From Asparagopsis taxiformis (taxonomy: Eukaryota > Rhodophyta > Florideophyceae > Bonnemaisoniales > Bonnemaisoniaceae): a stretch of DNA of 64,000 nt. The stretch is taken from the NCBI GenBank assembly GCA_030407315.1, contig JALQPE010002294.1:62001-126000 (forward strand). Reading direction: 5' to 3'. The notes under the pieces were generated by a model. The model was not told where the DNA came from and did not search any database. It was given only the letters and a program-made list of their open reading frames with translations. Positions 1-64,000 of this stretch are shown here, piece after piece. Position 1 is the stretch's first letter, and each line of letters begins with the position of its first letter. Made by a program: the position numbers and the translations under genes.

Positions 1-2
1 CT

Positions 3-347
3 CTGCTTCCATTTGGAACCCCTGGCTATGTTCACTCCCGCAGCCCCATTGATAAGCTTCAGCCCGGTGCTAAACTTCTACATTACATTGGTAGACTGGA
101 TTACCGTCACTACTACACGTATGACCCCATCTCTGAGGAAGTCTCTCGATCCCGCACGGCTGAACTCCGTGTCAACTGACCCAATAAAGACCCTGTCCGT
201 ACATCGTCACCATCTACAGTCGATCACACTGTCACATCATTCACTGAACCCAAAACATTAATTCTAGCTCACAATAGACCTCATATTGAAATACGGGCTA
301 TTTCCTTAGAGATCGAGTCATTTCCTAACTGCTTCATTATTTCGTAG
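3..347 (+). pseudogene. Ty1/copia integrase C-terminal fragment
   Basis: The frame starting at base 3 encodes PFGTPGYVHSR, then a YDP motif. This matches the region after the copia integrase core, where family members have a PFG-x-Y pattern and a linker ending in YDP. An in-frame TGA lies at 177-179; the same frame stays open to TAG at 345-347. No LTR or upstream part is visible because the window begins here. It is probably a relic. The post-stop part is not diagnostic, so the family call rests on about 40 residues. Confidence 0.5.
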
Positions 348-1106
348 ATTACAAACTAAAATAAAAAATGATATATTTTAATCAAAAGTCCACAAATTAG
401 AAAAATACGAGAACGTTTCAAAACTACTCAGTAGAAAAATTATTCCGTTTTTTAAGAAAATACAGGATGTTTGCCAATACCCTCCCGCCCTTGGTCGAGG
501 TTGCTGGCATACTCAACTACATATTACACTGTGAGTCCATCCTGAAACGAGATAGTGCAGTGACTGAGTTTCTCAGTTTGAATCCTGCCACGATGATTGC
601 TTTTGGGTAATTGCTGTAATGAGGATTATTTTGTACTGGAAGGTGAAAAGTGTGCCCGGGACATAGTTCGCTCCAATACCACGCTGGAAGCTTGTCCAAT
701 CAAACTACTCAGCACAATACTAGCCTTAGAACAGGATATAGAACGACTAAATGTCATTTCCTTAATGCAGCTTCCACTATGGATGTAATCGACGATAAAG
801 TTTTTTCAAAGTGTGCCCCTACGTGAAAGGGTCTGAACCTCGAATTTTTACTGGAGAATAAAGGCTGGAGCATAGTTAACCCTACATAATATCATATCCA
901 GGCTAGTCATCAAACTCCGTTTCCAGCCTCCTACTTACCCTGTCCCTATAGAGCTCTTGGGAGCGGGCCCTCTTACGAGAGATGTTGTCTCCAGAATTGA
1001 CAGGATAGTTCTGTAGCGACTTCTAGAAAGACTGGTCACTGTAACGAAGCGGATTGAACTTGACGTCGATGTTTGTCAGTGCCACACAAATACGGAAAAC
1101 CAGATC
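348..1106. other. No recognised gene
   Basis: Only short open frames occur here, the longest on the minus strand at 517-699 (60 codons), with no recognised motif. Because it lies downstream of the decayed transposase at 1107-2331, it may be transposon 3' sequence, but no terminal inverted repeat was found. Confidence 0.4.
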
Positions 1107-2331
1107 CTACGTGTCTTCGTTCCACGTGTACTTGTTATACATGACAGTCCATAAGCTTGACAGGCGACTAAAATAGTTCTCTACAATAATTCTGTCACTT
1201 GACACTTCCTCATTGAACACCTTCCCACCAGCAGTTAGAGTCCCATTAATTGGCTTCTTAACTGGATGAATCATCCTGATGTGTCGTGTTCCTCCCTGAT
1301 ATCCCGTGTCACCGAGTATGCCCCATTGATTAGTGTAGGTGTCATTCAATTCCCCATCATCATCATGTTCAGCCATGTCACTGCCTTTTGCCGCGGAACT
1401 TTCGTGAAACTCCAAGTTATCATAAAATATTTCAATATCCGAAATTGGTCCAGGGCGATGCTTGCTGCAGCCAATAGCTTATCCACGTGGAATGACAGAC
1501 AACTAGGTTATGTATCCGTATAGCTTGTGCTTACCGCTGAAATATAACTTGCCTCACGCATATTCCCAGATGGACGATTAGTCTGCTGAAATGTGACATC
1601 TGTGGCATATCGACAGAAATCGAACGTCGTGAAAACCTGGGCTTCCAAAATCTCCTTCTTCATAGTATACTTGGAGTTCATTCTTGTCACTCCGAATTTG
1701 TACAGCTCCGGCCCAATTATTTCCAGGTATCCCATGATCAGCTTCTGAAAGGTTGGCTCTTTCCTATCGAACATCAAACCAGACATCTGCCATTTTGAAG
1801 GATGCTTGAGCACTATGAGCATCATGAAAAGAACATCCTTCTGCTGATGCTTAGACTTACAACCTCTCCCGACGTTCCACATGGACTGAACATGGATGTT
1901 TATTCGTGTCCAAATATAGTCAAATTCAGACTCTGTGAAATTTTTCATTGTTTAGAGGGTATCGGTCCCTCCCTTTGACACGTAGCATTCCAAAACCGGA
2001 CATGCTGACACCTCATCATCGGACGAGTCATCGCGAGGAAAGCTTGACTGAATGCGGTTACGATGGGTCTCTGCGGCCTCACTGAGCTTGATAAGGTCCC
2101 TATTGATGTTGGGGGTAGGGTCGGTATACATTTTTTGAGCTGCCAGCTCGTAGTACGACCCCGTTGACAAAGCACCTCACGGGCTTGCCGTTTATCCCAG
2201 TTCGATATTCCCTCCTCTTGAGACAACGCTCTCACCAGCTTCGTGGCTCTATATTTTACTTCCCTTGTTCCATCGATACGCCCAGTGTGTGAGCACCCTC
2301 CACTTAACGTAGACCATTGGCTTAGCGCCAT
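1107..2331 (-). pseudogene. Decayed Harbinger-type (DDE_Tnp_4-like) transposase
   Basis: Several minus-strand open pieces in different frames line up as one transposase: 2331-1945 and 2170-1952 (N-terminal), 1948-1508 (middle), 1415-1107 (catalytic C-terminal part). The middle part has ATDVTFQQTNRPSGN. A shifted frame near 1500-1550 gives FSGKHKLYGY, and PGPISDIEIF follows. The last piece has GDTGYQGG, then KKPINGTL and IVENYFSRLSSLWTV. This order is typical of the DDE_Tnp_4 fold used by PIF/Harbinger-like elements in algae and oomycetes. At least two frameshifts and stops separate the pieces, so it is inactive. No ends or target duplication were identified. The family call is from motifs and could be a related DDE group. 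Confidence 0.6.
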
Positions 2332-2429
2332 CTTGAAAGCAGAGTGAATCTTTTGGATTCGTTTGCTCTACTGCTCACTTCACTACTGAGGCTAGGGATC
2401 CTCTAGGCATCTAGCTACTAAACCACCCA

Positions 2430-2906
2430 GTCCGTAAGTACCGTTTACAGGAGCTTGCAGACAAATTATCATTCGGGTCTTTCGAGATCAAAATCTTATT
2501 TCTTCTTGATGGCCACCCAGGACTGAACCCGATTGAGACGGTTTGGGGTACAGTGAAGAGATCTGTTGCAGGCCAAAATCTATGAGTCAGGCTTTCAGAT
2601 GTTGAATTGTTGACTAGGCAAGAGCTTTCCAGAATTACCGCGGAAGATTTCGAGCTGAATGTTTAGCTTACAATGCGCGAAGAAGATTGATATCGATCTC
2701 TATCCCAATTTTATGACTCGAAGACGTATGATGAGGAAGCTGACCTTGATTGGTCAGGAAGACACTGTGAGCAGTCCGAGTCTACTAGTGATGGTGACTC
2801 TCCCTCATTAGACTCACACGTACCCCTGATGGAGTTCGATGAGCTGAACGAAGATGCAGTTCAAGAAGGGATCTACAGAGGAGGCCAGAAATGTATAGTC
2901 GAATAA
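2430..2906 (+). pseudogene. Tc1/IS630-type DDE transposase C-terminal remnant
   Basis: Reading in frame from about 2430, the sequence gives an aspartate after a hydrophobic strand, then HPGLNPIETVWGTVKR. This is the final catalytic motif of DDE_3 (Tc1/mariner/IS630) transposases, where the glutamate of LNPIE is the third acidic residue. The frame continues with LSDVELLTRQELSRIT and an acidic tail to TAA at 2904-2906. It is interrupted by TGA just after VAGQNL, by TAG after FELNV and by TGA after MREED. It is therefore a dead fragment; the first two catalytic aspartates were not found upstream. It abuts the decayed DDE gene on the opposite strand, suggesting a graveyard of nested elements. Confidence 0.6.
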
Positions 2907-3574
2907 ATGGAGTACTTGCACTGCTCTAGGCTTCCTGTTATCAGGTGTAAAATTCGACATTTAGACGAGCTTTTGAAGTCGAAATTGTGAGGAGAACCCA
3001 ACTTATTTGACCAATGGTTTCAATATATTTCGAATTTGCTGAAATTTGATGACACGTGTAGGGGGCCTTCTCTGGAGGCGAGCGCGGTTGCCCGGGGCGG
3101 GAATTGATTACCGGTTGCGTGGCTCGAGGGGGTCGCTGAAAGTGCGCGATCGGGGCAAAGGGGTGCCAGAGGGATGGATGGTTTATTCTCCGATGAGAGG
3201 AGAGGAGTTGCTTGCTTGTTGGAAGATGGGATGGAATTTCCAGGAACTGGTTTGGTATCGCTGGTTATATACCCATCAACTGGCGAGGAATTTTCCTTCA
3301 CCAGGGGTAGAGCTAATTTGCGCGGCGGCGGTGGTAGATCTTATAAAGCAAATCTAATTTCTAGCAAATTATTTGACCAAACTATTTTTCGTAGCGAATA
3401 ATTACAGTAGCTAGTCTGTAAAGAATGACAGAAATGAAGGAAAACGGATAACTAGAACCCAATAAATTACTTTAATTTAAATGAGTCAATTTATTGATTT
3501 TTCGATATAAATTACTAGATTTCGAAAGTCTTTTGCTAGCCGCCGACGACTTCAATTTAGGTGACATGCCACCT
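2907..3574. other. No recognised gene
   Basis: GC-rich stretch around 3050-3330 with overlapping open frames of 75-103 codons on both strands and no recognisable domain, followed by AT-rich DNA up to the piggyBac-like insertion. Nothing supported as a gene. Confidence 0.4.
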
Positions 3575-3751
3575 CTAGTGTCTATCGGACACTGAAATTT
3601 CCTCATATGAGGTCAACCCTGGCCTCATATGAGGCAGAAAAAAATTACTAGAAATTATTAGAATTTGGCATTCCGGCTTTATATCGCTTTTATAAAACTT
3701 CTAACGTGAGCATTGCATTCTATAAAGCATCGCATCCCAGTCAGACACATG

Positions 3752-3825
3752 TCCTCGCATGGCTGAGTGGTTAACGCCTCTCGGGAAAGCCAGAGGGCGG
3801 AGGTTCGACTCCTCGCTGAGATGCT
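3752..3825 (+). other. tRNA-like segment with pol III box A and box B
   Basis: TGGCTGAGTGG at 3760-3770 matches the box A consensus and GGTTCGACTCC at 3802-3812 matches box B, at tRNA-like spacing. A D-arm (GGC/GCC) and a T-arm can be drawn. The acceptor stem is poor and the anticodon arm has a 5-bp stem (CCTCT/AGAGG) with an oversized loop, so a normal anticodon cannot be read. It resembles a serine/leucine-type tRNA but is too short for a class II tRNA. It lies inside the piggyBac-like element, downstream of and antisense to the transposase, and is conserved in copy 2. It may be a captured tRNA or SINE head that still promotes transcription. Confidence 0.6.
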
Positions 3826-4087
3826 TAGGCAGCTCGAAAATTCTCTTCGGAGAACTCGCCGATTCTTAGTTGCAACTTCTGCTTTAGGATGCTTACGCGC
3901 CCACTTGAACATGAGACAGTATAAGGTGACATTTCATAAAGGGGAATTCCGCCATAAGCAGAAGTTTACTGAGCAAGTCGAGAACGCCAGTTAGAATCGG
4001 AGGGGGCTAAAGTAATACCTCATTTTTCTATTTTGGACATCAATTCGTGACTAAAACGCGTGTAAAGCACCCATAGAGAGATCAAAC

Positions 4088-6187
4088 CTAGTAAAAAGGA
4101 CCTTCGTAGGAAAGATCGTGACACATCTCGACATGCTTTTTGAAGCAATCACGACCAGTCTGATGGTGAAAGATAAAGAAATCCTTCTGGTATAGTCGTT
4201 TGCAAGTAGAGCATACGAACTTCGACTTCTTTGTTCCCTTGCAAATATCGCTTCAACCTTGATAGATAGCATTGCTATGCCTACCATTGGAAGTCCTGCG
4301 AGTTCGAGAAGTCGGTGTCAAATGAGTTCCAATGCCACTACCACTCTCCATCTCTTCCAGATCAGGTGCATCTGATTCTCACGGACGTAATCCGATTGCA
4401 TCCATGGAGTTGTCAATCAGTCCTTCAGCCAATTGGGTATAGAACTGATGAGGTCTCATCCTGCCCCTGTTATGCATGGCTCCATAGTACAGCTTCCAGG
4501 CATCCACGACGCATATGGCCAAAAGTGACGTGTTGAAACGTGCCGACCATTCCTTGACTTCAAATTTCTTCTCTAGCATAAGGTCGTCTTGGCAACATCG
4601 GTTGTGACGGTCAACCTGCGAGCAAGTCGCATAATAGGTCTCACATACTTGTAGGATCGGAATATCAATTTCCTCCCTCCATGTCCTGCCATTCCTGCTT
4701 CGATAACGCTCTCGGAATATTGGCGTTCCAGGCTGAGTAGTACCAGCTGTACTAATAAAATACCTTCTGTCACGGTCGATACACATCACTGCCATCAGAT
4801 CAGGACCATCCCTATCTTTAGCAACCATAGACACGTGTTCACCCTTTCCCGAGATCTCCAAGTGTGAGAGATGCTGAAGCGGGTATCCCTTTGTTGCATT
4901 CTTGACAACACCAGTGAAACGTAGTCCATGCTTGAAGAGTATTTCTGCTGTTTCAACAGAGGAAAAGTATGAATCGGCACACACGAGGCGGTGTGTATAA
5001 AACCATGGCTCGACGAGCCTTAATGTGACGGCAGTACCATGCGTCGTTTCGGACTCGAATGCTTTTCCACGTGTCTCCTCGGCTGACATCACCACATCCA
5101 TCCTTAGAATGATGCCACTATTGCCACATGATGCATTTTTAAGCTCACATCCATTCTCGGGCTTACGGTCCATTGCAACGTAATGTGGGAGTCCGATGTC
5201 GATCCAGTCACCTCTAGGACCATACCATCTTGACATACTCTCATCGACACATATCGAATCGGAAGGGAATACCTGGGAGCTTCTGTGGTCATTGATGGCG
5301 GTGATAAACTCAGATATGACACCCCACCGGTCAGTTTCGTCACAAACCTTGGAGTAAGTCATGTACTGTCTCAGCTCTTCAAACCGTTTGCGTGACATAA
5401 TGTGTCCAAACATCGGTGCGGGGATGTATTTAGTCCCAGACTGACTACTCCAGAGTGAGCGCCTCCCACTGAACTCAAATCGTGACATGAGTACAATGAC
5501 TCCAAAATACTTCAAAATCTCTCCCAGCGAGGTAGGTTTGAGATTCCGCTTTTCCAGCTCGTAATTGGAATATGAGACGATAGTGCTCAAAAATCTCATT
5601 GGAAACATCCACTGGAAATAGTCATACTGTGTCATATATGATGGGCTGTGTCCTTCAGATATTATCTCATCCAATGGACCAATCACCTTCCACGGCCGAG
5701 TGGGGCGCCAGCCATTCATTTGCATTGATACATCAGACACAGTCCATTCCACGTCATTGCAGATGACAATTGGCTCACCGGTTGACTCAGTGTCACATGT
5801 CAGAGTATTAACTCTCGTACTCATGTCACGTTCTTCCGGCGTGACTGCATCTGATTTTTCGGCCTCATTCTCGTCACTCCCAGTCTCTTGAGCTTGATCT
5901 CCTCCTTCTGCTACTTGTTCCTCTGTATCATCGGCAGGTGCCTTGACACTGCAGAGACGCAGGGCTGTCACTTTGTTACCATCAGCCAGCTCCCACTCAG
6001 CCTCGATTGATGTCATCAATCGCTTGTTGCCACTCTCTGTAATGACTCGAATGACAGTTCCGGATATCATCTTTGTCTTCCATCCGGCGCCATACATCCT
6101 GCGACACTTGGAGATAGATGTCAGTTGTCTGGCAGGGGCGAGAACCCTGTTTCCAACAACTTGGCGACAATCAAGTCGTTTCACCAT
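4088..6187 (-). pseudogene. piggyBac-like transposase, copy 1 (premature stop)
   Basis: The frame opens at the MVK start shared with copy 2 and runs 602 codons before TGA at 4379-4381. The same frame still encodes the conserved C-terminus to TAG at 4088-4090, so the protein has lost roughly its last 97 residues by point mutation. A further stop and a Cys-to-Ser change fall within the zinc-binding tail near 4245-4255. Seen in the open part: an N-terminal basic region, an acidic linker (about residues 85-125), the DDE_Tnp_1_7-type core with ICVDESMSRWYG (D315) and VCADSYFSS (D405), a strand ending IDRDRRYF, and the YYATCSQVDRHN region. Loss of the cysteine-rich tail, which in piggyBac binds the element ends, suggests an inactive enzyme. 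Confidence 0.85.
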
Positions 6188-6861
6188 TTTTTGTGATTTC
6201 GGGATTGCAATGGAGTTGTCGTGGTTTGCTGACGTGAGAATTAAAATTCAAGCATTCACTCTGCCCTGCCACACCATCAATCTCGCCGGCGAGTCTTCTA
6301 GTGGCAAAATTGGAGGGAATCGTTTATTTTTTCAATTTAGACTAGGGTGGTAAAAAGTGGCCTCAAATGAGGCCACTTGTCCGATAGACACTAGTGTCTG
6401 CGCAGGCACAGCATTCTTTTGTTCAAATCTAACAATTCCGAGCATGATCCAGCATATTCTGCTTGTGACAAAGGCCCTCAATACACTACTCCGTTTCTGT
6501 TGTTCTGTATACATGGTTTAAAAACATATCTATACGTGCGTGTACAATTGCAAGCTCGTGGATTGATTTTCTGACAGGCATCCTAAAAGAACTCCTGAAA
6601 ATGTTATCGTGTAGTTGCTCCCAGTGGGAGCAACCGGAAATTGCCAGTCCGCCATTCCGACACTTTATGATAGCAATTCGAAAATACAATGACCTGCCAC
6701 TCCACCAGCTGACTAGTCCACTTTTTGCCATAAGTAGGGTGCAGTTTACAACTGTAATTTCCGCTTTGCGTATCAATTTGCCTCTACAATTACGTTGAGG
6801 CTGGTACCACTACCCATCTTCTGTTTGCACCCATCGAAACGTTTCCAAAAACATAACACTT

Positions 6862-7704
6862 ATGTCTGCTGTTCCGCAGAACACGCAAAGCAAGCATGGC
6901 GACGAGCCCCCATCTTCCTCACGTGCCGTCGCCTTACCAGCAGAGGAAGGTGTCAACACGTCTGAACCGGTACACCTGGTAGTTGAACCGTTGCGAATAG
7001 TGAAAAGGCAAACTCGAGCTGGGGCACCAAACTACACTACAGAAGACATAGATGGTCTTCTCGATTGTGTATCTGCGGTGCAACCTCTCGGCTCTAACCA
7101 TTGGGCTATAGTAGCGAACAAGTTTTCGCTGTGGGCAAAGGAGAATGAGAGACCGTCCAGGGACTAAGACAGTATCCGCAACAAGTTTGACAAGTTGGCC
7201 AATGCCAAAAAACGAACTGGAGACCCTTCGTGCCCCTCGACCGTTCGCAAAGCGAAGCATATAGCACGGGACATACAAAATAAATGCGCAGCTCGAGTGC
7301 TAGGAAGTGATGTCGAAAACGAGGATACAAATGATGTTGACAGTGTCGAGAGAGGTGGAACTTGTGTGACAGAGGAGATCGAAACTGTAGGTAAATATGT
7401 CGGGAAGCGTCGAATGGGGAGCACGGGTCTGTCAACACCGTCAAAAATGTCAAAGACTGATAGCAACATAGTGGAACATTTGGGGCAAATTTCAGGACAT
7501 ATTGGAAAGATATCAGAGTTCATGTCACGCAGCGCAATCGAAGAAACATCCTCAATGACCAAAGAAGACGTTAAGGCAGTAGTAAAAGCCGAAATATCAA
7601 AAAGCCTACAACCTACTAACCAGATGCTGGAGAATATGGCCGAGATGCTTCGTGCTTTGATTAAGTCTAGTTTTCAGAGTAATGGCGCGAAAAAACCGGG
7701 ATGA
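6862..7704 (+). pseudogene. Harbinger-associated Myb/trihelix-like DNA-binding protein
   Basis: The frame starts at ATG 6862 and is open to the stop at 7704 except for TAA at 7165-7167. Before it: a Ser/Pro-rich head, then NYTTEDIDGLLDCVSAVQPL and HWAIVANKFSLWA. After it: DSIRNKFDKLANAKKRTGDP and a C-terminal coiled-coil-like helix. This pattern, with widely spaced tryptophans and an F-D-K-L motif, matches the Myb-like DUF6818-type domain. In PIF/Harbinger elements such proteins carry the transposase into the nucleus and to the element ends. The stop falls inside the DNA-binding domain, so the protein as written would be cut to 101 residues. TAA could be a point mutation; readthrough cannot be excluded. 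Confidence 0.7.
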
Positions 7705-7747
7705 TACGATCTAACGAGAACGGTAAAATTAATTGCAACTGTATGGA

Positions 7748-8995
7748 CTAAGCTTGTTGTGGATCAGAATAGGTAAAGCGAATCTGATTAAGACCGACAT
7801 ATCTGGTTCTAAAGTTGAACAGGTGACAGCAAATTGTCAATAGTCTAAGCCTTTTCGTACAATCCGCAGGCAGTGGAACTTTTAGTCTAGCGAATGGCGC
7901 TTTAATGGCACGTATGCCCCATTCAGCGCTTTGACGTTCACTTGGCATAATGATCTGTAGTACGAGATCCACAGCTGCAAGTGGCGCACTTTCAGGTATG
8001 TTAGATACCTCATTCGTTTTGCGACTACGAACAATCTTTCCGTTCGTTGCTTTTGTATTTGTCACAAAAGCGGAATCACCTAGTATTGCCATTCCAGGTG
8101 GTGTGAACTCATCAGAGAGTTTAGGGTAGTACAAACCAGATACTGTGGCTATTTTGGTGTCGTGCCAACTACCAGGGTAATTGACAGCTGCATGTATGAG
8201 CTCCCCGAAAAAGTTGAACACGAAAAGGTTCGTCATCTCCACGGATTGAGTGAATCCTTCGAAGTATGCATTCTGGAGGTTTGGCTCTGTATAGTCTGCA
8301 CAAAGCATTCTTCCGCCATCAGTTATCCCAAAAACGCCCTCTAAGAGCCTTCCATTCACACGATTACAATGCAAAAGTGAAGATGATTTCTCCATTTCAT
8401 CATGTGATGGCCAACGTATTTCACATTCCTTGTTTCGCTGAACAACTCTTTGTAATACCTCCAGGCTATAATCTAACCAAACGTCGAGCGTACTACTCAC
8501 TATTCCAAATATAGGGCATAAGCTGTACATCGTCTAGTTTGTTTTGATGTACCACAGGGACATTCCTAGTAAATCAATAGATGATAATAGTGGCTTCCTA
8601 CCTCTGACTTTTGGCCCTTGTCGAAATGGACTTCCAAAGTTCAGTTGCCTGCGCTCCGACTCGAACATAGGTAGCAGTTTTTCCAATAAAAGTGCTTTAG
8701 TGAAGTTTGTTGACACCAAAAAGTCTTCATCATTTCCACAGGACAGAATCTTGTTCCACGGTGTAGACGTATCTCCCACAATGGGGCGAATGATTGCACA
8801 GCGGTGATATTTCGAAGGCCTCCTGGAGCGCTTCTGTACCTTCTTGTTTTTCTGCCTCGAACTGTGCTTGTGGATAGCTGCTAACGTAATGGCTAAAGCT
8901 GCTGAGCATGCAGCAACTACCGCTGCAAGACGCTTTTTTCGCCAAGAGAGAATTGGAGACATAATCACTGGTGGGCATCTCGTTGCATATTTCAT
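7748..8995 (-). pseudogene. PIF/Harbinger DDE transposase (one in-frame TAG)
   Basis: A single minus-strand frame runs from ATG at 8995 to the stop at 7748, about 415 codons, interrupted only by TAG at 8534-8536. The N-terminal part has basic stretches and the helical region before the catalytic core. After TAG the core shows GVFGITDGG with the first catalytic Asp, NYPGSWHDTKI, GDSAF with the second Asp, then RQSAEWGIRAIKAPFARL with the Glu. That is the DDE_Tnp_4 arrangement. Length is normal for Harbinger transposases (350-450). It lies convergent to the Myb-like gene within the same inverted repeats. The lone stop, with otherwise conserved coding, points to recent inactivation. Confidence 0.8.
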
Positions 8996-9184
8996 CCATG
9001 GCTTACCATCAACTTACGGTATAGGGACAGTTTACGGTACGAAACCAAATCTGGCGAAGTGGATCGCCCTTTCAGACCCCGACCCAAATCACCAGATTTG
9101 GCGGAAACTCGCCAAATTTCAGCGCTTGTGATTGGTCCAAAGACTGGCGAAGTAGTGGAGTGGCGATTTCCGGTTGCTCCCAGT

Positions 9185-10501
9185 CTGACCAACCTTGTCT
9201 TACAACATTAAGGTTGTAAGGCCAATTCGTGTACCATACCCTAGAGTGAAAAAAATGTTTCCCCCCATGAAGGAAACTCTATTCGAAGTCATTGTCACTA
9301 GCTTATCTTGCATTCTTGACCAATTTTCATTAGAATTATCTTTTTCATTTGAAGAAAAACGAATGGCTAGTATGGCAATTTGATCAATGCTCAGCCCAGC
9401 CTCCACTAAATCCAAACCCCAAACAGACCTGACACCCATTTATGCATATCTCATACATGCAACTGAATCAATTGCCATCACTACCGAGCCAGCCTTGGTG
9501 TATCAATAGGAAATTATGTACAGTCATAATGTGTTTCAGCGAAATGATTCGACGCTTTTCAACTAGGAGATCTCGGCTCACCAAATGAGCCGCCACTTTC
9601 AATCAACGGCCATTCATCACATAGATTTTGTCCTGAATAGACACATCCGAGATAAAATTGGATGTCGACGTTGAGAGTATGTCTCCATGTCGTGAGTTTC
9701 GCCTTACGGATACACCATGGCAGACAGAACAGTGTCCTCATACCATGAGCGAAGATCTCATTGGATACACTCTATTTCAGTACCATAGCAACTATACCTC
9801 GAACATTGATGCTAGGATCTCTTTATTCTATTTCTATTGCAGCTTGCCTGCTACGACTGAATTAGTATTTTCCAGGTTCTATTACACATTCTTCGCCACA
9901 TGCTTGAGCGCATTGTAAACTTTTTCATGGCTGTGTACAACTGCAGTTGTACATCGGAACAGTTGCTTTACATTTCTCGAACCCTTACGGTTACTTCAAT
10001 ATGACCCGTTCAATTCAGTGCGCTTCAATACCTAGTCAGCCAGTTCGATGTAGGACGCACTCGACTACTAATCACTTCATCATCATATCTTCATTTCCAC
10101 ACACCTCCCCTCCAGCTCCGCATTATGGACGGAGTATTATTTGTTACTGGTGCTTTCTCTGACTACATGCATTTTTCTTCCTGACACCTGAATATTCCGT
10201 CGCGAACAACTGTACCTATGGAAAGGTTTTCTGAATGGAAGTGAGGAGCACGAGCCTCCCCCTCTGATTCAGCTCTCAGAAGTTCTCTGCAACGCTATGA
10301 TTCAATGGATTGATGAACAAAGTCCATCACATCACTTGTGCCGCAATCAGGTTCAGAGCATAGATGGCCAATAGATCTCACGATCTAGTAAGGTTCGGAA
10401 TCAATCGGAGAATGTGGGGAAATGATGCTTTTCGTCGATGAAGTGTGCATTCGCGTTCGTTCCAAGCTGAACATTGCTTAATTTCTGTATCCAATCCGAA
10501 A
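9185..10501. other. Intergenic, no recognised gene
   Basis: Open frames of 60-90 codons on both strands show no signal peptide, domain or repeat. The stretch leads into the promoter of the secreted-protein locus. Confidence 0.4.
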
Positions 10502-10510
10502 TATAAAGAG
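10502..10510 (+). promoter_or_regulatory. Candidate TATA box of the secreted-protein locus
   Basis: TATAAAGAG lies about 150 bp upstream of the ATG at 10662, a plausible distance if the 5' leader is about 120 nt. Position only; no transcript evidence. Confidence 0.35.
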
Positions 10511-10661
10511 CCCTGCTTGATTCGGAAGCACAGATGACCCACCACCTCAACTCATCCCAACAACCCAACCAACGCACACAAACATACACACACACCTACA
10601 TTCCTACAACCACTACGTGACCCATCGCCACTTGAACAAATCAACAATCTATCTAGACACC

Positions 10662-11160
10662 ATGACCAAAATGTTGTACACTCTTTACGCCCTCTTTGTG
10701 CTGGCAGCGCTGTACACCGGTGTACACGCACAGGAAGACGGTGAGCGGCCAAGCTCCAGCAGTGGACGGCGTCCAGACGAGGGGAGGACATTCCGACTGG
10801 CAGTTTCAGCCGAACTTACGGTGTGTTCATCATATGCGAGAGTGGGACCGTACGGATCGGTTGAAGCGAGGCTTTTTCACCGATGATGAGCCACTACGCG
10901 TGAGTGCTTCACATGACTGCAGACGGGAGAGAGTGAGGGGAAGGGCTTTCAGGGACTCTGTGACTGATCATGCCCTGCTATGGCGCGATCAGAGGAATGA
11001 ATTCGATGAGCTCAGGGACTATTTCGAGGAACTGTATCTGTGCGATGAAGACGGACAGGTGGTTGTGGAGAGATTTGAGGGCTCTAATAGGTATCGCAGT
11101 ATCTATGAATGTCGTCGGGCCTATGAGGCGCATGTCGTTAGGTTTGAATATGAGGGTTAG
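10662..11160 (+). pseudogene. Small secreted acidic protein, reading frame split
   Basis: ATG at 10662 begins MTKMLYTLYALFVLAALYTG followed by VHAQ, a clear signal peptide with an AQ-type cleavage site near residue 24. That frame ends at 10886. A second frame, open across the same region to TAG at 11158-11160, encodes an acidic C-terminal region with four spaced cysteines and many Asp/Glu/Arg residues. The two halves probably belong to one protein of about 160 residues joined near 10740-10800, either by a small intron or a lost base. The only GT-AG pair in correct phase that I saw (10741-10762) is too short to be convincing. No family is recognised. A TATA box at 10502 supports a real transcription unit. 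Confidence 0.45.
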
Positions 11161-11780
11161 AAGATATCTGGAGAGCATCAGATAGTCATGTTTCATTTGT
11201 TTCTTGTGAGGGATGTGGTGGTACGAGCAGTATCGCCGTTAGATACTTGAAATAAACTTGTTCGTTTGGTTTGCGCCAATCGTTGAAGTTTGGACTCAAT
11301 TTAGATGTGAAAGAATGGGGTACAGTAGTGATGGAGCGAATATGGTGTAGCACGGCAACGATGGCTGTTCTAGTTGGACTATGTGCCGTTTGTCGATTAG
11401 AAGCATACTTCCGGACAGTAGTCATTTTCACAGGGCATCGTGACACAAAACAGAATGCAGTGTGATTGCGGGTGGGCCGGGACGTTGAGAGTACAAGTAA
11501 TACAAAAATATTATTCCAAGAAGGTCTCAGTAGAATCTTATCCCCAGAGCCAGCAGGCGGATACAGCTGCATATTGAAGATCTATTGGCAGGAAGCGGAT
11601 TTCAGCCATACCGTGTAATTTGCAAACCTTTAATACATTGGACCGGGAGTAGTATGTTCGCAACGAGAAAAGTCGAGAAGCTGAAATTGCTTTCAGTACG
11701 CGGCATTGTTTCTTTGATGTTTAGCATGGCAGAAGAGGTTTCAACACGATGACGAGACATTCGATGCATTGTTGAAATCG
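11161..11780. other. Intergenic, no recognised gene
   Basis: Downstream of the secreted-protein locus and up to the 3' LTR of copia A. Short open frames occur on both strands; none has a recognisable motif. Confidence 0.4.
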
Positions 11781-11959
11781 TGTTGGACAATGGTAGCTCC
11801 TCGCCTACCTTCTCTTTCTTTTGTCTTTACTTGGCAATATATATCTATTCATTGAGCCTTGAGATCGCCGGCGGTGCGTATGACAGGCTGTCTTGTATTA
11901 GCATTCTGACTGTTGATCGCCACGGCGCTTGGCGACTGAGTTGTATTAGCATCCTGACA
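11781..11959 (-). repeat. 3' LTR of copia A copy 1
   Basis: It is 179 bp and carries two partial repeats of a TCAGRATGCTAATACAA unit near its sense start, separated by a segment that can form a CGCCA/TGGCG hairpin. The 5' LTR of the same element has only one unit. Confidence 0.8.
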
Positions 11960-14827
11960 CGCCCCCTGTCGCCAAGGGCGGGGAGATCGATGAGCAGGGT
12001 GCTGGATGGTGTGTCGGGTACGGGATTCTCTGGCGGGGTGGCTATGATATGTAGTTGGGTGGTTAGGTTGGTGAAGGCCCTGGTTGGCATCGGCTTTGTA
12101 AAAATATCGGCTAGCATCTGATTAGTTGGTAGGTAGTGCAGCGCGATGCGGCCTTGTGCTATGTTGTCAATGATGTGGTGAAACTGATGTCGACGTATTT
12201 TCGTCGTTTCGTTGGTGCGGTTTGTGTGGCGATCTGTAGCGCGGATTGGGAATCTGTGAATGTGGTGATAGGTTTGGAGCGAGGGATGAGGGATAGTTCT
12301 TGTAGCATGCCTGCGAGCCAATTGGTTTGGCGAGTGGTGTCAGAAGCCGCTATGATTTCGGCTTCGCAGGTGCTTAGAGCGACCAAAGATTGTCGCTGTG
12401 AACCCCAGCTGATGGGCGAACCATGTAACGTGTGGACAGATCCTGATATAGACTTTCTGGACGTGGGTCGTTGGCGAAGTCTGCATCTGCGTAGGCTAAC
12501 AGTGGGGTGTCATGCGGGTGGTTCGGGAATGAAATGCCATGTGTTGGCGTGTGCTTCAGGAAGCGAATAAGTCGTTTCAAATGTTTCCAATGCCGTTGTG
12601 TTGGCTTGTGGTTAGCTCTGGCGAGTGCGTTTGTGAAAAATTGTATATCTGGTCTTGTAGAGTCGTGAGGTATCGCAGTTCCCAAGATTTCGCGATATGG
12701 CGTGGAAATTGTTTCGTCTAGCTGTTCCTCCGTACTGGGAGGAGAGAGATCGATGCCATCTGAGTATAGGTTGCTGAGAGGTTTGGCGTCGGCCAGGTTC
12801 GATTGGCGACGACGGACTGTATGATATGAGGCTGGGAGATAGTGATACCCAATTCGGAGTGGGTGATTTTCCAATTGAGGTATTGAGTTGGGGGTCCTAA
12901 CCTTTTGATGGTGTATTTGCGAGCAAGCATTTTGTATAGTGCCGTAAGCAAGTTGGGGGATGAGGCGCACGCCAGAAAGTCGTCAATGGTTATGGCGATG
13001 ATTGTGGTGCCGTTCTTGTTTGACCTTATGAATAAGCAAGGGTCGGACTTGGTTTGTGTGAAGCCGTTTGAAAGAAGGTATGTTCGTGCGCCGTCGCAGA
13101 ATTTTTTGCCACCTTGCCGTGTACCGTATAAATTTTTGTCGAGGCGCCCAGTTGGTTCCGGGTGTTTGAAGGTGCCATCGAAAGGGGGTGTTGGCAGATG
13201 AATACTGGCTTGTTGTGGTTGAAGTCTTCGTGCAAGTAGGCTGACGAGATGTCGAAATGCTCGGTGGGGAGCCTGTTTGCGGATGCGTGACAAAGGAGGA
13301 TGCGTATGGTGGCCTTGTCAGCTGTAAATGTGGCGGTGTCGTTTGAGTTGAAGTGCACGTCTGGAAGCATTAGGTCCCCGCGGACTGCGCAGCGCGCTTG
13401 CGCGTTCGGTTATGTTTCCGGCGCTGTCTCGTTTGTACCTGTATGCCATGGTGAGGGTAAGGGTTTTGTGTGAGGGGGACGAGGTGTGGGGGTGTCCATG
13501 TTATAACTTGCATTTGGTCCAGTTTGTCGAGCTCATCATTGTGTTCATGGTGCCAGAGGTGGGCGTCTGGATAGCGTTGCGCTTGTTTGAAGGTTTTGGG
13601 AGCTGGTGTAGTTGGGTTGATGGTTGATGGTATGAATTGTGCGTGCTGGTGAGGGCGGCGGGCGGATGTGCGGAAGGCTATGGAGGTTGTGGCGGATGGA
13701 TCTTTATCCTTGTGGTAAGGGCGAAAGTCTAGTGCAGAGATGTGCATAGATTGGTTGGTGTCGGTGTTGAGAGCCATGATTGTGTGTTGATCCATGCCGT
13801 GGAGGTATCGTATGGGAATGCCTCTGTTGTCGAGTTTGGATTTGGGTGCCAGGTTCGGTGTGTACCCGAGTTGACCGAATGCAAAAAGTCTTTGGATCTT
13901 GGGTTTGTGGCCGTGCCATACGGTGTACGGAATTTGGTTTGTGACGCTATGGAGGGTGATATTTCGTTTGAAGACTGCGTCGTGTAGGGCGTCTTCCCAG
14001 TGTACTGCGTGGAGGCCGCTGTGGAGCAAATTGGCGCGGACGGCGTCCATGAGCGTGCCATTGATGCGTTCGGCTACGCTGTTGTGTTGTGGGGTGTGGG
14101 GTACCGTGCGGATGTGTGTAATTCCGCGGTGGGCGAGCTCGTTCTGGAGCGTGGATGAAAGGTATTCTTTGGCGTTGTCCGATCTGAAGTAGGATGGATA
14201 ATTGTTGTGCAAGGTGCGAATATGTTCCATGACCTGGATGGTGATGCGCGGTATGGCCGATCTGTCGGGTGTACAATGGATGATGATGTAGCGGGATTTG
14301 GTGTCGATGAAGGTGACGAAGTACTTGTTGCCTTGTCTGGAAACGGGGTGAATTGGGCCGCATACGTCCGAGGAGATGTGTTTGCCCGTTTGGTGTTTGT
14401 GGTCAGCGGGATGGTGAGGGGCAGTTTTCAGTTTGGCGAGTGTGCATGCGCTGCATGTAATGTCTGCTGCTGGTTCGTCTGCGTGTGGTGCAAGGGCAGG
14501 AAGCATGGAATGTTTGCACATTTTACGGATGGTGGCTGGGTTGGCGTGGGACATTTGGAGATGAAGATTATGACCGGGGTCAGGTGGGGTTAGTTGCTCT
14601 GTGATGTCGATTTCTGTTGTTGGTTCCGTTTGTTTTCGTGGCAAGATGTAGTGATGGGAGTCTGATCGGCGCGGTCGTCCGTGTGTGAGTGATGGAATTG
14701 GGGTGGTAGTGGTTTGGGAGGGGTTTGTGCCGATGCACTGGGAGCGGTGTAAGTGGTTTTGTAGATGGAGGGGGTTCGGCGAGGTTTGGGTTTTGGTGGT
14801 GTGTGTGAACGGGGAGACTGGCGCCAA
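11845..14827 (-). pseudogene. Pol (integrase-RT-RNase H) of copia A copy 1, frameshifted
   Basis: Order on the sense strand is copia type. Integrase (14827-13370) has an H-H-C-C zinc region and the triad DVCGP, FRSDNAKEYL and NSVAERINGTL. RT pieces follow at 13370-13026 and 13293-12718, with FDISSAYLHEDF and ITIDDFLACA. RNase H pieces are at 12970-12374 and 12321-11845, with YADADFANDP and STCEAEIIAASD. At least three single-base shifts separate these pieces, for example near 13410, 13190 and 12460. Several are at short homopolymers where copy 2 has one more or one fewer base. The last frame reads into the 3' LTR. Decay or assembly error both fit. Confidence 0.8.
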
Positions 14828-16260
14828 GGTTTTTGGTGGTCTAGCAGCTTAGTTTTGGTACGTGTGTTTTGGGATGGGGCGGATGGGTGAGGAGGTGTTT
14901 GCATACGACGACGTGGTCGTGTTGACGAAGTGGTTGACGTTGTTGGGGCTGGGGATGGAGCAGTACGAGCGGATGTCGGCGGTTTGGTTGATGAGCGTGT
15001 GGAATTCGTGGTGGTGTGTAGGCATCGTGGTTTGGATGGGGAAGGAATTGATGGTTTACTGTCAAGCACGTATGCGCCGTTGTGGAATGATGCGATTTTG
15101 GTGCGGTTGGGTTGGTTGTGGCGGCGCAAAAGTGCCTCGTTACTTGTGAATGTCACGTCTCCGTGTCTGGTCGCAAGACTGTTGACGGAGATGAGATTCT
15201 GTTGGACGTCCGGTGCGACGATCGCGTCCGGGATGCGTAATGAGCCGCATTTAGTGGGTATCTTGATCGGTCCACGGTGGGTGATGCGATGTTGTCGGTT
15301 AGCGGCTGTTCTTGTAAACCATGGTTTCTTGACGGGCTTCATTCCGGGGTGTGGGCGGCGGATATGGGAGGGAAAGGCACCGGAGTCCAAAATGAACTTA
15401 CCATCGTAGCAAGAATCGTTGTCTTCGGTTGAGTTGGTGTCGTGAGGAGCTGCATCGCGAGGTTGGATGGCGTGTGCTCTGGAGTCGTGCGTGCAGGTCA
15501 GTTGCGCTCTGCATTCGCGGTTCGAATGATGCGGCGAGCGGTGGAGGGTGCACCATTTTCTGGAGGTTGGCGGCTTTTGCCACTGGGAATGGTGGCGTAC
15601 ATTGCGCGAGTATTGGCGATACGTTGTGGGTCGAGGTGTAGGGGGCTTGGTTGTCTTGTGTATCTGGATATTGGCGCTCGCGCGTCGTATTGCTGAGGTG
15701 AATTCCGCTATGGTTGACGGTGGGTTGTGTGTGAAAATCGCGTATGTCATTTGGTAGTCGGGGTGGTTTCGGATGCCTTGGAGCATGAATTTTAGCGATG
15801 TAGACTCTTTGTCGATGAGCGGGTATCCGGCACGACGCATTTTGGAACGGATGAGGTCGTGCTCTTTGATGTACGTTTCGAGGTTGTCGCCGATGTTGAA
15901 TGTGATGGAGCGTGCGGTGTCTTCGAGGAGGGAGTGGTCTATGGTTGTTAGCTCGGTTACAATGTTTTGGACTTGCTGTAAGAGGAGGTGTGGATGGAGC
16001 TTAAGGGATGCGGAGTCGAGGCGTGAGATGATGTCTTTGGGTAGGCTGGCTAGGATCAGGAGGGAGAGGCGGTCTTGGTTGCGTTTGAAGGCTGTGAATT
16101 CTGTAGGATCGGTGGGGGCGGTGGTGGCAGGGTTAAGGTGGATTTCGAGGTTGAGATCCGAGGCGAGCACTTCCAGGGTGCGTTGCCAGTACTCGAAGTG
16201 TTCGATGTCGAGGGGAGGGAGGTAGGTGCGATCCATTTGTGTTGAGGGGATTGGGGGCAA
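14590..16260 (-). CDS. Gag-protease of copia A copy 1
   Basis: A 556-residue frame starts at 16260, 33 nt inside the 5' LTR. The N-terminal 200 residues have the helical retrotransposon Gag_Copia-like pattern (LEVLASDLNLEIHL, LLILASLPKDIISRL, IKEHDLIRSKMRRAGY). A Cys/His-poor, His-rich linker follows. Then FILDSGAFPSHI near residue 290 supplies the aspartic protease DSGA site. The C-terminal part is Thr/Pro/Ser-rich. The frame overlaps the start of the integrase frame (14827) by about 240 nt, so pol would need a frameshift. It is almost identical to the frame at 56201-57871, showing that this part is under little decay. Not a host gene. Confidence 0.85.
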   Translation of the reverse strand: MPPIPSTQMDRTYLPPLDIEHFEYWQRTLEVLASDLNLEIHLNPATTAPTDPTEFTAFKRNQDRLSLLILASLPKDIISRLDSASLKLHPHLLLQQVQNIVTELTTIDHSLLEDTARSITFNIGDNLETYIKEHDLIRSKMRRAGYPLIDKESTSLKFMLQGIRNHPDYQMTYAIFTHNPPSTIAEFTSAIRRASANIQIHKTTKPPTPRPTTYRQYSRNVRHHSQWQKPPTSRKWCTLHRSPHHSNRECRAQLTCTHDSRAHAIQPRDAAPHDTNSTEDNDSCYDGKFILDSGAFPSHIRRPHPGMKPVKKPWFTRTAANRQHRITHRGPIKIPTKCGSLRIPDAIVAPDVQQNLISVNSLATRHGDVTFTSNEALLRRHNQPNRTKIASFHNGAYVLDSKPSIPSPSKPRCLHTTTNSTRSSTKPPTSARTAPSPAPTTSTTSSTRPRRRMQTPPHPSAPSQNTRTKTKLLDHQKPWRQSPRSHTPPKPKPRRTPSIYKTTYTAPSASAQTPPKPLPPQFHHSHTDDRADQTPITTSCHENKRNQQQKSTSQSN

Positions 16261-16292
16261 TCGTGTGCAGTGGGCGTAAAAAGGCCGATAAC

Positions 16293-16424
16293 CTGTTGGA
16301 CAATGGTAGCTCCTCGCCTACCTTCTCTTTCTTTTGTCTTTACTTGGCAATATATATCTATTCATTGAGCCTTGAGATCGCCGGCGGTGCGTATGACAGG
16401 CTGTCTTGTATTAGCATCCTGACA
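16293..16424 (-). repeat. 5' LTR of copia A copy 1 (short form)
   Basis: Matches the 3' LTR but lacks about 48 bp at the sense start, consistent with recombination or slippage between the two internal TCAGRATGCTAATACAA units. The same short form is the 5' LTR of copy 2 at 57905-58035. Confidence 0.8.
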
Positions 16425-16458
16425 TAATTTCAGCTGCAAATGTCTACAACCTACCGAC

Positions 16459-18279
16459 ATGGCCCATTATTTTCTCGCCCCCCTTCTTCTCCTCCTGATC
16501 ACTTCAACTCTCGCTTCACCAGCCCCTCGAGCCTCCAGAACCACTAACGAAACACGCCCTTCCAAATTCAATCTCGACCAAATGCACATCTTAACTTGAA
16601 ACTCCGAAAGCTCCGAATGCACCAATTCCCCCGCCGTTTGCGTCATGGTCGCATTCCTTCCTTTGCCTCACCTCTGGATCTCAACTCAATTCAGCGTCAA
16701 GCACTGGGCTTCGTCGGAGATTCTTGCAGTTCATCCTCTCCCTGCGTTCCCCCACGTGTTTGCATAGACCCCGACGTCCTGCACCTTGAACTGTGCTCCA
16801 AAAGTTCTACACAATGTTTCTGCAGCTACAGCTCCAAGAAAGATAAGCTGTGCAGTTGTGAAAAACCCTGCCAGACCGGTGAGCGATGCGTACACGATCA
16901 ATCTGGTGAAAATACCTGTCTCTCGTCCAATATTCCGGGCAATGATATTCAGTGTGAAACTACTGTCAACCCTATCCGTCCTCATTTCAATTTTGAGGCA
17001 TGCACCGAGACGGAACAGTGTGCCGAAGGCCACTCATGCTTGCACCCACTTTTAGATGGAAACCATGTCCCATGTGATGGGCAGGGATTATGCTACTGCC
17101 TCGCTGACGATCTTGACGACTTTTTATGCTCGTGTAAGTACCCTCAATGCCCTGAAGGTGAGAAATGTACGTCGGACAATTCGGTGAGTTTTTGCTCTTC
17201 TATCGCCTTGAACAAGCCAGATGTAGCTTGTCCCTCCGAAACACCGCAACCGGTCCTGACCTCCGTAGAAAAAAGTTTTCCGAGGAACCGTGTACAACAA
17301 GTGCAGAATGCGCAGCTCCAAGAGTGTGCTCTACATTTGCTTTCGGAAGTTTTTTGAAACAATGTGACGGAGAGGGATTGTACATGTGTTTCCCAGAGAA
17401 GCTGAAGATCATGTTTGCTCATGCAAAAATTCCGAGTGTCTACCGGGTGATACTTGTTCCTTTAAACCGGCAGAAGCGTACTGCATTTCGGAAGCTCTGC
17501 AACCCCATCCGTTGTTTTGCAATAACTCAATTACAGCTATTCCAAGTCCTTTATTCGAGGATGGGACAGAGACACCAGATCCTATGGACAAGAATCGGAA
17601 GAAGTTCAATCACGAGATCTGTCGGACAGATGACGAATGCGCTGGAAATCGAGAATGTGTAGATGAAAATGACAGGAAATGCAATGGATCTCGCAAGTGC
17701 ACTTGCTGGCCGCGAAATGAGCAGTTTTACAAGTGCTCATGTGAAAATCCCAGGTGCATGAAAGGAGACGTGTGTGGATTTCATCCGGATTATCTTCATT
17801 GCATGTCGACCAACATTGTTACACATCCTAATCGCTGTCCACCACCCTCTGAATCATCTGCAGCCGTCATGCAGCCTCTTCCCAGCGAAACGACTCCTCT
17901 ATCACCAGGGCCGAGCCAAGCAATTCCTTCTCTACAGCCTATTCCAACCAATAACGCATGCATAGACGCAAAAGCTCTTGCCAATTTCCATCCCGACGAC
18001 CTGGTATTCAAAACCACGCCCGTCAGCAGAGTACTATGTGATCAGTCGGGAAGCTGTGCGACACCGGGTCATATCGTGCAGTATATGGGTTCTGTAGTGA
18101 TGATGAAAACATATTGCGAGAGGGTTGGGTGTGAGGAGAGAGTGAAGGAGGTGAATAGTCCAAGATATCACAGAGGAATTCGGGTAGCGTCGAAGACGAA
18201 TGGGCTCGATTTTACGGCGTTTGCGGCACGGTTTGAGACGAGGGGAGAGGAAGCTCTTCTATCAGCGCTGTTCGAGTAG
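16459..18279 (+). pseudogene. Secreted cysteine-rich repeat protein, broken
   Basis: ATG at 16459 opens a signal peptide (MAHYFLAPLLLLLITSTLAS). The frame meets TGA at about 16597 where the family would have cysteine (ILT-stop-NSESSECTNSPAVC). Further frames carry about five units of a Cys-rich repeat: C-x4-5-C, a C-x-C pair, CSC-x4-C-x2-G-x2-C, and a final C. Examples are EACTETEQCAEGHSC, FLCSCKYPQCPEGEKC and YKCSCENPRCMKGDVC. A Pro/Ser-rich linker leads to a C-terminal domain with CDQSGSCATPGH and LDFTAFAARFETRGEE. Frames shift near 17270 (an A6 run) and near 17385. The arrangement resembles extracellular repeat proteins of red algae; function unknown. The copia 5' LTR ends only 34 nt before ATG, so its own promoter is probably lost. 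Confidence 0.65.
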
Positions 18280-19072
18280 GACTGTGACCGATGGCTTGAT
18301 ATCGGTTTATTATATGAGACTAAATTATCCATTTTTGAAAAGCGGAAACAGTATCTGTCGCAGCATCTTTCAGCAGCTTGACACATGCAGCAGAGAAAGA
18401 GTGCTGATAGGTTTTGCTACTGGTAGCAGGGACGACTGTAGCGATGCTGTAGTAGCGAAGCTGTGAGAGTGCAAAGTGTATCTGTGCTCACATCCCCACT
18501 CAGGTTTTACTTTAAAGGGCTTACATGCCACTGGCTATGGGAATCTACATGCTCAATACCAATACTGTATCAAAGGTATCGCTATCCATGATTATGTCTA
18601 TTGTATCAATATTAGTCATACTTATTCAAATGCTGTGTCTAGTGACTGTTCAGCTTCGTGGCATCAGTATGGATGGCAATGATATTTGGTTGGCTTTGGA
18701 GATGGTAGCAGTCTAGGTGTTTTGTGGTTATCTCATTGGTCAGTCAGACTGCAAGATTCATACATTTCACAGAAACAGTTTATCGCTGATCTGAAGGTTG
18801 TAAATAACCATTGTACCACACGTCTCGTGTAACTTGGTGGTTGCACGAGAATCAGGGATTCATCCCACAAGGTTTATGCAGCGATGCCACACGTGTGGTA
18901 TGACGCTCCCAAGGTAAGTGCAAACCACAGATGTCGCTAGGGATCTGGAAAAGGAATATCACTCTCTTAGAATATATTCAAACGGAGGGTGAAGTAATAA
19001 TTTCTAGCTGCAAAGCACAGGGGGCAATGCGAATCGATAATCTGGAGCGAAAGGAGAGGTGGTGAGAAGCTC
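18280..19072. other. Intergenic, no recognised gene
   Basis: Between the Cys-rich locus and the gypsy element. Open frames are short and featureless. Confidence 0.4.
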
Positions 19073-19076
19073 TAGC

Positions 19077-19559
19077 TGTAGACTGTCTCGGTGACATCCA
19101 GTCCAATCGTTGGGCGTTGATTGAATGAGGCAGTAATAATACCAGGTGAATGTAAACTGGTTATCACCAGCAGGTTTAATGTGTGTACAAGTTATGGACT
19201 TGTATCTCGGCAAGTTATCACTTGCTTCAGTTTGCAAGAGCTATTGCTCTCTCTCTGATGAAGTTGTTCTGATGATCGCTGATGATCGCTGATGATTGCT
19301 CATGCTCTCTCTTGCAACCTTCAGCATTCTCTATCTAATATACTATTTTGTAATCTAGCTGTTCATCCTTGTCGTGTGTTACTCTGTGGTTCACAGTTAA
19401 TGTGAGCCATTAATGTATGAACGTCCTAATTTGTTCAATTACTTAATTATTTCAACGTTCATGTTATTGAACGTTTCAGCTTGAAGATAATGTCAGCTTG
19501 ATTTTCAGCTGAGCTGTACCAAGACATTCCACAGTGCTTGAAGTGCTCGAATGTCTACA
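19077..19559 (-). repeat. 3' LTR of gypsy element
   Basis: It is 483 bp, with TG...CA ends and a short tandem run GATGATCGCT x3. Inner neighbour is the chromodomain end of pol. Confidence 0.85.
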
Positions 19560-19596
19560 CTGCCCCATGTTCTATTGTGATAGAACATTCAAATAG

Positions 19597-22500
19597 TCAT
19601 TTGGGTACTGTTATATGCTTCATTGCCTGCTTGGAAATTCTGCTGCCTTCATTGGAAAGATATTCCTTCAGCATGTCAGGCACATCTTCGCTTAGATTAG
19701 TTATGGGCTCCCATGTGTTATCACACATATCTGGCAGCCCTTCCCATTCCACTCTAATTTGGAATGTATTTCCATCCTTCCGTATGCCCTTGAGGCATTT
19801 GATCTCTTCATACTGCTCTTCACTGTGTCTTGCATGAGAAATGAGTTGTTGAGATGCTTCTCTTCCGTCCATGTCACTTCTATACAAAACGATCCTCGAT
19901 GCATGTACTCGTTCTGTCTGATTATCAATCAGACTTGTGACTTCATAAACCAAATGGTTCATTACTCTAGTAATGCGTTTTGGTCCTTGCCATTTAAATG
20001 TCAACTTGTGACCTCGATCCTGTGCTTTACGCACAAGTACGAAATCTCCTTTCTCATATGATGGCTTCACAATGTTTGTTCGCTCATTGTGAGCTCTGAT
20101 TTGTCGTTTCCTGTTACTTGATATATGTTTTGTAATGATAGAATGCATTGCATCAAGCGACTTCTGTAATCGTTCGATCTCAATTATCTTCTGGCATGCA
20201 TTGAATGTGATCGGAGTTGTGAAAGAAACTTCTTTCATGTGGTTGAATGGGGTTATTCTCGAAGGTTTTTATACCAGTCATTACTTCGAGTGGTGATCTG
20301 AATATTCCGTCCTCCCTTTTTCCAAACCTTGGTATGGGGGATTCATTAATAATTTTCTGAACCAATGGTAGCACTGTAGGCCAGTCCTGTGGTGCAAGAT
20401 GTAGTTCAGATAGTAGCGCAGTTGTAGCTCGTAAGACTTCTCGACAGCATCTCTCTACCGCACCGTTACTCCAAGGACAGTACGCAGTTGTAAACTGATG
20501 TCTGATATGTTGACTCTTAGCCAACTGACTCATTACACTGTTCTTGAAATGAGATCCCTGGTCTGATACCCATATGTCCATACATGTGAATATACTTATC
20601 CACTTAGATATATGAATCGTGGCTGTCTCTGCATCGGCTTTCTTTGCAGTACATAGCCATGTGTAGCATGAAAATCCATCCCTAAGAATCAATACGTATC
20701 GTTGTCCTTCAATACCTCGCCCCATGTATAGGTAGTCGAAGTGTAACACTTGATTTGGTCTTGTGGCAATGTCTCTATTTCCTAGTGGTCGTGGTACGCG
20801 ATCACCGCTCAGAGACATGATGCAATGTATGCATGACTTGACGAACATGGTGCAATCGTCCTTCATTGTTTTCCAATGATATTGTTCAGATAGTATGCTT
20901 AGGGTAGAGCTTATACCTCGATGTCCATTGTATCCACAATGCGATATTACTAGTAGCTTCATCTGAAGCTCTATGTCCATCTGTGGTATCCATATCTTCT
21001 TTGATATGGTTACCATCTCTTTTCCGTTACACTCCGCAGCAGGTGGCATTTCTGCTATGTGTCTCTGTTGGGAATGTCTTATAGTTTCGGCAGTTGGCCA
21101 TACAAAGTCATCTGATAATGGTGAGTCCACGATGTCACTATGCGCATCGTTCGTTTGCTTGACTGCCTTGATTTTCGAAGACACGTTTTTGTTGCGATAT
21201 CCGGCAAACCAGCGTGTCATGATGTCAGCCATGACATTCGAATGTCCCGGCACATGTTCAATAGTATATTGAAATCGTGAAAGATACAACGCCCAGCGCT
21301 GCACCTTGTTGACAACATGTCTTCCTATAGAAGGTTCCATGCTGAGTGGGTTGTATACAAATAGCAAGTTTCTATGGTCAGTATACACATGAGTGCATTT
21401 GTTTCCAAATAGAAGGTAATCAAGTCTCTTGAATACTTGATATATGGCATATCCTTCTTTCTCATACGTGGACCAGTGAGTTTCACTGTCTTTAAAGGCT
21501 GCACTTAGAAATGCTAGTGGTTTATGTTGCTGTGTTTCCACGGGTTTTTGTAATTCGTCATTATCACATTGAGTGACGACTGCAGCCCAGTGACTGTCTG
21601 ATGCATCGGTGTATATGCATTTTGGTTTGTCCGGTTCTTGATGGACAAGTTTGACAGAATTCTTTAGGCTGTCTTGTAGTTGTGTGAATGCAATTTCATG
21701 CTGCTGCCCCAAGACAGGCTAGAGAGTGGCATATTTGCAATAGATCGCTTCGTCCTCTTTCCAGCTTTTTTGTAGGCTTCTTCCAACACCTTTCGCAGAT
21801 CACTGATGCGATTAGCGAAGTCTGGTATAGCTTGCGACATCCACTGTAAGCAGTGTATGTATTGTGACAATTCCCCTGCCGTTTGCGGTTGGGATATTTC
21901 TTTAAGACCACTCAGATTATTGGGGTCAAAGTGCATTCCATCTTTGTCTATGATTCGGCCGCACCACCTTACTGAAGTGGTGAATAAGGTCGATTTGGTT
22001 GCTGATACCTTGAGGTTCCTGTCCCTACATATGTGTAGAAACTTCTCCAGTACGTCCATGAGTCCTTGCTCATTCTTATGGTGAATTATAAAGTCATCCT
22101 GCCATGCTTTGACATTGTCTCGTATTTCAACAAAGCATGGCTCAACTCGTGATTGGAAGTTGCAAGCTGAGTTCTTTGCACCTTGTGGGGTTCGTGTCGG
22201 TTTCCATATACCGTCGGGAGTGATAAAACTAAATGCATCCTGGCTGTCTGCATCTAGCGGTAATTGCCAGTATCCAGAACAGAAATCCAGAGATGCAAAA
22301 CACTGACTGCCAACAAAGTCTGTGCATTCACTCTCGATGTGTGGCATCGGCCATCCAACTGGAATTGTGGCGGCGTTTACAGGTCTGTAGTCGAAAGTAA
22401 TACGAAATTTCTTCGACTTTGGTTTGGGTACAAGCAGCGGAGCTGCTGCCCAAGTAGCGTTCTTGTTTTCCATGATATATCCATATTCATGTGCACGTTT

Positions 22501-23274
22501 TAGAAATTTTTTCAAGTATTCTCTCTGTTCCGGGCTGTATCGGCGAACCTTGGTTATTACAGCATTTGTCTTCGGCTTGATGGCAACTTTCATTGGGTCT
22601 ACTTTCGCTGGAGGGTCGTTTCCTAAGCGAATTCGGAAAACGTCTCGATAGTCATCGAGTATACTTCGCATTCGTGAGATACCTTTTGTGGTCATTTCGT
22701 TCGATTCTGATTTCTCAATCATAGTATCAAACGCGCTTCTCACATCTTCTTCCTTGTCTCTTCCAATCTCTAGAAAGATTGAGTCGTCTTCGAAATTGTC
22801 TTCCATCTCCCCATGATCTATATGATAGACTCCATTCTCAGATAGTAGTCGTGCAATGCTGCCGTTTGGAAAGACTTTCCTAGGCACCAATTGTTCTGCA
22901 TCTACTTGTCCGCCAAATTTGTCACATGCAGCGGCCAGTATTAGATGGGCATCAAGTCCCAATGCTTTGAGTAGATCCCGGCCAATTAGAGGGTCACTTG
23001 CACTACGAGTTGCAACGTACCATGGTACGTTCCTGATGGTAAGTGAAGAGGCGTGTCTGACATTCATTCGGATGTCTAGTACGGCTCTGCGGTCGCATTC
23101 GACAAATACCTTTCTTCCGTCAACATCTTCACTAACGGCCATTTCAAACTTCATGTTTGAATGAAAACGATCCACTTGCATATGTGCTCCATTCTCTAAT
23201 AGCTTAGTGAATAGGTCAGGAGGCATTAGGTTTATACAACTCCCGATGTCAGCACATGCCAACCTTTTTCTCAT
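19597..23274 (-). pseudogene. Gypsy Pol (protease, RT, RNase H, integrase, chromodomain), frameshifted
   Basis: Frame 23274-21664 has a protease-like ADIGSCINLM and a later GRDLLKALG. RT follows with FASLDFCSGYWQLPL and WQDDFIIHH in the catalytic position. Frame 21712-20180 has RNase H (YTDASDSHWAA, YTDHRNLLF) and integrase with an H-H-C-C zinc region, HFDYLYMG, SDQGSHFKN and NGAVERCC as the D-D-E triad. Frame 20238-19597 holds the integrase tail and a chromodomain (IRVEWEGLPDMCDNTWEPITNL). The breaks at about 21710 and 20240 are single frameshifts with frames overlapping. The chromodomain marks it as a chromovirus-type element that would target modified histones. Inactive as written. Confidence 0.85.
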
Positions 23275-23408
23275 CGTCGGCGAATACGGTTTCTATCATG
23301 TATTCATCCTCTTCCGGCGATTTCCTGATGTGTCGAGTCATTGGTTGTCTATTAGTGCTTGTATCCTTCCGTCTGCTTTCTCTCCATTCACGCATCATTC
23401 GTCCCTTG

Positions 23409-24423
23409 TCACTCTCTGGAGTGTTTTTTGCAATTCCTTAAATAGTGACGCATTGAGCATGAAGGGTTAATGCATTTGGGAAGTTCCTTGGTTGCAACGA
23501 TCGTTGTTTCGACTTCCGCGTGCCGTTTTAGTTCGTTCTCGGCTTGCACGATTATGTCTCGTGTCTGTGTTTTCTGGGTTGTTGTGTCTAGAGACACATT
23601 CTTGTCCTCGCTCTATAATTTCAGCTTGTTCTGCAACGTGGCGAAGAAATTCCTTCCATGACGTTTTTAGACTTGGAATATATTCGAAGTCATTCTGTAT
23701 CTGCAGTCGCAACGCTCTGGGGTGTAGGCGTTGTGCAAACAGTTTGGTTGCCATGGTGGTATTCTGTGTCTTGAAAGTACCGTATCCAATGTCTTCAAGT
23801 TTTCTAGTGAAATCCACTGCGAGCTGGTATACTCTTGGTCTCGCACCTCTGATGTTCATGTTCATTCTGACTGACATGACTGCTCTGTTGATGGCATTAG
23901 AGTCAACAGTTTTAGATAGTTGAGATACGGCCAGTGAATCGATACATTTCTTGATGTTGTCTTCTGTAATGTATCGTAGATCAACTCCCGGAGCAATAGA
24001 GTCGAAAAATCCAAACTCGTGCATCGATGACAACACAGTGGGGTCAACTGATACACGGTAAGAAGCAGCAGTTATTGAATGCCCTTCTTTCTTCTTTTGA
24101 GCTATAAGCATTTCATATCGATCACGTTCCCGTACGAATTTCACTGCATCACATGGATCGACTGTGTCCAATATGGGGTGAGATATTGTCTCAAACATGG
24201 GTGGTGGACACAATTTGCTTTGCCCTGAATGATTGGTTCCACCTTCTGGTACCGTGTTCTGCATGATCCTATCCATCCGCTCAAAGAATCTTCCTGGACT
24301 TTCTCCGGCCGGCTTGAAAGCAGATATATATCTGTAGACTGTCTCGGTGACATCCAGTCCAATCGTTGGGCGTTGATTGAATGAGGCAGTAATAATACCA
24401 GGTGAATGTAAACTGGTTATCAC
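23409..24423 (-). pseudogene. Gypsy Gag, capsid and zinc-knuckle in two frames
   Basis: The main frame (24423-23467, 318 residues) carries a capsid-like helical region (YELLIAQKK-type and LHPRALRLQIQNDF). Its first Met lies inside the 5' LTR; a later Met (near 24278) is the safer start. The overlapping frame 23597-23409 continues with CINPSCSMRHYLRNCKKH, a zinc-knuckle variant (C-x4-C-x3-H-x4-C). The two frames overlap by about 130 nt, so the knuckle is reached by a frameshift, either programmed or a lesion. It is followed after 135 nt by the protease frame. Confidence 0.7.
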
Positions 24424-24816
24424 CAGCAGGTTTAATGTGTGTACAAGTTATGGACTTGTATCTCGGCAAGTTATCACTTGCTTCAGTTTGCAAGAGCTAT
24501 TGCTCTCTCTCTGATGAAGTTGTTCTGATGATCGCTGATGATCGCTGATGATTGCTCATGCTCTCTCTTGCAACCTTCAGCATTCTCTATCTAATATACT
24601 ATTTTGTAATCTAGCTGTTCATCCTTGTCGTGTGTTACTCTGTGGTTCACAGTTAATGTGAGCCATTAATGTATGAACGTCCTAATTTGTTCAATTACTT
24701 AATTATTTCAACGTTCATGTTATTGAACGTTTCAGCTTGAAGATAATGTCAGCTTGATTTTCAGCTGAGCTGTACCAAGACATTTCCACAGTGCTTGAAG
24801 TGCTCGAATGTCTACA
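24333..24816 (-). repeat. 5' LTR of gypsy element
   Basis: It is 484 bp and matches the 3' LTR apart from one extra T in the CATTTCCACA stretch. Confidence 0.85.
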
Positions 24817-24820
24817 TAGC

Positions 24821-27800
24821 GCACTATATAAAACGCATCGCAGAGACAATGCATGCCACATCGAACCAGGAATCTGCACGCCAACCCTTACTCCCTCACC
24901 TCACCACCACCAAATTTCACTCTTGCTCCACTGTGAGTGCGAAACGATAAGAAATCGGCAATAGAGGGCGAAAGTTTGCTTTTCTAAAGTGGGAGATTGG
25001 TTGGTGGACAGCACTTGGAATATTTGTAGATATGCAGTACAGGTCGCAAATGCGATAGAACAACTCGGAAGTGGCAGGGCTGGTAGTCCTAGTACGTGTA
25101 GGGAGGAGACTTTACACCTCGACTACTAACATTCTGGAGGGGGGATAGCTGGTGGCACACAGCTCAGCCAGATCGCTGTTCGCTTGGACGCATTGCCATC
25201 CATGACAGGCTTGGATGTACTTGGTTGACTTGCAAAACGACCAGCTGATAGGAATCATGTGCACGTCCGATACACTGGATGCATACACATGGGTGTTGCT
25301 CCGTTCATACACGCCTAGTCAAAAGATGATCGCAGCAATCCAATCGCGTAAGGACATAAGGCACCTCAGAATTACTCTGCTGCGCGTTATTCGGCGCGCG
25401 ATTGGCGCAGCGCTCGAGGTGGATGTTTTGGGTGGGACGTGTAACACATTCTAACTGTGAATGAGGGTAATCGAGCGACACTGGTTATGATGAGCATAGA
25501 CAGGCGGCGTGAGGCTAGGGCGGCGTTGGTTGTGACACTGCGGTGTAGAGGTTGACAGGAAAAAACGGTGCAAGTTTAGAAATGGAGATGGAATATCTGT
25601 GAGAGTCAGGTAGCTGCGCTCTTTTCAACGCGTCCGTAAATTTGCTGGTGAAAAAGCTGGACTAGTCAGGCATGATGAGGGATATTCTGTCAATGGATGA
25701 CTGCAACTCGCGAGTTCACATTGGTTGGCGTGCATGGCGGTTGATACATTGCAGCCGCACGCGGATTGTTAGACTTGGTGGCAATTGCGAGTCTACGTTG
25801 TGTGACGTGCGATCTGCACATAGCGAGACAAAAAGAAGGCAACTGACGAGGCGCAGTCGCTGCTTTGGAGGATGATGCCACTGGTACTCATTGCAATCGC
25901 AATCGACCGGGCGTATGGGCTTTGTTGATCACCGCATAGTGAGACGGCTCCTATCTGCGTGTGGAAGACGGAGCGGGCGAGACATAAGAAGGGACGGCAG
26001 TGGACCGAACGAGCAATATGTGGTTGGCGGACGGATTTGAAAAACTTGATTTCAGATGTAGATGCGTGGCGCTTCAGTTCAATCCAAAGTACACTTGTCA
26101 ATTCATCATTCCATGAAACCGACTTTGATTCTCCAACTCGTCAAATTGTGTTTCGCCGACGTGAAGACACGTCCCGTCTCCTCACAGGCGGACAACAACT
26201 GCCAATCATAACACACAGAAACAATTAAAATAGGGCTCGAGCTCGAGCTCGAGCATGACAACGGCCTTATACTACTGTCAGACGTGCGACCGTCTCATTA
26301 TCATCAATGCCGATCCCACAAGTACATTGTAGCGACCGACGCACGCTCACAAACGTACAGAGAAAGTTTGAACCAATTGCAAACCATCGACACCCGTGCA
26401 TCTCGCTATCGATTATCTTCACAAGAACTGTGCCGTTTTCCTCCATTACTTCCCGCCTGGCTGCAGTAGACTGCGGCACGCACCTGCATTGTACTACTTT
26501 ATTTATATAAATTGCAAATATTCAATAATACCGATCTAATTTAGTGTAGTTGGCCTTATTAGGATCGAGACGACGCCGAGTGGTTTATTTATATAGGTGC
26601 AGTTCGCTTACAGTACGTGTCTACGTGATGGTACTTGACACGCCTGTATCAACGTTCTTCTCGTATCGAGTTGGACTTTCTAGCAAGCTTACGGATCCAT
26701 GGTTTGGTGCGTTTAAAGTCAGTCATGCGACACGTCGCTGGCTTATTTCCGACGATGTGCAACGTCTACGAAAGATCTAGTACAACTAGATAGCAGATAT
26801 GATGTCTGCTGGTGGTGGCAGGTGTGCAGACACCATTTCGTTGCTTGCTTCCAGCTTGCTGGCACAGGAGAACTGTTCGGCATGCATGGACTTCGTGAAG
26901 GAGCAACGATAACGAGTCTAATAGAGAGCTAACAACGCTGGAGTACATCATATGAATGTTGGAACACTTTCACACCCCCTGATTAATCTTATGAAACTCC
27001 CTCCGAGTACTTGTACCGTCAGATGATATTCATCATACTGCAGCAACTGCTTCCATAACATGGGCATAGATGAATTCACTACTCATCATGTCCGTTCATT
27101 TCCTGCTGCACGACTGACGTTCGTTTGTCCATTCACATATCTCATCTTTCCCTATCATACAAATACGTGTGAAACACCCATTTGCAATTTATTGGGATGT
27201 TTCGCCGAGAACCTAATCTACATTTATACCACATACTTTTTCGAACGACTACAGTATCTTCCGCTTCCTAGCTGCGTCCTGCCTTGAAATATCTTTTCGC
27301 CCACTCTTCGAACAATTGTCCGTCAAACGTCGAGCTCGTGATGTTCTTGCACTCCTGTACTATGTTCCTTACCGATCCGCGCGAAGATTCCAAACATGAC
27401 AATCGCTTTATTTCCTTATCGACCATGTATGAAAGTACAATCATCATTTTTCATAAAGCGGCATGTATCCACATCAATTTGGTAAGTGTGTGTGTGCATG
27501 CATGCATGCCTGTCATATGGGTATTGCATGCACCCTCAAGTTTGGCACAGACTCCGAACTAGTCGTTGAATATGAGAAATCTGCGTGACTTCTACATCTG
27601 GTCATCTGCTTTACTGAATAAAGAAACTGTATCGCTATCTTGAACATACTTTCCACTCATATTTCCTCTCTCCTGCCCTATTGTAACATCACTCAGTCAA
27701 GGTACATGTCTACGAATGACAATTTATTACCATTGGCAACCCGCCAACTTGTTGTTGGCCAACTATCGTCTTTTTATAAATAGACATCCAATTACGACTG

Positions 27801-27913
27801 TGGCAACAGATATATCTACCACTGCACTTTCCAACAGCACCCATCAGCCTTCTTCTGCCCCTGACATGGCACCCAACGAAAGGAAATCCCATTCCAAATC
27901 TCTCTATTACCAA
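24821..27913. other. Intergenic, no recognised gene
   Basis: About 3.1 kb without a recognisable coding region. A TATATAAAA box lies at 24825-24833 directly beside the gypsy insertion, with no credible gene after it. A short run of alternating CTCGAG/GAGCTC is at about 26236-26254. A GT run followed by GCAT repeats is near 27489-27508. Short open frames (60-100 codons) show no domain. Confidence 0.4.
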
Positions 27914-27921
27914 TATATAAA
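27914..27921 (+). promoter_or_regulatory. TATA box of the methyltransferase gene
   Basis: TATATAAA about 95 bp upstream of the ATG at 28016, with a pyrimidine-rich leader (TTCTCCCATTCACCCTCTCC) between. Confidence 0.45.
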
Positions 27922-28467
27922 CCCGACGTTTGGTGACAACCTTCTCCCATTCACCCTCTCCCCTATTCTCCACATCCAACCCTACTAGCTTCTCACGAAA
28001 TTGCACCGTCCCAAAATGTCCGACCCAAGTCCAGCCAGAATCAAACAAATCGCCATGGGGTTCATGGCTTCTCGCACGCTTCAAACTGCGGTTCAGTTTG
28101 ATCTCTTCACAACACTCAGTGGTATTGCTCTCACCGCCGAGGAAATCCAGAAAAAACTCGATCTTCATCCGCGAGCCGTCCCGGATTTTACAGATGCATT
28201 AGTCGCTCTCGGTTTTCTCACAAGAGCTGGGAACGGCCCCGACGCTCTTTACTCCAACACCCTAGAATCAGCAACTTTTCTAGATCGTAATAGTCCAAAG
28301 TATCGAGCTGCGATCATTGCTCTCTTCGGTCGTCGTACCTACGGTTTCTGGAATAATCTTCCGGAAGCTCTGCAAACTGGCAAGCAGCAAAACGAGAGTC
28401 AGAAATGGGACGACATGTTTCATGTTCTATACAAGTCTGGAAATGCCACAGAATCATTCGCGGAATC

Positions 28468-28649
28468 TGTCAGGATGCTAATACTAAACAAACGTCGCCA
28501 AGCGGCACCTCAGTCAACTATCAGGATGCTAATAACAGACAGCCTGTCCCAGAGACCGCCGCCGGTCACAGGACAGAAGATTATACTTAACCACTTAACC
28601 AAATGAATAAACTGAAGAAGGTACTCGCAAGAGACACAATCTTCTCACA
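28468..28649 (+). mobile_element. Solo LTR 1 (copia A-related) in the methyltransferase gene
   Basis: It is 182 bp, TGTCAGGATG...TTCTCACA, flanked by GAATC at 28463-28467 and 28650-28654. Its start resembles the copia A LTR (TGTCAGGATGCTAATAC and a second TATCAGGATGCTAATA unit about 55 bp in). GAATAAAC near the end could be a polyadenylation signal. Confidence 0.85.
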
Positions 28650-29004
28650 GAATCTATGGCGTCAATTAATGTATCGTCGCATGAAAAATTTGCTCGTATA
28701 TTTGATTTCAAACCGTACAAAACGCTTCTGGATCTTGGCGGAGCTAGTGCCACCCTGAGCTGTGAGGTCGCCAAAGCAAACGATCATATTACGTGTACGT
28801 CATTCGACCTTCCGCCGCTACTGGGCATAGCGAATGCCACGGTGGAGAAACACGGATTGCGTGATCGGGTGACGTGTGTAGCGGGTGATTATTTCAAGGA
28901 AGATATTCCCACCGCGGACATCATCGTGATGGGTATGGTGTTGCACAATAACAGTCTGGAGAGGAAGAAATATCTAATGAAAAAGGTGTATGACGCATTG
29001 CCGA

Positions 29005-29527
29005 TGTGGTAATTTGTGCAGCTATACCAAGATGGTTAGCTCACATCTGCTGTAATGTGCCACGTGCACACACACGTGGACACACAGAGATACACCCGAT
29101 GACGTAATACATTGCGTATGGCAGTTTATGTAACTGTCCAATGTATGTGGCACGAAAAGAAACGAGATCATATCTCGATACTTTTATTTATGAGAATGTG
29201 TTTCTACCAATGACGTGGACACATGTCAGATCTCTGTCTGCAAGATGCAGGCACGTTATGGAAGCAACCATCCATGCGTCGCCATGATGGCAACGTATGG
29301 AGCATAGAAAGACATTGCTACCGAACCGTGGCACAATAGATAGCCAGGTAGAAACAGTATAAATAGTGCGACTCGGTCGTGCGAGGGGTGGGAGGCAGAG
29401 GCAGAGGCAGAGCCGAAGCAGAAGAGAACCCAGAGAACCCCGGCCTTCGTGGCTATTGGATTGCCAACTCCCGTCATATCCCCTAATTGCATCGACTACT
29501 GCTTGCAAAGCTTACCGAATCTCCACA
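29005..29527 (+). mobile_element. Solo LTR 2 in the methyltransferase gene
   Basis: It is 523 bp, TGTGGTAATT...TCTCCACA, flanked by GCCGA at 29000-29004 and 29528-29532. Sequence is unlike the other LTRs in the window. TATAAATAG is seen near 29358. Orientation is not certain; plus is assumed from TG...CA. Confidence 0.8.
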
Positions 29528-29932
29528 GCCGAGTTGGGGAGCATTTGTGGCGATTGCCATGTTGATCGATGATGAACGAAGGGAGCGCGTACCGGCGTTG
29601 ATGATGTCGTTGAATATGTTGATCGAATTTGGCGACGCGGCCGACTACTCCGGGAAAGATTTTGAAGAATGGGCGAAGGAAATTGGGTTCCAGAAAGTAG
29701 AAATTGCTCCAGTAGACGACAACATATACACCGCTGTAGCTTACAAGTAGATCGTTGAAGCATTTAGACGGCGTCGTGGCAGCAGATCTGCTGGCTGCGC
29801 AGCGGCCCTCATGTATTATCATTGTTATTCTGTTTCAGTACGAGGCATCTGGAGTCGTTACAACAAGCAATCATGGCCCACAAAATGGGACATGTGCCTG
29901 CACACGTAGTCTGGCAACGTAGCGCAAGTATT

Positions 29933-30504
29933 TGTCGCGAGACTTAGAACGATCTTGACGTGTAATTTGTGTCTTAGGAAGTTGCTATGATAACTCAAGA
30001 ATCCACGTTAGAGTATCTTCCAGTAATCTTCCTTTCTTCGGTCTGCGTTATTTCAGGACAATCAATAATTGGCCGGAGTAATCGCCTGACTTCAGTGGCT
30101 CCCTTCTTGTTATTTCAGAGCGTTATACTCGGAGTAATCAACGATGGTAGACCTTCACACTATGCACCAATTACTGGGACGTTCCGTCCAGAGCAAGTGG
30201 GCGCAAGAATGGCTGTGTAACAAAGTACAATTGTTTTGGTTGTGTCTTGCTTTTGTATATCCTTGATACCTTCTCAACAATAGCTACATCTATCTGCTTA
30301 TATACTACTACGTTCTGTGCTGCGACAGACTCTCGTAAATACTCTCCTGTGATTATTACGCTTGTGATAAATAGTATTTCATGTCATACTCGATATCATG
30401 TTACGTGTCAGCAGGAAGTAAAGCATAGAGTCCGGATTGAAACTAAAAATCACATTTGTCAGTATTGCGTGTATCTACACATGTTAGTATTGCGTGTATC
30501 TACA
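29933..30504 (-). repeat. 3' LTR of copia family E
   Basis: It is 572 bp. In sense it starts TGTAGATACACGCAATAC, a unit repeated once about 25 bp later. It contains short open frames of 77 and 91 codons identical to those in the other LTR; these are not genes. Confidence 0.9.
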
Positions 30505-30538
30505 CACGAGCATTTTCTCTGATTGACAAATGTGTCTG

Positions 30539-33500
30539 TCATTCCATTTCTGCCCATCCTGTTGGAGTAAATTCAATTCTGTTCTCACGCAATAGAATCT
30601 TCAAAGGATTGTCGTCTTTGAGTATGTTAGACTTGGTGAGACCATCTGCAGGATTTTGTTGTCCCAGAATCCACCCAATTGTTCTTATTTCCTTGTTCAT
30701 ATGGGCTTGACGGATAGCTGCAATGTCGATTTTCAATCTCTTTTCAAGAGTCGCTGAGTTCTTAGCCACACAATTAAAAGTTGTACGCGAATCGACATAA
30801 GCATCCAATGGTATTTCCCGATTAAGTATCTCTTGTATCGTGTGTTTTGCAATATATGCTTCATCATAACCCTGCACCAGAGAGAGTACCTCTGCTGCCA
30901 TAACAGAACGCGTAACTCTTCGGCACTTCTTACTCCCATAATGAACGATGTTCGCAGATTTGTGCTTGTCCATCAATACGATTAGAAAACCAGTTTGTGA
31001 CAAGAGGTCATTATTTCCAAACGAAGAATCGGTGAACAAGACCAAATGAATGGATTCCAAGTCTTGTGGAATGAATCGTATTCCATCTTGGCTGGTATTA
31101 TTGCAATAACGTATTAGTTTCTTGAGCATATTCTCGGATTTAGAGGTCTCAGTTTCGAGACATGCGGACAGAAGTTGAGTAGGACTGGCCAAGTCTGGTC
31201 TGCATGTGGTAGCAATATACTGTATTTTGGCTCGAGCGCTTATTGATTCATCTTTTGAAGTAGGAACGGACATGGAAGTTAGTTTCTGAGCTTGGCTTAA
31301 TAAATAAGTTCCTTGTCTTTCGCGTGTTATTGTAGATCCGTTAAAATCACAACATTCTCCAAGTTTTAAGCACTTTCTCGGTTTCGTCTTAAACTTAGAC
31401 GATTCTCTTTCCTCTTCATCTAGGAATTTATCGTCACCGAGTCCAAAAGTATCATCCACTTGTAGAATGGTAAGATCAGGGGCTTTTGAATGTGAGGTCG
31501 TGTGCGTGCGGTAGAGGATACAGTTGTCCGCTTTGCACATATTCATGTCCAATCGTTGTATATGATGATCTCGATAAGTAATATACCAATGTAATCCCGA
31601 TTCAGGAATCCCATATAGAGGCTTAACTGCCAAGAGTACTTTGTCGGAAGGAATTTGCATCTCTGACGGTGGTTTTAAGTACACTTTCCGCAGAAGTCTG
31701 TCACGGCTCTGAATATAGGCCTGAGTTACATCTCGAGTATAAGGTTTTTGCTCGGGGAATAGGGCTGCCATGCATAGTGCCAGGCGTTGGCCGAATCTAG
31801 AAATAGTCGGTGCTTTTGTTGGTATGCACCTGCTCTCATGGTCACGATAGTTCTGTGCGACCAGTCGTGATTTTGCGGTGAATTTTCCATCGCTACGTTT
31901 CTTCATTGTGTCCACCCATCGCATTCCATATATTCGCTTTCCTCGTGGTACTGTGGATCTTGGTACAACTTTAAACACACCTTGTTGCAGTAAACCATCA
32001 ATTTCTTTCTGTCGTGACGCCGAGAAATCCTTCATCTCTACAACAAAACCAAGATCTCCTTTGAAATTTCCGCTTCGATACTCATCGTTCTCGTCCGTTG
32101 TGAAGCAATTTCTGTTGTCAGTGCATTGCAAAATTACATCATCCATGGAGTTGTCTGGTTTGACAACATGTGTGCGGAATATCTTCCTACCATTTGGAAG
32201 CTGTACAACCACTGTTTCTCCTTCGATTGACACAAATTTGAATGGTCCTTCCCACTTGTTCGTCTTTGCCCTATATACCCGAACTGGAGCTCCGTAGTGT
32301 AAGCGTTCTAATTTGTTGTTCTCCTTCCCGAACGGCCCTCGATACTTTTCTGCAAATTTTAATCTCCGGGTTGCTTGTTCTTTCTGAACGTCCTTCATAG
32401 CCTCGTCAATTGCTTTGGCACGTTCTATATGCTGTGGGGCGGGAGTATTTCTCGCAGGTTTTGGCAAAGCTCCGAACACGCACAATGTTGGACATAATCC
32501 CTCTGGTCCGACTGTGCTATTCACACAGTGAAGCGCCATCTGTAGTATGTCTTGCGGCTGATCTTTAGGAAGGGCCAATTTTAGCTTGAGAAATGCTCTG
32601 CGGAGTGGAGCATGATAGCGTTCGACATGTGTCATTGATGAAGGATTCTCAACTGGACTAGTAAGTAGTTGTATTCCAGAGACTTCGGCAGATCCTTTAA
32701 ACTCACGGGATATGAATTGGGATCCTTGATCAATTCGTAGATAGTCTGGAGGCCCCATATAAACATTAGACCATATTCGGATAAATGCATTCCATACATG
32801 CTCTGAAGATACATTCCTTAAGAATGTGGCAGCTGAAAAATGTGTGGCCTCATCAACAACATGTAGAATAGGTTTGTTGTCTATGTACATGATGTCAGCA
32901 GCGACAATACTGTTAAACCTGCCATCTTCACTACCAACAGTCAGTTTAAACCTTTTAGGTTTTGTGGCCAGCTCAGTACATACTCGACATCTCTCAGTCA
33001 AGGTTTGGATAGCATCGCGTACATCTGTATGACATTCATCCTTTCTTGCTCGTTTCAATAGATTATAAAGAGCACTCACAGAAGGATGACCGAACGCGCG
33101 ATGGAGCTTCTTCAATTCGTCATATGTAAACAGTGCAATGTCTGGCGTCCATTCATAGACTAGAAGATCATTCTTGACTGCTAAGGGTATAGCTGTTCCC
33201 TTGTAGAGCAGGCAATCGCGTTGGACACTCAAGTCTATCCCAGTATTCTTGAGATCTCGTCTACTCAATAGGGATTTGCAATCCTCACGCAAGATGTGAA
33301 ATACAATGTCACATGTTAAGCCAAATTCTGGAAATGGGATTGCGATGGATGTAGTACCAATAGTCTTGAGTTTGCTACCAAGACCATGTATATTTCTTCC
33401 ATCCGATTGAATGTCTGCAACAATTCCAAATTCCCGACAGTATGACCTGTACTGGTTAAGACTCATAATGCTTAGTCTGTTTGCACCAGTGTCAATTACT

Positions 33501-35260
33501 ATCCCATTGAACTCAGAATGTCTTTCAGTACTGACGAGTGCAGTTTCCATCCTATCCATCTCATCCTTCAAATTAGTAAGGAATCCACAACTATGTAGGT
33601 ATACCTTGTTTGCCAAGTGTGCCTCCAATTCAACGTTTAGATCCTTAATCTCATCCACATGTAACCCAGAGTTGTATTCTGATGAATCTGCATGATCTTC
33701 GTCATAATCCAAACTACTATCATCTTCGTTTGCCATCAAAACGTTGAAAACATCCTCAATTGCCACGAATGCTTTCTCGCCTCGAAGACGTTGCACTGCC
33801 TTTTCAACTTCTACACGTGAGTGGAACTTATTTGCCATATGTGGTTCACCACACACCCAACATCCCTTCACTCTTGAAAGCTTGTTTCTCCGATTAGATC
33901 GTTGCATTCTATTAGGGTATCTCTTGATGTTTCTTTCAGCTTTTCCTCTATATTTCTGTCCAATACCAAAATATGCATCGGCTTCCTTGGTCGAAAAGCT
34001 GTAGTTTTGAGCGGATCCCATCTCACTTGACAACATAGATGCAATTTTCTGGTTTGCATCATGTGCTGTGGCGGGTAATTGTATCTTCAGTACTCTTTTG
34101 ACATCAGGTATATCTGCTGCTGTGATCAATTGATCCCTAAGAAAAATATCCTCACGATATCGCCTGTCTAATTGACGTTGTATTTTTCCAAGATGTGCTG
34201 ACATCTCTCTGAATACTGCCAGTTGAGATTTGTCAGGGCTGCGCTCAAACCATTTGGTAAGCCTAGTGTCATGCCATTCTTGCAGAAGCCTAGATCTTTG
34301 TTCGTCAGACGTAAACCACGAAAGAAGTAGATCAATTGCCTCCTTGTAGTTACCAACCTTTCCATTGATGTGTGAGGCATAGTATGACAAAGCTGCACCA
34401 TCCAACATTATTGGAAGTCCCTTCAGCATCTCATCATTCGTGATGTTGCACATATCAGCAGCTAATTCGTAAATCTCAATAACTCCCATTATATCTTCAT
34501 CCCATTGACCTCCGTACTTTTGACGGAACCCAAAGGCCTTTAGGAGTCCTTGCATGCCTGATGATCTGCTACTTGATACATCAGAGCAAGTTTTGTATCC
34601 AGTCGTCGCAATATTTCTGTTCCCAGGAAGATTACCTCTCATACTTGTGTCAATTTTGATCTTTTCATAATCCTTTTCGAAACGGTTCGATATAGACTTC
34701 TCCATCTCTGCAGCTTCAACTGCCACCTCAGCTGCATCAAGAGCAGTATCAGCTTCTTCGATCTCATGATCTTCGGTTGATTTTTCGTTCATCAGAGGGA
34801 CTTTTTCCATCTCCCAACATGCCAAGAGTGCCTTACGGACTGGGTAGCCCCTCTTGCACAGAATCCTTACTCCTCTAGATGTTAGTGCTTTACGCAACTT
34901 CATTGCTTGGGATGACGTGAAATTTTCAATGACTGGCTTAGAGAAATTGCAGGTGAAATCACACCATATTGCGTCTCCTTCCGTAATACCCAATTCTTCA
35001 TATCGTTTACACCAACGATTTACATAGTTGTCCACATTCAACTTGTACTGGTTCCATAAATCTCTATTTGCTCCTTTGTCTGGCGGTAAAGGCTCATTAT
35101 CATCGTCCATGTCATTTTCACTTAACTCCTCTCTTCTTGCATCTGATGCAGGTGTGCGTGACCTATTGCTGCTAGATTTTGCGCCTTCGCTTTGTATGCC
35201 AAGACCAGTGATTTCGATGTTATCATCTGCAACATGCACATCGTTATCGTTCTGATTCAT
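30539..35260 (-). CDS. Copia family E Gag-Pol polyprotein
   Basis: It is a 1573-residue single frame. About residues 1-480: Gag with a long charged N-terminal segment and a capsid region. CWVCGEPHMANKFH near 470 is a zinc-knuckle variant. IVIDTGANRLS near 590 is the aspartic protease. Integrase from about 720: a GHPSVSALYNLLKRA histidine region, CRVCTEL, then VAADIMYID, RIDQGSQFIS and MTHVERYHAPL as the triad. RT about 1120-1370: AKSRLVAQNYRD, TRDVTQAYIQS and LQVDDTFGLG near 1268. RNase H from about 1400: LFTDSSFGNN, RSVMAAEVLSL, YVDSRTTFN and NPADGLTKS. Integrase before RT defines Ty1/copia. ATG at 35260 lies 76 nt after the 5' LTR. No stop or frameshift. Confidence 0.92.
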   Translation of the reverse strand: MNQNDNDVHVADDNIEITGLGIQSEGAKSSSNRSRTPASDARREELSENDMDDDNEPLPPDKGANRDLWNQYKLNVDNYVNRWCKRYEELGITEGDAIWCDFTCNFSKPVIENFTSSQAMKLRKALTSRGVRILCKRGYPVRKALLACWEMEKVPLMNEKSTEDHEIEEADTALDAAEVAVEAAEMEKSISNRFEKDYEKIKIDTSMRGNLPGNRNIATTGYKTCSDVSSSRSSGMQGLLKAFGFRQKYGGQWDEDIMGVIEIYELAADMCNITNDEMLKGLPIMLDGAALSYYASHINGKVGNYKEAIDLLLSWFTSDEQRSRLLQEWHDTRLTKWFERSPDKSQLAVFREMSAHLGKIQRQLDRRYREDIFLRDQLITAADIPDVKRVLKIQLPATAHDANQKIASMLSSEMGSAQNYSFSTKEADAYFGIGQKYRGKAERNIKRYPNRMQRSNRRNKLSRVKGCWVCGEPHMANKFHSRVEVEKAVQRLRGEKAFVAIEDVFNVLMANEDDSSLDYDEDHADSSEYNSGLHVDEIKDLNVELEAHLANKVYLHSCGFLTNLKDEMDRMETALVSTERHSEFNGIVIDTGANRLSIMSLNQYRSYCREFGIVADIQSDGRNIHGLGSKLKTIGTTSIAIPFPEFGLTCDIVFHILREDCKSLLSRRDLKNTGIDLSVQRDCLLYKGTAIPLAVKNDLLVYEWTPDIALFTYDELKKLHRAFGHPSVSALYNLLKRARKDECHTDVRDAIQTLTERCRVCTELATKPKRFKLTVGSEDGRFNSIVAADIMYIDNKPILHVVDEATHFSAATFLRNVSSEHVWNAFIRIWSNVYMGPPDYLRIDQGSQFISREFKGSAEVSGIQLLTSPVENPSSMTHVERYHAPLRRAFLKLKLALPKDQPQDILQMALHCVNSTVGPEGLCPTLCVFGALPKPARNTPAPQHIERAKAIDEAMKDVQKEQATRRLKFAEKYRGPFGKENNKLERLHYGAPVRVYRAKTNKWEGPFKFVSIEGETVVVQLPNGRKIFRTHVVKPDNSMDDVILQCTDNRNCFTTDENDEYRSGNFKGDLGFVVEMKDFSASRQKEIDGLLQQGVFKVVPRSTVPRGKRIYGMRWVDTMKKRSDGKFTAKSRLVAQNYRDHESRCIPTKAPTISRFGQRLALCMAALFPEQKPYTRDVTQAYIQSRDRLLRKVYLKPPSEMQIPSDKVLLAVKPLYGIPESGLHWYITYRDHHIQRLDMNMCKADNCILYRTHTTSHSKAPDLTILQVDDTFGLGDDKFLDEEERESSKFKTKPRKCLKLGECCDFNGSTITRERQGTYLLSQAQKLTSMSVPTSKDESISARAKIQYIATTCRPDLASPTQLLSACLETETSKSENMLKKLIRYCNNTSQDGIRFIPQDLESIHLVLFTDSSFGNNDLLSQTGFLIVLMDKHKSANIVHYGSKKCRRVTRSVMAAEVLSLVQGYDEAYIAKHTIQEILNREIPLDAYVDSRTTFNCVAKNSATLEKRLKIDIAAIRQAHMNKEIRTIGWILGQQNPADGLTKSNILKDDNPLKILLRENRIEFTPTGWAEME

Positions 35261-35336
35261 CTGTTGTATCGCTTGGTTATAGCTTCTCTTGCTTCTCTAG
35301 CATATATGCTTCAGATTCGCAAAATAGTTATATAAC

Positions 35337-35908
35337 TGTCGCGAGACTTAGAACGATCTTGACGTGTAATTTGTGTCTTAGGAAGTTGCTATGATAACTC
35401 AAGAATCCACGTTAGAGTATCTTCCAGTAATCTTCCTTTCTTCGGTCTGCGTTATTTCAGGACAATCAATAATTGGCCGGAGTAATCGCCTGACTTCAGT
35501 GGCTCCCTTCTTGTTATTTCAGAGCGTTATACTCGGAGTAATCAACGATGGTAGACCTTCACACTATGCACCAATTACTGGGACGTTCCGTCCAGAGCAA
35601 GTGGGCGCAAGAATGGCTGTGTAACAAAGTACAATTGTTTTGGTTGTGTCTTGCTTTTGTATATCCTTGATACCTTCTCAACAATAGCTACATCTATCTG
35701 CTTATATACTACTACGTTCTGTGCTGCGACAGACTCTCGTAAATACTCTCCTGTGATTATTACGCTTGTGATAAATAGTATTTCATGTCATACTCGATAT
35801 CATGTTACGTGTCAGCAGGAAGTAAAGCATAGAGTCCGGATTGAAACTAAAAATCACATTTGTCAGTATTGCGTGTATCTACACATGTTAGTATTGCGTG
35901 TATCTACA
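35337..35908 (-). repeat. 5' LTR of copia family E
   Basis: It is 572 bp, same as the 3' LTR base for base as far as I could compare. Confidence 0.9.
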
Positions 35909-35913
35909 GTATT

Positions 35914-37211
35914 TTGTAAAACCAGATACACCACATAGCCGGTGTGATGTCTGCTGCAGGCATGGTGGCAGTAGAATTTTTGTCACACCAATCATTCGAG
36001 ATTATCGTTCGATGCCCTCGTATCATAGTTTCCATCAATGTCGACGACGCTGAATGTCAGTTGTAATTCGAGGCAATGTAATGAACTTAATTTTGAGGAA
36101 AGAGAATTAATTGTCAATTCGTTGGCGGGACACGGGGAATATGCTCGGGGCATTAGGGGATTAAGACAGAGAGGTGCATTGTAGGTTTGATATCCGGAGA
36201 ACACGCCTGCCTCTCAGCTCTTCACGTGTGAATGACACCGAGCGGCCAGAAACGCGTTGGGAAATCACCTACCAAACTGCACTGCAACGGTTGATCGCGC
36301 GTATTGGTTCCTCGCGCGACGCCATCACGTGAAAACTTGGCAACGAGGAAAACTTTTCCATTAGGCCTCGCTGTTTCTTGCGATGTGAATTGATGACAAT
36401 TTGTGCAGCAGATAGTTGGCTGACGGTACGGCATTGTTGAGTTTGAGCGCAGCGCAAGGTGACATGTCTTTCTAGCTTTATGAGAGTGCACTCGTTGCAA
36501 TTCTCAACGAAAAAAGCAAGCGCCGTGCGCAATAGCTTATCAACAAACTGAGTCGCTTCAATATTGCGCGAGTAATATCTATGACTAATGTCACATGGGA
36601 CCCATATTCCATTTCCTACACATAATGAATCCACGGCTCCAAACAGCGCGCCCTCTAGCAGCCAGCGAAGTAGTACCTTGACAATACTTATGCTCACATG
36701 CAGTTGTAGAAATGTCATCACCCGTTTCAGTCAATGCCAAGGCTGCGTGACATTCTCACCGCAGCGAACGATTTGCTGGTCGTGCGAATCATACACGATA
36801 CCTGTACGTCCAACTTTGCCGCCTTACAGGACACATACATGATCGGTGCCTGCGATCATTGGCGCAGTATCGGAAGATGAACGATTTCTCCAAATCGCAC
36901 GGTAATGGCTGGCAGCAGCGCGAGAGGAGTAAACATTATCGTAAGCTGACCTTGCGAGGCAGTGAACAAAGCTGAGAAACGATCAAACGCCAGTACAACT
37001 GGACAGCGGCGTCAGAATGTACAATCTAGAAATATACACGTGTACCATTTGTCTCGTATTCAGCCAATGGAAACTGGACATGTCATGGAAGCGGTGACTG
37101 CAAAACAGTAGGCCAGAGTTTCAGCCAATCACATCGATTTGGCTGAATATTATTGGCCAAAAATACAAAAAGCGAAAAAAACCTAAACGCAATGTCTGGC
37201 AAAATCGCCCA
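35914..37211. other. Intergenic, no recognised gene
   Basis: About 1.3 kb between two copia elements. CCAAT-type pentamers occur around 37060-37160. The longest open frame (36269-36721, minus, 150 codons) has no recognised motif and is not supported as a gene. Confidence 0.4.
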
Positions 37212-37216
37212 GACGG

Positions 37217-37367
37217 TGTGAAGTCTTGAGAGTCCGATACCCTCTCTGTTTATTGATCCGGCGTCGGAGCTATAAGTATCGATGGATTAGTTAATTTGTA
37301 ATTGAGATTTCTATGTGTTAATTGTTAATGGGTGCATTGCGGTGAGGAGACGAGATTTGTCTTCACA
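37217..37367 (-). repeat. 3' LTR of copia family D
   Basis: It is 151 bp with TG...CA ends and an outer GACGG duplication. Confidence 0.9.
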
Positions 37368-40166
37368 GGCCCCCGGCTCACTGCAATGCGAGGTGGAAAG
37401 TTGAGGGAGGATGTTAATGGAATTGCGTATGGATGTTAGTTTCCGGCGATGGACTGGTTTGGTGAAGATGTCGGCTGGGGTGAGGTGTCCAGGGATGTGT
37501 TGTACAGTTAGTTCGTTGCGTTCGATGAGGTCGATAATGTGGTGATGTCGGATATCAATGTAGCGTTTGCGTTTTGTTGGTGTTTTGTTGAGCGCAATTT
37601 TGACGGCTGCCATGTTGTCAATGTGTAGTATGGTCGATGTGGTGATAGGTTGGAATGTGGATAGTAGCCGGCGGAGCCACATTGTTTGTTCTGAGGCGTG
37701 GGAGGCAGCTATATATTCTGCTGCGCAAGTGGATAGCGCGACGGTGGACTGTTTCTTGGATGACCAGAATATGGGTGTGTTGTTGAAGGTATGGACAGTT
37801 CCTGTGGTGGATTTTCGATCGCTGCCATTGGCGTGGTCTGCATCAACGAATGAGTGGAGGTGGTGCTTTGATGGGTCAGAGACGGGGAGGAAAGTGAGGC
37901 CGTGGGTTGGCGTTTCGCGGAGGTAGCGTAGGACTCGCTTGAGGTGGCTTTGGTCAGTAGAAGAGGGTGCAGCCATGTTTGCAGCCAGTCTGTTGACTGA
38001 GAGGTGGATGTCTGGCCTTGTGCTGTCGGCGATGTATCGTAGTTCGCCAAGAATAGATCGGAACTTGGTGGATTCAGTTGATGTGAGCGGTTGAGGGTGT
38101 GTGAGAGTCATCTAGCGGCTCTGGGTAAGGTGTTTGGGTGGGGTTACATTCGTGCATGCCAGCTCGTTCAAGGGCGTGTTTCGTGAGTTGTGGCTGTCCA
38201 ATGTGGATGGCACTGTCCTGTTGCCGATATGAGATGTGCCAGCCGAGGTGTTGAGTTGGTTTTCCGATACGTTTGATGTCGTATTTGCGGCGAAGTTCCG
38301 AGTGGAGTTTGTCTATGAGTTGTTGGTGGGTGGATATGATTAGGAAGTCATCCATGCTTATTGCGAAGTGGATGTATTTGGTTGGTGAGTGGATGTGGGA
38401 GAAAAGGGTAGGGTCAGTGTGTGATGGAGTGTATCCACAGGATTTGAGGAAGCGGAAGAGAGCAGTGGAGTAGATGTGGGCTGCCGGTGGGGTGCCGTAG
38501 AGGTTGCGGATGAGGATCCCTGTTTTGTCTTTGTGTTTCAGTTCGCCGTTGAAGCGCGGAGGTTGTTTTACGTACACGGTGTGTGACGGATCGTATAATT
38601 CGTGTATGTAAGCGGATTTGATGTCGAAGGCTTCAATGTGGAGGTTGTATGCGGCAGTAAGAGCGAAAAGGAGTCTGATTGTCGTGCGTTCCGCCATGTG
38701 CGTGGAAGTATGGAGGGGTTGTAGTGTATTCCGGGGATCATGCGGTCTCCGCGGACAGTTATTCGGGCTTTGCGGCGTTCGATGCTGCCGTCAGCGTGGC
38801 GTTTGTAGCGGTACGCCATCTTGAGGGGGATTATGCGTGTTCGTTTAGGAACTGATGATGAGGGTACCCAAGATATTGTTTTGGTGGCATCTATGGTTTC
38901 AAGTTCGTTGTCGTGGGCCGCTGACCATTCGTCGGCGTCGGGGTACATGCGGGCATCATGCCCGTGATGGCTGGTAGAGGATGGTGCTGGGGTGTTTGGA
39001 GTGATTTGTCTGGGTATGTCGGGAGAAGTGACATGGAATGCGGCGTTTGTGGTTTGGAGTGGGTCGGTTATGTGGAAATAGGGCTTGAAATCGGTGGCAC
39101 GTACGATGTGGAGTCGTCGGGGTGGGAAGCTTTCTACGCAGATGTGGCTCATGGATGTTCCGAAGAGGTATCGTGCGGGGAGTGCTCTGGAGCTGAGTTT
39201 TGAGCTCCGTTTGTGTAGGGGGATAGTGCCGATCTGTCCAAATATGAAGAGGCGCGCGGGTTGTGGGCGGGTGCCGTGCCATTGTTCGTAGGGTGTGGTG
39301 CCTGTGCCCTTGTGGGAGAGCATATTTTGTTTGAATACGGCGTCTTTGTGTGCATATTCCCAGTACGGGTTGGGGAGCCCGGAGTGGAGTAGGTTCGCTC
39401 GAGCGGCTTCCATGGTGGTGCGGTTTACTCGTTCGGCGATTGAGTTTTCTTGCGGTTGGTATGGGACTGTGGTTGAGAATATGGTGCCTAACTGGTGAAA
39501 GTAGTCTTGGATGGATGTTTGAGTGAATTCTTTGGCGTTGTCGGAGCGAAAGTGGCGCGGTGGGCGATCGTGATGTGTGCAGACTTGATTGATGGTTTTG
39601 GGGATTGATGTGGATACGGCGGCTCGTGACGGAAGGTAGTCGACTATGAGGAATCTTGTGGCGGCGTCAATGAAGGTAACGAAGTAGGAGTTGCCATCTA
39701 TGGATTTGGGTGAGATCGGACCGCAAATGTCAGAGCTAATGAATTCTCCAGGGGAGTAGCTGTGGGAGGTTCGATGGTGCGGGCGTATGGATTGCTTCGC
39801 CGGCGCGCATGCGGAGCATGTAGTTGGTGTCTCCGTTATGTCGCTCGGGAGTATGGGGAGGCTATTGGATTTGGACATTGCTGATATGCGCTTGGTTGGT
39901 GCGTGATTAAGTTTGAGGTGCCATTCTAGTGCCTCTTTCGCCTTTGCTGTCGGCGGTTTGGTCGAGGCGGGGTTGTGGGTTTGTTGGAGTGTTGTGGGAA
40001 TGGGTGGGGTGTGTCTGTGGGTGATTGTACGTGGGGAAGGTGTAGTCGGATTGGAGATGGGTCGTGGTGGTGGCCTGGAAGGGTTTGTTGGTGGTTTGGG
40101 GCGAGGTTGCCTTTGGTTGGGTTTCGGGACGGTTTTTGTGGTTGTTTGCGTGAGGTGGGGATACAA
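37311..40166 (-). pseudogene. Pol of copia family D, frameshifted
   Basis: The integrase frame 40166-38568 has LKLNHAPTKRIS, CSACAPAK, SSDICGPISP, FRSDNAKEFT and NSIAERVNRT (triad D-D-E). The frame shifts near 38700, where the RT frame 38697-38074 takes over with FDIKSAYIHELYDP and ISMDDFLIIS. A second shift near 38100 leads to 38111-37311 with RNase H (FVDADHANGSDRKSTTG, STCAAEYIAASHA, HIDNMAAVKIAL) and the TPADIFTKP end. Two single-base lesions prevent a full polyprotein although the LTRs match. Confidence 0.82.
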
Positions 40167-41617
40167 CGCGCGCCTTTTGCAGGGAGTGGTGTGGGGGTTT
40201 CTTTATGTGTTGGTTCGGGCTCAGTGACTATTTTTGTGTCGCGGACACAGTACATGTTGTCGCGCCATTCTGCAGTCAACATGATGCGGGGTTTTGTGGG
40301 ATGCTTGTTGTTGATGACGAAAGCGCGGGAGGGTGTGAATGTGACTTCTCCGTATTCTTGTGCGAGATCGTGAACAGATAGGAGGTTCGGAGAGATGGAT
40401 GGGTTGGCCACGGCTGGTATGGAAATGTGTGCTAGTGGGGATTTTAGGTGGAGGACTCCTCTGTGGGTGCAAGAGAAGACTTGGTTAGCTGCTGTGACAG
40501 AGGTGGAATGTTTCCGGATAGGACGCATTGCTGTTGTGGGGTGGGTGACGTGGGAAGGTTGAGCTCCTGAGTCGAGTATGAACGTACCGTCGCTTGTGTG
40601 GTGCGTGGTTGGCAGTGGTTCTATCTCTTGGTTTGTGGTGGGGGTGAAGCGGGCACTCTTCGCGTGGTTGCCATGTTTGGTGAGGTTTCTGGGGCGATTA
40701 GGGGGGCTTCGTGATTCATTCTTTGGGTGGTGGGGGTGGCGGCATTGTGAGTCGGAGTGTAGCGGTTTGAACCCTAGTGAGGTGTGATAAGAGCACGGAT
40801 GGCGGGGTGCTGGTCCGGCTTTGCGTCTATCGCGTGGTGTGGGCAGAGAGTCGTAGAAGGGGTGGGAGTATTTGCGCGGGGTGGTTATGGAGTGGGGTGC
40901 TTCTTCAAGCTGAATGAAGTCTTGAAGGTTGTGCATGCGTAGGGAGAATTCTTTGATGGATCTTGGGGTGTTTCCGGCTAGGAGCTTTCCCATTTCTATG
41001 CCTTTGCGGGAATGTTTCAGCCCTGTGAGCATGAGGTCGACGGTGGTTGCTTCGTCGTTTATGAGTGGGTAGTTCGCTGATATCATGCGGTCGCGGAGGG
41101 ATGCATGAGTGGATATGTAGTCGTTGATGGTGGTGTGGTCGAGGAAGCGGATAGACTCAGCTTCTCTGCGGAGGGATTGGTGATCGGCGGGTGTGTTGGT
41201 GGCGATTTCTTCTTCGATGCGCTGGAGAAGTTGGAAGGGTGTATTGGAGGACATGTTGCGCTTCACCACTCTCGTGGCGACGGTGGCTGGGAGTGATGAT
41301 ATAATGAGGGCTGTGAGGGCGTGCTGAGTACGGTGATGAGAATTGTTGTCCTGTAGGGACGTGTCGGATGTTAAATGTATGGATACGCCGTGGGCGGTGG
41401 CGGTAGCGTGAAGAGTAGCAAACCACGGATTGGGATTTTCGGGGATGAGCGTGGTCAGTGCAGGAAAGCTGATGGTGGGGGAGTCGGTGGGCGGTGAGGT
41501 GTTGTCAGTCATGTTGTGAGATGGATCGGAAGATGCGGATAGTGAGATAGATCGGTTCGTGATGAAGCGAAGATAGCGTAGATGTCGAGGTGTGTCGTCA
41601 GGTAGCGATGGGACCAT
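39926..41617 (-). CDS. Gag-protease of copia family D
   Basis: It is a 563-residue frame starting 5 nt inside the 5' LTR. Gag helices with ALTALIISSLPATVATRV and LRDRMISANYPLINDEATT correspond to the family A Gag. FILDSGAQPSHVTHP near residue 345 is the protease site. The C-terminus is Pro/Thr-rich. It overlaps the integrase frame (40166) by about 240 nt, the same arrangement as in family A, so both families probably express Pol by a frameshift. Confidence 0.85.
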   Translation of the reverse strand: MVPSLPDDTPRHLRYLRFITNRSISLSASSDPSHNMTDNTSPPTDSPTISFPALTTLIPENPNPWFATLHATATAHGVSIHLTSDTSLQDNNSHHRTQHALTALIISSLPATVATRVVKRNMSSNTPFQLLQRIEEEIATNTPADHQSLRREAESIRFLDHTTINDYISTHASLRDRMISANYPLINDEATTVDLMLTGLKHSRKGIEMGKLLAGNTPRSIKEFSLRMHNLQDFIQLEEAPHSITTPRKYSHPFYDSLPTPRDRRKAGPAPRHPCSYHTSLGFKPLHSDSQCRHPHHPKNESRSPPNRPRNLTKHGNHAKSARFTPTTNQEIEPLPTTHHTSDGTFILDSGAQPSHVTHPTTAMRPIRKHSTSVTAANQVFSCTHRGVLHLKSPLAHISIPAVANPSISPNLLSVHDLAQEYGEVTFTPSRAFVINNKHPTKPRIMLTAEWRDNMYCVRDTKIVTEPEPTHKETPTPLPAKGARCIPTSRKQPQKPSRNPTKGNLAPNHQQTLPGHHHDPSPIRLHLPHVQSPTDTPHPFPQHSNKPTTPPRPNRRQQRRKRH

Positions 41618-41621
41618 AACC

Positions 41622-41772
41622 TGTGAAGTCTTGAGAGTCCGATACCCTCTCTGTTTATTGATCCGGCGTCGGAGCTATAAGTATCGATGGATTAGTTAAT
41701 TTGTAATTGAGATTTCTATGTGTTAATTGTTAATGGGTGCATTGCGGTGAGGAGACGAGATTTGTCTTCACA
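41622..41772 (-). repeat. 5' LTR of copia family D
   Basis: It is 151 bp and matches the 3' LTR. The Gag ATG follows 5 nt inside. Confidence 0.9.
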
Positions 41773-41777
41773 GACGG

Positions 41778-42416
41778 TACATCGTTATTCGCGCAAGGCT
41801 TGAAACACCTACGCCATTGGTCCAGTCCACCGCCAAGATCTCGCAATCGACATCTGCGCCCACTGCTTTCACATTTCCACACGCGAGTCCGACCTCCCCG
41901 TGCAGCCTTCTCGTGTTGTCCAGCGCGGATCGCCACAAACCAAATGTATACTACATCGTATTGTGAAAATATGATCTCCAAAACGTGCTTACCGACTGCC
42001 ATAAGCACAGCCCCCCACATTAGAGGAAATTGCATGGACAACATTTCCGACATGACCAACAGCAGTGATCTCAGGAAACGGTCGGCAGCAAGGAATAATC
42101 TCCTTCTAGCCAGCAGCCAGAATGTCAGATTCGCCAAGCAGCAGCAGGTTACTAACGCCAAGGCACGGAGCAAGCACACTCGCCTCCTAGCTTCCACGAA
42201 CCGACCTACACATCCGTTCGCGCTCTGTAGGATATTAATAACAGACAGCCAGTCAGAAGGAAACATATAAACAACTGAATAAACGAAGCAAACGTCTCTC
42301 TTCCAACACTTGGGACGGCTCAAATACTCTTGCTTGCTGTAAAGTATAGCTTAACTGGTTTTTACAGATTTTCGCAAAGAAATGGAATTTGGGGATCTTG
42401 TACAATCTGTCCAGAT
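41778..42416. other. Inter-element spacer with an LTR-like patch
   Basis: Open frames cross this stretch on both strands (for example plus 41737-42270), but each begins in the copia D LTR and none shows a domain. At 42226-42308 there is an 83-bp patch starting TGTAGGATATTAATAACAGA and ending CTCTTCCAACA. It resembles the ends of solo LTR 1 and the copia A LTR but has no target duplication. Confidence 0.4.
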
Positions 42417-42595
42417 TGTTGGACAATGGTAGCTCCTCGCCTACCTTCTCTTTCTTTTGTCTTTACTTGGCAATATATATCTATTCATTGAGCCTTGAGA
42501 TCGCCGGCGGTGCGTATGACAGGCTGTCTTGTATTAGCATTCTGACTGTTGATCGCCACGGCGCTTGGCGACTGAGTTGTATTAGCATCCTGACA
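42417..42595 (-). repeat. 3' LTR of copia A copy 2 (long form)
   Basis: It is 179 bp with the internal duplicated unit, same length as 11781-11959. Confidence 0.85.
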
Positions 42596-42599
42596 CGCC

Positions 42600-43378
42600 C
42601 CCTGTCGCCAAGGGGCGGGGAGATCGATGAGCAGGGTGCTGGATGGTGTGTCGGGTACGGATTCTCTGGCGGGGTGGCTATGATATGTAGTTGGGTGGTT
42701 AGGTTGGTGAAGGCCCTGGTTGGCATCGGCTTTGTAAAAATATCGGCTAGCATCTGATTAGTTGGTAGGTAGTGCAGCGCGATGCGGCCTTGTGCTATGT
42801 TGTCAATGATGTGGTGAAACCTGATGTCGACGTATTTTCGTCGTTTCGTTGGTGCGGTTTGTGTGGCGATCTGTAGCGCGGATTGGGAATCTGTGAATGT
42901 GGTGATAGGTTTGGAGCGAGGGATGAGGGATAGTTCTTGTAGCATGCCTGCGAGCCAATTGGTTTGGCGAGTGGTGTCAGAAGCCGCTATGATTTCGGCT
43001 TCGCAGGTGCTTAGAGCGACCAAAGATTGTCGCTGTGAACCCCAGCTGATGGGCGAACCATGTAACGTGTGGACAGATCCTGATATAGACTTTCTGGACG
43101 TGGGGTCGTTGGCGAAGTCTGCATCTGCGTAGGCTAACAGTGGGGTGTCATGCGGGTGTTCGGGAATGAAATGCCATGTGTTGGCGTGTGCTTCAGGAAG
43201 CGAATAAGTCGTTTCAAATGTTTCCAATGCCGTTGTGTTGGCTTGTGGTTAGCTCTGGCGAGTGCGTTTGTGAAAAATTGTATATCTGGTCTTGTAGAGT
43301 CGGTGAGGTATCGCAGTTCCCCAAGGATTTCGCGATATGGCGTGGAAATTGTTTCGTCTAGCTGTTCCTCCGTACTGG
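42600..43378 (-). pseudogene. RT end and RNase H of copia A copy 2
   Basis: Minus-strand frame with ADADFANDPTSRKSISGSVH, STCEAEIIAASDTTRQTNWL, FTDSQSALQIA and MLADIFTKPMP. It is the 3' portion of Pol; the upstream RT part is 10.96 kb away, beyond the inserted element. A frameshift near 43190 separates the first part of this block. Where copy 1 is scrambled (around 12460) this copy is open. Confidence 0.8.
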
Positions 43379-44925
43379 AACACGGTTCAGTAATAAAACA
43401 GAATAAAAAAACTAGAACAGAATTTGCTGGATATGGGAAAATGGTAGCGTAAACGGCGCCTAGACTACAGTGCGTAGCACTGTAGAAAGAAATGCTGCCA
43501 CGTGTGCGTGGTTCCTGCTATTGTAAAATTAGCGTTGTTCCTTGAATAGTTTACAGCATTGCTACGGTGAAAAACTATTATTGAAACAGCTGCATTGAGT
43601 TCCTGTCGGTTATGCTGTGTTCTGCCTGTGTGGTTACACTGGTCAGTGTTTATTTTAAATCAAATTTCAAGAATTGCACATGACATGCAGTTGCACTTGG
43701 CAACCTTGAGGCAAGCTTGCGCGGCTGTGCTTGTACCATTTGCTCGTGTCCCAATGGCCGTCGCTATTGGCGGGCACCAATTCATCAGCTAGCTGGCTGG
43801 TTGTGGGCTGCTGGCTGTACTAGTTCCCTTGCGAGGATTTTGGGTGAGGCAGGCTGACTTCAGATCATTGTACTACATGTATGGTGATTAGTAGTTTTAG
43901 CTGGGGAGAAATTTACGATTCTGATTTGGAAGATACTGTGCACTAGCTGAAACTATACGCACGCCGACAGCTGCTATTGTTGCACTATGTCACAAAGAAA
44001 TGCATTCCAGGCAGTGTTCGACACTGCAGTGCTGAGTGTTCCTGAGCATATTGGTTCATATCTTAAATTCCACTGCAGTGAGCTGAAATGCGACCTATCG
44101 AAGTTTGAAGCTGCCGCTGACTGATAAGTTTCACGTCCATATATATATGGAAAAAACCATCAAATATTGTTTCCAGTTGTAGTGACTATGAATAGCAAAA
44201 AGTGAGATGACTTGTCAGTGTTTAAGTCAGTGGCTATGTAGACAGATGCCACAAGGATTTCCGACTGATTATTTGATGCGGGCAAACCTGCTGGATACAT
44301 GGGGAGTCTGCCAGCAGCGGTAGACTGCCGCTTTAAATACCAGTGTTTAACATCCTGTATCACAGGGGAATAATGCAGTCAGTATGTAGTGTGTAGTAGT
44401 GTTGCGCTATGAGGACACGTATGATAGGGAAGAAATGATATTTCAAACGGGTACAGCTGTCACATTACTATCATAGGCTGAGCACAAGACGGGGCTGTTC
44501 ACTGTTCAATGAGTCGTGCACATCATTGATGTTATACGATCGTATAACATCGCACGAGCACCTCGAGGTGCTCCGTTGTGTGACAAGGTACACTGTACAC
44601 TGACCGCCAATGAATGAAGCTTTTCTGTTGGTAGAATAGAGTTTGGAGGATGGCTACCATGTTCGGAGGTTGATATACATCACTACAAGTCCGTATTCAA
44701 ACTGCACGGGTACGTTTGCGGTATGCATTATATGATGATACCTGAACAATGAAATGCCGTAGAAGATTTCTAGTGGTAACAGAAGTAATATTCAACTTGT
44801 ATGGAGTATACCATATGCATGTATAGATTTGACTATAGCTTCATCTTCATTTCCTAATGTTGGTTTGACTGTTCTGATTTGGTGCAAGTTCAATTGAACC
44901 AGCACAGTATGTATAAGTAAGATTC
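43379..44925 (+). repeat. Left terminal inverted repeat arm
   Basis: About 1.55 kb, inverted copy of 52805-54335. Open frames inside (44160-44363, 43595-43792) recur unchanged in the other arm; they show arm identity rather than genes. Similarity resumes inward at 44927-44988, matching 52287-52348 inverted. Confidence 0.88.
44528..44573. promoter_or_regulatory. Paired perfect palindromes in the left arm
   Basis: A 24-nt perfect palindrome (44528-44551, core ATACGATCGTAT) is followed after 4 nt by an 18-nt perfect palindrome GAGCACCTCGAGGTGCTC (44556-44573). Dyads of this length suit dimeric DNA-binding proteins such as a ParB-like protein or a transposase. Function is inferred. Confidence 0.55.
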
Positions 44926-44988
44926 TTATGTAAGCGCAATAGCAGTCGTGCACAAAGCAAGATATGTTTATTGGATACATGGTTTGTT

Positions 44989-45305
44989 TATTGCATGCCA
45001 ATAGCGATATATTTCTGCGTGATCATTTGAAGGATAGGTGAAGAGCAATACTGCGGGATCGATTTTAGTTTCCCCGCACCTAAACTACTTCACTGAGGTT
45101 AAAAAGAAAATTGTTCCAATAGAAAAGCTTCATCTTTCCAGTCTGAGCCATAGAACATAGTACTGTATTGTAATCTTGATTCCCATTCATCAAGTTGTTT
45201 CTCTCTAAAGCCTAGCAACTTGTATACACTATGATTTCATAGTTGTTTAAAATCTTTCATTCTTTTAAAGACGTAGTATAACCAGCGATGAAAACCAATA
45301 AGAAG
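44989..45305. other. Spacer between left arm and methyltransferase gene
   Basis: AT-rich, no coding signal. It is the 3' side of the minus-strand methyltransferase gene. Confidence 0.4.
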
Positions 45306-48254
45306 CTACTCTAGTTGCATTGAATGCTCGAAGCACTCCTTAGAACATGACCACTTCTCGCATCGGTTAGCTAGACCAAGTACTCGCTTCCCATACTCAC
45401 AGGGAGAATGAATATATTTTCCACACATATCACACCGGTGACTTGTCATTGCAAAATGGCCATCAGGCATCAATGCAAGAACATTGCAGCGGTCACTGAG
45501 AATACAGTTGGTTCTGGTTGTGGTTTGCCCATCGGTAGGAGTTCTTGGACTAGTCTCTATCGGACAATTAGCCTCTTCGCCTAACCTTTTCTTCGAAGCA
45601 GTTCCACTTGAGGTTTCAGCACTATTCTTCTTGAGCCTCTTACTTTTTCGTACTGAATTCAGTTTTGGTCCTTTTGGTTCTAGATTGCGTTTTTGAAGCT
45701 CATTGGGACAGATATCTGTAGATAATACTGCCTCCGATGAAAGTGGAGTATCTCGACTAGCCAATCCCTCCACCTCCTTCTCAACTTTCTCAGCACAACC
45801 TCGAGACCTTCCACAACCAGGTAAGACCGTATTCGGCTCCCGACAAACCTGATCCGGTGATTGATGAACATTTTCCGTAGATGCTTCCCTGACTCTTCCT
45901 TCACTTCGAAGGGTTAAATTTGACGTTGATTTTTTCTTCATGAGGTCAGCAGCAACTTTTGCAAGCCTTTCCTTTCCCAATGACAAGCACAATTGGTCTT
46001 TTTCGATTAAGATAGCCTCACGGGAAGTTTGTAGGCATGCTAGACCTGTTGTCAACGTTCCTGCATAAGGATCACAGACGATGCCACCGGAAGGACAGAA
46101 TGAAGTTAACAATTCCTGCAACAGGTCTATATTTTTCTCCTCCACACGAACAATTTTCCTTGAATGAATATGCTGAAGCTTAGCTTTAGGGACAGGAACG
46201 CCATCTATAATGTTGAACTTCCTGCTATGAGAGCAATTGATTAGCTGATACGGACAGTCGAAATCTATGGCACGAGAACCATCCCTGACCTTTCCAGGGG
46301 CATATGCCAAAAGAATAAAGTCCACAGCACATTGAGGCATCTTGAGACGACCATTTCGCCGTATAGTCTTAGTATCTTTGGCCACGACAATTGGGTAATT
46401 TAAAACCTGAAAGCCATTAGAAGAGAAGGACGCGAACCATCTTGGAAAAGTTTGCCAGCTAGTGAACATGACAACCGAACCTTCTGGACATAGAAGTCTC
46501 CTTGAAAACTGTGTGAAAGCAGTGATTTCTTTGTCGTCCAGAAAGTCGTCATAGGTAGATCCAGCTCCGGAGGCAGATACGTTCTGAAGTGAATATGGAG
46601 GGTCTGTAAGAATTGTTGACACTCTGCCTTTCAACGACTCGTATGTTCCGCTGTGTTTCTCGAAGTGTTGCCACTCCATTGCAAAACACTTCATCCCTGC
46701 ATTCTCTAGGACACTTTCCACATCCGCTATTTCTTCTGTTAGAGCTGAAACGAGTTGTGGGCTTCGATGTTCTCTGTCTCCTGACGTTAAATTAGAACAA
46801 TCATTACTTGAAGCTTCTGGAATGGAAGAACAATTTGAGCGCTTGTCAGAATGAGCCAAAACTTTTCTGCTTCCGAGCGCGCCATAGTTTGCTTCTGATG
46901 CTTCAAGTTTTGAATCGTCTACTCCACATTCCGTTGGTAGATGACCATGTACTGAATGATTTCCAGTGTTGGAGGGAGAGGGCTCATTTTCTTCACTATA
47001 CACATCGTTCAACGGAGAGCCCTTTCTAGTCTCAGTATCTTTGTTCTGTCCTGTAGACGAACAGTCCATATCTCCTCGGAATTTGAGGAGCTTCTGATGC
47101 GCAACAGCGGGACATGACAATTTGAACGCTTTGTAGAAAGCAGGTAGCGGTTCAAGGAGATTTCCGAAATTAGCGGCTATTTCTTCATCAAATAGTTGTG
47201 TTCTTTCCGCGTTCCTTCGCATAACCTCCATCTCTTTCGGCCATAATACCGTCTCCATAAGCTTCTCGAATTTGCGCACTTCTTGTACAGCTGCACTCGC
47301 AGCGAGGAACTGTTCAGTGAGTACGGACGGCTTCATTGGACCATACCCGGATGACCGAGAAATCTCTCGAATGCGCCACAGCGAGTTCAGCTGAGCTGCC
47401 TCTCCGTCTGGACCTTCTGCATTCATGAAGGGAGTAGACCCCTTCAACGTTGAAGAAGAAATTAAGTTGCGGTATATCCTTGAGTCAACGGCAGCATTTT
47501 TTGAGTGTTTTGAGTTAGTCTTGTAGTGAATGCGCATGGCCAACTCCTTGTTCTCTTCATTCACAATTTTTCCAATTGTATCTATAACAGACTGAGGTAA
47601 CCTTATAACGCAGCCTGCCAGCTGCTTAATAGTTGAGGTACAAGCTTCCTTGCTTCCGGAATAATAAATTGCAAGTTCTATTGGTTTGGCTTTTCTGTTC
47701 AGTTTCGCGCTCAATGTGGTATAGTCTTGTTTGAGATTTTTCAACACGTCGTACTGTGTTGGGATGACGACGAAGTCGTCGACATTTTTCTGGTTACATG
47801 CTCTGGCAAAAGCGCGAAGTGCGGCCATTGAAGCAGACGTTTTGAGTATCGTAACAGTCCATGAGAAACCCGCCCATTTTGCTGGATCCTTACATATAAG
47901 TTTCTGCAACGCCGTCAAACGGTGCTCACCGTCCACTATTCCATACCACAGTTCTCTTTTTCTCACTTCCTTAATGGCATCCTCTTCACTCCCCATCTTT
48001 TCCCTAAAGTATTCCAGAGGATATGAGGCGTACACACCTTCTAGCCTGATGGCATATGCCATTGACCCTCCTGTTGTCAAACCTCCTAGCTCCTCAAAAA
48101 TGTTGCAAAGAACTTCAACACATCCGTCCACGATATTCCTAATTCGTGTGAACGGTAAACATGACATTGGATCTAGGCTCTGCGCAGTTGCTCCCTCTAG
48201 TAATTGAGCGAAATGCTCTTTCGCTGAGTTCATCCTTTGCAGATTAGATCCCAA
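45306..48254 (-). CDS. ParB-like/beta-class DNA methyltransferase fusion with C-terminal zinc region
   Basis: It is a 982-residue uninterrupted frame. Residues 65-120 end in GIVDGEHRLTAL (108-116), the DG-x-HR-x2-A motif of ParB/Srx-type domains that bind or hydrolyse nucleotides. A helical region follows (to about 395), then a Ser-rich linker. The methyltransferase domain spans about 515-765: motif IV DPPY (551-554) comes first and the SAM-binding motif I CDPYAGTLTTG (727-737) after it, the beta-class order used by N6-adenine or N4-cytosine enzymes. A Lys/Ser/Thr-rich tail leads to a Cys/His cluster (CDMCGKYIHSPC, then CEKWSCSKEC) near 925-975, probably zinc-binding. ParB-methyltransferase fusions are known from phages and plasmids; the zinc tail looks eukaryotic. 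It lies divergent to the 710-residue gene. Likely role: methylating element DNA; specificity unknown. Confidence 0.82.
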   Translation of the reverse strand: MGSNLQRMNSAKEHFAQLLEGATAQSLDPMSCLPFTRIRNIVDGCVEVLCNIFEELGGLTTGGSMAYAIRLEGVYASYPLEYFREKMGSEEDAIKEVRKRELWYGIVDGEHRLTALQKLICKDPAKWAGFSWTVTILKTSASMAALRAFARACNQKNVDDFVVIPTQYDVLKNLKQDYTTLSAKLNRKAKPIELAIYYSGSKEACTSTIKQLAGCVIRLPQSVIDTIGKIVNEENKELAMRIHYKTNSKHSKNAAVDSRIYRNLISSSTLKGSTPFMNAEGPDGEAAQLNSLWRIREISRSSGYGPMKPSVLTEQFLAASAAVQEVRKFEKLMETVLWPKEMEVMRRNAERTQLFDEEIAANFGNLLEPLPAFYKAFKLSCPAVAHQKLLKFRGDMDCSSTGQNKDTETRKGSPLNDVYSEENEPSPSNTGNHSVHGHLPTECGVDDSKLEASEANYGALGSRKVLAHSDKRSNCSSIPEASSNDCSNLTSGDREHRSPQLVSALTEEIADVESVLENAGMKCFAMEWQHFEKHSGTYESLKGRVSTILTDPPYSLQNVSASGAGSTYDDFLDDKEITAFTQFSRRLLCPEGSVVMFTSWQTFPRWFASFSSNGFQVLNYPIVVAKDTKTIRRNGRLKMPQCAVDFILLAYAPGKVRDGSRAIDFDCPYQLINCSHSRKFNIIDGVPVPKAKLQHIHSRKIVRVEEKNIDLLQELLTSFCPSGGIVCDPYAGTLTTGLACLQTSREAILIEKDQLCLSLGKERLAKVAADLMKKKSTSNLTLRSEGRVREASTENVHQSPDQVCREPNTVLPGCGRSRGCAEKVEKEVEGLASRDTPLSSEAVLSTDICPNELQKRNLEPKGPKLNSVRKSKRLKKNSAETSSGTASKKRLGEEANCPIETSPRTPTDGQTTTRTNCILSDRCNVLALMPDGHFAMTSHRCDMCGKYIHSPCEYGKRVLGLANRCEKWSCSKECFEHSMQLE

Positions 48255-50070
48255 TCAATCTCTGCAACAGCAAAGATTCTTGAAGTTGTTCTCCAGGAAC
48301 TCGGTAGGTGTAGGTGATGCTTGTACTCTTGTGCTTCTCTTGCTCTTGAATAAAATGTAGAGATTCAGGATCCTAAAAGAGAAGAATTCAAGTAGAAGTG
48401 TCTCGTTGATCTTTTCTGGATCTGTGAAAGACTTATTTGTGTTTTCACGAGCTTTCGAATCGCAAAAAGCTTGCTAGGAAACTGTAGAAAACAATTATTC
48501 GAGGAGATCCAAGATGCTTGAAAGGAAAGATAGGGTATGAATATTATCTCAGGAATTGAACTGAAATCCTTCCGATACTTCTCTGGATGTCAGCACCGTA
48601 TCAACTGATTGGAATCATCATAGAGTGAAATTTGGCTGTTTGTAAAGTGCAATTTATGAGCTACAGAGCTGCTTTCGTTAACTGCGATGTCACCGAATAT
48701 CAGAAACAGAGAACAACACGCTCCGTTAAGAAAGCTGATTTCGTTGAATAACACCTAGTATTCAAGGAGAACTTCAATGGTTGATATAGCCCCACACAAT
48801 TAATTGAAATTTAAAGTATCTGCACAGCCTTTCTATTTGTAAATTCTGTCCATCATGTGATCGAATACTGGGAGACAAAAATACCTTTCGGATTGGAAAG
48901 AGCTCTAAGAGATGTTGGCCTGTGAACATTTTCGACGGGTCACATGCTCCTGTACGTAATATCACGTGAGACACATACGTGTCTTCAAAATAGAATGGAA
49001 AACTAAAGCACAGGCCAAGTATCCATGAATAAGTAGAACAGCACAGTTCCATTTAGGGTTATGAACAGTTCGTCATTGGTTGGACCAATAGTAACTTACA
49101 CCAGATTCCTCATTTTGAAGCGATCTTATATCCATGAATTTTTTTCTGTCATACATTTCTATCATACTTCGTCATGACAGTTGGAAGGCCGCAGCTTTTC
49201 AACTTTCTTATACCTCAGAGAGCATGTAGTAGCACGAAAAGTTTATCATATCCGGTGTAATTCCCATTACATGACCATATGAGGTTTAGTATGCCTCTCG
49301 TACAGTGGAGCTGTTGCGAGTCATGACGCAAGCTTCCTCTAGTTATCGATTGCAAGCATTGTTGTCTCGCGTGTGCCCCACCAAAAACATAACTTTTCAG
49401 ACAGACCTGACCTACAGGCCGCAACCTGTAAACAGGTCTTGGATGGTCAACTGTCAGAAGGTAGACAGGTCACTGTTGGCATGAACGGTCACTAAAGCTC
49501 GAGTGTCACTTGAATGCGGTGATATTATGTATCAGTTTCAAGAGAAACAGCTAGTAAACAGGCTGTTTCGTTTGGAATTGGAATACAATAATTATGTGAA
49601 CGCTGACTCGCTGATACATTACGCGGGATCGGAGGATATCGAAACAATATGTTTCTGAGTGAAGATATTTCGGACATCTAGTGCGGCCATCTCTTTAAAA
49701 AATCATCGGCTGTCTATACGTTTCTCTTCCGCATGGAACCTAAATCTTCCCCTGCTTCTTCGACGCAGAGTATTGCATTCAGCCTGAAATGCAGTGTCAG
49801 GATACTGGTAAAAAGCCGTTGGATTCAAGGGCGTTTCGTTTCGAGTTCTAGACTGGTCTAGTTTCTTAAAGCTCGTCCTGCCATGAATGAAATTCTGTAA
49901 CGAAACTATTATCATCTTCCCTTCTACCACTATTTAAGACTTCTCATTCGTTCATCAAAACATCTGAAGTTGAACTGATAAAAGAAGATACCCAAAGAAA
50001 AGAGGCCGAATGAGGACAGCGAAAAGAGGGAGAAGGGCTTTATTCTCCACCAGAGTTAGTTATTACCAGG
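48255..50070. other. Divergent intergenic region of the TIR transposon
   Basis: It is 1.8 kb between the two start codons. AT-rich, with open frames below 93 codons and no motif. It must hold both promoters; no single TATA box stands out. Confidence 0.4.
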
Positions 50071-52203
50071 ATGGGTCTCTCTGAGCTGAAAATCAAACGT
50101 TTACGGAATGCGAATGAATCAATGGACCTCAATATATCCGAATGGAAGTGCTGCAAGGGAAAACGCTGCTTCACTAGAGTGAATCAGGTGTATTTCAAAG
50201 CACAAAGGAAAAGGTTCTTCGAAATGACTCAGGCACAGCGAAAACTATCATTGATATCCATGCTAAGGATTGTTGATACGAACAACATAACAAAGCAGAG
50301 ATATTTCTTTGATGGTCTTCAAGTATGTTCCAGGTTCCTGGAGGTTGGATTTGGGATGTCTAGATTTCTACAATGTGCAGTCAAAGAAACTCCCAAATCT
50401 TCCGGCTCGAAATCGATCATACGTATGCCTATTCTAGGCGCGAAACAAACCGCTAGAGATTCCATAAGATCGTTTCTCGAATATCTTGCAGAGTGCACTG
50501 CCAACAAAATGCCGGACTGCAGCCAACTACATCTACCGTATTTTGAGAAGAAGCATGTGTATGAACGTTTCGAGATGCAATGGAGAGAACAAGACGGTAC
50601 AGGAAACATTCTAGCTGTTCCTACTTACGCGTATTTTATCACCGTGTGGCAATCATATTGCCAGGATATCAAGTGCAGGCGGGTACATCGATTCTCAAAG
50701 TGTGACGTGTGTGAACAACTAAGGCAACAACTAGCAGATGCAGGAATAGATCGCTTAAAGACTGACGCGCTCCGTGAACTACAAAAGAAGCATCATCAAT
50801 TCGTTGAAAAGGAACGGTTACAGTATTACAAGAACAGAGAACTGGCAAGAAAATTACCAAAGAAGTTTGCGAGCATCATCATAGACGGAGCATCCCAAAG
50901 CGCTTATGGACTTCCGCATTGGCCATATGAAACAAAGGCAACACAACGGGGTCACAAAATTGGTGTACACCTCACAGGCATACTGGAGCACGCGTCTCCG
51001 AATAAGCTTACACTGTTAACTATGACGGACGAGCACAAAACAGGCGCTAACCACGTTATTGAAGCACTACATAGATGGCTATCCCGGAAAGAGATGGAGG
51101 GGAGACTACCAGATGTTTTATTTGTTCAGGTCGACAATTGTACGCGTGAGAATAAGAATCGGTACTTCTTTTCTTACATAGAATGCCTCGTGGCACTGGA
51201 AGTGTTTTCAGAGATACAAGTGTCATTTTTACCTGTAGGTCATACCCACGAGGATATCGACCAAAGCTTTTCCTGTACCTCCAAACGGCTCAAGACCCAC
51301 TCTGCAGTTACCTTGCAGGATTTAATTCATGAGCTGTCATGTTCATATACTCCCCAGCCTCATGTCAGCCATATGTTGCATGTCATAAATCTGTCGTCTC
51401 TTTTCGAACAGTCTCACTGCCTCGCTAACGTGCCCCCATTTTCGCACTTCAGGTACTTCCGCTTTTCTAAGGAGGCTGGAGAACCAAGAAGTCGATATGA
51501 AAGGTCCAGAACTACTGTCTCTGTTAAAGAGGCTTGTCAGCTTGAATGGAACTATTTGCATTCAGATAAGTCAGGGGGATTCCTAAAGTTCACACCGGAT
51601 ATTTTCTCAGCTCCTCCAACATTTACCACTCCCCCAGAAAACTTTCTCGAAGTACGCCGTGGTATCTTCTCTGCGGAGTCTCGAATTGCTAGCAAAGTCA
51701 AGATGGATGAGCTTGAGAAGCTTGTTGATACGATTTACAAACCAAGAAAGGATCCTATGCACTGGAGCAAGAGTTCATCTCCAGAATCAGTTTTACAGTT
51801 AAAATGCTCGCGTAAGAGGGATGGAATGATTACGACTGAAGGCAGTGACACTGAGGAAGAATCCGTCATTGATTATAGCTACTCTATTGATGATATGATT
51901 GCAATTCGAACTGATGATGAGAGCTGCCCTTTCTGGCTTGCTTCCGTTGATGGAGTTATTGCGAATGGGGATGGTCTTATCCATCGACTGAAAATCGTGT
52001 GGCTAGAAGCTTACGGTAACAAGAAAGATCCACACCTTTCGAAATATAGGCGAGCAATTCTGAGCAACAACAAGGAGTGGACGGCAGAAATTAGTTCCAA
52101 TACCGTCTTGGCGCGTTTAACAAATTGCGACGAGACAATCGTCTTTCAACTGATGACTCAAAGCGAATCAAAGAATCTCTATCCACCTGTCTGTAGCATG
52201 TAA
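50071..52203 (+). CDS. DUF7869-like protein, candidate transposase
   Basis: It is a 710-residue intact frame; ATG at 50071 is the first in frame. The N-terminus has a CC-x4-C cluster (27-33) and helices. RFSKCDVCEQL (208-217) is a CxxC pair. Then come FASIIIDGASQSAYGLPHWP (D272), a TMTDEHKTG turn, VLFVQVDNCTRENKN (D355) and FLPVGHTHEDIDQSFS (387-401). This layout is what I recall for the DUF7869 family of fungi, algae, oomycetes and corals. Strand-D, strand-D, then an acidic H-x-H-E-D-x-D cluster would fit an RNase H-like DDE/D nuclease, but catalysis is inference. The C-terminal third is acidic and Ser-rich. As the only other gene in the TIR element it is the best transposase candidate. Confidence 0.7.
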   Translation: MGLSELKIKRLRNANESMDLNISEWKCCKGKRCFTRVNQVYFKAQRKRFFEMTQAQRKLSLISMLRIVDTNNITKQRYFFDGLQVCSRFLEVGFGMSRFLQCAVKETPKSSGSKSIIRMPILGAKQTARDSIRSFLEYLAECTANKMPDCSQLHLPYFEKKHVYERFEMQWREQDGTGNILAVPTYAYFITVWQSYCQDIKCRRVHRFSKCDVCEQLRQQLADAGIDRLKTDALRELQKKHHQFVEKERLQYYKNRELARKLPKKFASIIIDGASQSAYGLPHWPYETKATQRGHKIGVHLTGILEHASPNKLTLLTMTDEHKTGANHVIEALHRWLSRKEMEGRLPDVLFVQVDNCTRENKNRYFFSYIECLVALEVFSEIQVSFLPVGHTHEDIDQSFSCTSKRLKTHSAVTLQDLIHELSCSYTPQPHVSHMLHVINLSSLFEQSHCLANVPPFSHFRYFRFSKEAGEPRSRYERSRTTVSVKEACQLEWNYLHSDKSGGFLKFTPDIFSAPPTFTTPPENFLEVRRGIFSAESRIASKVKMDELEKLVDTIYKPRKDPMHWSKSSSPESVLQLKCSRKRDGMITTEGSDTEEESVIDYSYSIDDMIAIRTDDESCPFWLASVDGVIANGDGLIHRLKIVWLEAYGNKKDPHLSKYRRAILSNNKEWTAEISSNTVLARLTNCDETIVFQLMTQSESKNLYPPVCSM

Positions 52204-52804
52204 CTTTTGGATTAAATTTCCTCTTGTTCTTCTTTAGAGCGCGCGTTCTGTATTTACCTCCTACGTAAGCGCTTCGAAATCTACTACACAAACTATGTAT
52301 ACCATAGACATATCTTAATCTGTGCACGACTGCTATTGCGCTTACATACGTGCACGTACACTCCAACCGTCTTTCCCTTTCCGTTTAGCTGCTTTGTTTG
52401 GCGTTTCAGCTGTGCAAGTGTAAACCCCGAAGCCTACAGAACTGTACAGCTGAACGTTTGCGGCACCTGTGTGTACACGTCTATGAAACTATAGCTTGGA
52501 TAGACATTTGAGGGGTCGCTATAGCGACACCCAGTTCCTATTTTGACGGCGGTCTGGTACTTTCCGCTTGTGTACACATTCTTGACGGACTTCAATTGCA
52601 TACTATGAGTACGCTACACGAAGGAGTGCCAGCCGTTACACTTCGTGCTAGATGAAGTTCAGAACCTCGTGAACGTGCTACTGCCTGCGGTTGGGCCCAT
52701 CGGCTTGGCTGACAGGAGCCATTCAGTTGATTTCCCTTGCCCAGCTTCACCATTTCTCCTTTCTTATAAAATAAGTGCAGTTGTTGTACACCCATTGGTA
52801 GGAT
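52204..52804. other. Spacer and right-arm-specific segment
   Basis: 52287-52348 is an inverted match to 44927-44988 in the left half. 52349-52804 (about 456 bp) has no partner on the left, so the right side gained it or the left lost it. No gene seen. Confidence 0.5.
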
Positions 52805-54335
52805 GAATCTTACCTATAGATACTGTGCAGGTTCAATTGAACTTGCACCAAATCAGAACAGTCAAACCAACATTAGGAAATGAAGATGAAGCTATAGTCA
52901 AATCTATACATGCATATGGTATACTCCATACAAGTTGAATATTACTTCTGTTACCACTAGAAATCTTCTACGGCATTTCATTGTTCAGGTATCATCATAT
53001 AATGCATACCGCAAACGTACCCGTGCAGTTTGAATACGGACTTGTAGTGATGTATATCAACCTCCGAACATGGTAGCCATCCTCCAAACTCTATTCTACC
53101 AACAGAAAAGCTTCATTCATTGGCGGTCAGTGTACAGTGTACCTTGTCACACAACGGAGCACCTCGAGGTGCTCGTGCGATGTTATACGATCGTATAACA
53201 TCAATGATGTGCACGACTCATTGAACAGTGAACAGCCCCGTCTTGTGCTCAGCCTATGATAGTAATGTGACAGCTGTACCCGTTTGAAATATCATTTCTT
53301 CCCTATCATACGTGTCCTCATAGCGCAACACTACTACACACTACATACTGACTGCATTATTCCCCTGTGATACAGGATGTTAAACACTGGTATTTAAAGC
53401 GGCAGTCTACCGCTGCTGGCAGACTCCCCATGTATCCAGCAGGTTTGCCCGCATCAAATAATCAGTCGGAAATCCTTGTGGCATCTGTCTACATAGCCAC
53501 TGACTTAAACACTGACAAGTCATCTCACTTTTTGCTATTCATAGTCACTACAACTGGAAACAATATTTGATGGTTTTTTCCATATGTATATGGACGTGAA
53601 ACTTATCAGTCAGCGGCAGCTTCAAACTTCGATAGGTCGCATTTCAGCTCACTGCAGTGGAATTTAAGATATGAACCAATATGCTCAGGAACACTCAGCA
53701 CTGCAGTGTCGAACACTGCCTGGAATGCATTTCTTTGTGACATAGTGCAACAATAGCAGCTGTCGGCGTGCGTATAGTTTCAGCTAGTGCACAGTATCTT
53801 CCAAATCAGAATCGTAAATTTCTCCCCAGCTAAAACTACTAATCACCATACATGTAGTACAATGATCTGAAGTCAGCCTGCCTCACCCAAAATCCTCGCA
53901 AGGGAACTAGTACAGCCAGCAGCCCACAACCAGCCAGCTAGCTGATGAATTGGTGCCCGCCAATAGCGACGGCCATTGGGACACGAGCAAATGGTACAAG
54001 CACAGCCGCGCAAGCTTGCCTCAAGGTTGCCAAGTGCAACTGCATGTCATGTGCAATTCTTGAAATTTGATTTAAAATAAACACTGACCAGTGTAACCAC
54101 ACAGGCAGAACACAGCATAACCGACAGGAACTCAATGCAGCTGTTTCAATAATAGTTTTTCACCGTAGCAATGCTGTAAACTATTCAAGGAACAACGCTA
54201 ATTTTACAATAGCAGGAACCACGCACACGTGGCAGCATTTCTTTCTACAGTGCTACGCACTGTAGTCTAGGCGCCGTTTACGCTACCATTTTCCCATATC
54301 CAGCAAATTCGTTCTAGTTTTTTTTTCTGTTGTTA
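52805..54335 (-). repeat. Right terminal inverted repeat arm
   Basis: About 1.53 kb, inverted copy of the left arm with scattered substitutions and a few small indels, mainly in the outer 40 bp. Confidence 0.88.
53157..53202. promoter_or_regulatory. Paired perfect palindromes in the right arm
   Basis: Mirror of the left-arm pair: the 18-nt palindrome at 53157-53174 and the 24-nt one at 53179-53202, both still perfect. Confidence 0.55.
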
Positions 54336-54346
54336 CTCCGTACTGG

Positions 54347-56438
54347 GAGGAGAGAGATCGATGCCATCTGAGTATAGGTTGCTGAGAGGTTTGGCGTCGG
54401 CCAGGTTCGATTTGGCGACGACGGACTGTATGATATGAGGCTGGGAGATAGTGATACCCAATTCGGAGTGGGTGATTTTCCAATTGAGGTATTGAGTTGG
54501 GGGTCCTAACCTTTTGATGGTGTATTTGCGAGCAAGCATTTTGTATAGTGCCGTAAGCAAGTTGGGGGATGAGGCGCACGCCAGAAAGTCGTCAATGGTT
54601 ATGGCGATGATTGTGGTGCCGTTCTTGTTTGCCCTTATGAATAAGCAAGGGTCGGACTTGGTTTGTGTGAAGCCGTTTGAAAGAAGGTATGTTCGTGCGC
54701 CGTCGCAGAATGTTTTGCCACCTTGCCGTGTACCGTATAAATTTTTGTCGAGGCGCCCAGTTGGTTCCGGGTGTTTGAAGGTGCCATCGAAAAGGGGGTG
54801 TTGGCAGATGAATACTGGCTTGTTGTGGTTGAAGTCTTCGTGCAAGTAGGCTGACGAGATGTCGAAATGCTCGGTGGGGAGCCTGTTTGCGGATGCGTGA
54901 CAAAGGAGGATGCGTATGGTGGCCTTGTCAGCTGTAAATGTGGCGGTGTCGTTTGAGTTGAAGTGCACGTCTGGAAGCATTAGGTCCCCGCGGACTGCGC
55001 AGCGCGCTTTGCGTTCGGTTATGTTTCCGGCGCTGTCTCGTTTGTACCTGTATGCCATGGTGAGGGGTAAGGGTTTTGTGTGAGGGGGGACGAGGTGTGG
55101 GGGTGTCCATGTTATAACTTGCATTTGGTCCAGTTTGTCGAGCTCATCATTGTGTGCATGGTGCCAGAGGTGGGCGTCTGGATAGCGTTGCGCTTGTTTG
55201 AAGGTTTTGGGAGCTGGTGTAGTTGGGTTGATGGTTGATGGTATGAATTGTGCGTGCTGGTGAGGGCGGCGGGCGGATGTGCGGAAGGCTATGGAGGTTG
55301 TGGCGGATGGATCTTTATCCTTGTGGTAAGGGCGAAAGTCTAGTGCAGAGATGTGCATAGATTGGTTGGTGTCGGTGTTGAGAGCCATGATTGTGTGTTG
55401 ATCCATGCCGTGGAGGTATCGTATGGGAATGCCTCTGTTGTCGAGTTTGGATTTGGGTGCCAGGTTCGGTGTGTACCCGAGTTGACCGAATGCAAAAAGT
55501 CTTTGGATCTTGGGTTTGTGGCCGTGCCATACGGTGTACGGAATTTGGTTTGTGACGCTATGGAGGGTGATGTTTCGTTTGAAGACTGCGTCGTGTAGGG
55601 CGTCTTCCCAGTGTACTGCGTGGAGGCCGCTGTGGAGCAAATTGGCGCGGACGGCGTCCATGAGCGTGCCATTGATGCGTTCAGCTACGCTGTTGTGTTG
55701 TGGGGTGTGGGGTACCGTGCGGATGTGTGTAATTCCGCGGTGGGCGAGCTCGTTCTGGAGCGTGGATGAAAGGTATTCTTTGGCGTTGTCCGATCTGAAG
55801 TAGGATGGATAATTGTTGTGCAAGGTGCGAATATGTTCCATGACCTGGATGGTGATGCGCGGTATGGCCGATCTGTCGGGTGTACAATGGATGATGATGT
55901 AGCGGGATTTGGTGTCGATGAAGGTGACGAAGTACTTGTTGCCTTGTCTGGAAACGGGGTGAATTGGGCCGCATACGTCCGAGGAGATGTGTTTGCCCGT
56001 TTGGTGTTTGTGGTCAGCGGGATGGTGAGGGGCAGTTTTCAGTTTGGCGAGTGTGCATGCGCTGCATGTAATGTCTGCTGCTGGTTCGTCTGCGTGTGGT
56101 GCAAGGGCAGGAAGCATGGAATGTTTGCACATTTTACGGATGGTGGCTGGGTTGGCGTGGGACATTTGGAGATGAAGATTATGACCGGGGTCAGGTGGGG
56201 TTAGTTGCTCTGTGATGTCGATTTCTGTTGTTGGTTCCGTTTTGTTTTCGTGGCAAGATGTAGTGATGGGAGTCTGATCGGCGCGGTCGTCCGTGTGTGA
56301 GTGATGGAATTGGGTGGTAGTGGTTTGGGAGGGGTTTGTGCCGATGCACTGGGAGCGGTGTAAGTGGTTTTGTAGATGGAGGGGGTTCGGCGAGGTTTGG
56401 GTTTTGGTGGTGTGTGTGAACGGGGAGACTGGCGCCAA
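54347..56438 (-). pseudogene. Integrase and RT start of copia A copy 2, cut by insertion
   Basis: One open frame of about 700 residues. Integrase has SSDVCGPIHPVSRQG, FRSDNAKEYLS and NSVAERINGTL. RT has HFDISSAYLHEDFNH, DKNLYGTRQGGKTF and ITIDDFLACASS. It stops within the inserted TIR element after NLYSDGIDLSPPST. Unlike copy 1, the frame is intact from integrase through the RT catalytic motif, so the element was probably active when struck. It overlaps the Gag frame (56201) by about 240 nt. Confidence 0.85.
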
Positions 56439-57871
56439 GGTTTTTGGTGGTCTAGCAGCTTAGTTTTGGTACGTGTGTTTTGGGATGGGGCGGATGGGTG
56501 AGGAGGTGTTTGCATACGACGACGTGGTCGTGTTGACGAAGTGGTTGACGTTGTTGGGGCTGGGGATGGAGCAGTACGAGCGGATGTCGGCGGTTTGGTT
56601 GATGAGCGTGTGGAATTCGTGGTGGTGTGTAGGCATCGTGGTTTGGATGGGGAAGGAATTGATGGTTTACTGTCAAGCACGTATGCGCCGTTGTGGAATG
56701 ATGCGATTTTGGTGCGGTTGGGTTGGTTGTGGCGGCGCAAAAGTGCCTCGTTACTTGTGAATGTCACGTCTCCGTGTCTGGTCGCAAGACTGTTGACGGA
56801 GATGAGATTCTGTTGGACGTCCGGTGCGACGATCGCGTCCGGGATGCGTAATGAGCCGCATTTAGTGGGTATCTTGATCGGTCCACGGTGGGTGATGCGA
56901 TGTTGTCGGTTAGCGGCTGTTCTTGTAAACCATGGTTTCTTGACGGGCTTCATTCCGGGGTGTGGGCGGCGGATATGGGAGGGAAAGGCACCGGAGTCCA
57001 AAATGAACTTACCATCGTAGCAAGAATCGTTGTCTTCGGTTGAGTTGGTGTCGTGAGGAGCTGCATCGCGAGGTTGGATGGCGTGTGCTCTGGAGTCGTG
57101 CGTGCAGGTCAGTTGCGCTCTGCATTCGCGGTTCGAATGATGCGGCGAGCGGTGGAGGGTGCACCATTTTCTGGAGGTTGGCGGCTTTTGCCACTGGGAA
57201 TGGTGGCGTACATTGCGCGAGTATTGGCGATACGTTGTGGGTTGAGGTGTAGGGGGCTTGGTTGTCTTGTGTATCTGGATATTGGCGCTCGCGCGTCGTA
57301 TTGCTGAGGTGAATTCCGCTATGGTTGACGGTGGGTTGTGTGTGAAAATCGCGTATGTCATTTGGTAGTCGGGGTGGTTTCGGATGCCTTGGAGCATGAA
57401 TTTTAGCGATGTAGACTCTTTGTCGATGAGCGGGTATCCGGCACGACGCATTTTGGAACGGATGAGGTCGTGCTCTTTGATGTACGTTTCGAGGTTGTCG
57501 CCGATGTTGAATGTGATGGAGCGTGCGGTGTCTTCGAGGAGGGAGTGGTCTATGGTTGTTAGCTCGGTTACAATGTTTTGGACTTGCTGTAAGAGGAGGT
57601 GTGGATGGAGCTTAAGGGATGCGGAGTCGAGGCGTGAGATGATGTCTTTGGGTAGGCTGGCTAGGATCAGGAGGGAGAGGCGGTCTTGGTTGCGTTTGAA
57701 GGCTGTGAATTCTGTAGGATCGGTGGGGGCGGTGGTGGCAGGGTTAAGGTGGATTTCGAGGTTGAGATCCGAGGCGAGCACTTCCAGGGTGCGTTGCCAG
57801 TACTCGAAGTGTTCGATGTCGAGGGGAGGGAGGTAGGTGCGATCCATTTGTGTTGAGGGGATTGGGGGCAA
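56201..57871 (-). CDS. Gag-protease of copia A copy 2
   Basis: It is a 556-residue frame, nearly identical to the copy 1 frame at 14590-16260. Gag helices lie in the first 200 residues and FILDSGAFPSHI near 290 is the protease site. The tail differs from copy 1 after a one-base difference near 56310. It starts 33 nt inside the 5' LTR. Confidence 0.85.
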   Translation of the reverse strand: MPPIPSTQMDRTYLPPLDIEHFEYWQRTLEVLASDLNLEIHLNPATTAPTDPTEFTAFKRNQDRLSLLILASLPKDIISRLDSASLKLHPHLLLQQVQNIVTELTTIDHSLLEDTARSITFNIGDNLETYIKEHDLIRSKMRRAGYPLIDKESTSLKFMLQGIRNHPDYQMTYAIFTHNPPSTIAEFTSAIRRASANIQIHKTTKPPTPQPTTYRQYSRNVRHHSQWQKPPTSRKWCTLHRSPHHSNRECRAQLTCTHDSRAHAIQPRDAAPHDTNSTEDNDSCYDGKFILDSGAFPSHIRRPHPGMKPVKKPWFTRTAANRQHRITHRGPIKIPTKCGSLRIPDAIVAPDVQQNLISVNSLATRHGDVTFTSNEALLRRHNQPNRTKIASFHNGAYVLDSKPSIPSPSKPRCLHTTTNSTRSSTKPPTSARTAPSPAPTTSTTSSTRPRRRMQTPPHPSAPSQNTRTKTKLLDHQKPWRQSPRSHTPPKPKPRRTPSIYKTTYTAPSASAQTPPKPLPPNSITHTRTTAPIRLPSLHLATKTKRNQQQKSTSQSN

Positions 57872-57904
57872 TCGTGTGCAGTGGGCGTAAAAAGGCCGAT
57901 AACC

Positions 57905-58035
57905 TGTTGGACAATGGTAGCTCCTCGCCTACCTTCTCTTTCTTTTGTCTTTACTTGGCAATATATATCTATTCATTGAGCCTTGAGATCGCCGGCGGTG
58001 CGTATGACAGGCTGTCTTGTATTAGCATCCTGACA
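57905..58035 (-). repeat. 5' LTR of copia A copy 2 (short form)
   Basis: About 131 bp, lacking the same 48-bp unit as 16293-16424. The sense start TGTCAGGATG abuts a membrane-protein gene fragment. Confidence 0.82.
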
Positions 58036-58191
58036 CTGAGAATTCTGTTGGATCCGATTTCGTTAGCTGAGATAGCAATGATACGCGAACTTGCAACACA
58101 GAAAGCAAAACAGAAAAGAAATTCACGTAACACGAAGAGGATTTGGAAAATTTCGAGGATCGAGACAGTTGTTCCTGAGGAGAGTCTTTGA
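58036..58191 (+). pseudogene. C-terminal fragment of a membrane-protein paralogue
   Basis: The plus frame directly after the copia LTR encodes LRILLDPISLAEIAMIREL, then a Lys/Arg-rich tail and a stop at 58189-58191. The gene at 62414-63967 has LRILLDPISIAEMAMMYHL in the same position, just after its last membrane segment. The part upstream of LRILL is missing, and the other flank of the copia element (before 42417) does not supply it. The gene was therefore cut at the LTR and rearranged or deleted. Confidence 0.75.
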
Positions 58192-58895
58192 ATACGTACA
58201 ATAATCAACACTGATTTAGAAGCGGGGATAATGAGCGTTTTTCGCGTGGAATTACTACAATATTGTTGACTAACCGGATTAATACGCTTTCTACCTCGAG
58301 TTGAATGCTTTTTATATAAATACTGTATGTGTATATGGTTGAATATGGACATCATGAGGTTTTGATGCACATGTCTTGGGGGGTTTTTTAGTCGTGGATG
58401 CATTCGAGTTTGGATTGGGATGTGATTTGCCGGAAGGGTAAGAAACGATGTGTTCCAGTCTCTGCAGATCATGCCGAGAATCAGTGCATGATAATTCCAA
58501 ATATACGGATGATACTTGCTACAGGAAACGGTGAAGCTGAAATGTCTCATGAGATGAAAACATTAAGCCCTAGTACGACGACCATCAGATTGTTGGTAGT
58601 ACGGGATTATAGCTCGCAGTCATAATCATAGCAGTTCCATCGCCTCAGTTATATATTTCCATCCCAAAACACGTAATATGAAGAGTTCATAAATATCGCG
58701 ACATAAATAAGGCAACCATGACAGCACTAGATACGAATTTGTGGACATATTATGTATTGTCCTTCGGAAGACATTGGCAGAAAGTAAACTTTTTAATTGC
58801 TTCGCTAAAGGTAATGCCCTAACGACTGTCGACTCTCGATTAATAATTTTTCAGGTGCAAGCGTGAGTTTGATGTTTCGATAAAATATGAAAGCA
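58192..58895. other. Intergenic, no recognised gene
   Basis: AT-rich, between the membrane-protein fragment and piggyBac-like copy 2. No supported coding or RNA feature. Confidence 0.4.
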
Positions 58896-59122
58896 CTAGT
58901 GTCTATCGGACAAGTGGCCTCATATGAGGTCAAATGACCTCATATGAGGCCACTTTTTACCACTGTAGTTTAAATTGAAAAAATAAACGAATAGCTCCAA
59001 TTTTACCACTAGAAGACTCGCCGGCGAGATTAATGATATGGCAGGGCAGAGTGAATGCTGAAATTTTAATCCTTCCATCAGAAAACTACGTCAACTCAAT
59101 CTCGATCCTGAAATCACAAAAA

Positions 59123-61222
59123 ATGGTGAAACCAGTTGATTGTCGCCAAGTTGTCGGAAACAGGGTTCTCGCCCCTGCCAGACAACTGACATCTATCTCC
59201 AAATGTCGCAGGATGTATGGCGCCGGATGGAAGACAAAGATGATATCCGGAACTGTCATTCGAGTCATTAAGGAGAGAGGCAACAAGCGAATGATGACAT
59301 CTATCGAGGCTGAGTGGGAGCTGGCCGATGGTAACAAGGTGACATCCCTGCGTCTCTGCAGTGTGAAGGCACCTGCAGGTGATGAAGAAGACCATGTGAC
59401 CGAAGGAGGAGATCAAGCTCAAGACACCGGGAGTGACGGGAATGAGGCCGAAAAATCAGATGCAGTCACGCCGCAAGAGCGTGACTTGAGTACGAGTGTT
59501 AATACTCAGCCATGTGACACTGGGTCAACCGATGAGCCGGTTGTCATATGCAATGACGTGGAATGGATTGTATCTGATGTATCTATGCAAATGAATGGTT
59601 GGCGCCCCAATCGGTCGTGGAGGGTGATTGGGCCATTGGATGAGATAATATCTGAGGGGCACGGTCCATCAGATATGACACCATATGACTATTTCCAGTG
59701 GATGTTTCCGATGGGATTTTTAAGTACTATCGTGTCATACTCCAATTACGAACTGGAAAAGCGGAATCTCAAATCGACCTCGCTGGGAGAGATTTTGAAG
59801 TATTTTGGAGTCATTGTACTCATGTCACGATTTGAGTTCAGTGGTAGGCGCTCTCTCTGGAGTAGTCAATCCGGGACTAAATACATCCCCACACCAATGC
59901 TCGGGCACATCATGTCACGCAAACGGTTTGAAGAGCTGAGGCAATACGTGACATACTCCAAGGTTCGTGACGAAATTGACAGGTGGGGTGTCATATCTGA
60001 GTTTATCACCGCCATCAATGACCACAGAAGCTCTCAGGTATTCCCTTCAGATTCTATATGTGTGGATGAGAGTATGTCAAGGTGGTATGGTCTGGGAGGT
60101 GACTGGATCGACATCGGACTCCCACATTACGTCGCGATGGACCGTAAGCCTGAGAATGGATGTGAGCTGAAAACTGCATCATGTGGCAATAGTGGCATCA
60201 TTCTCAGGATGGATGTTGTGATGTCAGCTGAGGAGACACGTGGAAAAGCATTCGAGTCCGAAACGACGCATGGTGCTGCCGTCACATTAAGGCTCGTCGA
60301 ACCATGGTTTTATACTCATCGCCTCGTGTGTGCCGATTCATACTTTTCCTCTGTTGAAACGGCAGAAATACTCTTCAAGCATGGGCTACGTTTCACTGGT
60401 GTCGTCAAGAATGCTACAAAGGGATACCCGCTCCAGCATTTGTCCCACTTGGAAGTCACTGGAAAGGGTGAACACGTGTCTATGGTTGCTAAAGATAGAG
60501 ATGGTCCGGATCTGATGGCAGTGATGTGGATCGACCGTGACAGAAGGTACTTTATTAGTACAGCCGGTACTACTCAGCCTGGGACGCCAATATTCCGAGA
60601 GCGTTATCGAAGCAGGAATGGAAGGACATGGAAGGAGGAAATTGACATTCAGATCCCGCAAGTATGTGAAACATATTATGCGACGTGTTCGCAGGTTGAA
60701 CGTCACAACCGATGTCGCCAAGATGACCTTATGCTGGAGAAGAAATTTGAGGTCAAAGAATGGTCGGCACGTGTCAACACGTCACTTTCGGCCATATGCG
60801 TCGTGGATGCCTGGAAGCTGTACTGTGGAGCCATGCACAACAGGGGCAGGATGACACCTCATCAGTTCTATACCCAATTGGCTGAAGGACTGATTGACAA
60901 CTCCATGGATGCAATTGGATTACGTCAGCGACAATCAGATGCACCTGATGTAGAAGAGATGGAGAGCGGTAGTGGCATTGGAACTCATTTGACGCGGACT
61001 ACTCGCACTCGCAGGACTTCCAATGGTAGGGATAGCAATGCTATCTATCAAGGTCGTTGCGATATTTGCAAGGGAACGAAGAAGTCGAAGTTCGTATGCT
61101 CCACTTGCAAACGACTATACCGAAAGGACGTCTTTATCTGTCACCATCAGACAGGTCGTGATTGCTTTAAAAAGCATGTCGAGATGTGTCACGATCTTTC
61201 CTACGAAGGTCCTTTTTACTAA
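59123..61222 (+). CDS. piggyBac-like transposase, copy 2
   Basis: ATG at 59123 (MVKPVDCRQVVGNRVLAPAR) is chosen because copy 1 starts at the same point; an in-frame ATG at 59033 would add 30 unconserved residues. The product is about 699 residues. An N-terminal small basic domain and acidic linker (85-125) precede the DDE_Tnp_1_7-type core with ICVDESMSRWYG (D315), VCADSYFSS (D405), AVMWIDRDRRYF and CSQVERHNRCRQDD, corresponding to the D-D-D sites and the insertion-domain region of piggyBac. The tail has CDICKG, CSTCKR, CHH and a final Cys pair, the cysteine-rich end-binding domain. No stop or frameshift; possibly active. It would cut and paste at the CTAG-flanked ends. Confidence 0.88.
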   Translation: MVKPVDCRQVVGNRVLAPARQLTSISKCRRMYGAGWKTKMISGTVIRVIKERGNKRMMTSIEAEWELADGNKVTSLRLCSVKAPAGDEEDHVTEGGDQAQDTGSDGNEAEKSDAVTPQERDLSTSVNTQPCDTGSTDEPVVICNDVEWIVSDVSMQMNGWRPNRSWRVIGPLDEIISEGHGPSDMTPYDYFQWMFPMGFLSTIVSYSNYELEKRNLKSTSLGEILKYFGVIVLMSRFEFSGRRSLWSSQSGTKYIPTPMLGHIMSRKRFEELRQYVTYSKVRDEIDRWGVISEFITAINDHRSSQVFPSDSICVDESMSRWYGLGGDWIDIGLPHYVAMDRKPENGCELKTASCGNSGIILRMDVVMSAEETRGKAFESETTHGAAVTLRLVEPWFYTHRLVCADSYFSSVETAEILFKHGLRFTGVVKNATKGYPLQHLSHLEVTGKGEHVSMVAKDRDGPDLMAVMWIDRDRRYFISTAGTTQPGTPIFRERYRSRNGRTWKEEIDIQIPQVCETYYATCSQVERHNRCRQDDLMLEKKFEVKEWSARVNTSLSAICVVDAWKLYCGAMHNRGRMTPHQFYTQLAEGLIDNSMDAIGLRQRQSDAPDVEEMESGSGIGTHLTRTTRTRRTSNGRDSNAIYQGRCDICKGTKKSKFVCSTCKRLYRKDVFICHHQTGRDCFKKHVEMCHDLSYEGPFY

Positions 61223-61486
61223 GTATGCTCTCTCTATGGGTGCTTTAAACGCCCTTTAGTCACGCATTGATATCCAAAATAGAAAAATGAGATACTCCTC
61301 TAGCCCCCTCCGATTCTGACTGGCGTTCTCGACTTGCTCAGTAAACTTCTGCTTATGGCGGAATTCCCCTTTATGAAATGTCACCTTATACTGTCTCATG
61401 TTCAAGTGGGCGCGTAAGCATCCTAAAGCAGAAGTTGCAACTAAGAATCGGCGAGTTCTCCGAAGAGAATTTTCGAGCTGCCCAAG

Positions 61487-61558
61487 CAACTCAGCGAGGA
61501 GTCGAACCTCCGCCCTCTGGCTTTCCCGAGAGGTGCCAACCACTCAGCCATATGAGGA
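61487..61558 (-). other. tRNA-like segment of piggyBac-like copy 2
   Basis: On the minus strand, box A TGGCTGAGTGG (61540-61550) and box B GGTTCGACTCC (61498-61508) are both exact. Same place and orientation relative to the transposase as in copy 1. The acceptor-stem bases differ from copy 1, but both promoter boxes are unchanged. Confidence 0.6.
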
Positions 61559-61737
61559 CATGTGTCCGAAAGGCAAGCAATGCTTTATACAATGCAATGC
61601 TTGCGTTAGAAGTTTTATAAAAGCGATATAAAGAGGGAATGCTAAATTCTAATAATTTCTAGTAGATTTTTTTTCTGCCTCATATGAGGCCAGGGTTGAC
61701 CTCATATGAGGAAATTTTAATGTCCGATAGACACTAG

Positions 61738-62413
61738 AAGTCCACGAATTGATGAAAGGTGGACAGTGAATGAAAAGGTTCATCTCCCGTTGAATAAACT
61801 GATCTCTGCGTGACGACGTTGTGCTCCCTCAGACAGCATACCCTAACAGGTTGACAATGAAAAATTGATGCTTCCAACAGGAATTACAGGGGAGAAGCAA
61901 AACTTATTTTGGATGCGCAGCCGGAGGGAAACCGATTGGCCAGGGAAGAGCCAAGGGGATATCTGGATTCTCTCAATAGCCAATCATGATCCAGGAGATT
62001 GGAAAAACAGAAATTATAAGAGGGCAGACTCCTTTCAAGCAGGTGCTGAAAGGCTTGAGGGACTGCTGTTCGTGTGGAAAGTCACTGTTTAATTTAATGA
62101 AAGAAAACGGACAGCACAATGACATCGTCTCCCTCTGTAAAGATAGTGCATCCAAGGTTTTCCGCAATACAATCGATTTTGTACAATCATCCGCTTTGCA
62201 AGCACTTCGTCATTCTTTTACACGTCCATTCAAAGATTAAAATGAAATCGGAATCCTGCACCGTCACAATACCAGGCTTGCTGAATTCCGCAATCAACTT
62301 TTGATGATTTCCATCACTCTCATAACACATTCTTTACAATTTCCTTATCTACAACACTTTTCCACCATTTCCAAAACCTACCTGCTACCACCATCATCAT
62401 CTCTATATTCGCG
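61738..62413. other. Intergenic, no recognised gene
   Basis: Right flank of the piggyBac-like insertion and the 3' side of the membrane-protein gene. No domain-bearing frame. Confidence 0.4.
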
Positions 62414-63967
62414 CTAGTGAAGCTCCTCAAAATGGTCCTCTTGAAACAATAACACATCTGCTCTGGATAATCTTGAGCGTTTCGAAAAGTCACTCTGCAT
62501 TTTCTCCTTGACGAAACCCATTTCTTCCTCCAGACGTTTCTGTATCTCCCCCGCTTCAACTCCTTTCTCCGCGCCCAAGTTCCTCTTCAACCTCGCTTTC
62601 CGCGCTGCAAGATGATACATCATCGCCATTTCAGCTATCGATATCGGGTCAAGCAAAATTCTCAAACCTAAAAGCAACAACCCACAACTTACCACTAGAA
62701 CAAGCAGTAATATAATCCCTGCATTTCTTCCTTCTTCTGTCATTAGTCCTTCTATTCGTGTTTCTCTCTTCCCACTTAATTCTTCTTCGTACCATCCACT
62801 GCCTTGCACTTCCAATACTGCTGTACTTGCTGCTAATACCTGCTGAGCACGGCTGATTGAGTTAACCTGTTTGTGTAGAGGAACTGTATATTTGCTCTTC
62901 AGGCCAATCACAGATATGTTAACTGGATTGCCACCTCGTTCCCATAGTGTGATTTCTCTCTCCTCTTGTTCTTCTCCTCCATACTGTAGCTCTTCGAGAA
63001 TTTCCACGCAATCATGGTCTGCCTTCTTATTGTTACATGAAAATTGCATTGCATTATATATCGTCACGTTATGCAAGAATCGCGTATCCTCCTCCCACGT
63101 ATTGGACCTCTGAAATAGAATTCTCTTCATCAACGGTTCTCCTTCAAAGTATACCTCGGCTCTTGTCTTAACACTGAACCATTTTTCTGCAAATGAGACA
63201 TTATGATCACTGCCCCCCTCGTGGTACCACGACCTCATCGTGACGGTATCTGTATCTTCTTCCGGGGGAAGTATTCGAGGTCCACTATCATACTCGACAC
63301 AACCTGCCAAGCGGAAGTGTTTTGTTTGCCGTTCAAACTTTGCAATGGGAAGAATACACGGCTTCTCCTCCGTGAAAGAGCGGATCTTTCTAGCAATACC
63401 TTCAGTAGTTCCAATAGGGAGCATTCCTCGTAGATTGAGCTGATCAGCAGTTGAGGTGAAAGTTCTTGAGCGTGTGGCGAAAACGGTCATAACGTCTGCA
63501 ACGAAGATGAAAGTAGCAAACAAGAGGACAAATATCGAAAGGAGACTGCTTCGCTCCCTGAAAGTTATATTGAACATGTTCTGAGGGCTTGGTCCGCGGC
63601 TTGTCATCTTTCTCCATAGATTCCGAAAGTGAGAATACTCATCCAACATGTATGCCGTACGGAGACCATTCTCTGAAACGGATTTGTTTTCCTTGCGGAG
63701 AAGAAATGTTTGCACTATCTCTGCAAAGAGAGATATTAGAATGACGGCGAGTATTCCAGTAATGAACTCCTCGACTTGCCTCGGAATAACGACTGTGTTG
63801 TCGAAGGAACGCTGGATTCTGGGCACGATACTGGGTCTCCAGCCCAAATAGTGGGTAAAACCGACAATGTAAATGCCAGCCACTCTGGTGATGTTAAGAA
63901 AGTAAGGTGGAGCATCTGGTATTCCGTAGAGGACGGTCCTGTTTCCTTTGCCGACTTGAAATGCCAT
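62414..63967 (-). CDS. Multi-pass membrane protein, function unknown
   Basis: It is a 517-residue intact frame starting at ATG 63965-63967. Clear membrane segments: about 69-90 (ITGILAVILISLFAEIVQTF), 141-164 (LLSIFVLLFATFIFVADVM) and 413-439 (IILLLVLVVSCGLLLLGLRI); residues 28-43 are weakly hydrophobic. Between the second and last segments lies a 250-residue, probably extracytoplasmic domain with several cysteines (CILP, LAGCVEYD, FSCNNKKADHDC) and N-glycosylation-type sites (NVS, NVT, NIS). The C-terminus is a charged amphipathic helix, probably cytoplasmic. No known family is recognised. A paralogue fragment lies at 58036-58191, so it belongs to a local multicopy family. Its promoter lies at or beyond the window edge. 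Confidence 0.7.
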   Translation of the reverse strand: MAFQVGKGNRTVLYGIPDAPPYFLNITRVAGIYIVGFTHYLGWRPSIVPRIQRSFDNTVVIPRQVEEFITGILAVILISLFAEIVQTFLLRKENKSVSENGLRTAYMLDEYSHFRNLWRKMTSRGPSPQNMFNITFRERSSLLSIFVLLFATFIFVADVMTVFATRSRTFTSTADQLNLRGMLPIGTTEGIARKIRSFTEEKPCILPIAKFERQTKHFRLAGCVEYDSGPRILPPEEDTDTVTMRSWYHEGGSDHNVSFAEKWFSVKTRAEVYFEGEPLMKRILFQRSNTWEEDTRFLHNVTIYNAMQFSCNNKKADHDCVEILEELQYGGEEQEEREITLWERGGNPVNISVIGLKSKYTVPLHKQVNSISRAQQVLAASTAVLEVQGSGWYEEELSGKRETRIEGLMTEEGRNAGIILLLVLVVSCGLLLLGLRILLDPISIAEMAMMYHLAARKARLKRNLGAEKGVEAGEIQKRLEEEMGFVKEKMQSDFSKRSRLSRADVLLFQEDHFEELH

Positions 63968-64000
63968 ATCGGACAGAGGTTACGGCTGTGGGCTAAGGGA

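Follow-up and report, generated by a model that had tools for sequence, protein, structure and literature searches.

A 10,957-bp element in the genome of Asparagopsis taxiformis is a DNA transposon with long terminal inverted repeats (TIRs), and it carries two divergent genes, one for a DUF7869 protein and one for a DNA methyltransferase. Our preferred reading, which we hold with a probability of roughly 0.6, is that the element is a cut-and-paste transposon, probably a giant Sola-like one, in which the DUF7869 protein would move the element and the methylase would be a stable accessory acting against silencing. The element lies in a stretch of 64,000 nucleotides, analysed as a whole and called the window here, and is built as follows.

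43379 to 54335, no strand: the whole element, 10,957 bp in the window copy
43379 to 44925, plus strand: left TIR, starting AACACGG
52805 to 54335, minus strand: right TIR, without the first 18 nt present at the left end
43379 to 43422, plus strand: signature of the terminus, AACACNG followed by CAGAA at positions 21 and 40, common to families A, C and D
43368 to 43378, no strand: the 11-bp duplicated target CTCCGTACTGG at the left flank
54336 to 54346, no strand: the 11-bp duplicated target CTCCGTACTGG at the right flank
12728 to 12738, no strand: empty site, the target CTCCGTACTGG once, in an uninterrupted copia element
48234 to 50070, no strand: spacer of 1.84 kb between the divergent genes

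Inverted repeats, a target duplication and many dispersed copies together identify a TIR DNA transposon. An earlier sequence-only reading of this DNA had described near-identical arms of about 1.5 kb, and the arms (43394-44925 and 52805-54335) are 99.5% identical across 1,533 bp. It had also placed the insertion inside a retrotransposon. The host sequence is indeed a copia element, with rve and RVT_2 domains, and the same copia element is present without interruption between 12 and 16 kb in the window, with its single target at about 12.7 kb. The spacer presumably holds both promoters. An Rfam search of positions 42000-56000 gave no match.

The window element belongs to a family, here called A, with many copies in the 141 Mb (3,156 contigs) of genome searched, where copy numbers are lower bounds and some contigs may be alleles. 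At least 14 near-identical DUF7869 matches are present, the window copy included, and the outermost 601 bp of the arm have 34 matches. The window methylase is matched at 100% in at least 12 other full-length copies. In ten family A copies the whole 601-bp query matches at each end, and every one of them measures 10,974 bp; an eleventh (C2316) measures 10,973 bp. Copies this similar imply recent activity, and family A has been mobile recently. Exact 4-bp duplications flank nine of the ten family A copies with both flanks read (CTAT, ATGT, ACGA, ACGT, GAGG, GTAC, AATA, TAAG and ACAT) and are absent in C2317. The two flanks of C128 are 94-96% identical to those of C1625, so that this is a single locus represented twice or a duplicated one, which gives 4 bp at eight of nine independent sites. 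Against these copies the window element is atypical in three respects: the target duplication measures 11 bp, the right end is damaged and matches the 601-bp query only at 19-601, and the final residues of the DUF7869 protein are frame-shifted.

Three further families carry the same two genes at increasing distance from the window element. In family B the DUF7869 protein is 64-66% identical to that of the window element and the methylase 61-64%. In family C the values are 58% and 52%; its arms, of 1,216 bp, are 100% identical, and the single copy read has a 4-bp duplication, ATAT, if the element begins at AACAC. Family D is the most distant (DUF7869 42%, methylase 31%), is about 13.5 kb long and has methylase and DUF7869 in tandem. 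Its ends, AACACTGGTTTTYGTCTGTACAGAA, face in opposite orientation (for example C606:90314-103791), and nine of the 13 copies read at both ends have exact 4-bp duplications, the exceptions being C606, C1640, C2738 and C1620. Family D also encodes a 373-aa protein that aligns, over 96 columns close to its C-terminus, with the C-terminal end of the DUF7869 alignment (hhalign 98.8%) and has no Pfam DUF7869 match; it may be a regulator. Family D ends came from a pattern search, and one candidate left end, at C294 position 41317, was rejected when its flanks showed an internal breakpoint.

Exact 4-bp target duplications occur in 19 of the 24 copies read across families A, C and D, and the ends of these families share a signature. 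All open with AACAC[AGT]G and carry CAGAA precisely at 21 and at 40, a pattern that is a probable transposase-binding site. Both CAGAA boxes are in place in 15 of 200,000 50-mers sampled from the same DNA, the real ends included, and a genome-wide count gives 605 occurrences of AACACNG-N13-CAGAA and 94 of the reversed pattern. DUF7869 is tied to these ends. On contigs up to C438, 18 of 33 DUF7869 domain matches (from 150 scored of 502 candidates) have a listed signature end at most 12 kb away and lie on its inner side, the listed ends being the first 100 places among the 605 pattern matches; 15 of the 33 do not. The corresponding count for PF01555 matches is 0 of 65, the sole control for end proximity, and most of the 65 are non-independent copies of one other repeat.

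That other repeat encodes a methylase of about 1,186 aa, and at least 40 of its copies show no difference across 741 nt. It was considered as part of the same elements and, by the zero count inside listed ends, probably is not. DUF7869 was detected within 6 kb of ten of 150 methylase-domain matches, among the matches listed, and none of the ten comes from this repeat, although a partner of it may lie beyond the best DUF7869 matches.

The DUF7869 gene lies in the right half of the element.

50071 to 52203, plus strand: open reading frame of the DUF7869 protein, 710 aa, probable transposase
50941 to 51483, plus strand: DUF7869 domain, residues 291-471 (Pfam PF25273, E 1.2e-50)

The Pfam match bears out the DUF7869-like label of the sequence-only reading. 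That reading had also described two long intact divergent genes. Both are open and divergent, and "intact" stands for the body of the DUF7869 gene: its last ~26 residues are in a different frame from four other copies, which stop at 708 aa, and the genome comparison aligns only residues 1-686. Aspartates D272, D395 and D397 are conserved in 80 of 80 sequences and D355 in 79 of 80, with D272 just ahead of the domain; they form a possible DDD centre. The only PDB match to the DUF7869 profile, nucleophosmin at E 0.088, was taken as chance. The main argument that the protein is probably a transposase is that the ends follow DUF7869, even in families in which no methylase was detected. DUF7869 as a term was not found in the literature searched. 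No relatives were confirmed in viral contigs or prokaryote genomes, by scans that need short conserved peptides and give weak negatives.

The second gene is on the opposite strand.

45306 to 48233, minus strand: methyltransferase gene, 975 aa, open; ParB-like motif in the N-terminal part, Cys/His cluster in the C-terminal part (the cluster by eye)
45993 to 46622, minus strand: N6_N4_Mtase domain, residues 538-747 (Pfam PF01555, E 1.3e-14, above cut-off)
46593 to 46604, minus strand: catalytic motif DPPY, residues 544-547
47898 to 47948, minus strand: ParB-like box WYGIVDGEHRLTALQKL, residues 96-112

The methyltransferase identity proposed earlier holds. The 975-aa protein is a beta-type N6_N4 DNA methyltransferase by its PF01555 match over the cut-off and by a DPPY that precedes the AdoMet motif, the order that marks the beta type. 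Its best NCBIfam models are PRK13699, CcrM and PRK11524, all far below their cut-offs. PRK13699, the best match, is a DNA methyltransferase subfamily that names no base; CcrM and PRK11524 are adenine-specific. Because the specific models among the best are adenine enzymes, 6mA would be a likelier product than 4mC. The ParB-like label of the N-terminus fared less well. The ParB_N profile matches none of 18 members of the methylase family, the GmrSD_N profile matches four of the 18 (best E 0.028) and DndB one (E 0.099). What stands is a 14-residue box, IVDGEHRLTALQKL, that hhalign aligns with the ParB_N part of YcdA from phage phiH (probability 21.6%, 14 columns), and this alignment weakly suggests a ParB-like identity.

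DPPY is retained, and internal stops are absent, in all 12 methylase genes checked in this genome. Some other methylase matches listed in the genome do contain stops. Two methylase copies at 97% identity give a dN/dS of 0.27 (26 synonymous and 25 nonsynonymous differences), and from this one pair we infer purifying selection. Closer pairs range from 0.14 to 0.61, with one pair identical, and have too few differences to judge; in wider pairs the synonymous sites are saturated.

The sequence-only reading had made the adjacency of the two genes, and their confinement within TIRs, a test of its proposal, and both the tie of DUF7869 to listed ends described above and the pairing of the genes agree with it. 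Among the matches listed, 91 methylase loci were merged from two genome match lists, and at least 65 have a DUF7869 match detected within 6 kb, a minimum since the DUF7869 lists hold best matches only. The paired loci comprise 56 divergent and nine methylase-first tandem arrangements, with none in the other two orders. Ten of the 26 loci with no DUF7869 match are family D copies with a DUF7869 3′ end at the expected place. A protein database adds 16 methylase relatives, ten of them on contigs of 7 kb or more; for seven of these ten, the longest contig has the same size as that of a DUF7869 match (best 120 of 260), which points indirectly to linkage there too.

The two proteins appear to have diverged together. 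Their identity distances correlate at r = 0.89 over nine pairs, three from this genome and six paired via equal-sized longest contigs, and 2 of 20,000 permutations were as high. Both trees have long branches, and both contain {A,C}, {D,c7926}, {D,c7926,c8748} and {c7268,c7375,c7569}; deeper forks differ or are open. The correlated distances indicate that the pair, as judged from its sequences, has co-diverged. This bears on whether the methylase is passive cargo carried by chance, as might be supposed from the ~1,186-aa methylase repeat of the same genome, with no DUF7869 detected nearby among the matches listed, and from the giant elements of Ectocarpus, whose accessory genes are described as mostly of unknown function in the excerpts of PMC12477816. 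Co-divergence, the dN/dS of the one copy pair and pairing at no fewer than 65 of the 91 loci, in several families, already count heavily against chance carriage, and we consider it very improbable.

A tighter bond than our preferred reading supposes would be methylation-gated transposition, in which the methylase marks the sites bound by the transposase and DUF7869 works on ends that are methylated, or on ends that are hemimethylated, and on no others. Movement would then be tied to replication, as Dam ties that of IS10. Co-divergence and the use of two of the four possible gene orders suggest a direct functional tie of this kind, and the CAGAA boxes at the ends offer adenines. However, CAGAA is not palindromic, and three relatives in which EPPD, EPPE or EPPA stands in place of DPPY (P0133, P0134 and P0137) are still paired with DUF7869 via equal-sized longest contigs. 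Methyl transfer thus would not be needed everywhere, and one lineage has probably retained the partner while losing catalysis. We regard gating as unlikely.

The same replacements, found in four of the 17 methylases viewed (P0132 being the fourth), are what would be expected if the methylase served chiefly to bind DNA, to bridge or to regulate, as a subunit active in end pairing or transposase recruitment, with methylation secondary or lost. The N-terminal residues G98, D101, G102, A108 and R144, invariant or nearly so in the alignment covering them, also suit such a role. The unbroken retention of DPPY in the genes checked in this genome speaks against it, and we think this a rather poor prospect.

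In our preferred reading, the DUF7869 transposase would recognise AACACNG and both CAGAA boxes, excise the element with an RNase H-like DDD centre, the catalysis being predicted, and insert it through a 4-bp staggered cut. The end signature, the target duplications and the conserved aspartates are the reasons for giving DUF7869 this role. The N-terminal part of the methylase would bind element DNA, and the enzyme would methylate that DNA, most likely at adenine. Such a mark may protect the element from host silencing by holding its promoters and ends open and competent for transposition. A marking role is favoured by co-divergence, by purifying selection in one pair and by the link of 6mA to active chromatin, which it accompanies in several eukaryotes according to the portions of PMC12695648 consulted. 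Several observations count against our reading: four of 17 relatives lack DPPY, 15 of 33 DUF7869 matches have no listed end within 12 kb, an exact 4-bp duplication is missing from four of 13 family D and one of ten family A copies, and a search for palindromic motif enrichment in the TIRs found nothing convincing and no recognition motif there.

A bolder possibility, which we find doubtful, is that movement is controlled by the element's own epigenetic mark. The two genes would then be an obligate pair that has co-diverged over a very long time, a writer marking the ends and either the transposase or the host reading them, and in one lineage the writer would now be a non-catalytic binder.

The part of these findings already in print is one such gene in one Ectocarpus family, with citations to other algae (PMC12477816, as excerpted). 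New here are the pairing in families that have diverged from one another, with distances that match between the two proteins, the definition of ends and target duplications, and the recent activity. An accessory gene of unknown role thus becomes a testable pair, with the methylated base, its site and the dependence of the transposase as the things to test. DUF7869, an unnamed Pfam family, gains a likely function as a transposase.

Among known superfamilies, EnSpm/CACTA elements have termini starting CACTA or CACTG and make 2-3-bp duplications; the AACACNG termini and 4-bp duplications rule out membership. Mutator-like elements make target duplications of 7-12 bp (PMC10741241, in part) and are ruled out by the 4 bp in 19 of 24 copies, 11 bp being found in the window copy only. 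The Sola superfamily is described in the same source, in the sections at hand, as having a DDD transposase, 4-bp target duplications, TIRs of 11 to 1,124 bp and some elements over 15 kb. Compared by that description, our families likewise have 4-bp duplications, and their conserved aspartates would fit a DDD transposase; their TIRs are longer (1.2 kb in family C and 1.5 kb in family A). Membership in the Sola superfamily is likely, given the 4-bp duplications, the long arms and the conserved aspartates.

The closest known system overturns the sequence-only reading's claim of an undescribed class. Sola1-1_Ec32 of Ectocarpus is a 21.5-kb Sola-1 element that encodes a 1,104-aa ParB-like and methyltransferase protein on the strand opposite its transposase (PMC12477816, published in 2025 and seen in excerpt). 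The excerpts propose that this protein binds and modifies the element's own DNA, and they cite Iyer 2011 and Petroll 2025 for green and red algal cases. Ours is likewise a giant DNA transposon with a ParB-like and methyltransferase gene opposite the probable transposase. Compared by description, it differs in comprising several families, of 11-13.5 kb where measured and one of them tandem, in place of one family of 21.5 kb. On that comparison we file it as working like Sola1-1_Ec32.

Other systems share single features. Mariner elements of giant viruses also encode a methyltransferase, in an earlier report (PMC3627910), but with a Mariner transposase, an endonuclease and other methylase domains, and with no mention of DUF7869 in the excerpts of that report. 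YcdA of the Halobacterium phage phiH, a ParB_N and N6_N4_Mtase fusion, resembles the 975-aa protein in the order of its parts, a ParB-type N-terminus (putative in our protein) followed by a methylase, and the methylase halves align (hhalign E 2.5e-21); it differs in its 419 aa, in having no transposase and in an N-terminal alignment confined to the 14-residue box. DNMT retrotransposons of Symbiodinium and charophytes likewise carry a working DNA methylase, although, as the extracts of PMC5890265 describe them, they are retrotransposons with host-derived cytosine-5 enzymes, in contrast to a prokaryote-type amino-methylase in a DNA transposon. Finally, N4CMT of bdelloids is, as here, a prokaryote-type N6_N4_Mtase in a eukaryote, but is described in the extracts of PMC8885841 as a host gene with a chromodomain and not as one borne by an element.

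One repeat of the genome searched (G000) encodes a roughly 1,186-aa methylase. In the genome search at least 40 of its copies showed no difference across 741 nt, and there were 471 first-look candidates. The encoded protein carries the motif DPPF and shares 28% identity with the window-element methylase.

C3:34326-35066 (G000; stretch L100), example copy, with at least 39 further places

No DUF7869 neighbour lay within 6 kb of the repeat among the matches listed in G000, and no signature end lay within 12 kb among the ends listed on contigs up to C438. In P0132, P0133, P0134 and P0137, protein-database relatives of the window methylase, the catalytic DPPY is replaced by EPPD, EPPE or EPPA; three of these four are matched, through the length of their contigs, to a putative DUF7869 partner.

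A pattern search placed signature ends on contig C413 at 64404, 71222 and 78040. Their equal spacing of exactly 6,818 bp on one strand suggests a tandem array of an element. Family D also encodes a 373-aa protein that retains the DUF7869 C-terminal region, lacks the core, and may be a transposition regulator.

C294:42282-43403 (L065:186-1307), minus strand, 373-aa protein

Three units in the window, with 99.6-100% identity within each direct-repeat pair, are probably young LTR elements.

29933-35908, direct repeats flanking retrotransposon-like ORFs (the unit covered by the Pfam check)
19073-24816, likewise
37217-41773, likewise

The window also holds transposase sequences.

3574-6382 and 58928-61738, inverted copies, 92% identity, with a DDE_Tnp_1_7 transposase gene
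7748-8530, minus strand, DDE_Tnp_4 transposase fragment

We take the former transposase to be of piggyBac type, and the fragment is presumably of Harbinger type.
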